NCBI GenBank assembly: GCA_017403265.1 | Contig: JAFQOJ010000064.1 | Location: 1-49,769 of the forward strand | Length of the DNA: 49,769 nt | Direction of reading: 5' to 3' | Origin: Clostridia bacterium | GTDB taxonomy: Bacteria > Bacillota > Clostridia > Oscillospirales > Acutalibacteraceae | Shown here: positions 1-49,769 of the stretch, one piece after another | Layout: each line of letters opens with the position of its first letter | Position numbering within the stretch: position 1 is the first letter of the stretch | The notes under the pieces: model-generated | Seen by the model: the letters and a program-made list of their open reading frames with translations, nothing else | Databases searched by the model: none | What the model was told of the DNA's origin: nothing | Made by a program: the position numbers and the translations under genes

Positions 1-69
1 ATTAATATGTGTGTGGAGTAGTGATATAGCCACATGTTTGACTGCATCTAAATTCGTCTTATACCTCAT
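1..69 (-). CDS. partial hypothetical protein (N-terminal 23 codons)
   Basis: Only the beginning of this gene lies in the window. An ATG at 69-67 is followed by 22 further open codons running off the left edge, starting MRYKTNLDAV. The reading is supported by a good ribosome binding site, AAAGGAG at 84-78 on the minus strand, 8 bases before the ATG. No family can be recognised from 23 residues. It points away from the orphan gene at 218, so the two would be divergently transcribed. Confidence 0.5.
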   Translation of the reverse strand, partial: MRYKTNLDAVKHVAISLLHTHIN

Positions 70-108
70 TGAATTTTCTCCTTTCTCTGAATTTTGGGCA
101 TAAAAAAA

Positions 109-137
109 GCAGGTAGATTTTTGATTCATCTACCTGC
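109..137. terminator. hairpin sharing its arms with the one at 713-737
   Basis: A perfect 10 bp stem (GCAGGTAGAT at 109-118, ATCTACCTGC at 128-137) with a 9-base loop. Read on the minus strand it is followed by CTTTTTTTATG, the form of an intrinsic terminator, and it would then sit in the leader of the minus-strand gene at 69. On the plus strand the T run is offset by three bases. The arms match those of the hairpin ending the gene at 218-691. Confidence 0.55.
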
Positions 138-156
138 ATGGTTTTTAAATATTAAG

Positions 157-185
157 TTGCAAATACAAATAAAAAATGATATAAT
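157..185 (+). promoter_or_regulatory. sigma-A promoter for the orphan gene at 218
   Basis: TTGCAA at 157-162 and a perfect TATAAT at 180-185 with a 17-base spacer. Predicted transcription start is near 192, about 26 bases before the ATG at 218. Confidence 0.75.
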
Positions 186-217
186 TCATTTATACTTTTA
201 TTAGAGGAGTATTACAT

Positions 218-691
218 ATGTCGACTAAGAAAAAAGATTACTTAGATTTAAATCAAGAGAATGTTTTATCTACATATAAAGATTGTTTAATACCAAAAGA
301 AGATATCGGGAAAAATCCCGCTAAAGAATGTGCTGTAAAAATTTTCACTACAGAATCATGTGGTAAGGATTCTCCTGAAGTAGTATTTAGTAGAGAAAAA
401 CTTCTTTTACATTACTATAATATAGCACATTTGTTAGGGCAATTAAAAGTTGCTCATGGAGGATATCCCTTATTTAATTTACCAATGGGATTTATAAATT
501 TTGAGAATAAACCTTGGACGAAAGATAATACAACATTAATGGCATTGTATTATATGGGAGTAGCAAGTAGATTTCTTCCTACTTTCAAGAAAGCACCTGA
601 TGGAGATACTGTTTACACATCGTCCACTTTAATTCCTCCGAGTTATCCCAAATGGCATCCAAACTTTGTAGCATTACAAGATAATGACTAA
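218..691 (+). CDS. orphan hypothetical protein, 157 aa
   Basis: I do not recognise a family. The protein is soluble in appearance, with no signal peptide or membrane segment. It begins with a lysine-rich stretch (MSTKKKDYLDL), and its second half is rich in aromatic residues and proline. The start is well supported: AGAGGAG at 203-209 lies 8 bases before the ATG, and a consensus promoter lies just upstream. The gene is a single-gene unit, bounded on the right by a terminator at 713-743 whose stem matches a hairpin at 109-137 upstream. Its codons are more AT-rich than those of the operons to the right. That composition and the matching flanks suggest a recently acquired accessory gene, but this is inference. 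Confidence 0.7.
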   Translation: MSTKKKDYLDLNQENVLSTYKDCLIPKEDIGKNPAKECAVKIFTTESCGKDSPEVVFSREKLLLHYYNIAHLLGQLKVAHGGYPLFNLPMGFINFENKPWTKDNTTLMALYYMGVASRFLPTFKKAPDGDTVYTSSTLIPPSYPKWHPNFVALQDND

Positions 692-712
692 CAATAAATC
701 GCATTTATAAAA

Positions 713-743
713 GCAGGTAGAATTAAAATCTACCTGCTTTTTT
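713..743 (+). terminator. intrinsic terminator of the orphan gene
   Basis: A 9 bp stem (GCAGGTAGA 713-721, TCTACCTGC 729-737) followed by TTTTTT, 21 bases after the stop of the gene at 218-691. The stem sequence repeats that of the hairpin at 109-137. Confidence 0.8.
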
Positions 744-867
744 AACGATATTTTTGTTTTCGGGGGTTCACATCCATTGGAAAGGTCGAAAAAGGCTATT
801 TTCATCTATGAAATCAACCCTTAAATTTTGAGGGTGTTTTTGCTCGGAAACCCTGATAAACAGGGCA

Positions 868-901
868 TAAAAAAAGGGTGCATCTTTTTGATGCACCCTT
901 T
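868..901 (-). terminator. terminator of tRNA-Gln
   Basis: A 9 bp core stem (GGGTGCATC 876-884, GATGCACCC 890-898), extended by A-T pairs and followed by a U run on the minus strand. It lies directly downstream of the minus-strand tRNA and is near-symmetrical, so it could also stop plus-strand transcription. Confidence 0.8.
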
Positions 902-902
902 C

Positions 903-976
903 TGGCTGGGGAATAGGGATTCGAACCCCAACAAACAGAGTCAGAGTCTGTCGTGCTACCGTTACACAATTCCCCA
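903..976 (-). tRNA. tRNA-Gln (CTG anticodon)
   Basis: A complete cloverleaf on the minus strand. The acceptor TGGGGAA pairs with TTCCCCA and is followed by discriminator G and an encoded CCA. The D arm is GTG/CAC. The anticodon arm is ACAGA/TCTGT with loop CTCTGAC, giving anticodon CTG. The T loop is TTCGAAT. It has its own consensus promoter (996-1023) and terminator (868-901), so it is a single-gene transcript. Confidence 0.93.
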
Positions 977-995
977 AAATTTAAGTAACAAGAAT

Positions 996-1023
996 ATTAT
1001 ACCCTTTTTTTAAAGGATGTCAA
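996..1023 (-). promoter_or_regulatory. consensus promoter of tRNA-Gln
   Basis: On the minus strand TTGACA (1023-1018) and TATAAT (1001-996) are both perfect, with a 16-base spacer. The tRNA 5' end at 976 lies about 20 bases beyond the -10 box. Confidence 0.85.
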
Positions 1024-1044
1024 GAATTATTTTAAAAAAATCCC

Positions 1045-1073
1045 TTGAAAAAGTTAAAGTAATGTGTTAATAT
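1045..1073 (+). promoter_or_regulatory. promoter of the tRNA-Val-like/tRNA-Ala unit
   Basis: TTGAAA (1045-1050), a 17-base spacer and TAATAT (1068-1073). It is divergent from the tRNA-Gln promoter, and the tRNA-like fragment begins about 11 bases downstream. Confidence 0.7.
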
Positions 1074-1083
1074 ACTTACGCTC

Positions 1084-1132
1084 GGGGGCGTAGCTTAGCT
1101 GGGAGTGTGATGCACTTACAAACGCACCCTAC
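1084..1132 (+). pseudogene. truncated tRNA-Val-like fragment
   Basis: The 5' half of a tRNA can be seen: a GGGGGCG acceptor strand, TA, a D arm (GCTTAGCTGGGAG) and a CTTACAA anticodon loop (anticodon TAC, valine). The anticodon stem is short and bulged. The following AT-rich sequence has no T arm and no CGCCCCC strand to close the acceptor stem. It should not fold as a working tRNA. It still sits directly behind a good promoter and upstream of an intact tRNA-Ala. Confidence 0.6.
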
Positions 1133-1171
1133 AATAAAATTTCATAAATAAATCACTTAATGTGTTTATTT

Positions 1172-1248
1172 GGGGCATTAGCTCAGCTGGGATGAGCGCT
1201 TGACTGGCAGTCAAGAGGTCAGGGGTTCGATCCCCCTATGCTCCACCA
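1172..1248 (+). tRNA. tRNA-Ala (GGC anticodon)
   Basis: A complete cloverleaf. The acceptor GGGGCAT pairs with ATGCTCC and contains the G3:U70 wobble pair that marks alanine tRNAs. The D arm is GCTCAGCTGGGATGAGC. The anticodon arm is CTTGA/TCAAG with loop CTGGCAG, giving anticodon GGC. The T arm is AGGGG/CCCCT, and CCA is encoded. It is transcribed from the promoter at 1045-1073 behind the truncated tRNA-like fragment and ends at the hairpin at 1252-1294. Confidence 0.95.
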
Positions 1249-1251
1249 TTT

Positions 1252-1294
1252 AAAAGACCGCAGTATTTTTAGATACTTCGGTCTTTTATTTTTA
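1252..1294 (+). terminator. terminator of tRNA-Ala
   Basis: AAAAGACCG (1252-1260) pairs with CGGTCTTTT (1279-1287), with an inner AGTAT/ATACT helix and a T-rich tail. It begins three bases after the tRNA CCA end. Confidence 0.85.
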
Positions 1295-1454
1295 GAACAA
1301 AGGGGTCGAACCCGAGAGGGTTTCGGCGTTAAAAAAGTTGCCTGTGGCAAGTTTTTTAGACGAAAACGGCGCAGTCGGGTACTGTCGCAAAGCGACGGTC
1401 GACAAGCCTGGTAGTACGCGAAGCGGACGGTGATCCCACCGTCTTCACCAATTC
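1295..1454 (+). other. GC-rich run of hairpins ending in CACCA, unidentified
   Basis: I see no gene in this stretch. It is GC-rich against AT-rich surroundings and folds as a series of short inverted repeats: GAACCC/GGGTTTC, a long stem around TTGCC TGT GGCAA extended by A6/T6, GTCGC AAA GCGAC, CGC GAA GCG, and GACGG/CCGTC. It ends in CTTCACCA at about 1442-1449. A terminator follows, as it does after tRNA-Ala. It could be a tRNA remnant, a genome-specific repeat or a structured RNA. A weak reading frame crosses it but also crosses the terminator and a promoter, so I do not treat it as coding. Confidence 0.4.
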
Positions 1455-1497
1455 AAAGAACCGCAGAGTCGATAGGCTTTACGGTTCTTTGGTTTTT
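1455..1497 (+). terminator. intrinsic terminator after the hairpin-rich stretch
   Basis: AAAGAACCG pairs with CGGTTCTTT, followed by GGTTTTT. It lies a few bases after a CACCA sequence, the same arrangement as at the end of tRNA-Ala. Confidence 0.7.
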
Positions 1498-1516
1498 AAG
1501 CAATTGTTCTTTCAAC

Positions 1517-1545
1517 TTGAACTATTTAAAACTTTTTGATATAAT
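1517..1545 (+). promoter_or_regulatory. sigma-A promoter of the permease gene
   Basis: TTGAAC (1517-1522) and perfect TATAAT (1540-1545) with a 17-base spacer. The predicted transcript start near 1552 rules out any translation start upstream of that point for the permease. Confidence 0.75.
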
Positions 1546-1591
1546 ACATATACCGTTTTATATTTCATGGAAAACTATAGGGGGGATTTTT

Positions 1592-2866
1592 ATTATATAT
1601 GGTGCAATAGCGATTTTTGCAATAGCGTATATTTTAATGCTTGTATTCAGTAAGTACAGACCGTACATAGCTTTGGGGACAGCGTTGATTTTTATTGTTA
1701 GCGGTATGCTTCCCATAAGCAAAATATTTGGCTCAATTGATTTTAATGTTTTGCTTATGATTGCAGGTACAATGGGTATAGTGGCGCTTTTTATTGAAAG
1801 TAAAATGCCTGAATTACTCGCAGATTTAATAATGGAAAAGGTTCCCAATATTAAATGGGCAGCGGTTGCGCTTTCATTGTTTGCCGGTGTTATTTCTGCT
1901 TTTGTTGATAATGTTGCTACCGTTCTTATGGTGGCGCCTGTAGCGCTTGAAATATGCAAAAAGCTGAAAACAAACCCTGTTCCGTTTATTATAGCAATTG
2001 CGGTTTCATCTAATTTGCAGGGCGCCGCAACCTTGGTGGGTGACACCACAGCAATTATGCTTGGCTCTGCGCTTGATATGAGTTTTATGGATTTCTTTTG
2101 GTATAAAGGCCGACTAAGTATCTTTTTTGCAGTGGAGCTTGGTGCTGTTTTAGCGGCTTTAATATTGGCTTTTCTTTTCCGCAAAGAAAGAGACCCCATC
2201 CCCAAAACTACCGAGCGCACAAAGGTAACCGACTATGTTCCGTCTGTTTTGCTGCTTGGCACAATTTTATTACTTATTTGTGCCTCATTTATACCAAACA
2301 AACCCAATATTACAAACGGACTTATTTGTTGCAGTCTGCTTTTAATTGGTCTTGTTTATAATTTTGCAAAAAAGAAAAATATATCAGCAATTATTTCTCC
2401 GCTTAAAGAAATTGATTTTGAAACAATAGGTCTTTTATTAGGTCTTTTCTTGATGATTGGCGCTATTACCGAACAAGGTGTTATTGATGGTGCGGCAAAC
2501 CTTCTTGCTAAAGCGGGTGGCGGTAACATATTTATTCTTTATACAGTTATTGTATGGGCGTCTGTTTTAATTTCGGCATTTATCGACAATATCCCCTACG
2601 TTGCAACCATGATACCCGTTATAGCGGGCTTGGCATCTGCACTTAATGTTGATCCTACCGTGCTCTATTTTGGATTGCTTTCAGGTGCAACACTTGGTGG
2701 AAACTGCACTCCTATAGGCGCCTCGGCTAATATTACGGGTATCGGTATTCTTCGCAAGGAAGGCTATACAGTTAAAAATTCTGACTTCTTCAAAATAGGT
2801 ATACCTTTTACATTATCGGCTATTATTCCGGCATATATCTACTTGTGGATTATGTATGGAATATAA
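1592..2866 (+). CDS. ArsB/NhaD/SLC13-type membrane permease
   Basis: A polytopic membrane protein of about 424 aa in the ion transporter superfamily that includes ArsB, NhaD and SLC13 (DASS) carriers. Two inverted halves each carry the family's signature loop. The first has FVDNVATVLM, then SNLQGAATLVGDTTA. The second has FIDNIPYVATM, then GGNCTPIGASAN. The substrate (dicarboxylate, arsenite, sodium/proton exchange) cannot be told from these motifs. The start is odd. The frame is open back to 1430, but that part crosses a terminator and the promoter. Between the predicted transcript start and the first membrane helix there is no in-frame ATG, GTG or TTG. The best-placed codon is an ATT at 1592, six bases after a GGGGGG run (1580-1585). 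The first in-frame ATG (1637) would cut the first helix. Confidence 0.75.
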   Translation: MIYGAIAIFAIAYILMLVFSKYRPYIALGTALIFIVSGMLPISKIFGSIDFNVLLMIAGTMGIVALFIESKMPELLADLIMEKVPNIKWAAVALSLFAGVISAFVDNVATVLMVAPVALEICKKLKTNPVPFIIAIAVSSNLQGAATLVGDTTAIMLGSALDMSFMDFFWYKGRLSIFFAVELGAVLAALILAFLFRKERDPIPKTTERTKVTDYVPSVLLLGTILLLICASFIPNKPNITNGLICCSLLLIGLVYNFAKKKNISAIISPLKEIDFETIGLLLGLFLMIGAITEQGVIDGAANLLAKAGGGNIFILYTVIVWASVLISAFIDNIPYVATMIPVIAGLASALNVDPTVLYFGLLSGATLGGNCTPIGASANITGIGILRKEGYTVKNSDFFKIGIPFTLSAIIPAYIYLWIMYGI

Positions 2867-2893
2867 TATATAAGGTAAAGTTTTAAATTTTTA

Positions 2894-2922
2894 TTGCCAA
2901 AAAGAGAATTTTTTGGTATAAT
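2894..2922 (+). promoter_or_regulatory. promoter of the TAXI-TRAP genes
   Basis: TTGCCA (2894-2899), a 17-base spacer and perfect TATAAT (2917-2922). The spacer is largely an inverted repeat, CCAAAAA/TTTTTTGG (2897-2916), which could be an operator or a weak stem at the end of the upstream gene. Confidence 0.75.
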
Positions 2923-2963
2923 ATTGAATATCATTAATAAATACATATAAAGGAGATAAAACA

Positions 2964-3920
2964 ATGAAGAAAATTTTATCAGTTTTAATGGCAATCGCTT
3001 TAGTTTTTGCCCTTGTTGCATGCGGCGGTTCAACAACAATGACTATGGGTACAGGTAGTCCTACAGGTACATACTACGCTTACGGCGGAATTATCGGTCA
3101 GCATATTAAAAACAATGCTAATATCACAGTTAACGCAGTATCTACCGGTGGCTCTAAGGATAACATTCAGGGTATTGACGCGGGCGACTATCAGTTAGGT
3201 ACAGTTCAGTCAGATGTTATGGACTATGCTTGGAACGGCACCCGTTCTTTTGAAGCAGACGGTAAAATTGATACCTTCCGCACAGTTGCAGGTCTTTATG
3301 CAGAAGCTGTTCAGCTTGTTACCACTAATGATGACATTAAGACGGTTGCAGATTTAAAGGACAAGAAGGTTTCCATCGGTGCTCCCGGTTCGGGTGTTTA
3401 TTTCAATGCTATGGACGTTCTTGCTGCTGCAGGTCTTACTGAAAAAGATATTAAACCCCAGTATCAAAACTTTGACGAAAGTGCTGATGCTCTTAAAAAC
3501 GGTCAGATTGATGCCGCATTTATCGTTGCAGGTGCTCCCACACCCGCTATTACCGAGCTTAGTATGACCAATTCAAAGGTTCGCATAGTTCCTATTGACG
3601 GCGCTATTGCAGATAAGCTTATGAAGGAAAACACCTTCTATTCGGTTTACAAAATCCCTGCTGAGACATACACCAATCAGAAGGAAGAAGTTTTAACCGT
3701 TACCGTTAAAGCTACCTTAATTGTTGACGCAAACGCTAGCGAAGAAGATGTTTACAATCTTACAGCAGCAATATTTGAAAATAAAGACGCTATTGCAAAA
3801 GAACACGCAAAGGGTGCTGAATTAAGCCTTGAGAATGCAACAGACGGTATGACTGTTCCTTTCCATGCAGGCGCTGCTAAATATTTCAAAGAAAAGGGAA
3901 TAGAAGTAGCAGTTCAGTAA
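2964..3920 (+). CDS. TAXI-family TRAP transporter solute-binding lipoprotein
   Basis: The extracellular substrate-binding component of a TRAP transporter of the TAXI type, 318 aa. It starts with a lipoprotein signal peptide whose lipobox is LVAC, so the mature protein would be anchored through Cys20. The family's N-terminal signature follows as TGSPTGTYYAYGG. The remainder reads as a two-lobe periplasmic-binding-type fold with VADLKDKKVSIG in the middle. The start is firm: AAAGGAG sits 8 bases before the ATG. The fused permease follows 88 bases downstream behind a hairpin, so the binding protein is probably made in excess. TAXI systems import organic acids such as glutamate or dicarboxylates. 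The ligand here is not predictable. Confidence 0.9.
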   Translation: MKKILSVLMAIALVFALVACGGSTTMTMGTGSPTGTYYAYGGIIGQHIKNNANITVNAVSTGGSKDNIQGIDAGDYQLGTVQSDVMDYAWNGTRSFEADGKIDTFRTVAGLYAEAVQLVTTNDDIKTVADLKDKKVSIGAPGSGVYFNAMDVLAAAGLTEKDIKPQYQNFDESADALKNGQIDAAFIVAGAPTPAITELSMTNSKVRIVPIDGAIADKLMKENTFYSVYKIPAETYTNQKEEVLTVTVKATLIVDANASEEDVYNLTAAIFENKDAIAKEHAKGAELSLENATDGMTVPFHAGAAKYFKEKGIEVAVQ

Positions 3921-3947
3921 TTTACAGTATTGAATTTCTGGAAAAGT

Positions 3948-3979
3948 AATAGCTGCGGCATAAAAGTCGCAGCTATTTT
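3948..3979 (+). terminator. hairpin between binding protein and permease
   Basis: A perfect 10 bp stem (AATAGCTGCG 3948-3957, CGCAGCTATT 3968-3977), followed only by TTTTAATAATTTTT. The weak T run suggests a leaky terminator or an mRNA-stabilising stem, letting the binding protein be expressed more than the permease. Confidence 0.65.
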
Positions 3980-4008
3980 AATAATTTTTAAGGAAGGTAG
4001 GGAGTTTA

Positions 4009-5952
4009 TTGTTATTCTCTAAAAAGAAGAACACAGCGGTTGAAGAACCAATGGATTTAGAAGCGGTAATGAAAAAATTCGACCGCGAATCTAACACGCG
4101 TGTTTGGGAAGGCACCCCTAAAATTGTAATAAACTGCATTTTGGCAGCCTTTTCCCTGTTTTGTATTTATGTAACCTTTTTTGCAACCTGGCTTGACGCA
4201 ATAAGACTTTCAAGTTTTATGGGATGTATAGTATTTATCGGTTTTTTGGTTTATCCCGCTAAAAAGGGTATGCAAAAGGTTAATTATATGCCGTGGTACG
4301 ATTTCGTGCTTATGTTAGTTGGCTCAGGTTCATTTTTCTACTTCACTGTAGATGCAATGACCATTATTCAACAAGGAAACAATTTCCAACTGCACCAAAT
4401 AATAATCGGTACTGTAGGTATTCTTTGTCTGTTAGAGCTTTGCCGCAGATGTGTTGGTATTCCGATTATAATTGTTGCAGGTGTATTTATTGTTTATGCT
4501 ATAGGCTGGGGACTTACTAACCCCGATGTATTGCGCAGACTAGAAGGCCTGGTTGGTAAGCTTTTCTATACCACAACATCGGGTATTTTATCTACACCGA
4601 TTAACACATGTTCAAAATATATTGCTATATTTATTATTTTCGGCGCTTTTTTGGAAAGAACCGGTATCGCCGACTTCTTTATTAAGATTTCTAACTCGGT
4701 TGTGGGCGGTTTTTCGGGCGGTCCCGCAAAGGTTGCCGTTGTGGCAAGCGCTATGGAGGGTATGGTTTCGGGCTCATCAGTTGCTAATACCGTTGGCTCT
4801 GGTTCTGTAACCATTCCGCTTATGAAAAAGACAGGCTATAAGCCTGAATTTGCTGCCGCTGCCGAAGCTTCGGCATCTACAGGCGGACAAATAATGCCAC
4901 CAATTATGGGCGCTGCCGCTTTCCTTATGGCAGAAAATATTGGTGTTCCGTACAGTAACATTGTAGTTCGCGCTATATTGCCTGCCGCTTTATATTTCTT
5001 GGGAGTATTTATAACAGTTCACTTTGAAGCTAAAAAAGAGGGCCTTCGCGGACTTACTAAAGATGAATTACCTAGATTTTTACCGCTTCTTAAGCAGTCA
5101 TATTTATTATTACCGCTTATTATTCTTATTGCGCTTGTGGGCTCGGGCTCTCGTTCGATTGCCTATGCCGCAGCTATTGCAATAGTGGCTACTATTGTTG
5201 TAGGGCTTTTCAACAAAGAAGACCGTATTACCCCCAAGCGTATTTGGGAGGCTCTTGCCGCAGGCGGTCAGGGCATGATTACGGTTGCTGTTGCGTGCGG
5301 TGTGGCTGGTATTATTGCGGGTACCATTACTATGACAGGCCTTGCAAATATGATGATTAACGGTATAGTAGCTTTGGCAGGTAGTCGGATTATAATTGCG
5401 TTATTCTTAACAATGATTTGTTGTATTATACTTGGTATGGGTGTTCCTACCACCGCTAACTATTGCATTATGGCGGCCACCTGTGCACCTATTCTTATTA
5501 AAATGGGTGTACCCGACCTTGCGGCGCATTTCTTCGTTTTCTATTTCGGTATTGTTGCAGATTTAACCCCGCCCGTTGCTTTGGCAGCTTATGCAGGTGC
5601 GGCGATTGCGCAAGCAAATCCAATGAAAACAGCAATTACTTCAACAAAGCTAGCAATAGGTGCATTTATTGTTCCGTATATATTTGCGCTTAATCCCGCT
5701 ATGTTGTTTATAAATACCAATGTGGGAGAAGTGATCTTGATTTGCATCACTTCTGTTATTGGTATGTTTGGTGTTTCTTCCGCGCTTGAAGGATATTTCT
5801 TGCATAATATGCGTTGGTACGAGCGTGTGGTATCTGCAATCGGCGGATTATTGCTAATTTACCCCGGAATTGTTACCGATATAATCGGCCTAGGTCTAGT
5901 TGGTATAATAATTTTAATGCAAGTTTTAACCAAAAAGAAAGCCGAAACATAA
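4009..5952 (+). CDS. TRAP transporter fused permease (DctQ-DctM type)
   Basis: The membrane component of the TAXI-TRAP transporter, 647 aa. The small DctQ-like four-helix region (about residues 35-160) is fused to the large DctM-like domain (about 200-640), as is usual for TAXI systems. Family motifs include SGSSVANTVGSG and TGGQIMPPIMGAAAF in the first transport repeat. The matching loops of the second repeat are GMGVPTTANYCIMA and TPPVALAAYAGAAIA. It uses sodium- or proton-driven import of the ligand delivered by the upstream lipoprotein. The start is a TTG at 4009, with GGGAG close before it. The next ATG (4051) has no ribosome binding site. A strong terminator closes the unit. Confidence 0.92.
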   Translation: MLFSKKKNTAVEEPMDLEAVMKKFDRESNTRVWEGTPKIVINCILAAFSLFCIYVTFFATWLDAIRLSSFMGCIVFIGFLVYPAKKGMQKVNYMPWYDFVLMLVGSGSFFYFTVDAMTIIQQGNNFQLHQIIIGTVGILCLLELCRRCVGIPIIIVAGVFIVYAIGWGLTNPDVLRRLEGLVGKLFYTTTSGILSTPINTCSKYIAIFIIFGAFLERTGIADFFIKISNSVVGGFSGGPAKVAVVASAMEGMVSGSSVANTVGSGSVTIPLMKKTGYKPEFAAAAEASASTGGQIMPPIMGAAAFLMAENIGVPYSNIVVRAILPAALYFLGVFITVHFEAKKEGLRGLTKDELPRFLPLLKQSYLLLPLIILIALVGSGSRSIAYAAAIAIVATIVVGLFNKEDRITPKRIWEALAAGGQGMITVAVACGVAGIIAGTITMTGLANMMINGIVALAGSRIIIALFLTMICCIILGMGVPTTANYCIMAATCAPILIKMGVPDLAAHFFVFYFGIVADLTPPVALAAYAGAAIAQANPMKTAITSTKLAIGAFIVPYIFALNPAMLFINTNVGEVILICITSVIGMFGVSSALEGYFLHNMRWYERVVSAIGGLLLIYPGIVTDIIGLGLVGIIILMQVLTKKKAET

Positions 5953-5970
5953 AAACTAAACTGATTTTTG

Positions 5971-5999
5971 CTGAGCGTTGAAAAACGCTCAGTTTTTTT
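5971..5999 (+). terminator. intrinsic terminator of the TRAP operon
   Basis: A 9 bp stem CTGAGCGTT (5971-5979) with AACGCTCAG (5984-5992), a GAAA-like loop and seven T residues. Confidence 0.92.
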
Positions 6000-6015
6000 A
6001 TTTTGCACTATTCAA

Positions 6016-6044
6016 TTGACTTATAAATGGTTATGTGCTATTAT
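6016..6044 (+). promoter_or_regulatory. promoter of the polysaccharide operon
   Basis: TTGACT (6016-6021), a 17-base spacer and TATTAT (6039-6044). The predicted start near 6051 leaves a leader of about 47 bases before the first gene. No strong intrinsic terminator is apparent between here and 27337, so this promoter may drive the whole 22-gene operon. Confidence 0.75.
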
Positions 6045-6097
6045 ATATATGTATAATTATGTTTATTTGTATTTTCTATAAAAACAGGTGAAGTTAA

Positions 6098-7222
6098 ATG
6101 ATAAATCGTTTATCGCTTTCTACTCCTACGATGCACGAGGAAGAAATGGAATTTGTTAAAGAAGCTTTCCAGAAAAACTGGATTGCGCCTTTAGGATTCA
6201 ATTGTGACAATTTTGAGACCGAGATGGCTGAATATTTGTCCTTCCAAAATAACCTTTGCTGCTTGTCGTTATGCTCAGGCACAGCAGCGCTTCATTTGGC
6301 TGTTAAGCTTGCGGGTATAAGCAAAGGCGACATCGTTTTATGTAGCGATATGACCTTTGCCGCAACTGTGAATCCGGTTGTCTATGAAGGTGGCGTCCCC
6401 GTATTTATCGATTCGGAAAAAGACACTTGGAATATGGACCCTGCCGCATTGGAAAAAGCCTTTCAAAAATATCCACAAGCAAAGGCGGTTATGCTAGCTC
6501 ACCTTTATGGTACTCCTGCCAAAATGGATGAGATAGTTGCTATTTGCCAAAAACATAACGCAGTTTTGATTGAAGACGCCGCCGAAGCTCTTTCGGCTAA
6601 ATATAAAGGTCAGAAATGCGGTACCTTCGGTGAATATAACGCTGTAAGCTTTAATGGCAACAAAATTATCACCACTTCGGGCGGAGGAATGTTAATAACC
6701 GCAGATAAGGAAAGCCACGATAAAGCTTTTTACTGGGCAACTCAGTCGCGTGAGCCTTTGCCTTGGTACGAGCATAAGGAAATCGGCTACAACTACCGTA
6801 TGAGCAATGTTGTAGCAGGTATAGGTCGTGGTCAGCTTTTGCATCTTGAAGAACATCGTAGGTTAAAAACCGAAATTTATAATCGCTACATAAAAGGTTT
6901 TGAAAATTGCCCCGTTAGCACGAATCCTTATTTGGAAAATACAGTACCGAATTTTTGGCTTTCTTGTATTTTGCTTGATAAAAGCGTTAAGATTACACCT
7001 TGTGAAATTGTAGAAAAACTAAGCGAGCATAATATTGAAACCCGTCCTTTATGGAAGCCAATGCATATGCAACCCGTTTTCAAGGATAATGATTTTATTA
7101 CTGCGGAAGACATCCCAGTTAACGAAGACCTATTCGCTCGCGGACTTTGTCTGCCTAGTGATATTAAGATGACCGAAGCCGAGCAACAAACGGTTATCGA
7201 TTTAATCAAATCTTACCTTTAA
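6098..7222 (+). CDS. DegT/DnrJ/EryC1/StrS sugar aminotransferase (PglE-like)
   Basis: A PLP-dependent aminotransferase, 374 aa, that would convert a nucleotide-linked 4-keto sugar to the 4-amino sugar using glutamate. It has the family's substrate loop near CSGTAALHLA (residues 59-68), the PLP-contacting EDAAEAL (159-165) and the Schiff-base lysine in FNGNKIITTSGGG (K189). The NGNKIITTSGGG segment resembles PglE, the UDP-4-keto-sugar aminotransferase of bacillosamine synthesis. It is the first gene of the operon and is followed 12 bases later by the priming transferase. The 4,6-dehydratase that would make its substrate is not in this window and must be elsewhere. The exact sugar product is inferred, not seen. 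Confidence 0.88.
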   Translation: MINRLSLSTPTMHEEEMEFVKEAFQKNWIAPLGFNCDNFETEMAEYLSFQNNLCCLSLCSGTAALHLAVKLAGISKGDIVLCSDMTFAATVNPVVYEGGVPVFIDSEKDTWNMDPAALEKAFQKYPQAKAVMLAHLYGTPAKMDEIVAICQKHNAVLIEDAAEALSAKYKGQKCGTFGEYNAVSFNGNKIITTSGGGMLITADKESHDKAFYWATQSREPLPWYEHKEIGYNYRMSNVVAGIGRGQLLHLEEHRRLKTEIYNRYIKGFENCPVSTNPYLENTVPNFWLSCILLDKSVKITPCEIVEKLSEHNIETRPLWKPMHMQPVFKDNDFITAEDIPVNEDLFARGLCLPSDIKMTEAEQQTVIDLIKSYL

Positions 7223-7234
7223 GGTGATTACATA

Positions 7235-7873
7235 ATGTATGCTAAATTCTTTAAACGAATAATTGATTTTTGTCTTAGCCTTTTTGCGCTGATTGTTTTA
7301 TCCCCTGTTTTGATTGTTTTAATTGTTTTAGGGGCAATTGGTATGAAGGGAAACCCCTTTTTCACACAATTACGACCTGGCAAAAATGAAAAGATTTTCA
7401 AGCTAATAAAATTCCGTACAATGACCAACGCAAAGGATAGGGATGGTAATCTACTCCCCGACGAAAAACGCCTTACAAAATACGGAAAGTTTTTGCGCTC
7501 AACCTCACTTGACGAATTGCCCGAGCTTTTGAATATTTTAAAGGGCGATATGGCGATAGTGGGGCCAAGACCGCTGCTTGTCGAATATTTACCCTACTAC
7601 ACCGAAGAAGAAAAGCACCGCCACGACGTCCGTCCAGGACTTACAGGACTCGCGCAGGTGAACGGGAGGAATGCCATCGCAAGTTGGGAAGAACGTTTTG
7701 AATACGATTTAGAATACATAAAAAATTGTTCCTTAAAGCTCGATATTTCCATTCTTTTCAAAACCGTGTACAAGGTTATCAAAAAGAGTGATATTCTTGT
7801 CGGCAACGAAATTTTAGCAGGCAGACTTGACACCACAAGAGGAGAGAAAACACATGCAAATATCGATTCGTAA
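7235..7873 (+). CDS. priming phosphoglycosyl transferase (PglC/WcaJ-type sugar transferase)
   Basis: A monotopic phosphoglycosyl transferase, 212 aa, which moves a sugar-1-phosphate from a UDP-sugar to undecaprenyl phosphate at the inner face of the membrane and so starts the repeat unit. One hydrophobic re-entrant helix is at residues 11-35. The core motif KFRTM is at about 59-63. The catalytic Asp-Glu pair is in SLDELPELLN (D93-E94), and the family's GPRPLL and RPGLTGLAQVNGR follow. It is the short PglC-like form, without the extra N-terminal membrane helices of WcaJ. Its place between an aminotransferase and an acetyltransferase suggests that the first sugar is an N-acetylated amino-deoxy sugar. 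The next gene starts inside its 3' end. Confidence 0.93.
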   Translation: MYAKFFKRIIDFCLSLFALIVLSPVLIVLIVLGAIGMKGNPFFTQLRPGKNEKIFKLIKFRTMTNAKDRDGNLLPDEKRLTKYGKFLRSTSLDELPELLNILKGDMAIVGPRPLLVEYLPYYTEEEKHRHDVRPGLTGLAQVNGRNAIASWEERFEYDLEYIKNCSLKLDISILFKTVYKVIKKSDILVGNEILAGRLDTTRGEKTHANIDS

Positions 7874-8384
7874 ATTTTGTAAAGATGATATTGAAAATAA
7901 AGTAAAGTGGATAAACGACCCACAAAACAATACATATTTGCATTACGATTTACCGCTCGAGTATGAAAAAACTGCTATTTGGTTTGAAAATATAAAAAAC
8001 AGAAATGACAGATACGACGGTGTGATTTTAGTTGATGGTGTCGCAGTCGGTTTAATCGGCCTTTTGCAAATTGACCGTAAAAATAGTAAGGCAGAAATTT
8101 ATATTGCTTTGGGAGAGCAATCAGCAAAAGGTAAGGGTGTTGCTAAAAAAGCACTGCAATTAATGCTTGAATATGCTTTTGCGACACTTGGTTTGAACAA
8201 AATTTATCTTTGCACAGAGGTAAATAACCTTGTAGCACAGGCTTTATTTGAAAAATCAGGCTTCAAAAGAGAAGGCTTACTTAAAGAAGATTTAATATAC
8301 AACAATAGAAAGGTGGACAGATATTTTTATGGACTTACCGCAGAAGAATTCACTGTTCAAACCAACAATAATAGAGCAAATTAG
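7854..8384 (+). CDS. GNAT-family N-acetyltransferase
   Basis: A 176 aa acetyltransferase of the GNAT fold, RimJ/RimL-like. The acetyl-CoA loop is seen as EQSAKGKGVAKKAL, and the C-terminal region has LCTEVNNLVAQALFEKSGFK. I chose the ATG at 7854 rather than the in-frame ATG at 7827, because AGAGGAGAG lies 6-7 bases before it and the fold begins at MQISIRKF. It overlaps the end of the priming transferase by 20 bases and the next gene by 56. Given the neighbours, it probably acetylates the amino group made by the aminotransferase, a job done in other bacteria by PseH (GNAT) or PglD (hexapeptide fold). This is inferred from context. Confidence 0.85.
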   Translation: MQISIRKFCKDDIENKVKWINDPQNNTYLHYDLPLEYEKTAIWFENIKNRNDRYDGVILVDGVAVGLIGLLQIDRKNSKAEIYIALGEQSAKGKGVAKKALQLMLEYAFATLGLNKIYLCTEVNNLVAQALFEKSGFKREGLLKEDLIYNNRKVDRYFYGLTAEEFTVQTNNNRAN

Positions 8385-9276
8385 TTCGCTTGGCGATAAT
8401 TGTATTTTTGTTAAAAGGGATGATTTGCTACCATTTTCTTTCGGTGGTAACAAAGCGAGGAAAGCGGTGTATTTCTTTGACGAAATACTTCGCGGTGGCT
8501 ATGATTCTGTAGTCACTTACGGCAGTAGCAGCTCCAACCATTGTCGCGTTATAGCCAATATGGCTTGCAAGTACGGACTAATCTGTTATATTGTTTCCCC
8601 CGAAGAAGAATACACCGAAACCTTTAACAGTATTTTAGTTAAAAGCTTTGGAGCTAAAATCGTAAAAGCTCCGTTAGACGAAATTTCGCAAACTATTGAT
8701 GCTTTGATGAATGATTTATCCAAAATAAGCAAACCGTACTTTATCCAAGGCGGTGGTCACGGAAATTTAGGCACTAAGGCCTATGTGGACGCATACAACG
8801 AAATTTGCGACTGGGAAAAAGAAAATCACATTTACTTCGATTATATTTTTCACGCTTCCGGCACCGGCACCACTCAGGCAGGCCTCGTTTGCGGTGCGGT
8901 GCTTAAGGGCGATAATAAAAGACAAATTGTGGGAATAAGTATTGCCCGTCCAAACCCCCGTGGCAAACAGGTGGTTGAGCAAAGTGTGCAAGATTATCTT
9001 GAAAGCGTTAACTACGATGGAGAAGTGCCAAATATTATATTTGACGATTCTTACATTTGCGGTGGATATGGCAAACACACACCCGAAATTAAAGAAACAA
9101 TCCACCAAATGCTTTGCCAAAACGGAATACCGCTCAACGCCACCTATACAGGCAAGGCTTTTTGGGGTATGACCGAATTTATTAAAAAAAATAACATTAA
9201 AAATAAAAATATTCTTTTTGTACACACAGGCGGTAGCCCCTTATTTTTCAATGATATAAAGGAGAAATTTCTATGA
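8329..9276 (+). CDS. PLP enzyme of the ACC deaminase/D-cysteine desulfhydrase family
   Basis: A fold-type II PLP-dependent enzyme, 315 aa. The PLP lysine is in GGNKARK (K42). The conserved SSSSNHCR (67-73) and the phosphate-binding HASGTGTTQAG fit the family of 1-aminocyclopropane-1-carboxylate deaminase and D-cysteine desulfhydrase, as does HTGGSP near the C-terminus. Family members open or eliminate small amino acids, and some act as racemases or ammonia lyases. Such an enzyme is not a standard part of a polysaccharide locus. It overlaps the GNAT gene by 56 bases and the next gene by 4, so it is translationally coupled to both. I infer that it makes or modifies an amino acid used by the two ligase-like enzymes downstream. 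The ATG is preceded by AAAGGTGG. Confidence 0.85.
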   Translation: MDLPQKNSLFKPTIIEQISSLGDNCIFVKRDDLLPFSFGGNKARKAVYFFDEILRGGYDSVVTYGSSSSNHCRVIANMACKYGLICYIVSPEEEYTETFNSILVKSFGAKIVKAPLDEISQTIDALMNDLSKISKPYFIQGGGHGNLGTKAYVDAYNEICDWEKENHIYFDYIFHASGTGTTQAGLVCGAVLKGDNKRQIVGISIARPNPRGKQVVEQSVQDYLESVNYDGEVPNIIFDDSYICGGYGKHTPEIKETIHQMLCQNGIPLNATYTGKAFWGMTEFIKKNNIKNKNILFVHTGGSPLFFNDIKEKFL

Positions 9277-10799
9277 AATTCACATATAGTGTAAACAAAA
9301 ACTTACCTCCTTTAGCTTGGATTGCCGAATATGAAAACGGAGATATAAAAATTTTATGCGGTGAAAATGTTGAAATTTTCGATAATTTCTTTGTTTCTGG
9401 TGCTTGGAGTGGTGATTTTGATGATAAACTTTTTGAAAAGTCAGAGTGGTTTTGTGGCACAGGTGGAAAAATTGAAGGCAACCAAATTATCTTTTCAACC
9501 CCCACACATGTAACAGAAGGTTTGTATTTATCCGAATGTGATAAACAGAAACTAGTTATATCCAATAGCCTTTATTTGCTTATGGCTAAGCTTAATTATC
9601 ACTTAGATGTCGATTATCAAGGATATGAAACCGATTTCAATACAGTTACCTTAGGTATCAACAATTACAAAAAAGAAATCAATGTGCTTGATGACGAAAA
9701 TAACATCGCAACGATAAAAATTTTCTATTACAGAAACATTATCATAAGCAACGATAATACTTGGAATGAAATTATTAAGTCATCTGTAGCGCCTTTTACC
9801 AATTTTAATAATTATTACACTCGCTTGTTGAGTGCTATGACACAATTACAAATAAACGCTAACAGTCCTAAACGCAAACATAAATATGGCGTTGTTTCTA
9901 CTGTTTCACGCGGTTACGATGCGCCTTGTTGCGCGGTTATTGCCAAAAAAATCGGTGCAAAAACAGCAGTTACTTTTAAGGCGACCGGTAAATATGCACA
10001 AGATAGTGGTGTAGAAATAGCCAAAGCCTTAGGTTTTGAAAATATATTGGAACGTCATCCTGATGCTTATAAAACTTCAACTGATTTTATTGAAGCTTAT
10101 TATTTATGCACAGGCGAGCTTGGTGCATCAATATCCTTTTCTGCTTTTTCACAAGATTTTAAAAATAATCTTGTCTTCACTGGAGAACGCGGCGACTCAA
10201 TATGGAACTGCCATGCCCAAGGACGAAACAACGCTTTTTGTTTCAAGACTTCAATCTTAAGCCATTTAGGTATGTCTGAAAAACATTTATGGGATGGCTC
10301 CATTACGGTTCCTATGCCTTTGTTTGGTGCAACTGCATGGGAAAGTATTTACAACCTTTCTAACAGTGAAGAAATGACACCTTGGCGGTTAAATAATAAT
10401 TACGATAGACCTATTTCACGCAGAATATGTGAGGAGGCTGGCTTAAAAAGAAACGATTTTGGCGTTTCAAAACATGGAGCGGGATTTATATATAGATATG
10501 ACACTCTGAAACGAATAAAATCCAGGATGTCTTCCTACTCTGCTAAAAGTTTTCACAATTTTGTTAAAGCCAACCGCAAGCTGCATCTAATACAAAAAAT
10601 TTCATATTATTATAAAATGCGTAAATTTTATTTTTTGTTTATGCTTGAAAATTTAAAACTTGATAAATTAGGTGTTAGAATGGAGTTTCCTAAACCGGAA
10701 TTTTTAGTTGCAACCCCAAACCCTAACTCTCCAAGATATTTAATTCCTTGGGCATCTAGTATTATCTTAGAAAAGTATGAAAACATTTTAAGAGGGTAA
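9273..10799 (+). CDS. asparagine-synthetase-like PP-loop enzyme without glutaminase cysteine
   Basis: A 508 aa protein whose middle matches the ATP-pyrophosphatase (PP-loop) domain of asparagine synthetases. The loop is STVSRGYDAP (S212, G214, D216), a variant of SGGxDS with Ala in place of the last Ser. A second nucleotide-site motif, TGERGDSIW, lies at 303-311 (AsnB has GEGSDE). The roughly 190-residue N-terminal part could be a decayed glutamine amidotransferase domain, but residue 2 is Lys, so the catalytic N-terminal Cys is absent. That pattern is known in beta-lactam synthetase, which forms amides from amines already present on the substrate. The likely chemistry is therefore ATP-dependent amide formation, with unknown partners. 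It overlaps the PLP enzyme by 4 bases and precedes an ATP-grasp gene by 8. Confidence 0.72.
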   Translation: MKFTYSVNKNLPPLAWIAEYENGDIKILCGENVEIFDNFFVSGAWSGDFDDKLFEKSEWFCGTGGKIEGNQIIFSTPTHVTEGLYLSECDKQKLVISNSLYLLMAKLNYHLDVDYQGYETDFNTVTLGINNYKKEINVLDDENNIATIKIFYYRNIIISNDNTWNEIIKSSVAPFTNFNNYYTRLLSAMTQLQINANSPKRKHKYGVVSTVSRGYDAPCCAVIAKKIGAKTAVTFKATGKYAQDSGVEIAKALGFENILERHPDAYKTSTDFIEAYYLCTGELGASISFSAFSQDFKNNLVFTGERGDSIWNCHAQGRNNAFCFKTSILSHLGMSEKHLWDGSITVPMPLFGATAWESIYNLSNSEEMTPWRLNNNYDRPISRRICEEAGLKRNDFGVSKHGAGFIYRYDTLKRIKSRMSSYSAKSFHNFVKANRKLHLIQKISYYYKMRKFYFLFMLENLKLDKLGVRMEFPKPEFLVATPNPNSPRYLIPWASSIILEKYENILRG

Positions 10800-10807
10800 T
10801 TTCCGAT

Positions 10808-11764
10808 ATGAACATTCTGATTTTAAGCTGTGGTACGCGAAATAAGGTTGTGCAGTATTTTAAAAAAGAATTTGAAGGTGAAGGCAAGGTTATCGCTACC
10901 GATATGAGTGAGCTTGCCCCTGCCCTTTACGAAGCCGATAAATTTCACCTTGTGCCCCGTATTACTGAAAAGGGATATATCGACAAAATACTTGATATTT
11001 GCCAAAAAGAAAAAATTAACGGTGTGCTTTCGCTTATCGACCCCGAGCTTTCATTGTTGGCAGAAAACAAAGCTCGTTTTGATGAAATCGGTGTTACTAT
11101 AATCGGCTCAAGCTACGAATTGTGCGAACGTACACTCGACAAAATGCAAATGTTCCAGTGGCTTAAAGACAACGGCTATAAATGTGCTAAAAGCTATACC
11201 GACAAAGACTTATTTTTAGCCGACCTTAACGCAGGTAAAATCACCTTCCCCGTTTTTGTAAAACCCGCACGTGGCAGTGCTTCTATTTCGATAAGCAAGG
11301 CAGACGACTTAGAAACCGCTCTCTTTTTATTTGATTCGGGAGAAAATATGATGATACAGGAATTCTTGCACGGACAGGAAATTGGCGCCGACGTTTATAT
11401 TGATTTAATTTCCCGAGAAGTTGTTTCAATCTTCACCAAAAAGAAAATTTTAATGCGTGCAGGCGAAACCGATAAAGCCGTTTCCTTTAAAGATGAGAAG
11501 TTGTTCGCTCTTATTGAAGAATTTGCCCTTAAAAGCGGTTTTGTAGGTCAAATTGATATTGATATTTTCGATATCGGCGGCGAATATTATATTTCCGAAG
11601 TAAATCCCCGTTTTGGCGGTGGCTATCCCCACGCTTTTGAATGCGGTTGCAACCACATGGCGCTTATCAAAAACAACCTTGCAAAAAAAGCAAACCCAAA
11701 AAGCATAGGCCATTATAAAGAAGGCGTTTATATGATGAAATACAATGAAATTATGATAAAATAA
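10808..11764 (+). CDS. ATP-grasp ligase
   Basis: A 318 aa ATP-grasp protein of the carbamoyl-phosphate-synthase-like group. Residues 1-110 form a Rossmann-like pre-domain starting MNILILSCGT. The ATP-binding segment VFVKPARGSASIS contains K152. The adenine-contacting IQEFLHGQEIGADV and the metal-binding SEVNPRFGGGYP (E264, N266, R268) follow. These enzymes join a carboxylate, through an acyl-phosphate, to an amine or thiol. In this operon it most likely attaches an amino acid or other acid to an amino sugar, or makes a small amide building block together with the upstream PP-loop enzyme. The substrate is not predictable. It is followed 9 bases later by a glycosyltransferase. Confidence 0.85.
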   Translation: MNILILSCGTRNKVVQYFKKEFEGEGKVIATDMSELAPALYEADKFHLVPRITEKGYIDKILDICQKEKINGVLSLIDPELSLLAENKARFDEIGVTIIGSSYELCERTLDKMQMFQWLKDNGYKCAKSYTDKDLFLADLNAGKITFPVFVKPARGSASISISKADDLETALFLFDSGENMMIQEFLHGQEIGADVYIDLISREVVSIFTKKKILMRAGETDKAVSFKDEKLFALIEEFALKSGFVGQIDIDIFDIGGEYYISEVNPRFGGGYPHAFECGCNHMALIKNNLAKKANPKSIGHYKEGVYMMKYNEIMIK

Positions 11765-11773
11765 GGGAATTTT

Positions 11774-12889
11774 ATGAAAATTTTATACGTTACTACCATT
11801 GGTAGCACAATGGGATTCTTTAAAAATTTAATAAATGAGCTTATACTTGCAGGACACACGGTAGATATTGCAACAAACGAAAGCATTACTCCTGTCAATG
11901 AAGATTACAAAAAAGCGAATTGTAAAATTTTCCCAATCTCCTGCACCCGCTCGCCCTTGAACAAGGGTACGTTTAGAGCTATTAAGGAAATCAGGCAAAT
12001 TGTGGCTGAAAATGATTATGATATTGTTCACTGCCACACCCCCATTGCCGCTATGTGCACCCGATTGGCTTGTAGGAAATTCCGTAAAAACGGCGGTGAG
12101 GTTTTTTACACCGCCCACGGTTTTCACTTTTACAAGGGTGCACCCCTTAAAAATTGGCTTATGTTCTACCCAATTGAAAAAATTTGCTCATTCTTTACCG
12201 ATGTGCTAATAACCATAAATACTGAAGATTTCGAATTTGCAAAAAAGCACCTTAATGCTCAAAAAACCGAATATGTGCAAGGTGTAGGTATTGACACAAA
12301 ACATTTTGCCGATACAGTGGTACAAACCGAAGAAAAACGAGCCGAGCTAGGAATACCAAATGACGCTATTTTACTAACATCAGTAGGTGAACTTAACCAA
12401 AATAAAAACCACCAAATTATTTTACGCGCTATGGCAAAGCTTAAAAATGATAATATCCACTACATAATTGCAGGTACAGGCGAAAACGCTGATAAGCTAC
12501 TCGCCTTAGCAAAAGAATTAAACCTTGAAAAGAACTTTAAATTATTGGGTTACCGCACAGATATTGCGGAAATTTACAAAGCTTCGGACATATGCTGTTT
12601 TCCCTCAATCCGTGAAGGCTTAGGGCTTGCCGCCGTTGAAGGTATGGCTACGGGACTTCCTGTTATTGCCGCCAAAAACCGTGGAACCCGTGATTTTTGC
12701 AAAGATGGAGTCAACGGATTCTTGTGCATGCCATTTTCTACTGAAGAATTTGCAGATGCAATTACTAAAATTATAACAGACTTCAAACTTGCAAAAACTA
12801 TGAGCGAAAATAACAAATCTGCCGCGTTACGATTTGATGTTGGCGCAATAAATAAGAAAATGCATAATTTTTACGGCATTAAAAAATAA
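11774..12889 (+). CDS. glycosyltransferase family 4 (GT-B)
   Basis: A 371 aa retaining GT-B glycosyltransferase. The N-terminal acceptor domain begins MKILYVTTIGSTMGF and includes HCHTPIAA. The C-terminal donor domain begins near LLTSVGELNQNKNH and contains the EX7E element of GT4 enzymes as EGLGLAAVE, followed by GMATGLPVIA. The overall pattern resembles EpsD-type enzymes of exopolysaccharide loci. It probably adds the second or a later sugar to the lipid-linked repeat on the cytoplasmic face. Confidence 0.9.
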   Translation: MKILYVTTIGSTMGFFKNLINELILAGHTVDIATNESITPVNEDYKKANCKIFPISCTRSPLNKGTFRAIKEIRQIVAENDYDIVHCHTPIAAMCTRLACRKFRKNGGEVFYTAHGFHFYKGAPLKNWLMFYPIEKICSFFTDVLITINTEDFEFAKKHLNAQKTEYVQGVGIDTKHFADTVVQTEEKRAELGIPNDAILLTSVGELNQNKNHQIILRAMAKLKNDNIHYIIAGTGENADKLLALAKELNLEKNFKLLGYRTDIAEIYKASDICCFPSIREGLGLAAVEGMATGLPVIAAKNRGTRDFCKDGVNGFLCMPFSTEEFADAITKIITDFKLAKTMSENNKSAALRFDVGAINKKMHNFYGIKK

Positions 12890-12906
12890 AAAGCATTGGT
12901 GATTAT

Positions 12907-13407
12907 ATGCCCAAAGTAAAAATTTCAAAACCAGAACAATTTTTTAAGTCTTTTATACAACATTACAACCACGAAAAGTATTGGCGCTATCGCGAAAAAG
13001 TAATAAACTGCCGAATAGGCAATGCGGTTACAGATAATATTCGACTGTGGTATATTAAACGTCAGGATGCATTCAATAATGCTTCTATGGGTACTCATCG
13101 TAACTTCGGCGCACAATTTGCGACACCTCCGAAGTTGCCCCACGGATTGAATGGGATAATTGTTTCGCACAATGCAGTAATCGGTAAAAATGCAACTATT
13201 TTTCATCAGGTTACCATAGGTGAGGGAAAAGGTGGGGCACCAACAATTGGTGATAATGTTTTAATCGGTGCTGGTGCTAAAGTAATAGGTAAAATAAAAA
13301 TCGGCAATAATGTGCGTATAGGTGCTGGTTGTGTAGTATCCTGTGATATTGCCGATAATTGCACTGTTGTGCTCGAAAAACCTCGAATAATTATAAGGGA
13401 AGGATAA
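12907..13407 (+). CDS. serine-acetyltransferase-like hexapeptide O-acetyltransferase
   Basis: A 166 aa left-handed beta-helix acetyltransferase of the serine acetyltransferase subgroup. After an alpha-helical N-terminal half, hexapeptide repeats run from about residue 85 (IIVSHNAVIGKNATIFHQ) to 150 (GNNVRIGAGCVV). It includes the catalytic-type histidine in VSHNAVIG and the GEGKGGAP loop seen in CysE. It is shorter than CysE, lacking most of its N-terminal helical domain. Such short proteins in glycan loci usually acetylate a sugar hydroxyl rather than serine. A true serine role cannot be excluded given the PLP enzyme upstream. Confidence 0.83.
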   Translation: MPKVKISKPEQFFKSFIQHYNHEKYWRYREKVINCRIGNAVTDNIRLWYIKRQDAFNNASMGTHRNFGAQFATPPKLPHGLNGIIVSHNAVIGKNATIFHQVTIGEGKGGAPTIGDNVLIGAGAKVIGKIKIGNNVRIGAGCVVSCDIADNCTVVLEKPRIIIREG

Positions 13408-13411
13408 GTTG

Positions 13412-14227
13412 ATGGCTGAATCTGTTGCTAAAATTTCGATTATTATGGGCATTTATAATTGTGCTGACACATTGGCGGAAGCGATTGACTCTATTTTGGC
13501 TCAAACCTATCCGCATTGGAAACTCATTATGTGTGATGACGGATCAGCCGATGATACATACGAAATAGCAAAGCAGTATGCCGAAAAATACCCCGAAAAA
13601 ATTATAGTTATTAAAAACGAAAAAAATAAGGGGCTTAATTATACGCTAAACCATTGCCTTAAATATGCTGATACTGAATATATCGCCCGTATGGACGGCG
13701 ACGATATTTCTTTGCCACAACGTTTTGAAAAGGAAATTGAGTTTTTAGAAAATAATCCACAATATTCTATTGTTAGCTGCCCGATGATTTACTTTGATGA
13801 AACCGGAGATTTTAGAACAGGCAAAGTTTCAGGCGAGCCGAATATCAACAATATTGCAAAGGGTACTCCCTTTTGCCATGCACCGTGTTTAGTTAAAGCC
13901 GAAACTTACCACGCCGTAAACGGATATGCGGTTGACGATAAACGCCTTCGTGTTGAAGACTGGGATTTGTGGGTAAGGATGTATGAAAAGGGCTACCGCG
14001 GCTACAATTTATCCGAACCGCTTTATAAAATGCGTGACGACCGCAACGCTTACTCGCGCCGCAAATTCAAATACCGCATTAACGAAGCAAGAGTAACGGC
14101 ATCCGCCATCAAAAAATTGAAACTTTCAAAGAAATATTATATTTGGATGCTACGACCGATTATAGTTGGGTTGTTGCCAAAATCTATTTACACTTTTTTA
14201 CACAAAAGAAAACTTTCAAAGAGGTAG
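13412..14227 (+). CDS. glycosyltransferase family 2
   Basis: A 271 aa inverting GT-A glycosyltransferase. It has the nucleotide-binding start ISIIMGIYNCADT, MCDDGSADDT and the metal site ARMDGDD with the following ISLPQRFEKE. The acceptor region includes VEDWDLWVRM (the ED-type catalytic base region). I chose the ATG at 13412 over the adjacent TTG at 13409, because AAGGGAAGG is then 8-9 bases away. It resembles the GT2 at 18553 around IARMD and SLP.RFEK, so the two are probably old duplicates. The sugar is unknown. Confidence 0.88.
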   Translation: MAESVAKISIIMGIYNCADTLAEAIDSILAQTYPHWKLIMCDDGSADDTYEIAKQYAEKYPEKIIVIKNEKNKGLNYTLNHCLKYADTEYIARMDGDDISLPQRFEKEIEFLENNPQYSIVSCPMIYFDETGDFRTGKVSGEPNINNIAKGTPFCHAPCLVKAETYHAVNGYAVDDKRLRVEDWDLWVRMYEKGYRGYNLSEPLYKMRDDRNAYSRRKFKYRINEARVTASAIKKLKLSKKYYIWMLRPIIVGLLPKSIYTFLHKRKLSKR

Positions 14228-14230
14228 GAT

Positions 14231-14947
14231 ATGATACCCAAAAAAATTCATTACTGCTGGTTTGGTGGAAACCCACTCCCAAAAACCGCTGTTAAATGCA
14301 TTAACAGCTGGAAAAGGTATTGCCCAGACTACGAAATAATCGAATGGAACGAAAGCAATTTTAATATCAATATGAACGGATATACTCGTATGTGTTATGA
14401 GCAAAAAAAATTCGCTTTTTTAAGTGATTATGTTCGTTTGCTTGTTGTTTATCAAAATGGGGGTTTGTATTTTGATACAGATGTTGAAGTAATAAAAAAT
14501 CCCGATTTTTTGTTAGAAAACGAATCATTCTTTGGTTTTGAAACAGGCGATGGTGAAAATAAAAACGCTAATGTAAATACCGGCCTCGGATTTGGTTCTG
14601 TAGCAAATGGTACTGCTTTAGAAATGATGTTGAAGGAATATGACCATTTGTTAGATGGGAAGCAAGGTGTTGTTATGTGCCCAAAGCTTAATACCGCAGC
14701 GCTTGAAAAATTAGGTTTAGTGCGTGACGGTACATACCAAAAATTCGATTGGGGTATAGTTTGCCCTAAAGAATATTTTAACCCATATGAAAGTACAACA
14801 GGGCGACTTAACAAAACCAAAAACACTGTGTCAATTCACTGGTATATGGGCAGTTGCCTTACCAAAACTCAAAAACTACGTTCAATAATAAGCAAACCTT
14901 TTCACCGAATATTCGGTAACGAATGCTTTGAATTTTTAAAGAAATAA
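14231..14947 (+). CDS. GT32-type glycosyltransferase (DXD sugar-binding family)
   Basis: A 238 aa glycosyltransferase of the sugar-binding-region-DXD type (GT32, related to Och1 and capsule enzymes). It begins IPKKIHYCWFGG, the usual N-terminal signature. The central AFLSDYVRLLVVYQNGG is followed by LYFDTDVEV, which holds the DXD metal-binding aspartates. The C-terminal SIHWYMGSC carries the expected histidine. The length is normal for bacterial members. It lies 3 bases behind the preceding GT2 and 16 before an acetyltransferase. Confidence 0.88.
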   Translation: MIPKKIHYCWFGGNPLPKTAVKCINSWKRYCPDYEIIEWNESNFNINMNGYTRMCYEQKKFAFLSDYVRLLVVYQNGGLYFDTDVEVIKNPDFLLENESFFGFETGDGENKNANVNTGLGFGSVANGTALEMMLKEYDHLLDGKQGVVMCPKLNTAALEKLGLVRDGTYQKFDWGIVCPKEYFNPYESTTGRLNKTKNTVSIHWYMGSCLTKTQKLRSIISKPFHRIFGNECFEFLKK

Positions 14948-14963
14948 ATCAAGGATTTTTGAT

Positions 14964-15515
14964 ATGATTAAATATTTTTTCAAAAAACTTTTATATAGAA
15001 TTCGCGGACAACACACCACCGAGCATTTGCAAAAACTTGGTATGAAAGTTGGCAAAAATTTCAACCGGCTTCACGACGTAACCCTAGACCCTGCACACTG
15101 TTGGTTGATTTCTATCGGCGATAATGTAACAATGGCGCCGTATGTTCACATCCTTGCCCATGATGCAAGCACCTGTTATTCGTTAGGCTATGCGAAGATA
15201 GGTAGGGTAAATATTGGCAACAATGTATTTATCGGTGCTAAAAGTATTGTGTTGCCAAATGTGAATATTGGTGACAATGTGATTATTGGTGCAGGCAGCG
15301 TTATAACTCGGGATATTGAATCAGGCAGTGTTTATGTCGGAAACCCCGCTGTAAAAATCATGGATTACGACACCTATATCCAAAAACAAAAAGCTAAAAT
15401 GACCGACAATAATATTTTTGGCGAAGAATACACGCTACGGAACAAGAATATAACCCAAAAACAAAAGGACGAAATGTTTGAAACATTAGAGCAAGGCATA
15501 GGCTTTGTAAAATAG
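14964..15515 (+). CDS. hexapeptide-repeat O-acetyltransferase (WcaF/maltose-acetyltransferase type)
   Basis: A 183 aa left-handed beta-helix acetyltransferase. Hexapeptide turns run from SIGDNVTMAPYV to the repeats IGNNVFIGAKSI and IGDNVIIGAGSV. The catalytic histidine is in HILAHDAS. The typical closing SGSVYVGNPAVKI is followed by a helical tail. It would transfer acetyl from acetyl-CoA to a hydroxyl of one sugar in the repeat unit. It is the second hexapeptide acetyltransferase of the operon and belongs to a different subgroup from the one at 12907. Confidence 0.88.
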   Translation: MIKYFFKKLLYRIRGQHTTEHLQKLGMKVGKNFNRLHDVTLDPAHCWLISIGDNVTMAPYVHILAHDASTCYSLGYAKIGRVNIGNNVFIGAKSIVLPNVNIGDNVIIGAGSVITRDIESGSVYVGNPAVKIMDYDTYIQKQKAKMTDNNIFGEEYTLRNKNITQKQKDEMFETLEQGIGFVK

Positions 15516-15524
15516 AGGATTATT

Positions 15525-16397
15525 ATGATATCTGTCTTCACGCCCACGTATAACAGAAAAGAACTTTTAAAAAGATTATATTCGAGCTTATTACAACAAA
15601 CCGATAAAAATTTCGAATGGATAATCGTGGATGATGGTTCTTCCGATAATACAAAAGAACAAGTGGAAAACTGGATTTCTGAGAAAGAAATTGATATAAA
15701 ATATCGCTGTCAAAAAAACTCCGGAAAACATGTAGCTTTTAATAATGGTGTCAATTTGGCTTCGGGGGATTTGTATTTCTGCGTAGATTCTGATGATTTT
15801 CTACCAAATGATGCTATTGAAATAATAAGTAACGCATCAATGGATGAAAACTTTAAATCTGCAATAGGTATAATTGGCTTAAAAATCGATACCAAAGGAA
15901 AACAATTAAGTGACGATTTGCCAAAAAATATTGTACTTTCAAAAACCTATGAACTATCTAATAAATATTCTTGCAAAGGCGAAAAAACAATCATCTATAA
16001 AACAGAAGTTTTAAAAACACATTCTTTCCCTGTTATAGAAAACGAGAAATTTATCGGTGAATGCGTATTGTACGATAAATTGGATGATTTAGGGCCTATG
16101 TACCTTCTTGATAAAGTATTAACTATTTGCGAATACCAAGAAGCTGGTTTGTCAAACCTTTTTTTTAAAATTATGCTGAATAATCCTATTGGATTTAAAG
16201 TTTATCACAAACAACGAATAGATATGGTTTCTTCTTTAAAAGAACGAATAGGGCATGCCACACGCTATAATGCATTTAAATTTATGTCTTCGGATACTAA
16301 ATATAATTATCATGGCAAACACAGAGTGCTTGCTTTCTTGACTATAGGCTTGGGATTTTTATTAAAACTATATTATCTTTCAAAAAAATCTAATTGA
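15525..16397 (+). CDS. glycosyltransferase family 2
   Basis: A 290 aa GT-A glycosyltransferase. It begins ISVFTPTYNRKELLKRL, with WIIVDDGSSDNTKEQ for nucleotide binding, NSGKHVAFNNGV, and the metal site FCVDSDDFLP. The C-terminal third is basic and probably associates with the membrane. The start ATG follows AGAGGATT at a short distance after the previous stop. It is one of several GT2 enzymes in the operon. The NSGKHVAFN form is typical of capsule transferases in Firmicutes, but the donor cannot be read. Confidence 0.88.
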   Translation: MISVFTPTYNRKELLKRLYSSLLQQTDKNFEWIIVDDGSSDNTKEQVENWISEKEIDIKYRCQKNSGKHVAFNNGVNLASGDLYFCVDSDDFLPNDAIEIISNASMDENFKSAIGIIGLKIDTKGKQLSDDLPKNIVLSKTYELSNKYSCKGEKTIIYKTEVLKTHSFPVIENEKFIGECVLYDKLDDLGPMYLLDKVLTICEYQEAGLSNLFFKIMLNNPIGFKVYHKQRIDMVSSLKERIGHATRYNAFKFMSSDTKYNYHGKHRVLAFLTIGLGFLLKLYYLSKKSN

Positions 16398-16409
16398 TGA
16401 GGTTGATTT

Positions 16410-17552
16410 ATGCAATCACTTTTTTACATAGGAATTCTATCGATTCTATGGGTAGTAAATCTTTTTAACGGAACAGGTCTTGATGCTGTTTATCATGTTA
16501 CTGACTATGCAAAAATAATAATTATTACATTAACGGCGTTTTCAATTTGTTCTTCTTTCCAAACAAAAGGAGATATACGTATAAAACGTTCTGATTTTAA
16601 TATTTATGGCGGTATGTTGCTTGTTTTTGTTAGTAGTAGCATAATCAATGGTTTTGGAATGCAAGCACTTGATTATTTATGGGTTTTCTGTATTATTTAT
16701 TTGCTTTCAAAAATTCCTATAAATAATACAATTTTATTATGGACGGGTTTGATTTACGGATTTTTAGGTGCCGTAATCCTTTATATATATAATTTTGGGA
16801 ATCTTCTTGATGGTTGGAACGAAAACTCTATCGCAATGCTTGGAATGCATAGCTTCTTAATACTTATAGTGCCATTCTTTGACCGAACAAGTATTAGAAG
16901 CAAAGTTATGTTACTTGTTACAACCGCATTATTTTCATACCTTATTTCTCCTACCAATTCTCGTTCGGGAATTTTGTTTTTAATTATTGCAACGCTATTC
17001 GCATTGAATATTTTACCAAGAAATTTATTAACTAACGGGAAATATCGACTTGTTTTATTACTCTTTATACCGTTAATAATTGTTGGAGTCGTTTGCTTAA
17101 TTGCGAATTCACATTTCTTTGATTCTTTAAACAATTGGAGTATAACAAAATTTCACAAACCAATTTTTAACGGACGCGACGAAATTTGGCTTGAAGGCTT
17201 TGAAATGCTATTTAAAAACCTGTTTATCGGTTGTGGAAATCTTATAACTCTTAACTGGCATAACAGTGCAATACACTGTCTTACTGCCTATGGCATAGTT
17301 GGCTACTCTTTTTGGTTGGCAAGCTTTCACAAACTTTTATACTCAGCTAAAGAATGGTTCGAAGACTCCGTTGTTTGCGGTTGCTTCATTTCATTTTTAG
17401 TTCTTTGGATTCAGCAATCGGTTGAATTGGGATTTATATCAAATTCTCCAAGCCTATTACCATATATTATTTTAGGGCTTATGTTAGGAAGAATTTGGTT
17501 TTTAAATAATATAACTACGACTACTTTGGATAAGGAAAGAAAATATGCCTAA
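16410..17552 (+). CDS. Wzy-like O-antigen/capsule polymerase
   Basis: A 380 aa protein with about ten hydrophobic segments and one larger external loop near residues 245-290. The loop contains NGRDEIWLEGFEM and LNWHNSAIHCLTAYG, the arginine- and histidine-containing loop features of the Wzy/WaaL superfamily. It would join undecaprenyl-linked repeat units after they are flipped by the Wzx protein at 22981. No Wzz-type chain length regulator or tyrosine kinase is present in the window. The last 8 bases overlap the next glycosyltransferase gene. Confidence 0.82.
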   Translation: MQSLFYIGILSILWVVNLFNGTGLDAVYHVTDYAKIIIITLTAFSICSSFQTKGDIRIKRSDFNIYGGMLLVFVSSSIINGFGMQALDYLWVFCIIYLLSKIPINNTILLWTGLIYGFLGAVILYIYNFGNLLDGWNENSIAMLGMHSFLILIVPFFDRTSIRSKVMLLVTTALFSYLISPTNSRSGILFLIIATLFALNILPRNLLTNGKYRLVLLLFIPLIIVGVVCLIANSHFFDSLNNWSITKFHKPIFNGRDEIWLEGFEMLFKNLFIGCGNLITLNWHNSAIHCLTAYGIVGYSFWLASFHKLLYSAKEWFEDSVVCGCFISFLVLWIQQSVELGFISNSPSLLPYIILGLMLGRIWFLNNITTTTLDKERKYA

Positions 17553-18549
17553 AATCAGCGTAATTATCCCCGTCTATAATGCAGAGGGACTTTTAACAAA
17601 ATGTGTCGAATCTGTTTTTGCTCAAACCGAAATTGATATTGAAGTCATTCTAGTGAATGACGGTTCTACCGATAATAGCGGCACACTATGTGATGAGTTT
17701 GCTCAAAAAGACAGCAGAATAAAAGTAATCCATCAAGAAAATCAAGGAGTAAGTGCCGCCCGCAATAATGCACTTGCACAAGCCACTGGCGATTTCATCG
17801 GCTTTGTAGATTCGGATGATTATGTTCACAGCAATATGTTCAAAAAAATGCTTAAAACGGCAGAAGAAACCAACGCAGATATTGTTATGTGCGATGCACT
17901 TACAGTGTACGACAACGGCAAAACCGAGCTGGATACGATAATGCAGTTATCAGAAAATCGAATTTTGGAAAAATTCGATTTTACGCCATCGTTATTATTG
18001 GAGATGGCGGGTTCCGCTTGGCGTTGTATCTATAAAAATAATAGATGCAACGACAAGCTATGCAAGCAAACGCTTGCATTTCCGCTTGGCGTAAAATTTT
18101 CAGAAGACCGAATTTTTAATATTTATGCCCTTGGATATGCAAAAAAAATTGCTTATCTTAAAGAACCGCTTTATTACCGATATGTAAACTTAAAAAGCGC
18201 GGTACACCGTTTTCACAGCGATTATTTTGAAGCTTATAAAAAAGCTAAATTTGAGACCGAAAAGGCTATAAAATCCGCTTGGAATGATGATGAAAAATAT
18301 CAAAAGGCATACTTGTCTCAGTTTATTACAGGCTCACTTATGGCGATAAATAACTATTATTACAAAACCTCGCCCCTCTCTTCAAAAGAGAGACGACAAG
18401 CAGTTATTGATTTGTGTAATGATAAAACCCTGCGGGAAGCCATTAAAACAAAGGGCGTTACTTCAAATCATGAGAAGTGGATACTTGGTAAAAATTACAA
18501 TTTACTAATTCTTTATGCAAAATTAGCAAATTTTAAACACAGGAGATAA
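17545..18549 (+). CDS. glycosyltransferase family 2 (EpsJ-like)
   Basis: A 334 aa GT-A glycosyltransferase with PKISVIIPVYNAEG, VILVNDGSTDNSG, NQGVSAARNNAL and the metal site FVDSDDYVH. The second half has the alpha-helical extension common in EpsJ/CpsI-like enzymes, including FSEDRIFN (catalytic-base region). Its ATG lies inside the end of the polymerase gene, overlapping by 8 bases, so translation is coupled. Confidence 0.88.
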   Translation: MPKISVIIPVYNAEGLLTKCVESVFAQTEIDIEVILVNDGSTDNSGTLCDEFAQKDSRIKVIHQENQGVSAARNNALAQATGDFIGFVDSDDYVHSNMFKKMLKTAEETNADIVMCDALTVYDNGKTELDTIMQLSENRILEKFDFTPSLLLEMAGSAWRCIYKNNRCNDKLCKQTLAFPLGVKFSEDRIFNIYALGYAKKIAYLKEPLYYRYVNLKSAVHRFHSDYFEAYKKAKFETEKAIKSAWNDDEKYQKAYLSQFITGSLMAINNYYYKTSPLSSKERRQAVIDLCNDKTLREAIKTKGVTSNHEKWILGKNYNLLILYAKLANFKHRR

Positions 18550-18552
18550 CTT

Positions 18553-19557
18553 ATGCCAAAAATCAGTGTGGTAATGCCAGCATATAATGCAGAAAAATAT
18601 ATTGCCGAAGCAATTGAAAGCATATTGGCTCAAACGTACAAAGATTTTGAATTTATTATCATAAATGACGGCTCAACTGACAAAACCGAAGAAATTATCT
18701 TATCTTACAATGACGAGCGTATTGTATATCTTAAAAACGAAAAAAATATGGGTATTGTTTATACTCTCAATCGCGGATTAGAAATTGCAAAAGGCGAATT
18801 TATTGCCCGTATGGATTCAGATGATATTTCTTTACCCAACCGTTTCGAAAAACAGTTATCCTTTCTTAAAACGCATAAAGATATTGCTGTTTTGGGCACG
18901 TCTTTCACCATTTTTGGCGAAGGAATTGAAAACTATCCATTCATCTTTTCCAGTAACTCCAAACGCGCCAAGGCAGAGCTTTTCTTCAACTCTTCATTAG
19001 GTCATCCGTCGGTAATAATTAAAAAATCGGCGCTTGATAACAATTCCTTACGATACGAAGAAGAATATAAAGGCTTGGAAGATTTTGTTCTTTGGTGGCG
19101 AATTGCAAAATATGGCAATATCGCGTCCCTTAAAGAGCCTTTGCTAAAATATCGGAAGCACAAAAAACAAATAACCTCTTCTCGCGACTTCGCTTTCGAA
19201 CAGAAATTTAAGAAGTTTCTCTTAGAAAGAGTGAATGTCTTTGATATTAATTATACAAATACCGAATTTGACTCGCTATTAAAATATTGCTTAGGGTTCT
19301 ACGACGTTTTAATTATAAATGATATCAAAAATCTAGTATCCTTATTTAAAAAGCTTTTAAAAGCCAACAAAAAACAAAAATACTTTAATAGGTATTATTT
19401 TAAAAAAGTTTTAGGCCTCGCGGTTACATATTCTATCAGCTTTTTAAATATAAGCGACAACGATAAATATAAGCTTCGTTTCTATGCATTTAAAAACGGT
19501 GTTATTTCTACCGAATTGTTTTTAAAATTAACCGCACATAAAATTTTAAAACATTAA
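18553..19557 (+). CDS. glycosyltransferase family 2
   Basis: A 334 aa GT-A glycosyltransferase. It has PKISVVMPAYNAEKYI, FIIINDGSTDKTEE, NMGIVYTLNRGL and the metal site ARMDSDDISLPNRF. An acceptor segment EDFVLWWRIAKYG matches the place of the catalytic base. It follows the previous GT2 by 3 bases. Its N-terminal half is close in pattern to the GT2 at 13412, and the C-terminal 120 residues are a basic, weakly hydrophobic extension. The sugar is unknown. Confidence 0.88.
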   Translation: MPKISVVMPAYNAEKYIAEAIESILAQTYKDFEFIIINDGSTDKTEEIILSYNDERIVYLKNEKNMGIVYTLNRGLEIAKGEFIARMDSDDISLPNRFEKQLSFLKTHKDIAVLGTSFTIFGEGIENYPFIFSSNSKRAKAELFFNSSLGHPSVIIKKSALDNNSLRYEEEYKGLEDFVLWWRIAKYGNIASLKEPLLKYRKHKKQITSSRDFAFEQKFKKFLLERVNVFDINYTNTEFDSLLKYCLGFYDVLIINDIKNLVSLFKKLLKANKKQKYFNRYYFKKVLGLAVTYSISFLNISDNDKYKLRFYAFKNGVISTELFLKLTAHKILKH

Positions 19558-19570
19558 TAAAGGTGTTCTA

Positions 19571-20743
19571 ATGAATATTTCCCATATTAACTGTTGTGGC
19601 TGCGGCGCTTGTGCCGAGGTGTGTCCCAAAAACTGCATAAAGCTTACACACAACAACGAAGGCTTTTTAAAAGCCGAAATTGATGCCAACCTTTGCATAA
19701 ATTGTGGCCTGTGCATTAAAACTTGCCCCACAAATACCACCGAAAATTCCAATAATACTATTTCGGCGTTTCAAGGCTATAACAATGATGAAAAAGTTAA
19801 AAGTAATTCTACCTCAGGCGGTATTTTTTACGAAATAGCAAAATCGGTTATTTTAAACGACGGTGTAGTTTACGGTGCCGCTTACAAAAATGACCTTTCA
19901 ATCGGTCACGTTAGAGTGGATAATATAACCGACCTTGTAAGGCTTCAAGGCTCAAAATATGCACAAAGCACAGTAAACAAATGTTACTCGGACATAAAAA
20001 CTGATTTAGAAGATGGAAAAACAGTTTTGTTTTCGGGTACTCCATGTCAGGTAGCCGCTGTAAATAATCTTTTTAAATCACAGTTTGCCGCTCAATTACT
20101 CACTGTGGATTTAATTTGCCACGGCGTGCCCTCCCAAAAGCTTTTTACCGATTATATAAAATATATTGAAAAATCAAAAAAATCAAAAATTAAATCCTAT
20201 CAATTTCGCTGCAAAGAAAAATCTACCGATTTTATAAGCTACAATACAAAAATAGTTTTCTTGAAGGCTAAAAATCCAAAAACCATAATCATCGACGGCA
20301 ACGAAGATCCATATGTTTTAAGGTTTTTATCTAATTCACTTCAAAACGATATATGCTTTGAATGTCCTTTTGCAACCGAAAGCAGGTGCTCCGACATCAC
20401 CCTAGGTGATTTTTGGGGATTTGAAAAAGCATTTCCCGAAAAGGAGAGTATTGGCAAAAAAGGTGTTTCGCTAATACTTGTGAACACTCCACTCGGCGCC
20501 GATTTATTGGATAACATTTCAAACGTCACATGTGAAAAAATACAACGCGACGATTATATAGCTTATAATTCGCATCTAACAAAACCGGCGGATAAAAATA
20601 AACAGCGTGATATTTTGTATAATCACTATGCCAAAAGCGGTTTTACAAAAACATTTTATAATAAATATTTCCTTCCACACAAATATAAAGAATATATCTT
20701 AAAAAGGCGTATTTGGAGGTTAATTAAGTGGATAAAAAAATAG
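19571..20743 (+). CDS. FrhB/FdhB-like iron-sulfur protein of glycan loci
   Basis: A 390 aa protein of the coenzyme F420 hydrogenase/dehydrogenase beta-subunit family. Two ferredoxin-type 4Fe-4S motifs open it: C8, C11, C14, C18-P and C42, C45, C48, C52-P. The FrhB-like domain follows (TSGGIFYEIAKSV, SGTPCQVAAVN, DLICHGVPS, TLGDFWGFEKA), with further cysteines at CFECPFATESRC. Members next to pyruvyl transferases occur in many anaerobe glycan loci. They are not expected to use F420 there, and their reaction is not established. It overlaps the pyruvyl transferase by 16 bases, so the two are probably made and used together, perhaps for a reductive step on a sugar. Confidence 0.87.
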   Translation: MNISHINCCGCGACAEVCPKNCIKLTHNNEGFLKAEIDANLCINCGLCIKTCPTNTTENSNNTISAFQGYNNDEKVKSNSTSGGIFYEIAKSVILNDGVVYGAAYKNDLSIGHVRVDNITDLVRLQGSKYAQSTVNKCYSDIKTDLEDGKTVLFSGTPCQVAAVNNLFKSQFAAQLLTVDLICHGVPSQKLFTDYIKYIEKSKKSKIKSYQFRCKEKSTDFISYNTKIVFLKAKNPKTIIIDGNEDPYVLRFLSNSLQNDICFECPFATESRCSDITLGDFWGFEKAFPEKESIGKKGVSLILVNTPLGADLLDNISNVTCEKIQRDDYIAYNSHLTKPADKNKQRDILYNHYAKSGFTKTFYNKYFLPHKYKEYILKRRIWRLIKWIKK

Positions 20744-21789
20744 GGATTCTTACTTACCACGATTCCGATAATTATGGCTCGGTGCTTCAAGCTTATGCCT
20801 TGAGCCATTACATTGGAGGATTGGGTACTGACTGTGAAATAATTGATTACCGCAAAGATGCGGTCAAAGAATTATACAGTATATGGAAACGCCCCACCTC
20901 TCGCAATGCTGTTTTAACCGACATTTTTCAAATACCATATTATACTAAGCTTAAAAAGCGTAAGAATAATTTTGAAAATTTCCGTAAAAATTATTTACCT
21001 CTTAGCAATACTCTATACACAAAACAGGGCGATTTAAAAAGCAGCCAATACGATTTATACGTTGTCGGCAGCGATCAGGTGTGGAACATAAATATTGTTG
21101 ACTTTGATAGCTCATATCTTTTGGATTTTACTGAAAAAAAGAAATTTTCCTATGCAGCAAGCTTTGGTAGTAGCATAAAAAGCCCCGACTCTTTCCGCAA
21201 ATATGAATCTTTATTTCAAAAATTCGACAAAATCACGGTTAGGGAAATTGCGGGGAAAAATTTATGCGAAAATGAATTAGGCCTTTTGGCTGACTTGGTT
21301 TGCGACCCTGTTTTTTTACTTAGTGCTGACGAATGGCGCAAAATAAAATCTACCGACACTATAAAAGAAGATTATATCTTTTGCTATTTTGCAGGTGGTG
21401 TTTCAAAAGAAATGGAAGAATTTTCAAAAAATCTTGCCCGTAAACATAACTGTAAGCGTGTTATCGTTATGTTCGACTGGCACGACTGGAACAAAAAAGA
21501 CCAAATAAAAAATTACGAAAGCGGACCGCAGGAATTTCTCACCCTGCTTGATAATGCTAAATTCGTTTGCACTAACTCATTTCACGGTACAGCGTTTTCT
21601 ATTATCTTGAATAAAAACTTTTTCATTGACGGAAGTTATAGTGATCTGCGCATCAAAACCTTACTCAATATATCAAACAAAAATGAAGCCCTTATAAATT
21701 CCAAAGAATTCGATGAAATTGGAGAATCGCCAAATTCTCTTAAAGAATTGATTGAATTTTCCAAAAAAGTAATTTCAGAAGAGGTTTAG
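20728..21789 (+). CDS. polysaccharide pyruvyl transferase family protein
   Basis: A 353 aa protein of the CsaB/WcaK family, which puts a pyruvate ketal from phosphoenolpyruvate onto a sugar. It has the N-terminal IGILTYHDSDNYGSVLQAYAL, YVVGSDQVWN, the serine-rich SYAASFGSS, and the C-terminal VCTNSFHGTAFSIIL, all standard for the family. The start is a GTG at 20728 with TGGAGG 8 bases before it, placed inside the end of the FrhB-like gene. A pyruvyl group would add negative charge to the glycan. Confidence 0.9.
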   Translation: MDKKIGILTYHDSDNYGSVLQAYALSHYIGGLGTDCEIIDYRKDAVKELYSIWKRPTSRNAVLTDIFQIPYYTKLKKRKNNFENFRKNYLPLSNTLYTKQGDLKSSQYDLYVVGSDQVWNINIVDFDSSYLLDFTEKKKFSYAASFGSSIKSPDSFRKYESLFQKFDKITVREIAGKNLCENELGLLADLVCDPVFLLSADEWRKIKSTDTIKEDYIFCYFAGGVSKEMEEFSKNLARKHNCKRVIVMFDWHDWNKKDQIKNYESGPQEFLTLLDNAKFVCTNSFHGTAFSIILNKNFFIDGSYSDLRIKTLLNISNKNEALINSKEFDEIGESPNSLKELIEFSKKVISEEV

Positions 21790-21791
21790 AT

Positions 21792-22964
21792 ATGAATATT
21801 TTATTTGTCACAGCTTCATTAGGTTTAGGCGGTTCGGAAAAATGTATGGCCGAAATGATTCGCCGTATAGACTTAACCAAATATAATGTGACTATTTTAT
21901 CTTTAATTAAAGGCAGTTATATATACCGTTTTGACGAAAGAATACGGGTGATAAACGGTGTTTACCCCATCGCCGAAATGACCGCCCCCACAAAACAATA
22001 TGTTTTAAATATCAAAAACTGGAAATCACCAAAAAAAATCATTTCTAAAATCAAAATGGCTCTTGAGTGTAAAAATCCGAAGTATCATATCGGCGAATAT
22101 ATTTGGGAAAACATTAAGCCCTTTGTCAAAAATTTTGACGATGAATTCGATGCAGTTATAGGCTACGGTCAAGGTATGGCAACTTATTTTACCATAGATA
22201 AAGTTACTCGCGCCAAAAAGAAAATCTTATGGCTAAATACTGATTTAGTCAAAGCCCATTACAATATAGATTATATATCTAATTTTTACAATCAAGCCGA
22301 TGCAATTGCTGCAGATAGCCAAAACGGAAAAAAGTTAATATCCATCTTATTCCCTAAAATGGCCAACAAAACCGTTTGTGTTCCAAATATGCTAAACGTA
22401 GATGACATAAAGGAAAAATCAGCATTATATCATCCCGAAATTGATAATACCTGCACTTCTATTTTAACTGTAGGCAGATTGTGTGAAGCTAAAGCTATTC
22501 ACTTAGCTGTTGAAGCCGCTACTATTTTAAAGAATGCGGGATACAATTTTAAATGGTATATTGTCGGTGACGGAAGCGACCGCTCAAAAATTTCTGCCAA
22601 AATTAATGAACTGGGCGTAGCGGACCGCTTCATTTTGCTCGGTTCTAATAACAATCCTTATCCCTGGTTTGCAAACTGTGATATTTACGTTCAAACCTCC
22701 ATCTATGAGGGCAGTTGTATGACCATAAACGAAGCCATGATTTTCTCTAAACCGATTGTTACAACCAATTTTGAAGCTGCTTATGAAAAAATCACCGAAA
22801 ACAACGGAATAATTACCGAGATGAATGGTGGGTCCATTGCTAACGCAATAAAAAAATTATTAGACAACCCCGCTCTCAAAAACAGTTTGTCAGAATTTTT
22901 ATCCGAAAATCAACCAGATTATGACAATTATCTAGCTGTTTTTTACTCGCTTTTAAACTCTTGA
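21792..22964 (+). CDS. glycosyltransferase family 4 (GT-B)
   Basis: A 390 aa GT-B enzyme. The N-terminal domain starts MNILFVTASLGLGGSEKC. The donor domain begins near SILTVGRLCEAKAIHLA and contains FILLGSNNNPYPWFANCD and SIYEGSCMTINEAM, the EX7E region of GT4 enzymes. It follows the pyruvyl transferase by 2 bases and precedes the flippase by 16. It probably adds a late sugar of the repeat unit. Confidence 0.9.
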   Translation: MNILFVTASLGLGGSEKCMAEMIRRIDLTKYNVTILSLIKGSYIYRFDERIRVINGVYPIAEMTAPTKQYVLNIKNWKSPKKIISKIKMALECKNPKYHIGEYIWENIKPFVKNFDDEFDAVIGYGQGMATYFTIDKVTRAKKKILWLNTDLVKAHYNIDYISNFYNQADAIAADSQNGKKLISILFPKMANKTVCVPNMLNVDDIKEKSALYHPEIDNTCTSILTVGRLCEAKAIHLAVEAATILKNAGYNFKWYIVGDGSDRSKISAKINELGVADRFILLGSNNNPYPWFANCDIYVQTSIYEGSCMTINEAMIFSKPIVTTNFEAAYEKITENNGIITEMNGGSIANAIKKLLDNPALKNSLSEFLSENQPDYDNYLAVFYSLLNS

Positions 22965-22980
22965 CTGAAGGCAGGCATTT

Positions 22981-24501
22981 ATGCGTATTAAAAAATCGTT
23001 AACCAACATAATGACAGGACTTGCAGGCCAGTTATTCCTCACAATTACCGGCTTTGTCACTCGTACTGTTTTTATATCTCAGCTAGGCTCTACCTACCTT
23101 GGAGTAAGTGGACTGTTTTCTAACGTGCTTACAATCCTTTCCTTCGCTGAATTGGGTATCGGACAAGCAATTGTCTTCAGCTTATACAAACCGATTGCCG
23201 AAAATGATCAGGAAAAAATTTGCACACTAATGGATTTGTATGCAAAAGTATATAGAGCGTTATTTTTCATTGTGCTAATTTTAGGCTTTGCAATTTTACC
23301 ATTTTTACCTTATATAATAGCCGATATCGACGCTGTTCCGCATATTAGAATTATCTACTCTATGTATGTGGCAAACTCGGCGTTCTCCTATCTTTTTTCC
23401 TATCGCTCCACCTTTATAACCGCGACTCAAAACAACCATATAATCAATATTTTCAACATACTGTCAAGCCTTTTTTTATCCGTTTCACAAATAGCAACAC
23501 TCTATTTATTTAAAAATTATTTTGTATATCTTTCCTTACAAATAGGATTTGGCGTTTTAACCAACTTTGTAATATACATATATTCAAACAAAAAATTCCC
23601 ATTCTTAAAAAACAAGAATGCAAAACCGCTCCCCAAAGAAGAATTTAACAGTATTAAGAAAAACGTTGGGGCATTAGTCATATATAAAATCGGCACCATT
23701 GCCCTTAATTCAACCGATAATATCATCATATCGGCATTTATCGGTATTAAAACGGTGGGGTATTATTCAAACTACCATTTACTTGAAATTTCAGTACGCG
23801 GTGTTTTATCAACTATTTTCGGTAACTTGACTGCCAGCATAGGCAATTTAAATGCAAGTGATGATGACGACCAAAAATATTTTATGTTCAACGTTATAAA
23901 TTTAGCTACTTTTTGGTTTTATGGTGTTTGCTCTATTTGTTTGCTAATTTGTATGACGCCGTTTGTAAAAGTATGGATCGGTGAAGAATATTTACTCTCT
24001 TTCCCCGTAGTTGCTATAATGTGTGCCAATTTCTACGTTGCAGGTATGCTCTTTTCTTCCTTCAATTACAGACAAACAATGGGACTTTTTACAAAAGGTA
24101 AGCTTAGACCTATTATTAGCGCAATCATCAACCTTGTTGTATCTATTGTACTCGCACAAGTTTGGGGACTCACCGGTGTGTTTGTCGGTACAATTATTGC
24201 AAGACTTACTACAAACGCTTGGTACGACCCATATTTAGTATTTAAATACGGGCTTAAAAAATCCCCCGCTAAATATTTTATAGACTATATTATGAAAGCT
24301 TTAATTCTTATTGCAACGGCTATCCTTTGCCTTTTTGTGACAAGCTATATCCCTGACATTAATATTTTTACTGTATTACTAAAGGCAATCGTAACCTTTA
24401 TTATTTCAAACGGTGTTATCCTTGTCGTCAATTTCAGAACAAAAGAATTTAAATATCTTTTAGGCGTTGTGAAAAACTTTAAATCCATTATCAAACATTA
24501 A
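22981..24501 (+). CDS. Wzx-type polysaccharide flippase
   Basis: A 506 aa integral membrane protein with 12-14 hydrophobic segments in the polysaccharide transport branch of the MOP superfamily. The N-terminal region has FVTRTVFISQLGSTYLG and LSFAELGIGQAI, typical of Wzx proteins of Gram-positive capsule loci. The middle has TDNIIISAFIG. It would move undecaprenyl-linked repeat units to the outer face, where the Wzy-like protein at 16410 polymerises them. Confidence 0.92.
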   Translation: MRIKKSLTNIMTGLAGQLFLTITGFVTRTVFISQLGSTYLGVSGLFSNVLTILSFAELGIGQAIVFSLYKPIAENDQEKICTLMDLYAKVYRALFFIVLILGFAILPFLPYIIADIDAVPHIRIIYSMYVANSAFSYLFSYRSTFITATQNNHIINIFNILSSLFLSVSQIATLYLFKNYFVYLSLQIGFGVLTNFVIYIYSNKKFPFLKNKNAKPLPKEEFNSIKKNVGALVIYKIGTIALNSTDNIIISAFIGIKTVGYYSNYHLLEISVRGVLSTIFGNLTASIGNLNASDDDDQKYFMFNVINLATFWFYGVCSICLLICMTPFVKVWIGEEYLLSFPVVAIMCANFYVAGMLFSSFNYRQTMGLFTKGKLRPIISAIINLVVSIVLAQVWGLTGVFVGTIIARLTTNAWYDPYLVFKYGLKKSPAKYFIDYIMKALILIATAILCLFVTSYIPDINIFTVLLKAIVTFIISNGVILVVNFRTKEFKYLLGVVKNFKSIIKH

Positions 24502-24519
24502 ATCAAAGGTGCGATTATA

Positions 24520-25665
24520 ATGTCATTTATAGAAAAACTGAAACTCTTGCGGTTAAAGTTATATATCTTCCTTTTTAGATGCCGCAAATTAGAAAATAAT
24601 AAAATAATTTTTTGGGCAAACAACTTTAAGCATTTCGGCGACAGTCCAAAATATATCGCGCTCTATTTACTTAAGCATTACCCGGGAAAATTCGATTTGG
24701 TATGGATTTTTGAAAACGGTAAAGAAATACCCGAAGACTTGCCGGAAGGAATCCGCGTGGTAAAATATTTTTCACTTGACTATCTTCGCGAATTACATAC
24801 TGCTAAATTTGTTATTTGCAACGCAAGAACCGGACAGGGCCATATGTGGTACAAACGTAAAGGTCAAAGATATATCCAAACCTGGCACAGCTCTTTGCGA
24901 CTTAAAAAAATCGAAGGCGATGCTCCAACCTTGCCGCAAAGCTATGTTGAAGCTGCTAAAGCCGATTCTAAAAAAATTGATTTATTGCTTTCGGGCTGCG
25001 AATTTAGTACAAATATTTTTAAAAATGCATTTTGGTATAGCGGTGAAATTGCAAAATTCGGCACACCCCGTTCAGACGTTTTAATAAACGGCTCAACAGA
25101 AACAAAAGAAAAGGTGTTCGAGCATTATGGCATCGCCCAAAACAACAAGCTTTTATTATATGCCCCCACCTTCCGCGACAATAAAAATGCCGACATTTTT
25201 GGTATGGATTTTGAGAAGCTTAGTAGCACTCTTGCAAAAGGTGAAAATAATTGGTCAGTCGGTTGTCGATTACACCCCAATATTACCGATAACCTTTCTA
25301 ACGAATTCGCAATCTCTATGTCTAAATATTCCGATATGCAGGAGCTTGTCGCAGCAGCAGATATACTTATTACCGATTATTCCTCCTGTATGTTCGATAT
25401 GGCGGTTGCCAACAAGCTTTGCATTTTATATGCTCCCGATTTGCAAAGCTACACCTCAAACGAACGTGGCTTGTACTTTGATATCAGCGAGCTTCCTTTC
25501 CCAATTGCGAAAAATATGGATGAACTGTTAAAAATCATCGAAAACTTTGATAATAAACAATACGAGTCAGACCTTAAAGCATTTATGAATAAAATCGGCT
25601 CTTATGAAGACGGAAATGCTTCTAAAATGGTGGCCGAATATATCATTAAGAATACTAATAAATAA
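24520..25665 (+). CDS. CDP-glycerol glycerophosphotransferase family protein (TagB-like)
   Basis: A 381 aa GT-B-like transferase of the TagB/TagF family. Recognised features are the GH-type loop YIQTWHSSLRLKKI and the LYAPTFRDN strand, with CRLHPN and the donor-binding ITDYSSCMFDMAV near the C-terminus. It transfers a polyol phosphate, usually glycerol phosphate from CDP-glycerol, to an acceptor. The next gene makes CDP-glycerol, which supports that donor. No membrane helix is seen, so it probably associates peripherally. In this operon it would decorate the repeat unit rather than make a long teichoic chain, but this is inferred. Confidence 0.87.
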   Translation: MSFIEKLKLLRLKLYIFLFRCRKLENNKIIFWANNFKHFGDSPKYIALYLLKHYPGKFDLVWIFENGKEIPEDLPEGIRVVKYFSLDYLRELHTAKFVICNARTGQGHMWYKRKGQRYIQTWHSSLRLKKIEGDAPTLPQSYVEAAKADSKKIDLLLSGCEFSTNIFKNAFWYSGEIAKFGTPRSDVLINGSTETKEKVFEHYGIAQNNKLLLYAPTFRDNKNADIFGMDFEKLSSTLAKGENNWSVGCRLHPNITDNLSNEFAISMSKYSDMQELVAAADILITDYSSCMFDMAVANKLCILYAPDLQSYTSNERGLYFDISELPFPIAKNMDELLKIIENFDNKQYESDLKAFMNKIGSYEDGNASKMVAEYIIKNTNK

Positions 25666-25686
25666 TCTCAATATTGGTGAAATATT

Positions 25687-26127
25687 ATGAATGAAAAAAA
25701 AATAATTGGTTATACAACCGGCGTATATGATATGTTTCATATCGGGCATTTGAACATAATAAAAAAAGCAAAGGCGCTTTGCGATTATTTAATTGTGGGT
25801 GTTAGCTCGGATGAATTAGTGCAAACAGAAAAAGGCAAAACCCCTGTTATTCCTTTTAAAGAAAGATTCGAAATTATATCCTCTTTAAAATATGTTGACC
25901 AAGTTGTTCCGCAATTGGATAAAAACAAATTTGCGGCTTGGGAAAAATATCATTTCGACAAAATGTTCGTCGGTAGTGATTGGCAAGGTACGGATACTTG
26001 GAATAATTTTGAAAAACAGTTCCAACCTTTAGGGGTGGAAATTGTTTATTTGCCACATACTGACGGAATTTCCAGTACACTACTTACTGAAGTTATAAAA
26101 AAAGTTTTGGATGAACAACCTGACTAA
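25687..26127 (+). CDS. tagD: glycerol-3-phosphate cytidylyltransferase-like (TagD family)
   Basis: A 146 aa nucleotidyltransferase of the cytidylyltransferase-like family, the usual length for TagD. The HIGH motif is in GVYDMFHIGHLN. GVSSDEL, VPFKERFEI-like IPFKERFEI and FVGSDWQGTDTW follow, and GISSTLL takes the place of the GISTT-type C-terminal motif. It would make CDP-glycerol from CTP and sn-glycerol 3-phosphate for the TagB-like transferase upstream, and possibly for the one at 34342. Confidence 0.87.
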   Translation: MNEKKIIGYTTGVYDMFHIGHLNIIKKAKALCDYLIVGVSSDELVQTEKGKTPVIPFKERFEIISSLKYVDQVVPQLDKNKFAAWEKYHFDKMFVGSDWQGTDTWNNFEKQFQPLGVEIVYLPHTDGISSTLLTEVIKKVLDEQPD

Positions 26128-26146
26128 TTATTAAGGAGCACTTTTA

Positions 26147-27337
26147 TTGAAATCGGATCTTTTCGGCACAATTTTAAATTGTGTGTTATGCTCGCTTTAT
26201 AAAAACAACAAACTCTCTACTATGCCGTTTGATGCTATTTCCACAGTTTTTATGGAAGCCAAGTCTCAAGCGGTTTTTCCGCTTGTGTATTCGGCACTTG
26301 CTAAGAGCGGATATGATTTATCGGCGTATCAGTCACAGTATTTTAGTATTATAGGTAACAACGTTAAGGTCACAGAAGAGCATAAGTGGTTGCATAAATT
26401 GCTGTCCCAAAATAAGATAGAGTATGTATTTTTAAAGGGCTGTGCTTCCGCTCGTTTTTATCCCGATCCGCTTTTGCGGACTATGGGGGATGTGGATTTG
26501 CTTGTGCGAGAATGTGATGTTTCGGAAGCTGCCGCGCTTTTGATTGAAAACGGTTACAAAATTGATGATATTAACGATAATAATCAGGCTCATATTTCCC
26601 TTTATAATCAAAAAACAAATGTACACATAGAGCTTCACCGTCGAATCGGTTTTATACCGGAAAATGATGCGGGTGAGAGAATCAAAACCTACTTTACTGA
26701 TATTTTTGAAAAATACGTTTTAGAAAATAACGAATATTTACGTCCGAGCGATTTTCATCACGGTCTTATATTGCTACTACACACCGCGCAACACCTAACA
26801 AGCGAAGGCGTGGGGCTTAGGCATTTGTGTGATTGGGCGGTTTTTGTTGCGACCTTTTCAGATGCAGATTTTAAAGAGCTTTTTGAAAAACCTTTAAAAC
26901 AAGCAGGTCTTTGGGAGTTTGCAAAAATTTTAACCCAGTTTGCTGTAAAATATCTTGGTTGCCCTGAAAAAGCTTGGTGCGGAGAACCCGATGATGCTGT
27001 TTTAGAAGCATTGTTATGTGATATTTTTGATGGCGGGAATTTTGGTAAAAAGGATTTCACCCGTTATCAGCACATAAAATATATTAGCGACCGTTCAAAA
27101 GACAATAACGCTAAGTCGCCGCTTAGACAACTCTTTAGCAATATTGTTACAAAAACTAAGGCAGAGGTTGGCTTTGTGAAAAAGGCACCATTGCTTTTGC
27201 CAATAGGTGTAATTTGCGTGGGATTTAAATATTTGCGCTTAATAATCATAGGAAAACGAAAGATGGATAATAAATCGCTTATTAATAAGGCTTTAACCCG
27301 TAAAGAGCTTTATGATAGTTTTGAATTATTCAAGTAA
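26147..27337 (+). CDS. nucleotidyltransferase-fold protein (NTP_transf_5 family)
   Basis: A 396 aa protein with the signature of the uncharacterised nucleotidyltransferase family (NTP_transf_5). FLKGCASARFYPDPLLR is followed by MGDVDLLV, where the two aspartates would bind metal. The helical remainder includes HGLILLLHTAQHL. Members are common at the ends of capsule loci and their substrate is unknown. The start is a TTG at 26147, preceded by AAGGAG. It is the last gene of the operon and ends at the terminator immediately following. Confidence 0.8.
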   Translation: MKSDLFGTILNCVLCSLYKNNKLSTMPFDAISTVFMEAKSQAVFPLVYSALAKSGYDLSAYQSQYFSIIGNNVKVTEEHKWLHKLLSQNKIEYVFLKGCASARFYPDPLLRTMGDVDLLVRECDVSEAAALLIENGYKIDDINDNNQAHISLYNQKTNVHIELHRRIGFIPENDAGERIKTYFTDIFEKYVLENNEYLRPSDFHHGLILLLHTAQHLTSEGVGLRHLCDWAVFVATFSDADFKELFEKPLKQAGLWEFAKILTQFAVKYLGCPEKAWCGEPDDAVLEALLCDIFDGGNFGKKDFTRYQHIKYISDRSKDNNAKSPLRQLFSNIVTKTKAEVGFVKKAPLLLPIGVICVGFKYLRLIIIGKRKMDNKSLINKALTRKELYDSFELFK

Positions 27338-27367
27338 AATCACCCGTTCATTGAACGGGTGATTTTT
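27337..27367 (+). terminator. terminator of the polysaccharide operon
   Basis: A 10 bp stem TCACCCGTTC (27340-27349) with GAACGGGTGA (27353-27362), a 3-base loop and a T run. It lies directly after the stop codon. Flanking A and T runs make it usable on both strands, fitting its place between convergent genes. Confidence 0.92.
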
Positions 27368-27379
27368 GTATAACGAAAA

Positions 27380-27401
27380 CCACGCAAACTATTGCGGGTG
27401 G
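27380..27401. other. second hairpin between convergent genes
   Basis: CCACGCAA (27380-27387) pairs with TTGC and GTGG of 27392-27401, with a two-base bulge. There is no clear T run. It lies between the two convergent units and may assist termination of the minus-strand genes. Confidence 0.35.
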
Positions 27402-27449
27402 ATATTTATTTGGTATAAATGACTAACCTTAACCATTATAATAATTGTT

Positions 27450-28208
27450 TTAAATTTCGATTATATCATTATTATTGGGGGCTAATACGCCGAAAGAATG
27501 ACCGCTAAATGCATCTAAAATATCTTTTTTAAATTTATCGCGTTCAAAAAGGTGGTTAATGCAAAGAATTCCGTTAAATCCTTCAAGGTGCGGTAAAAGT
27601 TCGCCTGCTATGAAGTGATAAAGCTCGCAAACAAAAACATCGCTTTCAAGAAGCGCATCTTTTGGAATATCGTTTCCGCTAAGCCCGTAGGAAAGGTCGC
27701 CCGAAAATAGAACTTTTTTACCTGTTGCTTTTTCGGTTATGAGCATAGCGTATGACGGCGTATCGCCGTTTTTAAAATGCTTAGTTGGGAAATAGTCAAC
27801 CAAAACATTTTCGTCTTCAAAAATTCTGCCAACCTTTGCAACAATAAATTTTAGCCTTTCGCTGTCTACTTTTCCGCCGTAAGAAAGGCTTGCCATAATC
27901 ATATCCTTAAGCGCTTCGATATATTCTTCAGTTGGGGAAACAAGCGAAAGTGAGCAATCGGTATAAGCCCAATTTATAAGGTCTATAAACGGAAAAACAC
28001 CTGCGGTATGGTCGCCGTGATAATGAGTTATGAATAATGCACGAACATTTTTATATTCTTTGTTTGCTCTTAAGAGTTCGTCAGCAATAGCGCAACCGCC
28101 GTCAACCAAGTAAATAGCATCACCGCATTCAACCATAGTTGCAACATATTTGCTACCGGCTTGTTCAATACAACCGCCCGAACCTAAAAATGTTATTTTC
28201 ATAGCCAT
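27450..28208 (-). CDS. metallo-beta-lactamase-fold hydrolase (RNase Z-like)
   Basis: A 252 aa MBL-fold protein. The metal motif HxHxDH is in THYHGDHTAG. Further metal ligands are the histidine in PTKHFKNGD and the aspartate in LFSGDLSYG, and CINHLF near the C-terminus gives the last histidine. The arrangement fits the RNase Z/phosphodiesterase-like branch rather than a beta-lactamase. The first ATG (28208) overlaps the end of the upstream gene by 10 bases. A second ATG two codons on is equally possible, giving MKITFLGSGG, which aligns with the start of its neighbour. It is a tandem paralogue of the next gene. The substrate is unknown. Confidence 0.82.
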   Translation of the reverse strand: MAMKITFLGSGGCIEQAGSKYVATMVECGDAIYLVDGGCAIADELLRANKEYKNVRALFITHYHGDHTAGVFPFIDLINWAYTDCSLSLVSPTEEYIEALKDMIMASLSYGGKVDSERLKFIVAKVGRIFEDENVLVDYFPTKHFKNGDTPSYAMLITEKATGKKVLFSGDLSYGLSGNDIPKDALLESDVFVCELYHFIAGELLPHLEGFNGILCINHLFERDKFKKDILDAFSGHSFGVLAPNNNDIIEI

Positions 28209-28984
28209 TTAGCCTCCCTATTTTTAATTTCTACAACATCGCCGTCAGCCACTACTTTTACAGGGTAGGGAAGTCTTGTTGCCATATCGTTAATTAGCGG
28301 AACCTTTTCTACAACCGGATGCAAATGGGTAATTGCAAGACCTTTAACCTTAGATTTTGCGTAATATTCTTCAATATGCTTGGGGTAAAAATGTGCCATT
28401 TCGCAAACAAAAAGGTCGTGGGGATTATAGGCTTCTTGTGGGTAGTCGTTGCTACGCAATTTATAAGAAAGGTCGCCCGAGAAAAGCACCGAAGCATTGT
28501 CGCCACCTAATTCTTTTATAACCATTCCGTAAGCGGGGTCGCCCGTTGTGTCTAAATGCTGTGTAGGGAAGTAGGTTACGCTTATGTTTTCGTCGCGATA
28601 AATTTCACCACTATTGGCAAGGCAAAATTCAACACTAGGCGTAGGGTTTTCGCCATTTGGGCAATAAAATGTTGCAGAAAGATACCTTTTGTATGCGTCT
28701 ATCATAGCTTGCGAAGTGAACCAAATTTGGAAAATTAGCTCAGGTTTACGCCAAGCAAGAGTAGAAATACCGCTTACTATTCCGCCTGTATGGTCGGAGT
28801 GTGGGTGTGTAGTAAATACCGCTTTAAGCTTCATAGAATCTTTATGATAGTCGCGCATTGCGTCCGAAAAAGATGTTCCTGCATCAACAAAATAAATGCC
28901 GTCGCCCGCTTCTATCATATAGCAGGAGCAATATCTGTCCTTTTGGGGAAGCCCGTGACTTGTGCCAACAAAGGTTATTTTCAT
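28199..28984 (-). CDS. metallo-beta-lactamase-fold hydrolase, tandem paralogue
   Basis: A 261 aa MBL-fold protein, upstream of and overlapping its paralogue. HxHxDH is in THPHSDHTGG. PTQHLDTTGDPAYGM, LFSGDLSYKLRSNDYP and AITHLHPVV supply the remaining ligands. The frame is open to 29128, but I place the start at 28984, where AAGGAAGG precedes the ATG and the fold begins as MKITFVGTSHG. The longer form would cross the promoter at 29022-29049. SGDLSY, FPT.H and the N-terminus match the downstream protein, which points to a duplication. Confidence 0.83.
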   Translation of the reverse strand: MKITFVGTSHGLPQKDRYCSCYMIEAGDGIYFVDAGTSFSDAMRDYHKDSMKLKAVFTTHPHSDHTGGIVSGISTLAWRKPELIFQIWFTSQAMIDAYKRYLSATFYCPNGENPTPSVEFCLANSGEIYRDENISVTYFPTQHLDTTGDPAYGMVIKELGGDNASVLFSGDLSYKLRSNDYPQEAYNPHDLFVCEMAHFYPKHIEEYYAKSKVKGLAITHLHPVVEKVPLINDMATRLPYPVKVVADGDVVEIKNREAKWL

Positions 28985-29021
28985 TTTAAATCCTTCCTTT
29001 GAAAAACATATTATATAGCTA

Positions 29022-29049
29022 ATTATATCGAAAAAATTTATAATATCAA
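29022..29049 (-). promoter_or_regulatory. promoter of the MBL hydrolase pair
   Basis: On the minus strand TTGATA (29049-29044), a 16-base spacer and TATAAT (29027-29022). It is divergent from the sigma factor promoter at 29082. Confidence 0.65.
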
Positions 29050-29081
29050 GTAAAAAATCACAGGATGTATTGTAAAGGAAT

Positions 29082-29110
29082 TTGAATAGTGGTAAAATAA
29101 ATATTATAAT
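29082..29110 (+). promoter_or_regulatory. sigma-A promoter of the sigma/anti-sigma operon
   Basis: TTGAAT (29082-29087), a 17-base spacer and perfect TATAAT (29105-29110). Predicted start near 29117. An additional autoregulated promoter cannot be excluded. Confidence 0.65.
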
Positions 29111-29164
29111 ATTTGCAATAAAAAACACATTTCAAACATTAACAATAAAAGGGGTGGATTAATT

Positions 29165-29743
29165 TTGCTTTTTTTAATGACGGTATACGAAAATTTACAA
29201 GAGGAAAAGTCTGAAACTTTAGACGAGTTACTTTTAATGATTTCTAAGGGAGATCAAGACAGTTTTCGTGAATTTTATGAAAAAACCAAAACTGCGGTTT
29301 ACGGTTTCGCACTTTCTTTGATCAAAAATACGTATGATGCCGAAGATATTATGCAAAGCACATACGTTAATGTTTATCACGCGGCTATAAACTACCAAAA
29401 ACAAGGTAAGCCTATGGCGTGGGTGCTTACAATTACTAAAAATTTATGCCTTGAAAAAATGCGAAAATTAAAGCGAGAGGCAGTTTTGCCTGAGTTTAGT
29501 GATTACAGTGTTAAATTTTCGGAAGAAATGAATGTTGACGATAAGCTGCTAATTGAATTTTATCTTAATTCCTTAAAGCTTAACGAGAGAAAAATTGTGG
29601 TTTTACATATAGTTGCGGGGCTAAAGCACCGTGAAATAGCTGATTTGCTTAATATTCCGTTAGGAACGGTTCTTGCAACCTATCAAAGAGCCATAAGGAA
29701 GACTAAAAAATATTTACAAGGGGGAGAGTACGGTGACGAATAA
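29165..29743 (+). CDS. ECF-like sigma-70 family RNA polymerase sigma factor
   Basis: A 192 aa sigma factor with only regions 2 and 4, as in the extracytoplasmic-function group. Region 2 includes DAEDIMQSTYVNVYHAAI and the following WVLTITKNLCLEKMRK. Region 4 is a helix-turn-helix, KHREIADLLNIPLGTVLATY. The start is a TTG at 29165, 7 bases after GGGGTGG; the in-frame ATG at 29177 is too far from it. The next gene, overlapping by 11 bases, encodes an RsgI-like membrane protein, so this sigma is probably held inactive at the membrane until a signal arrives. Target promoters are unknown. Confidence 0.9.
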   Translation: MLFLMTVYENLQEEKSETLDELLLMISKGDQDSFREFYEKTKTAVYGFALSLIKNTYDAEDIMQSTYVNVYHAAINYQKQGKPMAWVLTITKNLCLEKMRKLKREAVLPEFSDYSVKFSEEMNVDDKLLIEFYLNSLKLNERKIVVLHIVAGLKHREIADLLNIPLGTVLATYQRAIRKTKKYLQGGEYGDE

Positions 29744-31301
29744 AGAAGTAGAGCAAAAGTATCAAGCCGCTTTTTCGCAGGCGGTTCCCGATGTATTTGA
29801 TGCGGTTTTGGAAAGCTGCAAAAACGAAGCAGAGAAAAAGGCAGTTATTATAACTATGCCGCGTAAAAATAAAACTTTATTGCGCAAGCTGGCAAGTGTT
29901 GCCGCCGCTATAGCGCTGGTGCTTATTTCAGGCTTTGTAGGAAGTGAAATTTCAAAGGCAAAGGTTTCACAAGTAACACCCGAAACTGTAGATTCCATAG
30001 TAAGCCTTGATGTAAACCCAAGTATTGAACTACTTATAAATAATAAAGAAAGAATTATAGAAGCTAAGGCTCTTAATAAGGACGCTAAAACCGTAATAGG
30101 TGATATGGATTTTAAAGGCAGCGATTTATCAGTGGCGGTAAACGCAATAATCGGCTCGATGGTTCGTAATGGGTATATAGACGAGTTATCAAACGCTATT
30201 CTTATAACTGTTGATAACGATGACCAGAAAAAAGGCGCTAAGCTTGAGAAAAAACTATCCCGAGAAATTGGTAAAATTTTAAGAGGAGAAGGTCTTGAAG
30301 GTGAGATTATCAGCCAAACCGTTAAAAAGGACAAAAAAACCACAAAATTGGCTGAAGAATATGGTATTACAAATGGTAAAGCTCAGCTTATAAATCAAAT
30401 AATTGATAAGTATCCAAAATACAGCTTTACAGATTTAGCACCGCTTTCAATACATCAGTTAAACTCAATTCTTTCGGGCGAAAAGGTGGAAATTGACAAT
30501 GATAAAGACCAGCCCGAAAAAGAGCGCATCGGTAAAGCTAAGGCTAAAGAAATTGCAATAACTGCCGCAAAGCTTGAAAAGAAAGAAATATATAACTACA
30601 AGTGCGAATTAAACGATGAAAACAAGGATTTGGTTTATATCGTTAACTTTGATACCGATACAGACGCATACTCATATACCGTTAACGCTTATAGCGGAAA
30701 AATTGAAGACTCTAAGGTGCATGAAGGAACCTATTTCGGAATCGAAAATGCAAAGGCATTGGCGCTTGAACGAGCAGGAGCAACCGAAGATGAAATAAAG
30801 TTCTTCAATTGTTCGTTTGTGGGCGATAAGTACGGTATATACTTTAGGTTAGGACTGGTTGACTACAGAATATCGGTTGATGCTAATTTAGGTGAAATTG
30901 TTTCTATTACACCAAAAGGACAAACAAACTCTAATGTAACACAAACTTATATAAACGAAGCAGATGTAAAGAAGATAGTGATTGAGCAGCTTTGTACAAC
31001 CGAAGACAAAATTACAGATTACAAGTGCGTGCTTACTAAAAACGGCAATTTACCTGTTTTTGAGGCGAGCTGCAAGCTGCCTTATGATACAGACGGTAAA
31101 AAGGCATTGCTTGACTGCACCTATGTAATAGCGGCTCATACGGGCGAAGTGGTTGGTGTTGGTAAGGAATTGATTGAATTGGTAAATGAGTCTGAAATCA
31201 CCCCCACCGAAAGTGAAATTGCCGAGTCGGTTATTACCGAAAGCTCTGAGGTTCAAAGTTCACAACCTGAAAGCTCTCAGGATACTTCGACAAGTCAATA
31301 A
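29733..31301 (+). CDS. RsgI-like membrane anti-sigma factor with PepSY-like ectodomain
   Basis: A 522 aa single-pass membrane protein. The cytoplasmic part (1-50) would hold the sigma factor, with one membrane helix at about 51-70. Outside, SIVSLDVNPSIELLIN (88-103) matches the RsgI juxtamembrane domain. In known RsgI proteins the bond between Asn and Pro of this motif breaks spontaneously (N95-P96 here). Two or three repeats resembling PepSY domains follow at about 265-480, then a Ser/Thr/Glu-rich tail. No carbohydrate-binding module is seen, unlike cellulose-sensing RsgI proteins. The start is a GTG at 29733, with GGGGGAGAG 5 bases before it, overlapping the sigma gene. Confidence 0.83.
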   Translation: MTNKEVEQKYQAAFSQAVPDVFDAVLESCKNEAEKKAVIITMPRKNKTLLRKLASVAAAIALVLISGFVGSEISKAKVSQVTPETVDSIVSLDVNPSIELLINNKERIIEAKALNKDAKTVIGDMDFKGSDLSVAVNAIIGSMVRNGYIDELSNAILITVDNDDQKKGAKLEKKLSREIGKILRGEGLEGEIISQTVKKDKKTTKLAEEYGITNGKAQLINQIIDKYPKYSFTDLAPLSIHQLNSILSGEKVEIDNDKDQPEKERIGKAKAKEIAITAAKLEKKEIYNYKCELNDENKDLVYIVNFDTDTDAYSYTVNAYSGKIEDSKVHEGTYFGIENAKALALERAGATEDEIKFFNCSFVGDKYGIYFRLGLVDYRISVDANLGEIVSITPKGQTNSNVTQTYINEADVKKIVIEQLCTTEDKITDYKCVLTKNGNLPVFEASCKLPYDTDGKKALLDCTYVIAAHTGEVVGVGKELIELVNESEITPTESEIAESVITESSEVQSSQPESSQDTSTSQ

Positions 31302-31318
31302 AAGATAAGATACAACAA

Positions 31319-31357
31319 AACGGATACGCTTTTTACAGGGTGTGTCCGTTGGTTTTT
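31319..31357 (+). terminator. terminator of the sigma/anti-sigma operon
   Basis: AACGGATACGC (31319-31329) pairs with GTGTGTCCGTT (31340-31350), with two wobble pairs, and is followed by GGTTTTT. It lies 17 bases after the anti-sigma stop. Confidence 0.8.
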
Positions 31358-31360
31358 GGC

Positions 31361-31394
31361 AAAGAAAAATCCGCCCGAAGTTCTTCGAGCGGAT
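31361..31394 (-). terminator. terminator of pnp
   Basis: ATCCGC with CCGAAG (31369-31380) pairs with CTTCG and GCGGAT (31383-31394), closing on a TT loop. On the minus strand it is followed by a U run, placing it as the end of the pnp transcript. It sits back to back with the plus-strand terminator at 31319-31357. Confidence 0.8.
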
Positions 31395-31408
31395 AGTTTT
31401 ATCTGTTT

Positions 31409-33604
31409 TTATTTGTCGTGCTTTTTAAAGCCTTTGCGGTTGTCACGGCGGGACTTACGGGGTGCTTCATCCTCTGCACCTTCTTCAATAACTGCGCCGT
31501 TTACTTCAACTAATGCATCTCTGCGAGAAAGGTTAATTCTGCCTTGGTCGTCAATTTCGGTAACCTTAACAATTACCTGGTCGCCTACGGCAACAACATC
31601 TTCAACCTTTTCTACGCGCTTAACATCAAGCTTTGAAATATGAACTAAGCCTTCCTTACCGGGTGCAATTTCAACAAATGCACCAAAGGTCATAAGTCTT
31701 GTTACCTTACCGCTGTAGATAGCGCCGATTTCGGGGTCGTTAGCGATAAGCTCAACAATAGCGATAGCCTGCTTAGCCTTTTCAATATCAAGACCTGATA
31801 CAAATACTCTACCATCTTCTTCAATGTTGATGGTACATTCGCACTGCTCTTGAATAGACTGAATAACCTTGCCCTGCTTACCGATAACATCACCGATTTT
31901 TTCGGGGTTGATAGCGGTTGTAAGCATCTTAGGAGCATAGGGCGATAATTCTGCGCGGTATTCGGGGATACACTTAAGCATAATATCGTCAAGAATATAC
32001 ATTCTAGCCTTATTTGTTTTAGCAAAAGCTTCTTTTACAATTTCGGGGGTAAGACCGTGTACCTTAAGATCCATTTGAATAGCGGTAATACCCTTGTGAG
32101 TACCTGCCACCTTAAAGTCCATATCGCCGTAGAAGTCTTCAAGACCTTGGATGTCTACCATAGTCATAAAGTCGCCGTAAACACCTTGGTCACCTGTAAT
32201 AAGACCGCAAGAAATACCTGCAACAGGAGCCTTAATCGGAACACCTGCAGCCATTAAAGCTAAGGTAGAACCGCAAATAGAAGCCTGTGAGGTAGAGCCG
32301 TTAGAAGAAAGAACTTCCGATACTACGCGGATTGCATAGGGGAATTCGTCAACACTTGGAATAACAGGCACTAAAGCCTTTTCAGCTAATGCGCCGTGAC
32401 CGATTTCGCGTCTTCCAGGACCGCGTGAGGGCTTGGTTTCACCAACTGAATAGGACGGGAAGTTGTAGTGGTGGATATATCTCTTAGAAACCTCTTCATC
32501 AAGACCGTCAAGCTTCTGAGCTTCACTTACGGGGGCTAATGTTGCAACCGATAAAACCTGGGTTTGTCCACGGGTAAACATACCGCTGCCGTGTACACGA
32601 GGAAGTAAATCAACCTGTGCGTTTAAGGGGCGGATTTCGTCAATGCCGCGTCCGTCAACACGCTTTTTCTCGTCCTTAAGCCAAGCGCGAACTACATGCT
32701 TTTGAACAAGATACATAATCTCGTCTAACTTTGATTCGTTGCCTTCGAAACGCTCGTCAAACTTTTCGTGAACAGCAGCATAAATAGGAAGTAAAGCGGC
32801 ATCGCGTACCAATTTATCATCGGTATCAAGCGCTTTTTTAACATCTTCAATGCAGAATTCTTCAATTTCTGCCATAATTTCGGGGTCTGGGTCGTTAGAC
32901 TCGAACTCAAACTTTTCTTTACCGATTTCTGCTACGATGCTGTTAATAAATTTAACAATTTCCTTATTAACTTCGTGACCTGCCATAATACAGTCAAACA
33001 TTAAGTCGTCGGGAATTTCGTTACCGCCTGCTTCAATCATAGCGATTAAGTCTTCAGTAGAAGAAACGGTTAAAGTAAGGTCGGTCTTTTCTCTTTGCTC
33101 AAGTGTGGGGTTTATGATAATTTCACCGTCAACAAGACCTACCATAACGCTAGAAATAGGGCCAGCCCAAGGGATGTCCGAAATAGCGATAGCGGCAGAA
33201 ACACCGATAGCGGCAGCAACCTCGGGTGAGCAGTCAGGGTCAACCGACATAACTGTAGCTACAACCGAGCAGTCGTTGCGCATATCCTTAGGGAACAAGG
33301 GGCGGATAGGACGGTCAATACAGCGTGAAGCTAATATTGCCTTATCCGAAGCTTTACCTTCTCTGCGGGTGAATGAGCCGGGGATACGGCCCACGGAATA
33401 CATTTTTTCTTCATAGTCAACTGATAAAGGGAAGAAGTCAACACCTTCGCGAGGCTTTGCAGAAGCAGTAACTGTACAAAGCACACAGGTGTCGCCGTAT
33501 TTTGCCATAACAGCGGCATTTGCAAGACCTGCCATCATACCTGTTTCAAGCTTTAACGGGCGGCCTGCAAGGGTGGTTTCATAAACCTTGTAGTTTTCGA
33601 ACAT
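31409..33604 (-). CDS. pnp: polyribonucleotide nucleotidyltransferase (PNPase)
   Basis: The 3'-to-5' phosphorolytic exoribonuclease, 731 aa, cytoplasmic and active as a trimer. Two RNase PH domains are present. The first runs to about residue 220 and includes SFTRREGKASD. The second, from about 320, has GRGIDEIRPL and the catalytic GDMDFKVAGT. A KH domain (IGKQGKVIQSIQEQ) and an S1 domain (YSGKVTRLMTFGAFVE) follow, and the tail is basic. The frame is open to 33670, but the start at 33604 is preceded by AAGGAG and gives the family N-terminus MFENYKVYE. It lies downstream of rpsO, as in many bacteria, behind a large stem-loop at 33640-33716. Confidence 0.97.
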   Translation of the reverse strand: MFENYKVYETTLAGRPLKLETGMMAGLANAAVMAKYGDTCVLCTVTASAKPREGVDFFPLSVDYEEKMYSVGRIPGSFTRREGKASDKAILASRCIDRPIRPLFPKDMRNDCSVVATVMSVDPDCSPEVAAAIGVSAAIAISDIPWAGPISSVMVGLVDGEIIINPTLEQREKTDLTLTVSSTEDLIAMIEAGGNEIPDDLMFDCIMAGHEVNKEIVKFINSIVAEIGKEKFEFESNDPDPEIMAEIEEFCIEDVKKALDTDDKLVRDAALLPIYAAVHEKFDERFEGNESKLDEIMYLVQKHVVRAWLKDEKKRVDGRGIDEIRPLNAQVDLLPRVHGSGMFTRGQTQVLSVATLAPVSEAQKLDGLDEEVSKRYIHHYNFPSYSVGETKPSRGPGRREIGHGALAEKALVPVIPSVDEFPYAIRVVSEVLSSNGSTSQASICGSTLALMAAGVPIKAPVAGISCGLITGDQGVYGDFMTMVDIQGLEDFYGDMDFKVAGTHKGITAIQMDLKVHGLTPEIVKEAFAKTNKARMYILDDIMLKCIPEYRAELSPYAPKMLTTAINPEKIGDVIGKQGKVIQSIQEQCECTINIEEDGRVFVSGLDIEKAKQAIAIVELIANDPEIGAIYSGKVTRLMTFGAFVEIAPGKEGLVHISKLDVKRVEKVEDVVAVGDQVIVKVTEIDDQGRINLSRRDALVEVNGAVIEEGAEDEAPRKSRRDNRKGFKKHDK

Positions 33605-33639
33605 ACTAAAAAATCTCCTTTTCAAAATTTTTATAAATC

Positions 33640-33716
33640 TGAGACTTTCGGTTAGCAATAAATCCAACACCCGTGAATACAGATACTCGATTTACCGCTA
33701 AAGCACGAAAATCTCA
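33640..33716 (-). promoter_or_regulatory. long leader stem-loop upstream of pnp
   Basis: An imperfect stem of about 20 paired bases between 33640-33664 and 33689-33716. Its blocks are TGAGA/TCTCA, TTTCG/CGAAA, TTAGC/GCTAA and TAAATC/GATTTA, closed by a loop of about 24 bases. It lies in the rpsO-pnp interval, 36 bases before the pnp ATG. In E. coli a double-stranded pnp leader is cut by RNase III and then used by PNPase to control its own synthesis. This stem may do the same here. Confidence 0.6.
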
Positions 33717-33742
33717 AAATTTTTCCAAGATAAATAGTTTTC

Positions 33743-33773
33743 AAGGCAGACTGTAATAAAAACAGCCTGCCTT
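33743..33773 (-). other. stem-loop between rpsO and pnp
   Basis: AAGGCAG with CTGT (33743-33754) pairs with ACAG and CTGCCTT (33762-33773), with one bulged base on each side. No U run follows on the minus strand, so it looks like a processing or stabilising stem, or a weak attenuator, rather than a full terminator. It begins 12 bases after the rpsO stop. Confidence 0.55.
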
Positions 33774-33784
33774 TTGTGCGTAAA

Positions 33785-34048
33785 TTACTTACGAAGACCG
33801 AGTCTTTTAATGATAGAACGGTATCTTTCAATGTCGTTCTTCATAAGGTAAGCTAAAAGGTTTCTTCTATGACCTACCATTTTGAGAAGACCGCGGTAAG
33901 AATGCTTATCCTTCGGATGATCCTTAAGGTGAGCATTAAGTTCATTGATTCTTGTAGTAAGAAGAGCAATTTGAACTTCAGGCGAGCCTGTGTCGCCTTC
34001 GTGGGTGGCATATTCTGCCATAACCTGATTCTTAACGTCTTTAGTCAT
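33785..34048 (-). CDS. rpsO: 30S ribosomal protein S15
   Basis: Ribosomal protein S15, 87 aa, which binds 16S rRNA and organises the platform of the small subunit. The family pattern is clear: [16 protein letters not shown], then [15 protein letters not shown] and [10 protein letters not shown]. It ends in RLGLRK. I use the ATG at 34048, which lies 9 bases after AGGAG. The GTG just before it is also in frame. It has its own promoter at 34154-34182 and a leader of about 100 bases, and probably shares a transcript with pnp. Confidence 0.97.
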
Positions 34049-34093
34049 CACATTTCACTCCTTTTAAAAATTTACCCTGCGTAAACCAAGCAA

Positions 34094-34128
34094 TAGGTCG
34101 AAGTGATTCCCAAAAGGGCAGACACCTA
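34094..34128 (-). promoter_or_regulatory. structured rpsO leader, possible S15 autoregulatory element
   Basis: Nested pairing in the leader: TAGGT/ACCTA (34094-34098 with 34124-34128) around a CCC/GGG hairpin with a four-base loop (34109-34111 with 34116-34118). S15 represses its own mRNA in several bacteria by binding leader structures that resemble its rRNA site. Whether this one does so is inference. Confidence 0.4.
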
Positions 34129-34153
34129 AAGCATAGTATACGTAAGCCAAAGT

Positions 34154-34182
34154 ATTATATCACAACATTTTAAAAAAGTAAA
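34154..34182 (-). promoter_or_regulatory. promoter of rpsO-pnp
   Basis: On the minus strand TTTACT (34182-34177), a 17-base spacer and perfect TATAAT (34159-34154). It leaves a leader of about 100 bases before rpsO. Confidence 0.75.
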
Positions 34183-34273
34183 GACTTTTTTTATCTTTGG
34201 TGTTTTTACCGCTCATAATGCGCAAATTTTAAAATTATTTTATTATAAAAGACAGGTAAAATAAAAAAACATA

Positions 34274-34302
34274 TTGTTTTATCTGGCAATAAGTGGTACA
34301 AT
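34274..34302 (+). promoter_or_regulatory. promoter of the second surface-polymer operon
   Basis: TTGTTT (34274-34279), a 17-base spacer and TACAAT (34297-34302). Predicted start near 34309, about 33 bases before the first gene. Confidence 0.65.
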
Positions 34303-34341
34303 AAACTGTAATACTATAAATAAATATCCTATAGAAGGGAC

Positions 34342-35466
34342 GTGAGCAGATTGCAAATATTAGCCAAGGCGGCGGTTATGGCCTTAAGAACAGTATATTT
34401 CTTCTTTAAGCTTTTTATAAAGCCGCGCAAAAAAATTGCCCTTTTAAGCCGACAAAGCGATACCCCGTCGGTTGATTTTGAGCTTTTAGCAAAAGCAATT
34501 AAGGAATCGGGCAGGGACACAGAAATTAAAATGCTCACAAAGAAAATTCCGTCGGGTATTTTAGGTAAGGTAGGCTACGGCTTTCATATACTTGAGCAGA
34601 TGTATCATATGGCGTCTTCGCGTGTAATTATTACAGACGGCTACTGTATTGCAGTTTGTGTATTAAACCACAAGCCTCAGCAAAAAATAATTCAATTGTG
34701 GCATGCGCTTAATATAGTTAAAAAATTCGGCTACGCAGCACTTGATAAGCCTTGGGGGCACAGTTCGGCTACAGCAAAGGCTATGTGTATGCACCGCAAT
34801 TATGATTATATTGTTGCTTGTAGTGAAAAATCGGCATCGGTTTTAGCTGAAAACTTTAACGCGCCCTTAGAAAAAACGGTGCTACTGCCACTGCCGAGAA
34901 TTGATTATATTTTAAACTCACCGCAAAAATATGACGAAATAAAGGCGGTTTACCCAAACATATTCCAAAAGCCGATTTTACTTTATGCACCTACCTTTAG
35001 GGGTGAAAAGGTAAATCTTTCGCAGCTTCAAAGCATTGTAGATTTAGATAAATACAATGTTGTAGTAAAGCTTCACCCGTCGGACAAGCTGGGGCTTGAC
35101 CAAACGGTGAGCGATGCAATACTTTGTGACAGTAGATTTTCATCTTTCGATTGGATGAAGGTTTGCGAAGTTTTAATTACCGATTATTCGGGTATGGGTT
35201 TTGAAGCCATGCTTTTGGGTAAAAAGGTTTATTATTACTTGTACGATTATGATGATTACAGCGAGAAAAACGGCTTGGCGCTCGATTTGTTTTCTGAAGA
35301 GATAGCACCCTTTGTAGTAAGAACGGCAGACGAGCTTTGTGAAATTTTGAAAAAGGACTATGATTTTTCTTTGCAAAAGCGTTATTTAGAAAAATATTTA
35401 AGTGTTGGAACAGAAAACTGTGCTAGGCGGCTTTCAGAGTTTGTTACTAATCTTTTAAAGGAGTAA
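34342..35466 (+). CDS. CDP-glycerol glycerophosphotransferase family protein (TagB-like)
   Basis: A 374 aa polyol-phosphate transferase of the TagB/TagF family. It has a hydrophobic N-terminus that may bind the membrane, IIQLWHALNIVKKFGY as the acceptor loop, LLYAPTFRGEK, VVVKLHPSD and the donor-site ITDYSGMGFEAMLLG. The start is uncertain. The GTG at 34342 is very close to AGAAGGGA, while a TTG at 34351 has better spacing and would remove three residues. It opens an operon with LicD and a TagGH-like exporter, so it probably helps make or decorate a teichoic-acid-like polymer. It is distinct in sequence from the relative at 24520. Confidence 0.85.
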   Translation: MSRLQILAKAAVMALRTVYFFFKLFIKPRKKIALLSRQSDTPSVDFELLAKAIKESGRDTEIKMLTKKIPSGILGKVGYGFHILEQMYHMASSRVIITDGYCIAVCVLNHKPQQKIIQLWHALNIVKKFGYAALDKPWGHSSATAKAMCMHRNYDYIVACSEKSASVLAENFNAPLEKTVLLPLPRIDYILNSPQKYDEIKAVYPNIFQKPILLYAPTFRGEKVNLSQLQSIVDLDKYNVVVKLHPSDKLGLDQTVSDAILCDSRFSSFDWMKVCEVLITDYSGMGFEAMLLGKKVYYYLYDYDDYSEKNGLALDLFSEEIAPFVVRTADELCEILKKDYDFSLQKRYLEKYLSVGTENCARRLSEFVTNLLKE

Positions 35467-35469
35467 GGT

Positions 35470-36288
35470 ATGGACCAAAACAAAATACTAGAAGAAATAC
35501 ACCAGCTTCAAAAATTAGAGCTTGCTATTTTAAAGGATGTAGCTGCGGTTTGCAAAAAGCACGATATTAAGTTTTTCTTAGGCGAAGGCACCCTTTTGGG
35601 CGCTATTAGGCATAAGGGCTTTATTCCATGGGATGACGATGTTGATTTAATAATGGAAAGAAGCGAGTATGAACGCTTTTTGGCTGTGGCACAGCAAGAA
35701 CTGGGCGACGCTTATCAACTGCAGCATCCAACTACGGTGGATAACTATTGGTCGCCTTTTATTAAGGTAAGACAGCTGAGCGGCGATTTATCCTTCCGTC
35801 AGCACCATATAGCACATTTAACCGATAAAAACGGACCTTATATTGATATTTTCCCAATGGAATATGTGCCTACAAATAAAGGCTTTAAAATTAAAAAGAC
35901 AGGCTTTTTTGTGAGATTTTACCGCGGTATGCTTTCTTATAAATTAGGGCTTAGAAAACCGCCGCATTTTTACGGCAGAATTTTAAAATTTATATCTAAT
36001 TTTTATTCGGTAAAAACTATTCATAAGAAGTTGCAAAAGCACTTTACCTGTTTTGGCAAGGGCGAAAAGGAATATATGGCAACCTTTTCTTCTTATCACC
36101 CCTTGCGCTGTCAGATTTGCAAAAGTGAAAACTATAGCGAAATGCTTTGGTGGGATTTTGAGGATACAAAAATGCCTGTACCGCGGGGTTATGATGAAAT
36201 TTTAACCACAATTTACGGCGATTATATGACTCCCCCACCTGAAGAAAATCGGGTTATTAAGCACCACTTTTACAGCGGCGACCATTAA
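35470..36288 (+). CDS. LicD-family phosphotransferase
   Basis: A 272 aa protein of the LicD family, which transfers phosphocholine or similar phospho-alcohols from CDP-linked donors to glycans. The nucleotidyltransferase-like core is clear: FLGEGTLLGAIRHKGF, then IPWDDDVDLIMERSEYERF with the metal-binding aspartates, and later GPYIDIFPMEYVP. No choline uptake or CTP:choline genes are seen nearby, so the donor might be another CDP-alcohol, such as CDP-glycerol. The ATG follows AAAGGAG with the previous stop between. Confidence 0.9.
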   Translation: MDQNKILEEIHQLQKLELAILKDVAAVCKKHDIKFFLGEGTLLGAIRHKGFIPWDDDVDLIMERSEYERFLAVAQQELGDAYQLQHPTTVDNYWSPFIKVRQLSGDLSFRQHHIAHLTDKNGPYIDIFPMEYVPTNKGFKIKKTGFFVRFYRGMLSYKLGLRKPPHFYGRILKFISNFYSVKTIHKKLQKHFTCFGKGEKEYMATFSSYHPLRCQICKSENYSEMLWWDFEDTKMPVPRGYDEILTTIYGDYMTPPPEENRVIKHHFYSGDH

Positions 36289-36312
36289 AAAAGATTAAGA
36301 AAGGTAAAATAG

Positions 36313-37095
36313 ATGTATTTAAGAAGATTTTTTGGCGATTTGACAAAATACAGAAAATATTTGGTGTATTCGGCAAAGGCATCACTTAAAAGCGAAGTTG
36401 CAGGCTCGTACCTTGCGTGGCTTTGGTGGATATTGGAACCGTTTTGCTTTATGCTTATTTATAAGTTTATTGCAGAAACCGTTTTTCAAAGAAATCTCCC
36501 ATCTGCAGCGTTGTTTGTATTTTTAGGCATTACGGTATGGAATTTTTTTAATAAAAACATTTCGGCAAGCGCAATGCTGCTTAAACATAATAAGGGAATT
36601 ATTACTAAAATATATCTTCCAAAGTACCTTTTGTGCATAAAGCAGATATTGGTAAACGGTTTTAAAATGGTAATATCGTTGGCAATTTGCTTTGTGTTAG
36701 CTCTCTATTACAGAATAATCTTGGATTGGCATATAATACTTATTATACCAAGTCTTATAATGCTTGTGCTTAATACCTTTGGCTTTGGTTGTCTTGTTAT
36801 GCATTTTGGTGTATATATACAAGACCTTTCAAACATTGTGCGAATAGCCTTAAGATTGGTTTTCTACCTATCGGGTGTATTTTATAATATCGGCACACTA
36901 AAGCCATACGGTCCGTTGCTTCTTAATATAAACCCTGTAGCGTTGGCTATGGAGGGCTGCCGTAACGCGCTTATGTTCGGAAAAGAGCCTGATTGGGTAA
37001 TGTTAGGTATTTGGACTGCGGTAGGCATTGTAACATCCGTGCTCGGTATTATGGTAGTTTATAAAAATGAGAATAATTATGGTAAGATATTATGA
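36313..37095 (+). CDS. ABC-2 type polysaccharide export permease (TagG/Wzm-like)
   Basis: A 260 aa permease with about six membrane helices, of the teichoic acid/O-antigen exporter type. The N-terminal interface helix region SEVAGSYLAWLWWILEPF is typical of TagG/Wzm proteins. The later FGVYIQDLSNIVRIALR and FYLSGVFYNIG are also family features. It would export a lipid-linked polymer together with the ATPase encoded next, whose gene overlaps it by 4 bases (ATGA). Confidence 0.9.
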   Translation: MYLRRFFGDLTKYRKYLVYSAKASLKSEVAGSYLAWLWWILEPFCFMLIYKFIAETVFQRNLPSAALFVFLGITVWNFFNKNISASAMLLKHNKGIITKIYLPKYLLCIKQILVNGFKMVISLAICFVLALYYRIILDWHIILIIPSLIMLVLNTFGFGCLVMHFGVYIQDLSNIVRIALRLVFYLSGVFYNIGTLKPYGPLLLNINPVALAMEGCRNALMFGKEPDWVMLGIWTAVGIVTSVLGIMVVYKNENNYGKIL

Positions 37096-37823
37096 TGGAA
37101 AAAACGATTGAGGTTAAGAACTTAAAAATCAATTACAGAACTATGGAGCCAGCCAAGGTTACTAAGCTTTTCAAAAAAGGCAGGCGTGTAAATCTTGAAC
37201 ATGCCGTGAAGGGTGTTTCGTTTGATGTTTACAAGGGTGAAATCGTAGGTCTTGTAGGTCAAAACGGCAGTGGTAAATCTACAACACTTCGCTGTCTTGC
37301 GGGTATAATTTCTCCTGATGAGGGTGAAGTTAATCTTTTTGGCAACAGTGTGTCGCTTTTGGCTATAGGCGTTGGCTTTCAAAAGGAGTTAACAGGAAGA
37401 GCAAATATTATGCTTTCGGGTCTTTTGATGGGCTTTACCGAAAAAGAGATAAAGTCTAAAATGAAAGAGATTATCGAATTTTCCGAGCTTGGCAAATACA
37501 TCAACAAGCCGGTAGGCAGTTATTCAAGCGGTATGCACTCGCGCTTGGCATTTGCTATTACTGCTATACTTGATACCGATATATTGCTTGTGGACGAGGT
37601 TTTAAGTGTGGGCGACGCGCGCTTTAAGAAAAAGAGCCACCAAAAAATGAAAGAGCTAATTATGGATAAAGACCGCACTGTTATTATGATTTCACACAGT
37701 CTTGACACCATGAAAAAAATGTGCGACCGTATTATATGGCTTCACGAAGGCGAAATAAATATGGTAGGCAAGCCGAAAGAAGTGCTTGCTAAATACGAAG
37801 AGTTTATGACAGGTGAAAAGTAA
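37092..37823 (+). CDS. ABC exporter ATPase (TagH/Wzt-like)
   Basis: A 243 aa ATP-binding subunit. Walker A is GQNGSGKST, the signature motif is SYSSGMHSRLAFA, and Walker B is ILLVDEVLSVGD, followed by the switch histidine in VIMISHS. The spacing and the SSGM signature match polysaccharide exporters of the TagH/Wzt group. It ends soon after the nucleotide-binding domain, so it has neither the carbohydrate-binding C-terminal domain of some Wzt proteins nor the long tail of Bacillus TagH. It is coupled to the permease gene by a 4-base overlap. Confidence 0.92.
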   Translation: MMEKTIEVKNLKINYRTMEPAKVTKLFKKGRRVNLEHAVKGVSFDVYKGEIVGLVGQNGSGKSTTLRCLAGIISPDEGEVNLFGNSVSLLAIGVGFQKELTGRANIMLSGLLMGFTEKEIKSKMKEIIEFSELGKYINKPVGSYSSGMHSRLAFAITAILDTDILLVDEVLSVGDARFKKKSHQKMKELIMDKDRTVIMISHSLDTMKKMCDRIIWLHEGEINMVGKPKEVLAKYEEFMTGEK

Positions 37824-37834
37824 AGGGAGAAGTT

Positions 37835-38791
37835 ATGAACCCTATATTATATATTGTAGTTCCGTGCTACAACGAAAAAGAAGTTTTACCCCTAACAAGT
37901 GAAATTTTTGAAAATAAAATTAAAGATTTAATTAGTTGCGGTAAGGTATCCCCGCAAAGCCAAATACTTTTTGTGAATGACGGCAGTCGCGATACCACTT
38001 GGGAAATTATCTCGGATTTATGTAAAAAAAGCAACTATATGAGGGGTATTTCCCTAAGTCGAAACCGCGGACATCAGAATGCTTTGCTTGCAGGTCTTAT
38101 GGAGGCTAAATCTTACGCCGATATAACTATTTCTATAGATTGCGACGGTCAGGACGATATAAACGCAATAGATGAAATGGTGGACGCATATCGGGGCGGC
38201 GCCGAGATAGTTTACGGTGTACGTGCCGACCGAAAGAGCGACAGCTTTTTTAAGCGTACAACTGCGCAGGGCTTTTATAGATTTATGAACCTTTTAGGCA
38301 GTGAAACGGTGTATAACCACGCTGATTACAGGCTTTTGTCCACAAAGGTTTTGAACGAGTTTGAAAGCTTTAAGGAAGTAAACCTATTCCTGCGAGGACT
38401 TATACCTCTTGTAGGCTTTAAATCTACCTGTGTTTATTATGAGCGGAGAGCCAGACGGGCAGGTGAAAGCCATTATTCATTTCATAAAATGCTTTCATTA
38501 GCCTTTGACGGTATTACCAGTCTTTCTATAAAGCCTATCCGCATAATTACCGCTTTAGGTGTAATTGTAGCCATTTTAAGTTTTGTGGGTATTATTTGGT
38601 CGGTTGTAACTGCGCTTATGGGCAAAACGGTTGCAGGTTGGGCTTCTGTCACCTGTATTTTATGTCTTTTGAGCGGTGTTCAGCTTGTAAGTTTAGGTGT
38701 TATAGGCGAATATATAGGAAAAATATATCTTGAAACAAAACAAAGACCGCGCTATATTATAGCCGAGCGTACTTATAAAGATGAAGATTAA
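37835..38791 (+). CDS. polyprenyl-phosphate glycosyltransferase (GtrB/DPM1-like GT2)
   Basis: A 318 aa membrane GT2 enzyme that would load a sugar onto undecaprenyl phosphate. It has LYIVVPCYNEKEVLP, LFVNDGSRDTTW, SLSRNRGHQNALLAG and SIDCDGQDD with the metal-binding aspartates. YERRARRAGESHYSFHKM follows, and two C-terminal membrane helices lie at about 235-300. The next gene, overlapping by 11 bases, is a GtrA-type flippase, the usual partner for side-chain or polymer glycosylation outside the membrane. Confidence 0.92.
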   Translation: MNPILYIVVPCYNEKEVLPLTSEIFENKIKDLISCGKVSPQSQILFVNDGSRDTTWEIISDLCKKSNYMRGISLSRNRGHQNALLAGLMEAKSYADITISIDCDGQDDINAIDEMVDAYRGGAEIVYGVRADRKSDSFFKRTTAQGFYRFMNLLGSETVYNHADYRLLSTKVLNEFESFKEVNLFLRGLIPLVGFKSTCVYYERRARRAGESHYSFHKMLSLAFDGITSLSIKPIRIITALGVIVAILSFVGIIWSVVTALMGKTVAGWASVTCILCLLSGVQLVSLGVIGEYIGKIYLETKQRPRYIIAERTYKDED

Positions 38792-39191
38792 CATTTTTTT
38801 AAAAAAGCATAAAGAAATTCTGCTTTATTTGCTTTTCGGCGCCGTTACAACGGCGGTAAGCATATTTTCTTTTGCATTTTTTGAATACTTAAAAATAGAT
38901 GCTTTAGTTGCTAACATATTTTCGTGGATTCTATCGGTTTTTGTTGCTTTTATTACTAATTCTTTTTGGGTGTTTGAAAGTGACTTAAAAACCGAATTTG
39001 TAAACAAAGCATTTAAATTTTACACGGCGCGCCTATTAACCCTATTAGTAGAAGAATTACTGCTTTTGGTGTTTATAAAATGGTTACATTTTAATTCTTT
39101 GCTTATTAAATGTATAGTGCAGATTGCGGTTATAGTTTTAAACTATGTTATAAGCAAGCTTTATGTTTTTAGTACGAATAAAAAACATTAG
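38781..39191 (+). CDS. GtrA family membrane protein
   Basis: A 136 aa protein with four membrane helices, the GtrA size and pattern: YLLFGAVTTAVSIFSFAFF in the first helix and VAFITNSFWVFES after the second. VLNYVISKLYVF closes the protein and matches the family C-terminus. GtrA proteins are thought to flip the undecaprenyl-phosphate sugar made by GtrB. It is the last clear member of the surface-polymer operon. No terminator is visible before cysK. Confidence 0.88.
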   Translation: MKINIFLKKHKEILLYLLFGAVTTAVSIFSFAFFEYLKIDALVANIFSWILSVFVAFITNSFWVFESDLKTEFVNKAFKFYTARLLTLLVEELLLLVFIKWLHFNSLLIKCIVQIAVIVLNYVISKLYVFSTNKKH

Positions 39192-39236
39192 CATAAAATA
39201 ATATATGTATTGTATTAAATTTCTGGGGGATTAGCT

Positions 39237-40166
39237 TTGATTTATGAAAATGTGCTTATGGCGGTGGGGAACACTCCGCTTATAAAGCTTTCAAAAATAG
39301 TAGAGCCTGACAGCGCACAGGTGCTTGTAAAATACGAGGGTGTCAACATAGGCGGTTCAATAAAGACCAGAACGGCACTTAATATGATAAATGATGCCGA
39401 AAAACGCGGTATTATAAATAAGGACACAATTATTGTAGAGCCCACAAGCGGCAACCAAGGTATAGGCCTTTCGCTTATAGGTGCGGTTAAGGGGTATAAG
39501 GTATGTATTATTATGCCCGATTCGGTAAGCGAAGAAAGAAGAAAGCTGATTAAAGCCTACGGCGCCGAATTAGTGCTTATTCACGATGACGGAGATATTG
39601 GGGCTTGTATTGAAGAATGCTTGCAAACTGCGCTTAATATGCAAAAAGAAAACAGTAATGTATGGGTACCGCAACAGTTTACAAACCCCGCAAATCCACA
39701 GGTTCACCGCAACAGCACTGCACTTGAAATATTAAAGCAGGCAGACTGCAAAATCGACGGCTTTTGCTCGGGCGTAGGTACAGGCGGCACACTGACGGGT
39801 ATCGGCGAAGTTTTAAAGCAAGAAAATCCCGATATTGAGATTTGGGCGGTAGAGCCCGAAAATGCCGCAATACTTTCGGGAGGTAGCATTGGTACACATT
39901 TGCAAATGGGTATAGGTGACGGCATTATCCCCGACAACCTGAATTTGCAAATTTATACAAGCGCTGCCATTGTTACCGACGATGAAGCTATTGAAACCTC
40001 AAAGCGCCTTATTCGTGAAGAAGGTATACTTTGCGGTATTTCAAGCGGTACAAATGTTGCGGCGGCGCTTCGTTTGGCTAAAAAATTAGGAAAAGGTAAA
40101 ACCGTGGTTACGGTTTTACCCGATACGGGAGAGCGGTATTTCAGTACAGAGCTTTTTGAATTTTAA
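39237..40166 (+). CDS. cysK: cysteine synthase (O-acetylserine sulfhydrylase)
   Basis: A 309 aa fold-type II PLP enzyme that makes cysteine from O-acetylserine and sulfide. The PLP lysine is in GGSIKTRTA (K43). The substrate loop is TSGNQGIGLS, the phosphate cradle is SGVGTGGTLTG, and the C-terminal PDTGERYFST is typical of CysK. The KTR and TSGNQ variants differ slightly from the common KDR and TSGNT. The start is a TTG at 39237, six bases after GGGGGA. CysE is not adjacent; a serine-acetyltransferase-like gene exists at 12907 but probably acts on sugars. Confidence 0.93.
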   Translation: MIYENVLMAVGNTPLIKLSKIVEPDSAQVLVKYEGVNIGGSIKTRTALNMINDAEKRGIINKDTIIVEPTSGNQGIGLSLIGAVKGYKVCIIMPDSVSEERRKLIKAYGAELVLIHDDGDIGACIEECLQTALNMQKENSNVWVPQQFTNPANPQVHRNSTALEILKQADCKIDGFCSGVGTGGTLTGIGEVLKQENPDIEIWAVEPENAAILSGGSIGTHLQMGIGDGIIPDNLNLQIYTSAAIVTDDEAIETSKRLIREEGILCGISSGTNVAAALRLAKKLGKGKTVVTVLPDTGERYFSTELFEF

Positions 40167-40197
40167 CATAACAAGAAATAAATAAGGAGAATGGATT

Positions 40198-40731
40198 ATG
40201 GCAAACATTTGGCACGATATTTCGCCAAAGAGAATTACACCCGAAGAATTTATATGTGTAATAGAAATTCCGAAGGGCAGTAAAAAGAAGTACGAACTTG
40301 ATAAGGAAACAGGCTTTTTAATGCTTGACCGTATACTTTATACTTCTACTCACTATCCTGCAAACTACGGTTTTATTCCGCGCACTTACGGTGACGATGG
40401 CGACCCGCTTGATGTTTTGCTTTTGTGCGCCGAAACGCTTGAGCCGTTAACACTGGTTAAAGCAAGACCTATCGGCGTTATTTCTATGATAGATAATAAT
40501 CAAGGCGATGAAAAGATTATTGCCATTCCTGCAGGTGACCCTACTTATAATCACTATACTGATATATCTGAGCTTCCGGCTCATATTTTTGATGAAATGC
40601 GCCACTTCTTTACGGTCTATAAAAACCTCGAAAACAAGCAAACTGCTGTAAATGAAGTTAGCGGCAGGGAAGTTGCAATTGAAATTATTAAAAAAAGTAT
40701 TGCAGATTATGTAGAAGAATTCTGCAAATAA
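40198..40731 (+). CDS. ppa: family I inorganic pyrophosphatase
   Basis: A 177 aa soluble pyrophosphatase that hydrolyses pyrophosphate from biosynthetic reactions. The metal site DGDPLDVLLL and the preceding HYPANYGFIPRTYGDD are diagnostic, as are IPKGSKKKYELDKE near the N-terminus and RHFFTVYKNLE near the C-terminus. The length is normal. The start follows AAGGAG. It sits between cysK and the V-ATPase operon. Confidence 0.95.
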   Translation: MANIWHDISPKRITPEEFICVIEIPKGSKKKYELDKETGFLMLDRILYTSTHYPANYGFIPRTYGDDGDPLDVLLLCAETLEPLTLVKARPIGVISMIDNNQGDEKIIAIPAGDPTYNHYTDISELPAHIFDEMRHFFTVYKNLENKQTAVNEVSGREVAIEIIKKSIADYVEEFCK

Positions 40732-40820
40732 TAGTGAAGCTTAGGACAAGCCCAAATATTTTTATATAACATATTTAATATGTAAAAAATAAAAGCCTAC
40801 TACATTAAGGAGAATACTAT

Positions 40821-41420
40821 ATGGAAATACAGTTAAACGAGCTTATTGAACAAATTAAAAAGGACGGCGTAGAGGTTGCTGAAAGCGAAAGTATGGCTAT
40901 TGTAAATTCCGCAAAAGAAGAGGCGGAAAAAATTATTGCTGACGCTACGAAAAAGGCAGAAGAAATTATAGCAAAGGCTACCGCCGAAAACGACCGCATA
41001 GTAAAGGCGGGTGAAGACGCTATTCGTCAAGCAGGCAGAAATTTGCTCATCTCTTTCAGAGAAAGCGTAAATAAAGAGCTTGATGCCATAGTGGGTGAAA
41101 AGGTTAGCGAGGTTTATTCTTCTGAAGAATTAGCTACTATTATTGGCGAAATAGTAAAGGCTTCGGCTCAAAATGATGATATTGCAGTATTACTTAACCT
41201 TGCGGATTTAGAAAAATTTGAAAAGAATATTATCTCGGCTTTAAAGGCGAAAATGTTAGAGGGTATTACCTTAAAGCCTGACGATAACTTTATAGGAGGC
41301 TTCCGTATTGCAGTAAACGGCGGTACCGCTTATTATGACTATTCTGCAAATGCTGTTACCGAAATGCTTTCAACCTATCTTAATCCTAAGGTAACCGCAC
41401 TTATGAAAGAGGCACAATAG
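40821..41420 (+). CDS. ntpE: V-type ATPase subunit E
   Basis: A 199 aa peripheral-stalk subunit. The N-terminal 80 residues form a long charged helix rich in Glu, Lys and Ala (EEAEKIIADATKKAEEII), followed by a globular C-terminal domain, the subunit E layout. It begins the V-ATPase operon, with AAGGAG before the ATG, and is followed one base after its stop by the DUF2764 gene. Subunit G/H, its usual coiled-coil partner, is not found in the operon. A weak promoter (TATAAC at 40765-40770) may lie upstream. Confidence 0.88.
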   Translation: MEIQLNELIEQIKKDGVEVAESESMAIVNSAKEEAEKIIADATKKAEEIIAKATAENDRIVKAGEDAIRQAGRNLLISFRESVNKELDAIVGEKVSEVYSSEELATIIGEIVKASAQNDDIAVLLNLADLEKFEKNIISALKAKMLEGITLKPDDNFIGGFRIAVNGGTAYYDYSANAVTEMLSTYLNPKVTALMKEAQ

Positions 41421-41421
41421 G

Positions 41422-41973
41422 ATGAATCAATACTATTTAATGTCACAGCTGCCGTCTTTAGACGGGCTTACAGATGCGTCGCCGTTGCCTATAACTGAGA
41501 ATAGGTTTTTAGAGCTTTGCGAGCAACTTTTACCTAAAAAAATGCTTGTAGCATTAAAGGGTATAAACCTTGTCCCCCAAAAAAGTACTACACCTACAGG
41601 TTATAGGTTTATAGACAAGTGGAACGATTACGAGCGGGATTTACGCTTGGCTTTAGGCAAGGTTCGTGCAGAAAAATTGGGTAAAACTTTTGAAGATAAC
41701 GATAGCTTTATTTCTACAGAGCTTATTCAAATAGCTCGATTTGCTGTAGAAAATGAAAATCCCTTAGAGGCGGAGGTTTTCCTAAACGGCTATAGAGCAA
41801 GGTTTTTAGAGGATTTACGCCCTACGGACCCATTTTGTGAAGATGCAGTTTTTTACTATGCATTAAAGCTGAAAATAATGGCGCGCATAAAACTCTTTGA
41901 CAGCGAAAAAGGTGTTCTGGCGTACCAAGATATATACAACTCTATTATGAGCAAAGATAAGCAGGAGGCTTAA
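41422..41973 (+). CDS. DUF2764-like V-ATPase operon protein
   Basis: A 183 aa soluble, helical protein starting NQYYLMSQLPSLDGL. It sits between subunits E and A, where Bacteroidetes, spirochaete and chlamydial V-ATPase operons carry a DUF2764 protein of similar size and start. Its role is not established. It takes the place of subunit C in the gene order but is only about half the length of subunit C, so it is probably a substitute or an assembly factor rather than a shortened C. Family assignment is from pattern and position only. Confidence 0.7.
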   Translation: MNQYYLMSQLPSLDGLTDASPLPITENRFLELCEQLLPKKMLVALKGINLVPQKSTTPTGYRFIDKWNDYERDLRLALGKVRAEKLGKTFEDNDSFISTELIQIARFAVENENPLEAEVFLNGYRARFLEDLRPTDPFCEDAVFYYALKLKIMARIKLFDSEKGVLAYQDIYNSIMSKDKQEA

Positions 41974-41976
41974 AGT

Positions 41977-43755
41977 ATGACCGAAACAACACAAAATTTA
42001 GGCAAGGTTATAAGCGTTAACGGAAACCTTTTATCTGTTGAATTTAGCGGTAAGGTTTCTATGAACGAAATTTGTTATGTAAAGGTAGATGATAACGCTT
42101 TAAAAAGTGAGGTTATCCGTATCAGAGGTAACGTAGCGCAAATTCAGGTTTATGAGATGACAAACGGTATTAAATGCGGCGATACTGTTGAATTTACGGG
42201 CGATATGCTCTCGGCTGAATTAGGTCCTGGACTACTTGGCCAAATATTCGACGGTCTTCAAAATCCGTTGCCGTTATTAGCCGAAAAAGCAGGCTGGTTT
42301 TTGGAGCGCGGTATCTATGCAGGCGCTTTGGATACGGAAAGAAAATGGGAATTTACCCCCACTGCCAAAGCGGGCGACAAGGTGCGTGCAGGCGAATATG
42401 TAGGTACTGTACCCGAAGGCTTTTTCACACACAAAATTTTTGTGCCCTTTTATTTGCTTGATACCTATACCGTAAAATCGGTAGCTGAAAAGGGCGAATA
42501 TACACTTAAAGATACCATTGCGGTAATTACTGATGAGTTTGGTAACGAAATTCCGCTAACCTTATCATTCAAGTGGCCTGTAAAACGCGCAATCAATTGT
42601 TATACCGAGCGTTTGGCACCAGAAGAAACAATGGAAACCAAGGTAAGACTTATCGACTCGTTTTTCCCTGTAGCAAAGGGCGGAACCTATTGTATACCCG
42701 GACCTTTCGGCGCAGGTAAAACCGTTTTACAGCACACAACCTCTAGAAATGCAGATGTTGATATTGTAATTATCGCAGCTTGCGGTGAGCGTGCGGGTGA
42801 AGTTGTTGAAACTATTACCGAGTTCCCCGAGATTATAGACCCGAGAACCGACCGCTCACTTATGGAGCGTACCATTATTATATGTAATACTTCTTCAATG
42901 CCTGTAGCTTCGCGCGAGGCTTCGGTTTATACATCAGTTACTTTGGCAGAGTATTATAGACAAATGGGACTTAATGTACTTTTACTTGCCGACTCCACTT
43001 CCCGTTGGGCGCAAGCACTTCGTGAAATGTCGGGCAGACTTGAAGAAATTCCGGGCGAAGAAGCTTTCCCTGCATACCTTGAGTCTTATATAGCCGCTTT
43101 CTATGAGCGTGCAGGCTATGTCCGTTTACCTGATGGCTCTAAAGGCTCGGTTACAATAGGCGGTACGGTATCCCCCGCAGGCGGCAACTTTGAAGAGCCT
43201 GTAACACAGGCAACATTAAAGGTTGTAGGCGCTTTCCACGGTCTTTCGAGAGAGCGCTCAGACGCGCGTAAATACCCCGCTATCGACCCGATGATTTCAT
43301 GGTCTAAGTACGGTAGCGTTATAGATGCTAACAAGATTGATTTTTGTAAGGAAGTTATGTTACACGGCGATGAAATTGAGTCTATGATGAAGGTTATAGG
43401 CGAAGACGGTACAAGCCTTGAGGATTTTATTATCTACCTCAAAGAAGAAATGCTTGACGCGGTTTATTTCCAACAAAACTCGTTTGATGAAGTGGATGCT
43501 AACTGTCAAAAAGACCGTCAAATTTATGTAATTGATAAGCTTGTTGGTATTTTAGGCTCTGATTTTGAGCTTAAGGATAGAGACAGTGCACGTACCTTCT
43601 TTAACCGTTTAAGACAAAAGTTTATTGACTGGAATTATACAGTATTTAAGAGCGACGATTTCTATAAATTAGAAAAAGAAATTGATAAGCTTTATGAAGA
43701 ATGTGGCGGCAAGCTGACACAGCGTGCTCAAGAGCTTTTAAAGGTGGTGGGCTAA
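41977..43755 (+). CDS. ntpA: V-type ATPase catalytic subunit A
   Basis: The 592 aa nucleotide-hydrolysing subunit. The P-loop is [11 protein letters not shown] at about 242-252. The A-specific non-homologous insert precedes it (about 110-190). [29 protein letters not shown] and [16 protein letters not shown] are typical of V/A-type subunit A. The length is normal. Three bases separate it from the DUF2764 gene and one from subunit B, so the three are tightly coupled. Confidence 0.96.
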
Positions 43756-43756
43756 A

Positions 43757-45052
43757 ATGAATAAAGTTTTTAACCGAATAGAATCAATAATAGGTAATGT
43801 TATCACAGTGCGCGCTACAGGGGTTAAATACAACGAATTAGCACAGATAACCACCCGTTTCGGCAAATCCTTGGCACAGGTTAATAAAATTGACGGTGAT
43901 ATTATATCACTACAGGTTTTTGCAGGCGGTCAGGGTGTTTCCACAGGTGATGAGGTACGCTTTTTAGGAAGTGAAATGCGTGTTTCATTTAGTGAAGACC
44001 TTTTGGGCAGAATTTTCAACGGCTCGGGTGAGCCTAGGGACAACGGTCCTGCCCTTACTGATAATATGACTACTATCGGCAGACCATCAGTAAACCCTAC
44101 AAAGCGTATTTTGGCAAACCGTATGCTTCGTACCAATATACCGATGATTGATATGTTCAATACATTGGTGGTTTCACAAAAGCTCCCCATATTCTCTATT
44201 TCGGGTGAGCCTTACAATCAGCTTTTGGCGCGTATTGCGTTGCAAGCAGAGGCTGATGTTATAGTACTCGGCGGTATGGGGCTTAAGTATGACGACTTCT
44301 TGTACTTCAAAAATACATTGGCAGACGGTGGCGCTTTAAGTAAAACCGTAATGTTTATTCACACTGCAGCAGACCCGACTGTTGAATGTATGATGATTCC
44401 CGATATGGCTTTGGCAGTAGCAGAGCAGTTTGCTTTACAGGATAAGGATGTACTTGTACTTCTTACCGATATGACCAACTTTGCCGATGCTATGAAAGAA
44501 ATTGCTATTACTCAGGAACAGGTTCCCTCTAACCGCGGTTATCCCGGTGACTTATATTCTCAGTTGGCTTCCCGTTATGAAAAGGCGGTTGACTTTGCAA
44601 ACTCGGGCTCGGTTACTGTTTTGGGCGTTACTACAATGCCTGGCGACGATGTTACCCATCCCGTGCCCGATAATACAGGCTACATTACTGAAGGTCAGTA
44701 TTACTTAAAGGGCGGACGCATCGAGCCGTTTGGTTCGCTTTCACGCTTGAAGCAGAACGTAAACGGCAAAACCCGTAAAGACCACCGTGCTTTAATGGAT
44801 GCTATGATTCGTATGTATTCGGCTTATAAGGATACACTCGAAAAGAAGAATATGGGCTTTATGATGAGCCGTTGGGACGAAAAGCTTTTAAAATACGGCG
44901 AACTGTTTGAAGAAAGACTTATGGACCTTTCTGTAAACCTTAGTTTAGAAGACGCCTTAAATGTTGGTTGGGAAATTTTGGCAGAGTGCTTCGAAAAAGA
45001 CGAAACAGGCATTAAGTCAGAGCTTACCGACGAATTTTGGCCCGTAAAATAA
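43757..45052 (+). CDS. ntpB: V-type ATPase regulatory subunit B
   Basis: The 431 aa non-catalytic nucleotide-binding subunit. As expected it has no true P-loop: the position reads [31 protein letters not shown] and [19 protein letters not shown] follow, with [12 protein letters not shown] near the C-terminal third. It would form the alternating A3B3 ring with the preceding gene product. Confidence 0.96.
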
Positions 45053-45065
45053 GGAGGACAGAATT

Positions 45066-45695
45066 TTGGCAAAAATCAAGCTCACAAAAAACGAATTAAG
45101 GGTGCAAAAAGACGCCCTTAAGATGTACAAAAGATATTTGCCTACTCTGACACTTAAAAAACAACAGTTACAAGCCGAAATCCGTGTTATAGAAGAAAAA
45201 GCTCAAGCGGTAAGAGAGCAAAAAGCCGAGCTTGAAAAAGGCTTTTCTTCTTGGATTGCGGTTTTCAGCGAGCAAAACGCCTTTCCAAATGATGTTATTA
45301 CCGTAAGCAATATCAAAAAAGGTGTCGGTAATATAGCGGGTGTTGAAATTCCTATCTATGAGGGAGCGGATTTCAGCCGTCGGGATTACGATTTTTACAC
45401 TACTCCGCTTTGGGTAGATATGGCGGCAACCCACATGGAAAAGGCAATGTCGCTTGATTTAGAGGCAGAAGTGTTGGATGAACAGGTTCGTCTTTTAGAA
45501 AAAGAATTATTAACAACTTCTCAAAGGGTAAACCTTTTTGAAAAGGTTAAAATTCCCGAGACACAGGAGAATATTAAAAAAATATCAATCTATATGGCAG
45601 ACCAGCAGGTTAGTGCAGTTGTGCGCTCTAAGATTTCTAAATCGAAAATTGCGCGTCAAACCGCCGCCGCTCTTCGAAAGGAGGATGCGGTATGA
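45066..45695 (+). CDS. ntpD: V-type ATPase central-shaft subunit D
   Basis: A 209 aa coiled-coil protein of the rotor shaft. Long N- and C-terminal helices (LTKNELRVQKDALKMYKRY and IKKISIYMADQQVSAVVRSK) flank a small central region, the subunit D layout. The start is a TTG at 45066 with AAGGAGG before it. Its last 4 bases overlap subunit I. Subunit F, its usual partner at the foot of the shaft, is not in the operon. Confidence 0.92.
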   Translation: MAKIKLTKNELRVQKDALKMYKRYLPTLTLKKQQLQAEIRVIEEKAQAVREQKAELEKGFSSWIAVFSEQNAFPNDVITVSNIKKGVGNIAGVEIPIYEGADFSRRDYDFYTTPLWVDMAATHMEKAMSLDLEAEVLDEQVRLLEKELLTTSQRVNLFEKVKIPETQENIKKISIYMADQQVSAVVRSKISKSKIARQTAAALRKEDAV

Positions 45696-47599
45696 TAGTG
45701 CCTATGAAAAAGGTTTCCTTAATCGTACTTAAAAAGAATAAGGAAGACGCATTAAATAAGCTTCGCAAATTGGGGCTTTTGCACATTGAAATCACCGAGG
45801 GTGAGGGTACAAAGCTATTAGAGCTTAAAGAGCAAACCGCTCTCTTGGAAAACGGTATATATACCCTATCAGCCAAGGCAGATAAAAATACCGAAAGTAA
45901 GGATATAACCTTAACTGATGCAATTGCGCTTTCACAAAGGATAGAAGTCTTAACCGAGCAACAAAAAAGCCTTTATAATGCAATTTCAAGCTATACCGCA
46001 GAGCTTGAAAGGCTAAAAGCGTGGGGCGAAATAAACCTTCATGAGTTAGACATCTTAGCAGCTAAGGGTATTGATATTACCCTTTATAATATGCCGCTTA
46101 AGGAATATAAAGCTTTTAAAGAGATTGCTACTACAATAGTATTAAGTAGCACAAAACCATCAGTAAAGCTTGTGGCTTTAAATACAGGCGAAACCGATTT
46201 AAGTGTCTATAATGCTTTTAAGGTGGAACTGCCTAAAAAGTCTACAGGCGAAATGGTTAGGGAAATAGACGATTTTAAACAGAAAATCTTAGATATTGAA
46301 AATCAAATCGCGGCAGATACTTGTTATATTGAGGGTATGAAAAAAGCACTCGAGGAGTTAAAACGCGAAACCGAGTTTCAAACCTATTCAAGCGGAATGT
46401 CAGGCGAAGATTTGTCGGAAAACGGCGAAAAACAGGTTAGTATAGCTTATTTTGACGGATATATTCCTACAGAAGATTTAGATAAGCTAAAAGACAGCGC
46501 TAAAGAAAACGCTTGGGGACTGATTATAAGCGACCCAACCGAAGAGGATAACGCGCCTACAAAGCTTAAAAACAATAAGTTTGTAAGCCTTATTTATCCG
46601 CTTACCGACTTTTTGGGTACCGTACCGGGCTACTTTGAATACGATATTTCGGGTTGGTTTATAGGCTTTATACTAATTTTCTTTGGTATAATCTTTGGTG
46701 ACGGCGGTTACGGGCTTTTAATTTGCGCTGTGGCTGCGGCACTTATATTAAAAGCAAAGCTTAGTAAAAGAGTGGTTCCGCCTGCATTTATTTTAATACT
46801 GCTTTTTGGCGGCGCTACGGTACTTTGGGGCACGCTTACTTGTACTTGGTTTGGTTTACCTGCCGAAAGCTTACCAAACTTTATTAAAAGCCTGTCTATT
46901 CCGGTTATTTCGAATGTTTACAGCGATAAGCTTTGGTATCCGTTCTGGACGGGGGGTAAAGCGGCGCTTACAACGGCGCAGAATGTTCAAATTCTTTGCT
47001 TCGCACTAGCTTTGGTTCAGCTTACAGTAGCACATATAAAAGGCTTTTTACGAAACCGAAAAACACTTAAATGCTTGGGTGATTTAGGCTCGATACTACA
47101 GCTTGTAGGTATGTTCTATGTAGTAATGGCGTTGGTTGTAAACGGTCAGGTATTTTCGCTTTCACTTGTAGTTGCAGGTATTCCTGTAGGTACTATTGCA
47201 ATAGCCTTTGTGCTAATAGGCTTTGCAATGAGTTTTGTATTTGCAAATTACGAGGGAAGTATAATAAAATCGGTTTTAGACAGTCTAAAAAATATTGTAT
47301 CGGTGCTTTTAGGTGTAGTAAATATTTTTTCAGATATCGTTTCCTACATTCGCTTATGGGCGGTAGGTCTTGCAGGCGCCGCAATTTCGGCAACTGTAAA
47401 CGAATTGGCGGGACCGATGCTTGGAAACTTTATGTTTATGATATTTGCTATAATTTTATTGGTGTTCGGGCACGGACTCAATATGATTTTGAATGTACTG
47501 TCGGTTATAGTTCACGGTGTACGTCTTAACACACTCGAATTTTCAAGCCACTTGGATATGTCGTGGGGTGGGCATAAGTATGAACCGTTCAAAGAATAA
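45692..47599 (+). CDS. ntpI: V-type ATPase membrane subunit I (a)
   Basis: A 635 aa stator subunit. The N-terminal 310 residues are soluble with coiled-coil segments, and the C-terminal half has about seven or eight membrane helices. The ion-channel arginine would be in SYIRLWAVGLAGAAI, the family's most conserved helix, and GDGGYGLLICAVA marks an earlier one. HGLNMILNVLSVIVHGVRLNTLEF near the end contains the usual histidines (given here in two overlapping parts of one motif region). The first ATG (45692) overlaps subunit D. MKK at 45704 is an alternative start. Confidence 0.93.
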   Translation: MIVPMKKVSLIVLKKNKEDALNKLRKLGLLHIEITEGEGTKLLELKEQTALLENGIYTLSAKADKNTESKDITLTDAIALSQRIEVLTEQQKSLYNAISSYTAELERLKAWGEINLHELDILAAKGIDITLYNMPLKEYKAFKEIATTIVLSSTKPSVKLVALNTGETDLSVYNAFKVELPKKSTGEMVREIDDFKQKILDIENQIAADTCYIEGMKKALEELKRETEFQTYSSGMSGEDLSENGEKQVSIAYFDGYIPTEDLDKLKDSAKENAWGLIISDPTEEDNAPTKLKNNKFVSLIYPLTDFLGTVPGYFEYDISGWFIGFILIFFGIIFGDGGYGLLICAVAAALILKAKLSKRVVPPAFILILLFGGATVLWGTLTCTWFGLPAESLPNFIKSLSIPVISNVYSDKLWYPFWTGGKAALTTAQNVQILCFALALVQLTVAHIKGFLRNRKTLKCLGDLGSILQLVGMFYVVMALVVNGQVFSLSLVVAGIPVGTIAIAFVLIGFAMSFVFANYEGSIIKSVLDSLKNIVSVLLGVVNIFSDIVSYIRLWAVGLAGAAISATVNELAGPMLGNFMFMIFAIILLVFGHGLNMILNVLSVIVHGVRLNTLEFSSHLDMSWGGHKYEPFKE

Positions 47600-47617
47600 A
47601 TTTAAAGGAGAATTATT

Positions 47618-48043
47618 ATGAATTTAGGATTATTAGGTACAGCATTGGCTATGGGTGTTGCCGCAATCGGTTCGGCAATCGGTATTGGTACTGCCGGTCA
47701 GGCGGCAATCGGTGCTTGGAAAAAGTGCTATTTGCAAAATAAGGCAGCGCCCTTTATTTTAACTGTATTCGCAGGTGCTCCCTTAACACAGACTATTTAC
47801 GGCTTCCTTTTAATGCAACAAATGAAGGCTTCCTCCGCAGACCCTGCATTTTTGCTTGGATTGGGTATTGCATCAAGTCTTGCTATGGCAGTTTCGGCTG
47901 TGGTACAGGGCAAAGCAGGTGCGGCAGGCAGTGATGCTTTGGCAGAAACAGGTAAGGGCTTCTCGCAGTACATTATGGTAGTAGGTCTTTGCGAAACAGT
48001 TGCGCTTTTCGCACTCGTTTTCAGCATGGTGGCTTTAGGATAA
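47618..48043 (+). CDS. ntpK: V-type ATPase rotor subunit K (c), probable sodium type
   Basis: A 141 aa proteolipid with four membrane helices, formed by duplication of a two-helix hairpin. Only the second hairpin has the ion-binding glutamate (E126, in GLCETVALFAL), as in Enterococcus hirae NtpK. The other sodium ligands of that protein also have counterparts: T57 and Q58 in PLTQTIYGF, and Q97 in VVQGKAGAAG. The spacing from Q97 to E126 is 29 residues, as between Q110 and E139 in E. hirae. This points to sodium coupling. It is the last gene of the operon and ends before a strong terminator. Confidence 0.93.
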   Translation: MNLGLLGTALAMGVAAIGSAIGIGTAGQAAIGAWKKCYLQNKAAPFILTVFAGAPLTQTIYGFLLMQQMKASSADPAFLLGLGIASSLAMAVSAVVQGKAGAAGSDALAETGKGFSQYIMVVGLCETVALFALVFSMVALG

Positions 48044-48073
48044 TAGCCCCAAATTTAATTTTTGTATTTTTAC

Positions 48074-48113
48074 ATCAAAGCACCCTTTTCAAAAAAAGGG
48101 TGTTTTGATTTTC
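48074..48113 (+). terminator. terminator of the V-ATPase operon
   Basis: CACCCTTTT (48081-48089) pairs with AAAAGGGTG (48094-48102), extended by ATCAAA/TTTGAT on the outside and followed by a T-rich tail. Confidence 0.85.
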
Positions 48114-48131
48114 TTGATGTTATAAAAACTC

Positions 48132-48160
48132 TTTACAAAATTGCCGGATTATGATATATT
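48132..48160 (+). promoter_or_regulatory. promoter of the SGNH hydrolase gene
   Basis: TTTACA (48132-48137), a 17-base spacer and TATATT (48155-48160). Predicted start near 48167, 40 bases before the ATG. Confidence 0.65.
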
Positions 48161-48206
48161 CAAGGTGTGGATTTATAAATTTATACAATTGAGGGGAAGG
48201 GTTATT

Positions 48207-49769
48207 ATGAAACAAAAAATTTACAAGCTGTGTAGTATCGTTCTTACCTTAGCAATGGTTTTGTCGGTTTGTGTTACTGCAACAGTAACGGCAGCAGCCG
48301 CAACAATAAACTATAGAGACTATGTTATTAACCGCGGTAACGGTCTTAAAAACACTTATGCTAAGCTTAAAGCGGGCGAAGAAGTAAATGTATTTTACTT
48401 TGGCGGCTCGGTAACGGTAGGTTCGGGCGCTACAAGGCAAGATGTTGATAGTTGGCGCGCTCTTACAGGCAAGTGGTTACAAACCAATTTCCCAAGCTCT
48501 ACTATCAACAATGTTAATGTTGCTTACGGAAATACAGGCTCGTGGCTTGGGCTTTATAGAATGGTTGTGGAAATTTTACCTAAAAATCCCGACCTTATTT
48601 TCATAGAATTTTCTATTAACGATAAGTATGATCAGATTTCTGAAGTGGATGCTTCCCGCCAGTTTGAAACAATAATCCGCACAATCAGAAAGCAAGCCCC
48701 CGACTGCGATATTGTAAATGTTCTCACTACCGATAAAGGCGAAACTGCTGATCTTATATCTGACGATATGCTTCATTCACAGGCGGCAGCACACGAAAAG
48801 ATTGCCGCCGCGTATAATGTCCCAACATTGCGTGTAGGTCATGCATTGGTGGACCAGATGTATGCTGAAGCGGGTTACGGTTGGGAAAGCGTTTGGGGCG
48901 AGTATTTTCCGCCATCACTAAGCGGTACCGCAGGATATGACATTGTTCACCCGAATGATAAAGGTTATAAGGTTTATTTTGAGGTTGTTAAGGAATATCT
49001 CAACTCCGAGTTAAAAAGCAGCAAATACGACGGAAAAATCACAAAGCATATTCCGCCAAAGCTTGTAAATGATTATTTGCTTGATGGTGATATGAAGTAT
49101 ATTGATGCAGATAACGGTTTAAACAACGCTTCGGGGGAACTTGGCGGAAACTTTACTTATGATTCTTCCGCAGGTAGCTACAGAGATGTAATGAAGGGTG
49201 GTGTTAAGGGAGACCGCCTTACTTCAAGGTTTGTTATCAAGTTTACCGGTACTGAGCTTTCAGCGCTTTATAGCGCCGAAGGGCTTAACGGCTTTGTTTT
49301 AAAGGTTGATGGGAAAGATGATTTTGCTACGAAGCAAAAAAATGTAACAGTTTTAGTTAGCGGTCTTAAATATGGCGAGCATACTGTTGAAATCATACCA
49401 AGCTTTGCGCAAAGCGGAACCACCACCCTTACTTTTTACGGCTTCTTTACCCGTAATGAGAACAAAGCTTCAAATGCAAATACTATTAAAACCGAATTAA
49501 AAAAAGAAGGCAGTAAGTATTACTATTACTATGATGGCTATAAGTGTAACGAAACTGACCTCGTTAAGATTAACGGTACATGGTACTACATCGAAAAGGG
49601 TGTATGGGCAGAAACAGTAGATACACTTCATAAGATAAACGGTAAGTGGTTCTTAATCAAGAAGGGTATCTGGAAGGCTACAACCGGTCTTGTACAATAT
49701 AAGGGTAAGACCTTCTATGTAGTAGGCGGCAAGTGGAATTCCAGTGTTAACGACCTTAAGAAGATAAAC
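48207..49769 (+). CDS. secreted SGNH/GDSL hydrolase with C-terminal aromatic repeats (partial)
   Basis: 521 codons are visible and the frame is still open at the right edge. A signal peptide (about 1-32, ending TVTAAAA) points to export. The SGNH motifs are present: the nucleophile region YFGGSVTVGSG (S68), AYGNTGSWLG (about 106-115), FSIND (N138) and DIVHPND (D245, H248). Such enzymes remove acetyl or acyl groups from carbohydrates. A beta-rich domain follows, and from about residue 437 come aromatic, lysine-rich repeats of 21-22 residues that may bind the cell wall or glycans. The ATG follows GAGGGGAAGGG, behind its own promoter. A role in deacetylating surface glycan is possible but unproven. 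Confidence 0.85.
   Translation, partial: MKQKIYKLCSIVLTLAMVLSVCVTATVTAAAATINYRDYVINRGNGLKNTYAKLKAGEEVNVFYFGGSVTVGSGATRQDVDSWRALTGKWLQTNFPSSTINNVNVAYGNTGSWLGLYRMVVEILPKNPDLIFIEFSINDKYDQISEVDASRQFETIIRTIRKQAPDCDIVNVLTTDKGETADLISDDMLHSQAAAHEKIAAAYNVPTLRVGHALVDQMYAEAGYGWESVWGEYFPPSLSGTAGYDIVHPNDKGYKVYFEVVKEYLNSELKSSKYDGKITKHIPPKLVNDYLLDGDMKYIDADNGLNNASGELGGNFTYDSSAGSYRDVMKGGVKGDRLTSRFVIKFTGTELSALYSAEGLNGFVLKVDGKDDFATKQKNVTVLVSGLKYGEHTVEIIPSFAQSGTTTLTFYGFFTRNENKASNANTIKTELKKEGSKYYYYYDGYKCNETDLVKINGTWYYIEKGVWAETVDTLHKINGKWFLIKKGIWKATTGLVQYKGKTFYVVGGKWNSSVNDLKKIN
49551..49769 (+). repeat. tandem 21-22 residue aromatic repeats in the SGNH protein
   Basis: Three full units and the start of a fourth can be aligned on their KING/KYKG core: LVKINGTWYYIEKGVW, LHKINGKWFLIKKGIW, LVQYKGKTFYVVGGKW and LKKIN at the edge. 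Each unit is 63-66 bases. The pattern recalls choline/glucan-binding-like wall repeats but lacks their exact consensus. Confidence 0.7.

Follow-up and report, generated by a model that had tools for sequence, protein, structure and literature searches.

A recurring PALP/ATP-grasp cassette beside PglC-like priming transferases in surface-glycan loci, with a rare, distantly AsnB-like accessory protein

A surface-glycan locus of a Clostridia bacterium (GenBank GCA_017403265.1, contig JAFQOJ010000064.1; the whole stretch analysed, 49,769 bp, is termed the window) contains a recurring unit, DegT-PglC-(slot)-PALP-ATP-grasp, of which the gene trio of the original prediction (a PLP-dependent enzyme, PALP; an AsnB-like PP-loop protein; an ATP-grasp ligase) is only a part. 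We judge the odds somewhat better than even (probability about 0.55) that the core of this unit produces an amino acid, or an acyl-amino acid, for ligation to a 4-amino-4,6-dideoxy sugar, and that an additional amide bond is made by the AsnB-like protein. Full-text searches of a literature library listed no paper that describes the cassette.

The glycan locus and its recurring unit

The following features were assigned in the window:

6098..7222, + strand: DegT/LegC-type sugar aminotransferase (PF01041 DegT_DnrJ_EryC1, 314 bits; TIGR04181 LegC, 336 bits)
7235..7873, + strand: PglC-like priming phosphoglycosyl transferase (PF02397 Bac_transf, 210 bits)
7854..8384, + strand: GNAT N-acyltransferase, start ATG at 7854 (PF13302, 75 bits, scanned from 7857)
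8329..9276, + strand: PALP, PLP-dependent, D-cysteine desulfhydrase/ACC deaminase group (PF00291, 105 bits; PDB 7ysk, E 6e-37)
9273..10799, + strand: AsnB-like PP-loop protein, 508 aa, termed the 9273 protein (profile-profile comparison, hhalign)
10808..11764, + strand: ATP-grasp ligase of the NF009406/PDB 2pn1 type (NF009406, 521 bits; 2pn1, E 1e-90)
11774..12889, + strand: GT4 glycosyltransferase, the next locus gene after the ATP-grasp gene (PF00534, 150 bits)
12907..27337, + strand: remaining surface-glycan locus (Pfam of 10 proteins, and a hexapeptide protein at 12907-13407)

The gene calls and Pfam matches bear out the trio and its predicted place after DegT, PglC and GNAT, all on the + strand. 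Overlaps had been noted; they were found between the GNAT and PALP frames (56 bp) and between the PALP and 9273 genes (4 bp), whereas the 9273 and ATP-grasp genes are separated by an 8-bp gap. In the region 12907..27337, where the Pfam scan left out four proteins (14964, 17545, 18553 and 21792), more glycosyltransferases, a Wzy-like protein, a pyruvyl transferase, a Wzx-like flippase, a CDP-glycerol glycerophosphotransferase, a cytidylyltransferase and an NTP_transf_5 protein are predicted.

The DegT protein scores below the LegC cut-off of 420 bits and also misses that of PseC (NCBIfam); judging from the families, its product is likely UDP-4-amino-4,6-dideoxy-HexNAc. The Bac_transf domain places the PglC homologue among the PglC-type monotopic phosphoglycosyl transferases, and a PglF-like frame of 611 aa is present elsewhere in the genome. 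The ATP-grasp protein comprises PylC-like_N (145 bits) and ATP-grasp_3 (47 bits) matches in Pfam and is a member of NF009406 (cut-off 271 bits), a generic model and the only one that names the family.

Relatives of PALP are common: 290 stretches of the genome collection contain one at E <= 1e-3, and the best 80 of these, which were examined, are nearly all labelled Bacillota, and the titles of many point to isolation from the rumen, caecum or elsewhere in the gut. Cultured bearers of the cassette include a Butyrivibrio isolate, Ruminococcus albus KH2T6 and Halobacillus faecis. Within 10 kb and on the same strand, a PglC homologue was found near the PALP-subfamily gene in 79 of 84 loci and DegT in 69; an NF009406-type ATP-grasp homologue is likewise near PALP in 79 of the 84, and immediately downstream in 74. 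These counts exclude the window and L052 (which shares a contig with L111) and include one locus twice (L053 = L084); L053 was dropped for all counts with n = 83. Around control paralogues (same order, 27-32% identical), PglC, ATP-grasp and DegT were each found in 0 of 20 cases. Neither PglC nor ATP-grasp was found in the 17 kb examined around L056, whose PALP is 40% identical, nor in the stretches examined around L075 and L125. The PALP tree, slot labels and adjacency derive mostly from the best 80 of the 290 relatives, and the weaker ones could show another pattern.

The trio had been expected to be conserved as a whole. The PALP/ATP-grasp pair is indeed strongly conserved, but the full trio is seldom encountered, in 3 of 80 kept loci and the window. 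Its order, with the 9273 gene between PALP and ATP-grasp, recurs after DegT and PglC in L063 and L099, which are mutually close kin with alike flanks; in L134 the trio genes also follow DegT and PglC, but the AsnB-like gene comes just after the ATP-grasp gene instead of before it, with a 4-bp overlap.

The family match, including PDB 7ysk and 1j0a, and shared active-site positions place PALP in the D-cysteine desulfhydrase/ACC deaminase family. Its nearest NCBIfam models are CuyA, ACC_deam_rel and D-cysteine desulfhydrase, all under cut-off (best scores: CuyA, 192 of 450 bits; TIGR01275, 176 of 289 bits), and each of three members scanned lies below every NCBIfam cut-off. In an alignment without the outliers L055 and L056, PALP and the control paralogues share K42, N70, H71, R73, Y273, K276 and T300-G302, active-site positions that include the expected PLP lysine. 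Unlike D-cysteine desulfhydrase, ACC deaminase and CuyA, the cassette PALPs occur in glycan loci and form a branch of their own, split 100/99 from the control paralogues in the PALP tree. Many other positions in the same alignment are switched by subfamily-specific substitutions, some presumably in the substrate pocket; PALP is therefore probably not a housekeeping D-cysteine desulfhydrase and may act on another substrate.

The slot upstream of PALP is variable. Among 83 loci it is occupied by a separate GNAT in 21, by a GNAT fused to PALP in nine, by a second ATP-grasp in seven and by a FemAB-like protein in two, and is empty in 39; the remaining five carry no slot label and do not enter the count of slot changes on the PALP tree, which is at least 15. 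Both domains of the single GNAT-PALP frame were confirmed by Pfam in L063, the one fusion scanned, as was the FemAB-like nature of the two slot proteins; the slot-type second ATP-grasp weakly resembles amino-acid ligases. For the GNAT of the window, PseH is the nearest among sugar models, at 53 bits and below the cut-off of 93. Since the slot is empty in 39 of 83 loci, the slot step is not essential. All four AsnB-like genes accompany a GNAT-type slot, where 30 of 83 loci have a GNAT, a set too small and too related to carry weight.

The 9273 protein

The features first noted in this protein, the variant loop SRGYDA and the missing catalytic Cys, were both seen, and its description as AsnB-like holds as a distant relation by profile-profile comparison, but is invisible to sequence searches: no match was found in Pfam, NCBIfam or PDB sequences, Pfam yields no hit up to E 10 for any of the four family members, and PF00733, searched over the whole genome up to E 10, matches three places, none of them at the 9273 gene. 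A profile of the four members matched an AsnB-type set in hhalign (prob 90.9, E 1.1e-6, score 58.9) over columns 118-371 of that set, which comprise half of the glutaminase (Ntn) domain and the PP-loop. The maximum score in 60 shuffles was 26.0, and the NadE set, used as a PP-loop control, scored 27.5, mainly over the loop. The first part of the glutaminase domain is unmatched by the profile, and AsnB similarity was undetected in the C-terminal half of the family. The 9273 sequence alone reached prob 4 against the AsnB set, and the four-row profile 1.2, 0.1 and 0.4 when compared with AsnB, GuaA and NadE of E. coli as single sequences; the case for AsnB thus rests on profile against profile.

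The loop (SRGYDA in the window, SSGYDA or SSGYDS in the three relatives) is aligned to the SGGxDS loop of AsnB, and a GERGDS stretch to AsnB GDG-DE; the GERGD motif is missing in L134, which is cut by a contig end. Cys at position 2 is absent in all four members, and L063 and L099 carry Cys at position 3. A match to part of an Ntn domain, followed by a PP-loop and the GERGDS stretch, suggests a likeness to the AsnB/beta-lactam synthetase/lasso cyclase group, whereas the absence of a PF00733 match, the loop S-[RS]-G-Y-D-[AS] and a C-terminal half that is not alignable set the 9273 family apart. Beta-lactam synthetase also is without the catalytic Cys, a likeness of known properties and not of compared sequences. 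The 9273 protein is possibly an amide-forming, glutaminase-less AsnB-like enzyme of a family of its own.

This family is a rare accessory. The relatives in L063, L099 and L134 are 34-42% identical to the 9273 protein and keep long open frames and the PP-loop; the presence of the gene requires three changes on the PALP tree. Three of the four members were found via PALP neighbourhoods, and their all lying in the cassette is partly ascertainment. The single 9273 query retrieved its own genome only from 60 related genomes (E 1e-3), its own and 26 weak matches from 394 genomes of the order (up to E 1; best E 0.007), and its own and eight weak matches from 398 genomes of the phylum (up to E 0.05; best E 0.0015); the genome sets overlap, and the counts are not additive. 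Relatives were not found in plasmids, phages and viral contigs, nor among 42 pattern matches in genome contigs, and among 70 genomes of the genus the family occurs in the window's genome only. Four weak loci of the order set (L003, L010, L012, L015), inspected by eye, encode nothing alike. The 9273 profile, run over 348, 70 and 255 genomes, gave one weak match beyond the known members, at E 2.7e-4 in G1034, where the 631-aa protein looks like a conventional AsnB.

Proposed pathway and alternatives

A PglF-type 4,6-dehydratase from elsewhere in the genome would, with DegT, supply UDP-4-amino-4,6-dideoxy-HexNAc. PALP would make or reshape an amino acid, and the GNAT, which is fused to PALP, replaced by a FemAB-like protein or second ATP-grasp, or absent in relatives, may acylate this amino acid or the sugar amine. 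The NF009406 ATP-grasp would activate the carboxylate as acyl phosphate for coupling to the 4-amino group, either ahead of or following transfer of the sugar to undecaprenyl phosphate by PglC; we infer that the amino sugar carries the amino-acid group. In the window strain and three relatives, the AsnB-like protein might adenylate a further carboxylate and form an amide with ammonia or an amine. Its acceptor is probably the amino-acid moiety, because the stretches examined around L063, L099 and L134 (L134 cut by the contig end) yielded no UDP-glucose-dehydrogenase homologue. Which carboxylate joins which amine is guesswork.

More tentatively, and at odds well below even, the priming end may be viewed as a ribosome-independent mini peptide-assembly line, in which the first lipid-carried sugar bears a small non-proteinogenic peptide: PALP would make an unusual amino acid, GNAT (elsewhere a FemAB-like protein or an ATP-grasp resembling dipeptide ligases) would cap or extend it, the ATP-grasp would attach the product to the 4-amino sugar of the priming step, and the glutaminase-dead AsnB-type family would add a second amide.

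That PALP is a lyase supplying ammonia, pyruvate or another small product, with the ATP-grasp and AsnB-like proteins making simple carboxamides from ammonia, is regarded as fairly unlikely. Its best-scoring models, D-cysteate sulfo-lyase, D-cysteine desulfhydrase and ACC deaminase, represent lyases and deaminases, and the absence of Cys2, which the AsnB glutaminase needs to draw ammonia from glutamine, would bar the AsnB-like protein from its usual ammonia supply; however, an AsnB-like homologue was not found in the examined stretches of 80 of the 83 PALP loci, PALP departs from its paralogues at many positions, and the GNAT-PALP fusion in 9 of 83 loci suits a common substrate better than an ammonia source. 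Sulfide is a product of D-cysteine desulfhydrases, and thiolation is catalysed by several PP-loop enzymes; a thio-glycan could arise if the PP-loop protein used PALP-released sulfide for thiolating a sugar or carboxylate. We consider this exceedingly improbable: the AsnB-type match (58.9) includes part of the Ntn domain, against 27.5 mainly over the loop for the NadE set, and a PP-loop partner of the 9273 family was not found in 80 of 83 loci.

It is unlikely that the GNAT merely N-acetylates the sugar amine, in the manner of PglD or PseH, while PALP and ATP-grasp modify another sugar further along or a chain carboxylate. The nearness of the GNAT to PseH among sugar acetyltransferase models (below cut-off), the UDP-glucose-dehydrogenase homologues in 35 of 83 loci and the reported amidation of a chain sugar acid by an ATP-grasp in Campylobacter (PMC11800379) are consistent with it, but PALP and ATP-grasp stand directly after PglC in most loci, PALP persists with an empty slot, and the three AsnB-like relatives are without the dehydrogenase homologue in the stretches examined. 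Very unlikely, too, is a passenger role for the 9273 protein, as an inactive or unrelated member of a hypervariable locus; its rarity (one of 70 genus genomes and three cassette relatives) and the loss of the GERGD motif in L134 fit such a role, but each of the four known members belongs to the cassette, with three tree changes, a pattern favoured by the way three of them were found, and open frames and PP-loop are kept at such low identity (L134 cut by the contig end).

If the amino-acid ligation pathway is true, many gut and rumen Lachnospiraceae would bear amino-acid-decorated surface glycans, the decoration would be predictable from sequence via the slot genes, and the 9273 family would represent a new candidate amide-forming enzyme.

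Relation to known systems

In Campylobacter, the ATP-grasp domain of Cj1438 (Cj1438C), described as TupA-like, amidates a capsule sugar, glucuronic acid (PMC11800379), and the ATP-grasp protein CA_C2189 has been catalogued as an amino acyl ligase (PMC4000134). Compared by description, ATP-grasps of these two types, like that of the window, belong to surface-glycan loci; unlike for the window, neither a PLP partner nor a PglC context is described for Cj1438C in the relevant passages. With the bacillosamine, legionaminic and pseudaminic acid pathways the window's genome shares a dehydratase, a DegT aminotransferase, a GNAT and a PglC-like transferase. The corresponding roles are held there by PglF-PglE-PglD-PglC, LegC and PseC/PseH, the last three of which the DegT and GNAT proteins of the window match below cut-off; to this set of functions the window adds PALP and the ATP-grasp ligase.

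The glycan gene run and the PALP cassette

A surface-glycan gene run lies on the plus strand of the window (6098-27337; Pfam matches for most genes), including the following genes.

Genes of the DegT to ATP-grasp segment
6098-7222, +, DegT (clear DegT match)
7235-7873, +, PglC (clear Bac_transf match)
7854-8384, +, GNAT (clear GNAT match)
8329-9276, +, PALP, a PLP enzyme of the D-cysteine desulfhydrase/ACC deaminase group (clear PALP match)
9273-10799, +, AsnB-like 508-aa protein (without matches in Pfam, NCBIfam or PDB sequences)
10808-11764, +, ATP-grasp (clear PylC-like_N/ATP-grasp match; NCBIfam model NF009406, 521 bits, cut-off 271)

The GNAT and PALP genes overlap by 56 bp and the PALP and 508-aa genes by 4 bp, with a gap of 8 bp from the latter to the ATP-grasp gene. 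Within the same locus, an FrhB/FdhB-type iron-sulfur protein adjoins a polysaccharide pyruvyl transferase (19571-21789). Directly upstream of the locus are genes named by eye as a TRAP-type transporter, namely a binding protein and a fused permease (2964-5952).

Relatives of the window PALP in 394 genomes of the order (E <= 1e-20) formed two sets: five were 41-56% identical to it, and the others reached at most 32%. Neighbourhoods were taken for these five and for the best 80 of 290 confirmed genome_contigs relatives, two of the five recurring among the 80; the prevailing gene order was DegT-PglC-(slot)-PALP-ATP-grasp, the slot being a variable gene position. Within 10 kb and on the same strand, homologues of ATP-grasp were found at 79 of 84 loci (immediately downstream of PALP at 74), of PglC at 79 and of DegT at 69 (window excluded; one locus present twice, L053 = L084), and each of the three was found at 0 of 20 control loci centred on 27-32% identical paralogues from the same order. 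The fractions hold for close PALP relatives, since the loci kept were the best-matching ones. ATP-grasp was missing at L056, L061, L075, L121 (contig end 10 bp past PALP) and L125, and PglC at L055, L056, L075, L098 (contig start) and L125; at L132 and L135, PglC was found downstream of ATP-grasp instead.

In a survey of 70 genomes of the genus, PALP (at E <= 1e-40) was detected solely in the window's own genome, and so was the AsnB-like gene, which matches the expectation for a variable surface locus. No description of a PALP-PglC-ATP-grasp cassette was found among the matches listed by a full-text literature search; most subscription journals are outside its scope, and absence is unproven.

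A DegT-PglC-GNAT-PALP-ATP-grasp set was also observed in L060 (10001-10930), a contig of 147 kb that carries the label Candidatus Saccharibacteria; its PALP groups beside those of the window and L057, reflecting either transfer or a mis-binned contig. Downstream of the cassette in L054 lies an octopine/nopaline-type dehydrogenase (4273-5355; by eye), which could yield a carboxyethyl amino acid.

PALP subfamily and alternation in the slot

In a PALP tree of 104 rows, the subfamily (83 loci and the window, 84 rows) splits from the 20 controls at 100/99, a split at which, by a warning of the tree program, long branches meet. Compared with the controls (82 subfamily rows, two outliers excluded), the subfamily keeps K42, N70, H71, R73, Y247, Y273, K276 and TGG at 300-302, and is switched at positions such as Y64, N77, G141, H144 and R207. 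The sequence pattern fits an altered substrate and not a loss of PALP activity, the roles of these residues being those expected from the family.

The slot gene lies upstream of PALP, in most loci flanked by PglC and PALP. Among 83 distinct loci, the slot was empty in 39; it held a GNAT in 21, a GNAT fused to PALP in a single ORF in nine, a second ATP-grasp in seven and a FemAB-like protein in two, with five loci unassigned; two of the three slot kinds occurred together at no locus, and L082 and L119 carry the fusion and an additional GNAT. Slot state requires at least 15 changes on the PALP tree. Both FemAB-like proteins pass PF02388 and PF13480, and the second ATP-grasp of L080 gave weak scores, all below cut-off, with many ATP-grasp models, including those of the amino-acid ligases DdaF and LdmS. 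In cell-wall bridges, according to an excerpt of PMC2922099, amino acids are added alternatively by ATP-grasp or Fem ligases.

Betaine-type BCCT transporters are predicted between the second ATP-grasp and PALP in L080 (8452-9987) and L115, and amino-acid permease homologues in L089 and L108, that of L108 (8533-9969) in the same position; the transporters at L080, L115 and L108 hint that the attached group is perhaps imported in some strains. In L055 (5245-6654), the PALP frame continues into a C-terminal GNAT-like domain (by eye), the reverse of the usual fusion; this part is below the GNAT threshold, and L055 was placed in no slot class.

The AsnB-like family

Homologues of the 508-aa protein (34-42% identical) were found at three of the 80 kept loci: in the close kin L063 and L099 between PALP and ATP-grasp, as in the window, and in L134 after ATP-grasp, truncated by the contig end. 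Three of the four members were found via PALP, and apart from weak matches the genome searches yielded none outside the cassette. The nearest tree row to the window PALP, L057 (64%), has DegT, PglC, GNAT, PALP and ATP-grasp, and no AsnB-like gene in the locus or its genome (G825). Since presence takes three changes on the PALP tree, the gene was probably gained or lost repeatedly.

None of the four members matched Pfam, and the family profile gave no convincing match to PDB sequences (best E 0.87). In a profile-profile comparison with seven AsnB-type proteins, lasso cyclases among them, it matched with a probability of 90.9 (E 1.1e-6) over columns 118-371, a region that takes in the glutaminase domain's second part as well as the PP-loop and the GDG-DE stretch. 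The score was 58.9, versus a maximum of 26.0 among 60 column shuffles, and 16.5 for the reversed profile; control profiles gave probabilities of 1.1 (PALP) and 4.6 (NadE, score 27.5). The C-terminal half alone gave no match to this set (probability 0.4), and the single 508-aa sequence reached a probability of 4. Cys2 is absent from all four members, and the GERGD motif is missing in L134.

Proposed pathway

Gene content, controlled context, the GNAT-PALP fusion, slot alternation, the kept and switched residues and the distant relation to AsnB, lacking Cys2, are shown by the data. From known families, a dehydratase (candidate: a PglF-like frame of 611 aa on contig 33 of the window's genome) and DegT would generate a 4-amino sugar and PglC would put it onto a lipid carrier; ATP-grasp enzymes couple carboxylates with amines. 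An acid made by PALP and capped by the GNAT may be coupled to the sugar amine by the ATP-grasp enzyme, and the AsnB-like protein may form an additional amide; to this whole reading we assign a probability of about 0.55. Campylobacter Cj1438 is an established case in which an ATP-grasp enzyme amidates a capsule sugar (PMC11800379), and PMC4000134 lists an ATP-grasp amino acyl ligase in a sugar locus; the enzymes in the PMC2824669 excerpts are eukaryotic.

Elsewhere in the window, a second, separate surface-polymer cluster (34342-38791; teichoic-acid-like transferase, LicD-like protein, ABC transporter pair and GT2) and, on the minus strand, two neighbouring metallo-beta-lactamase-fold proteins, an apparent tandem duplicate (27450-29128), were named by eye.
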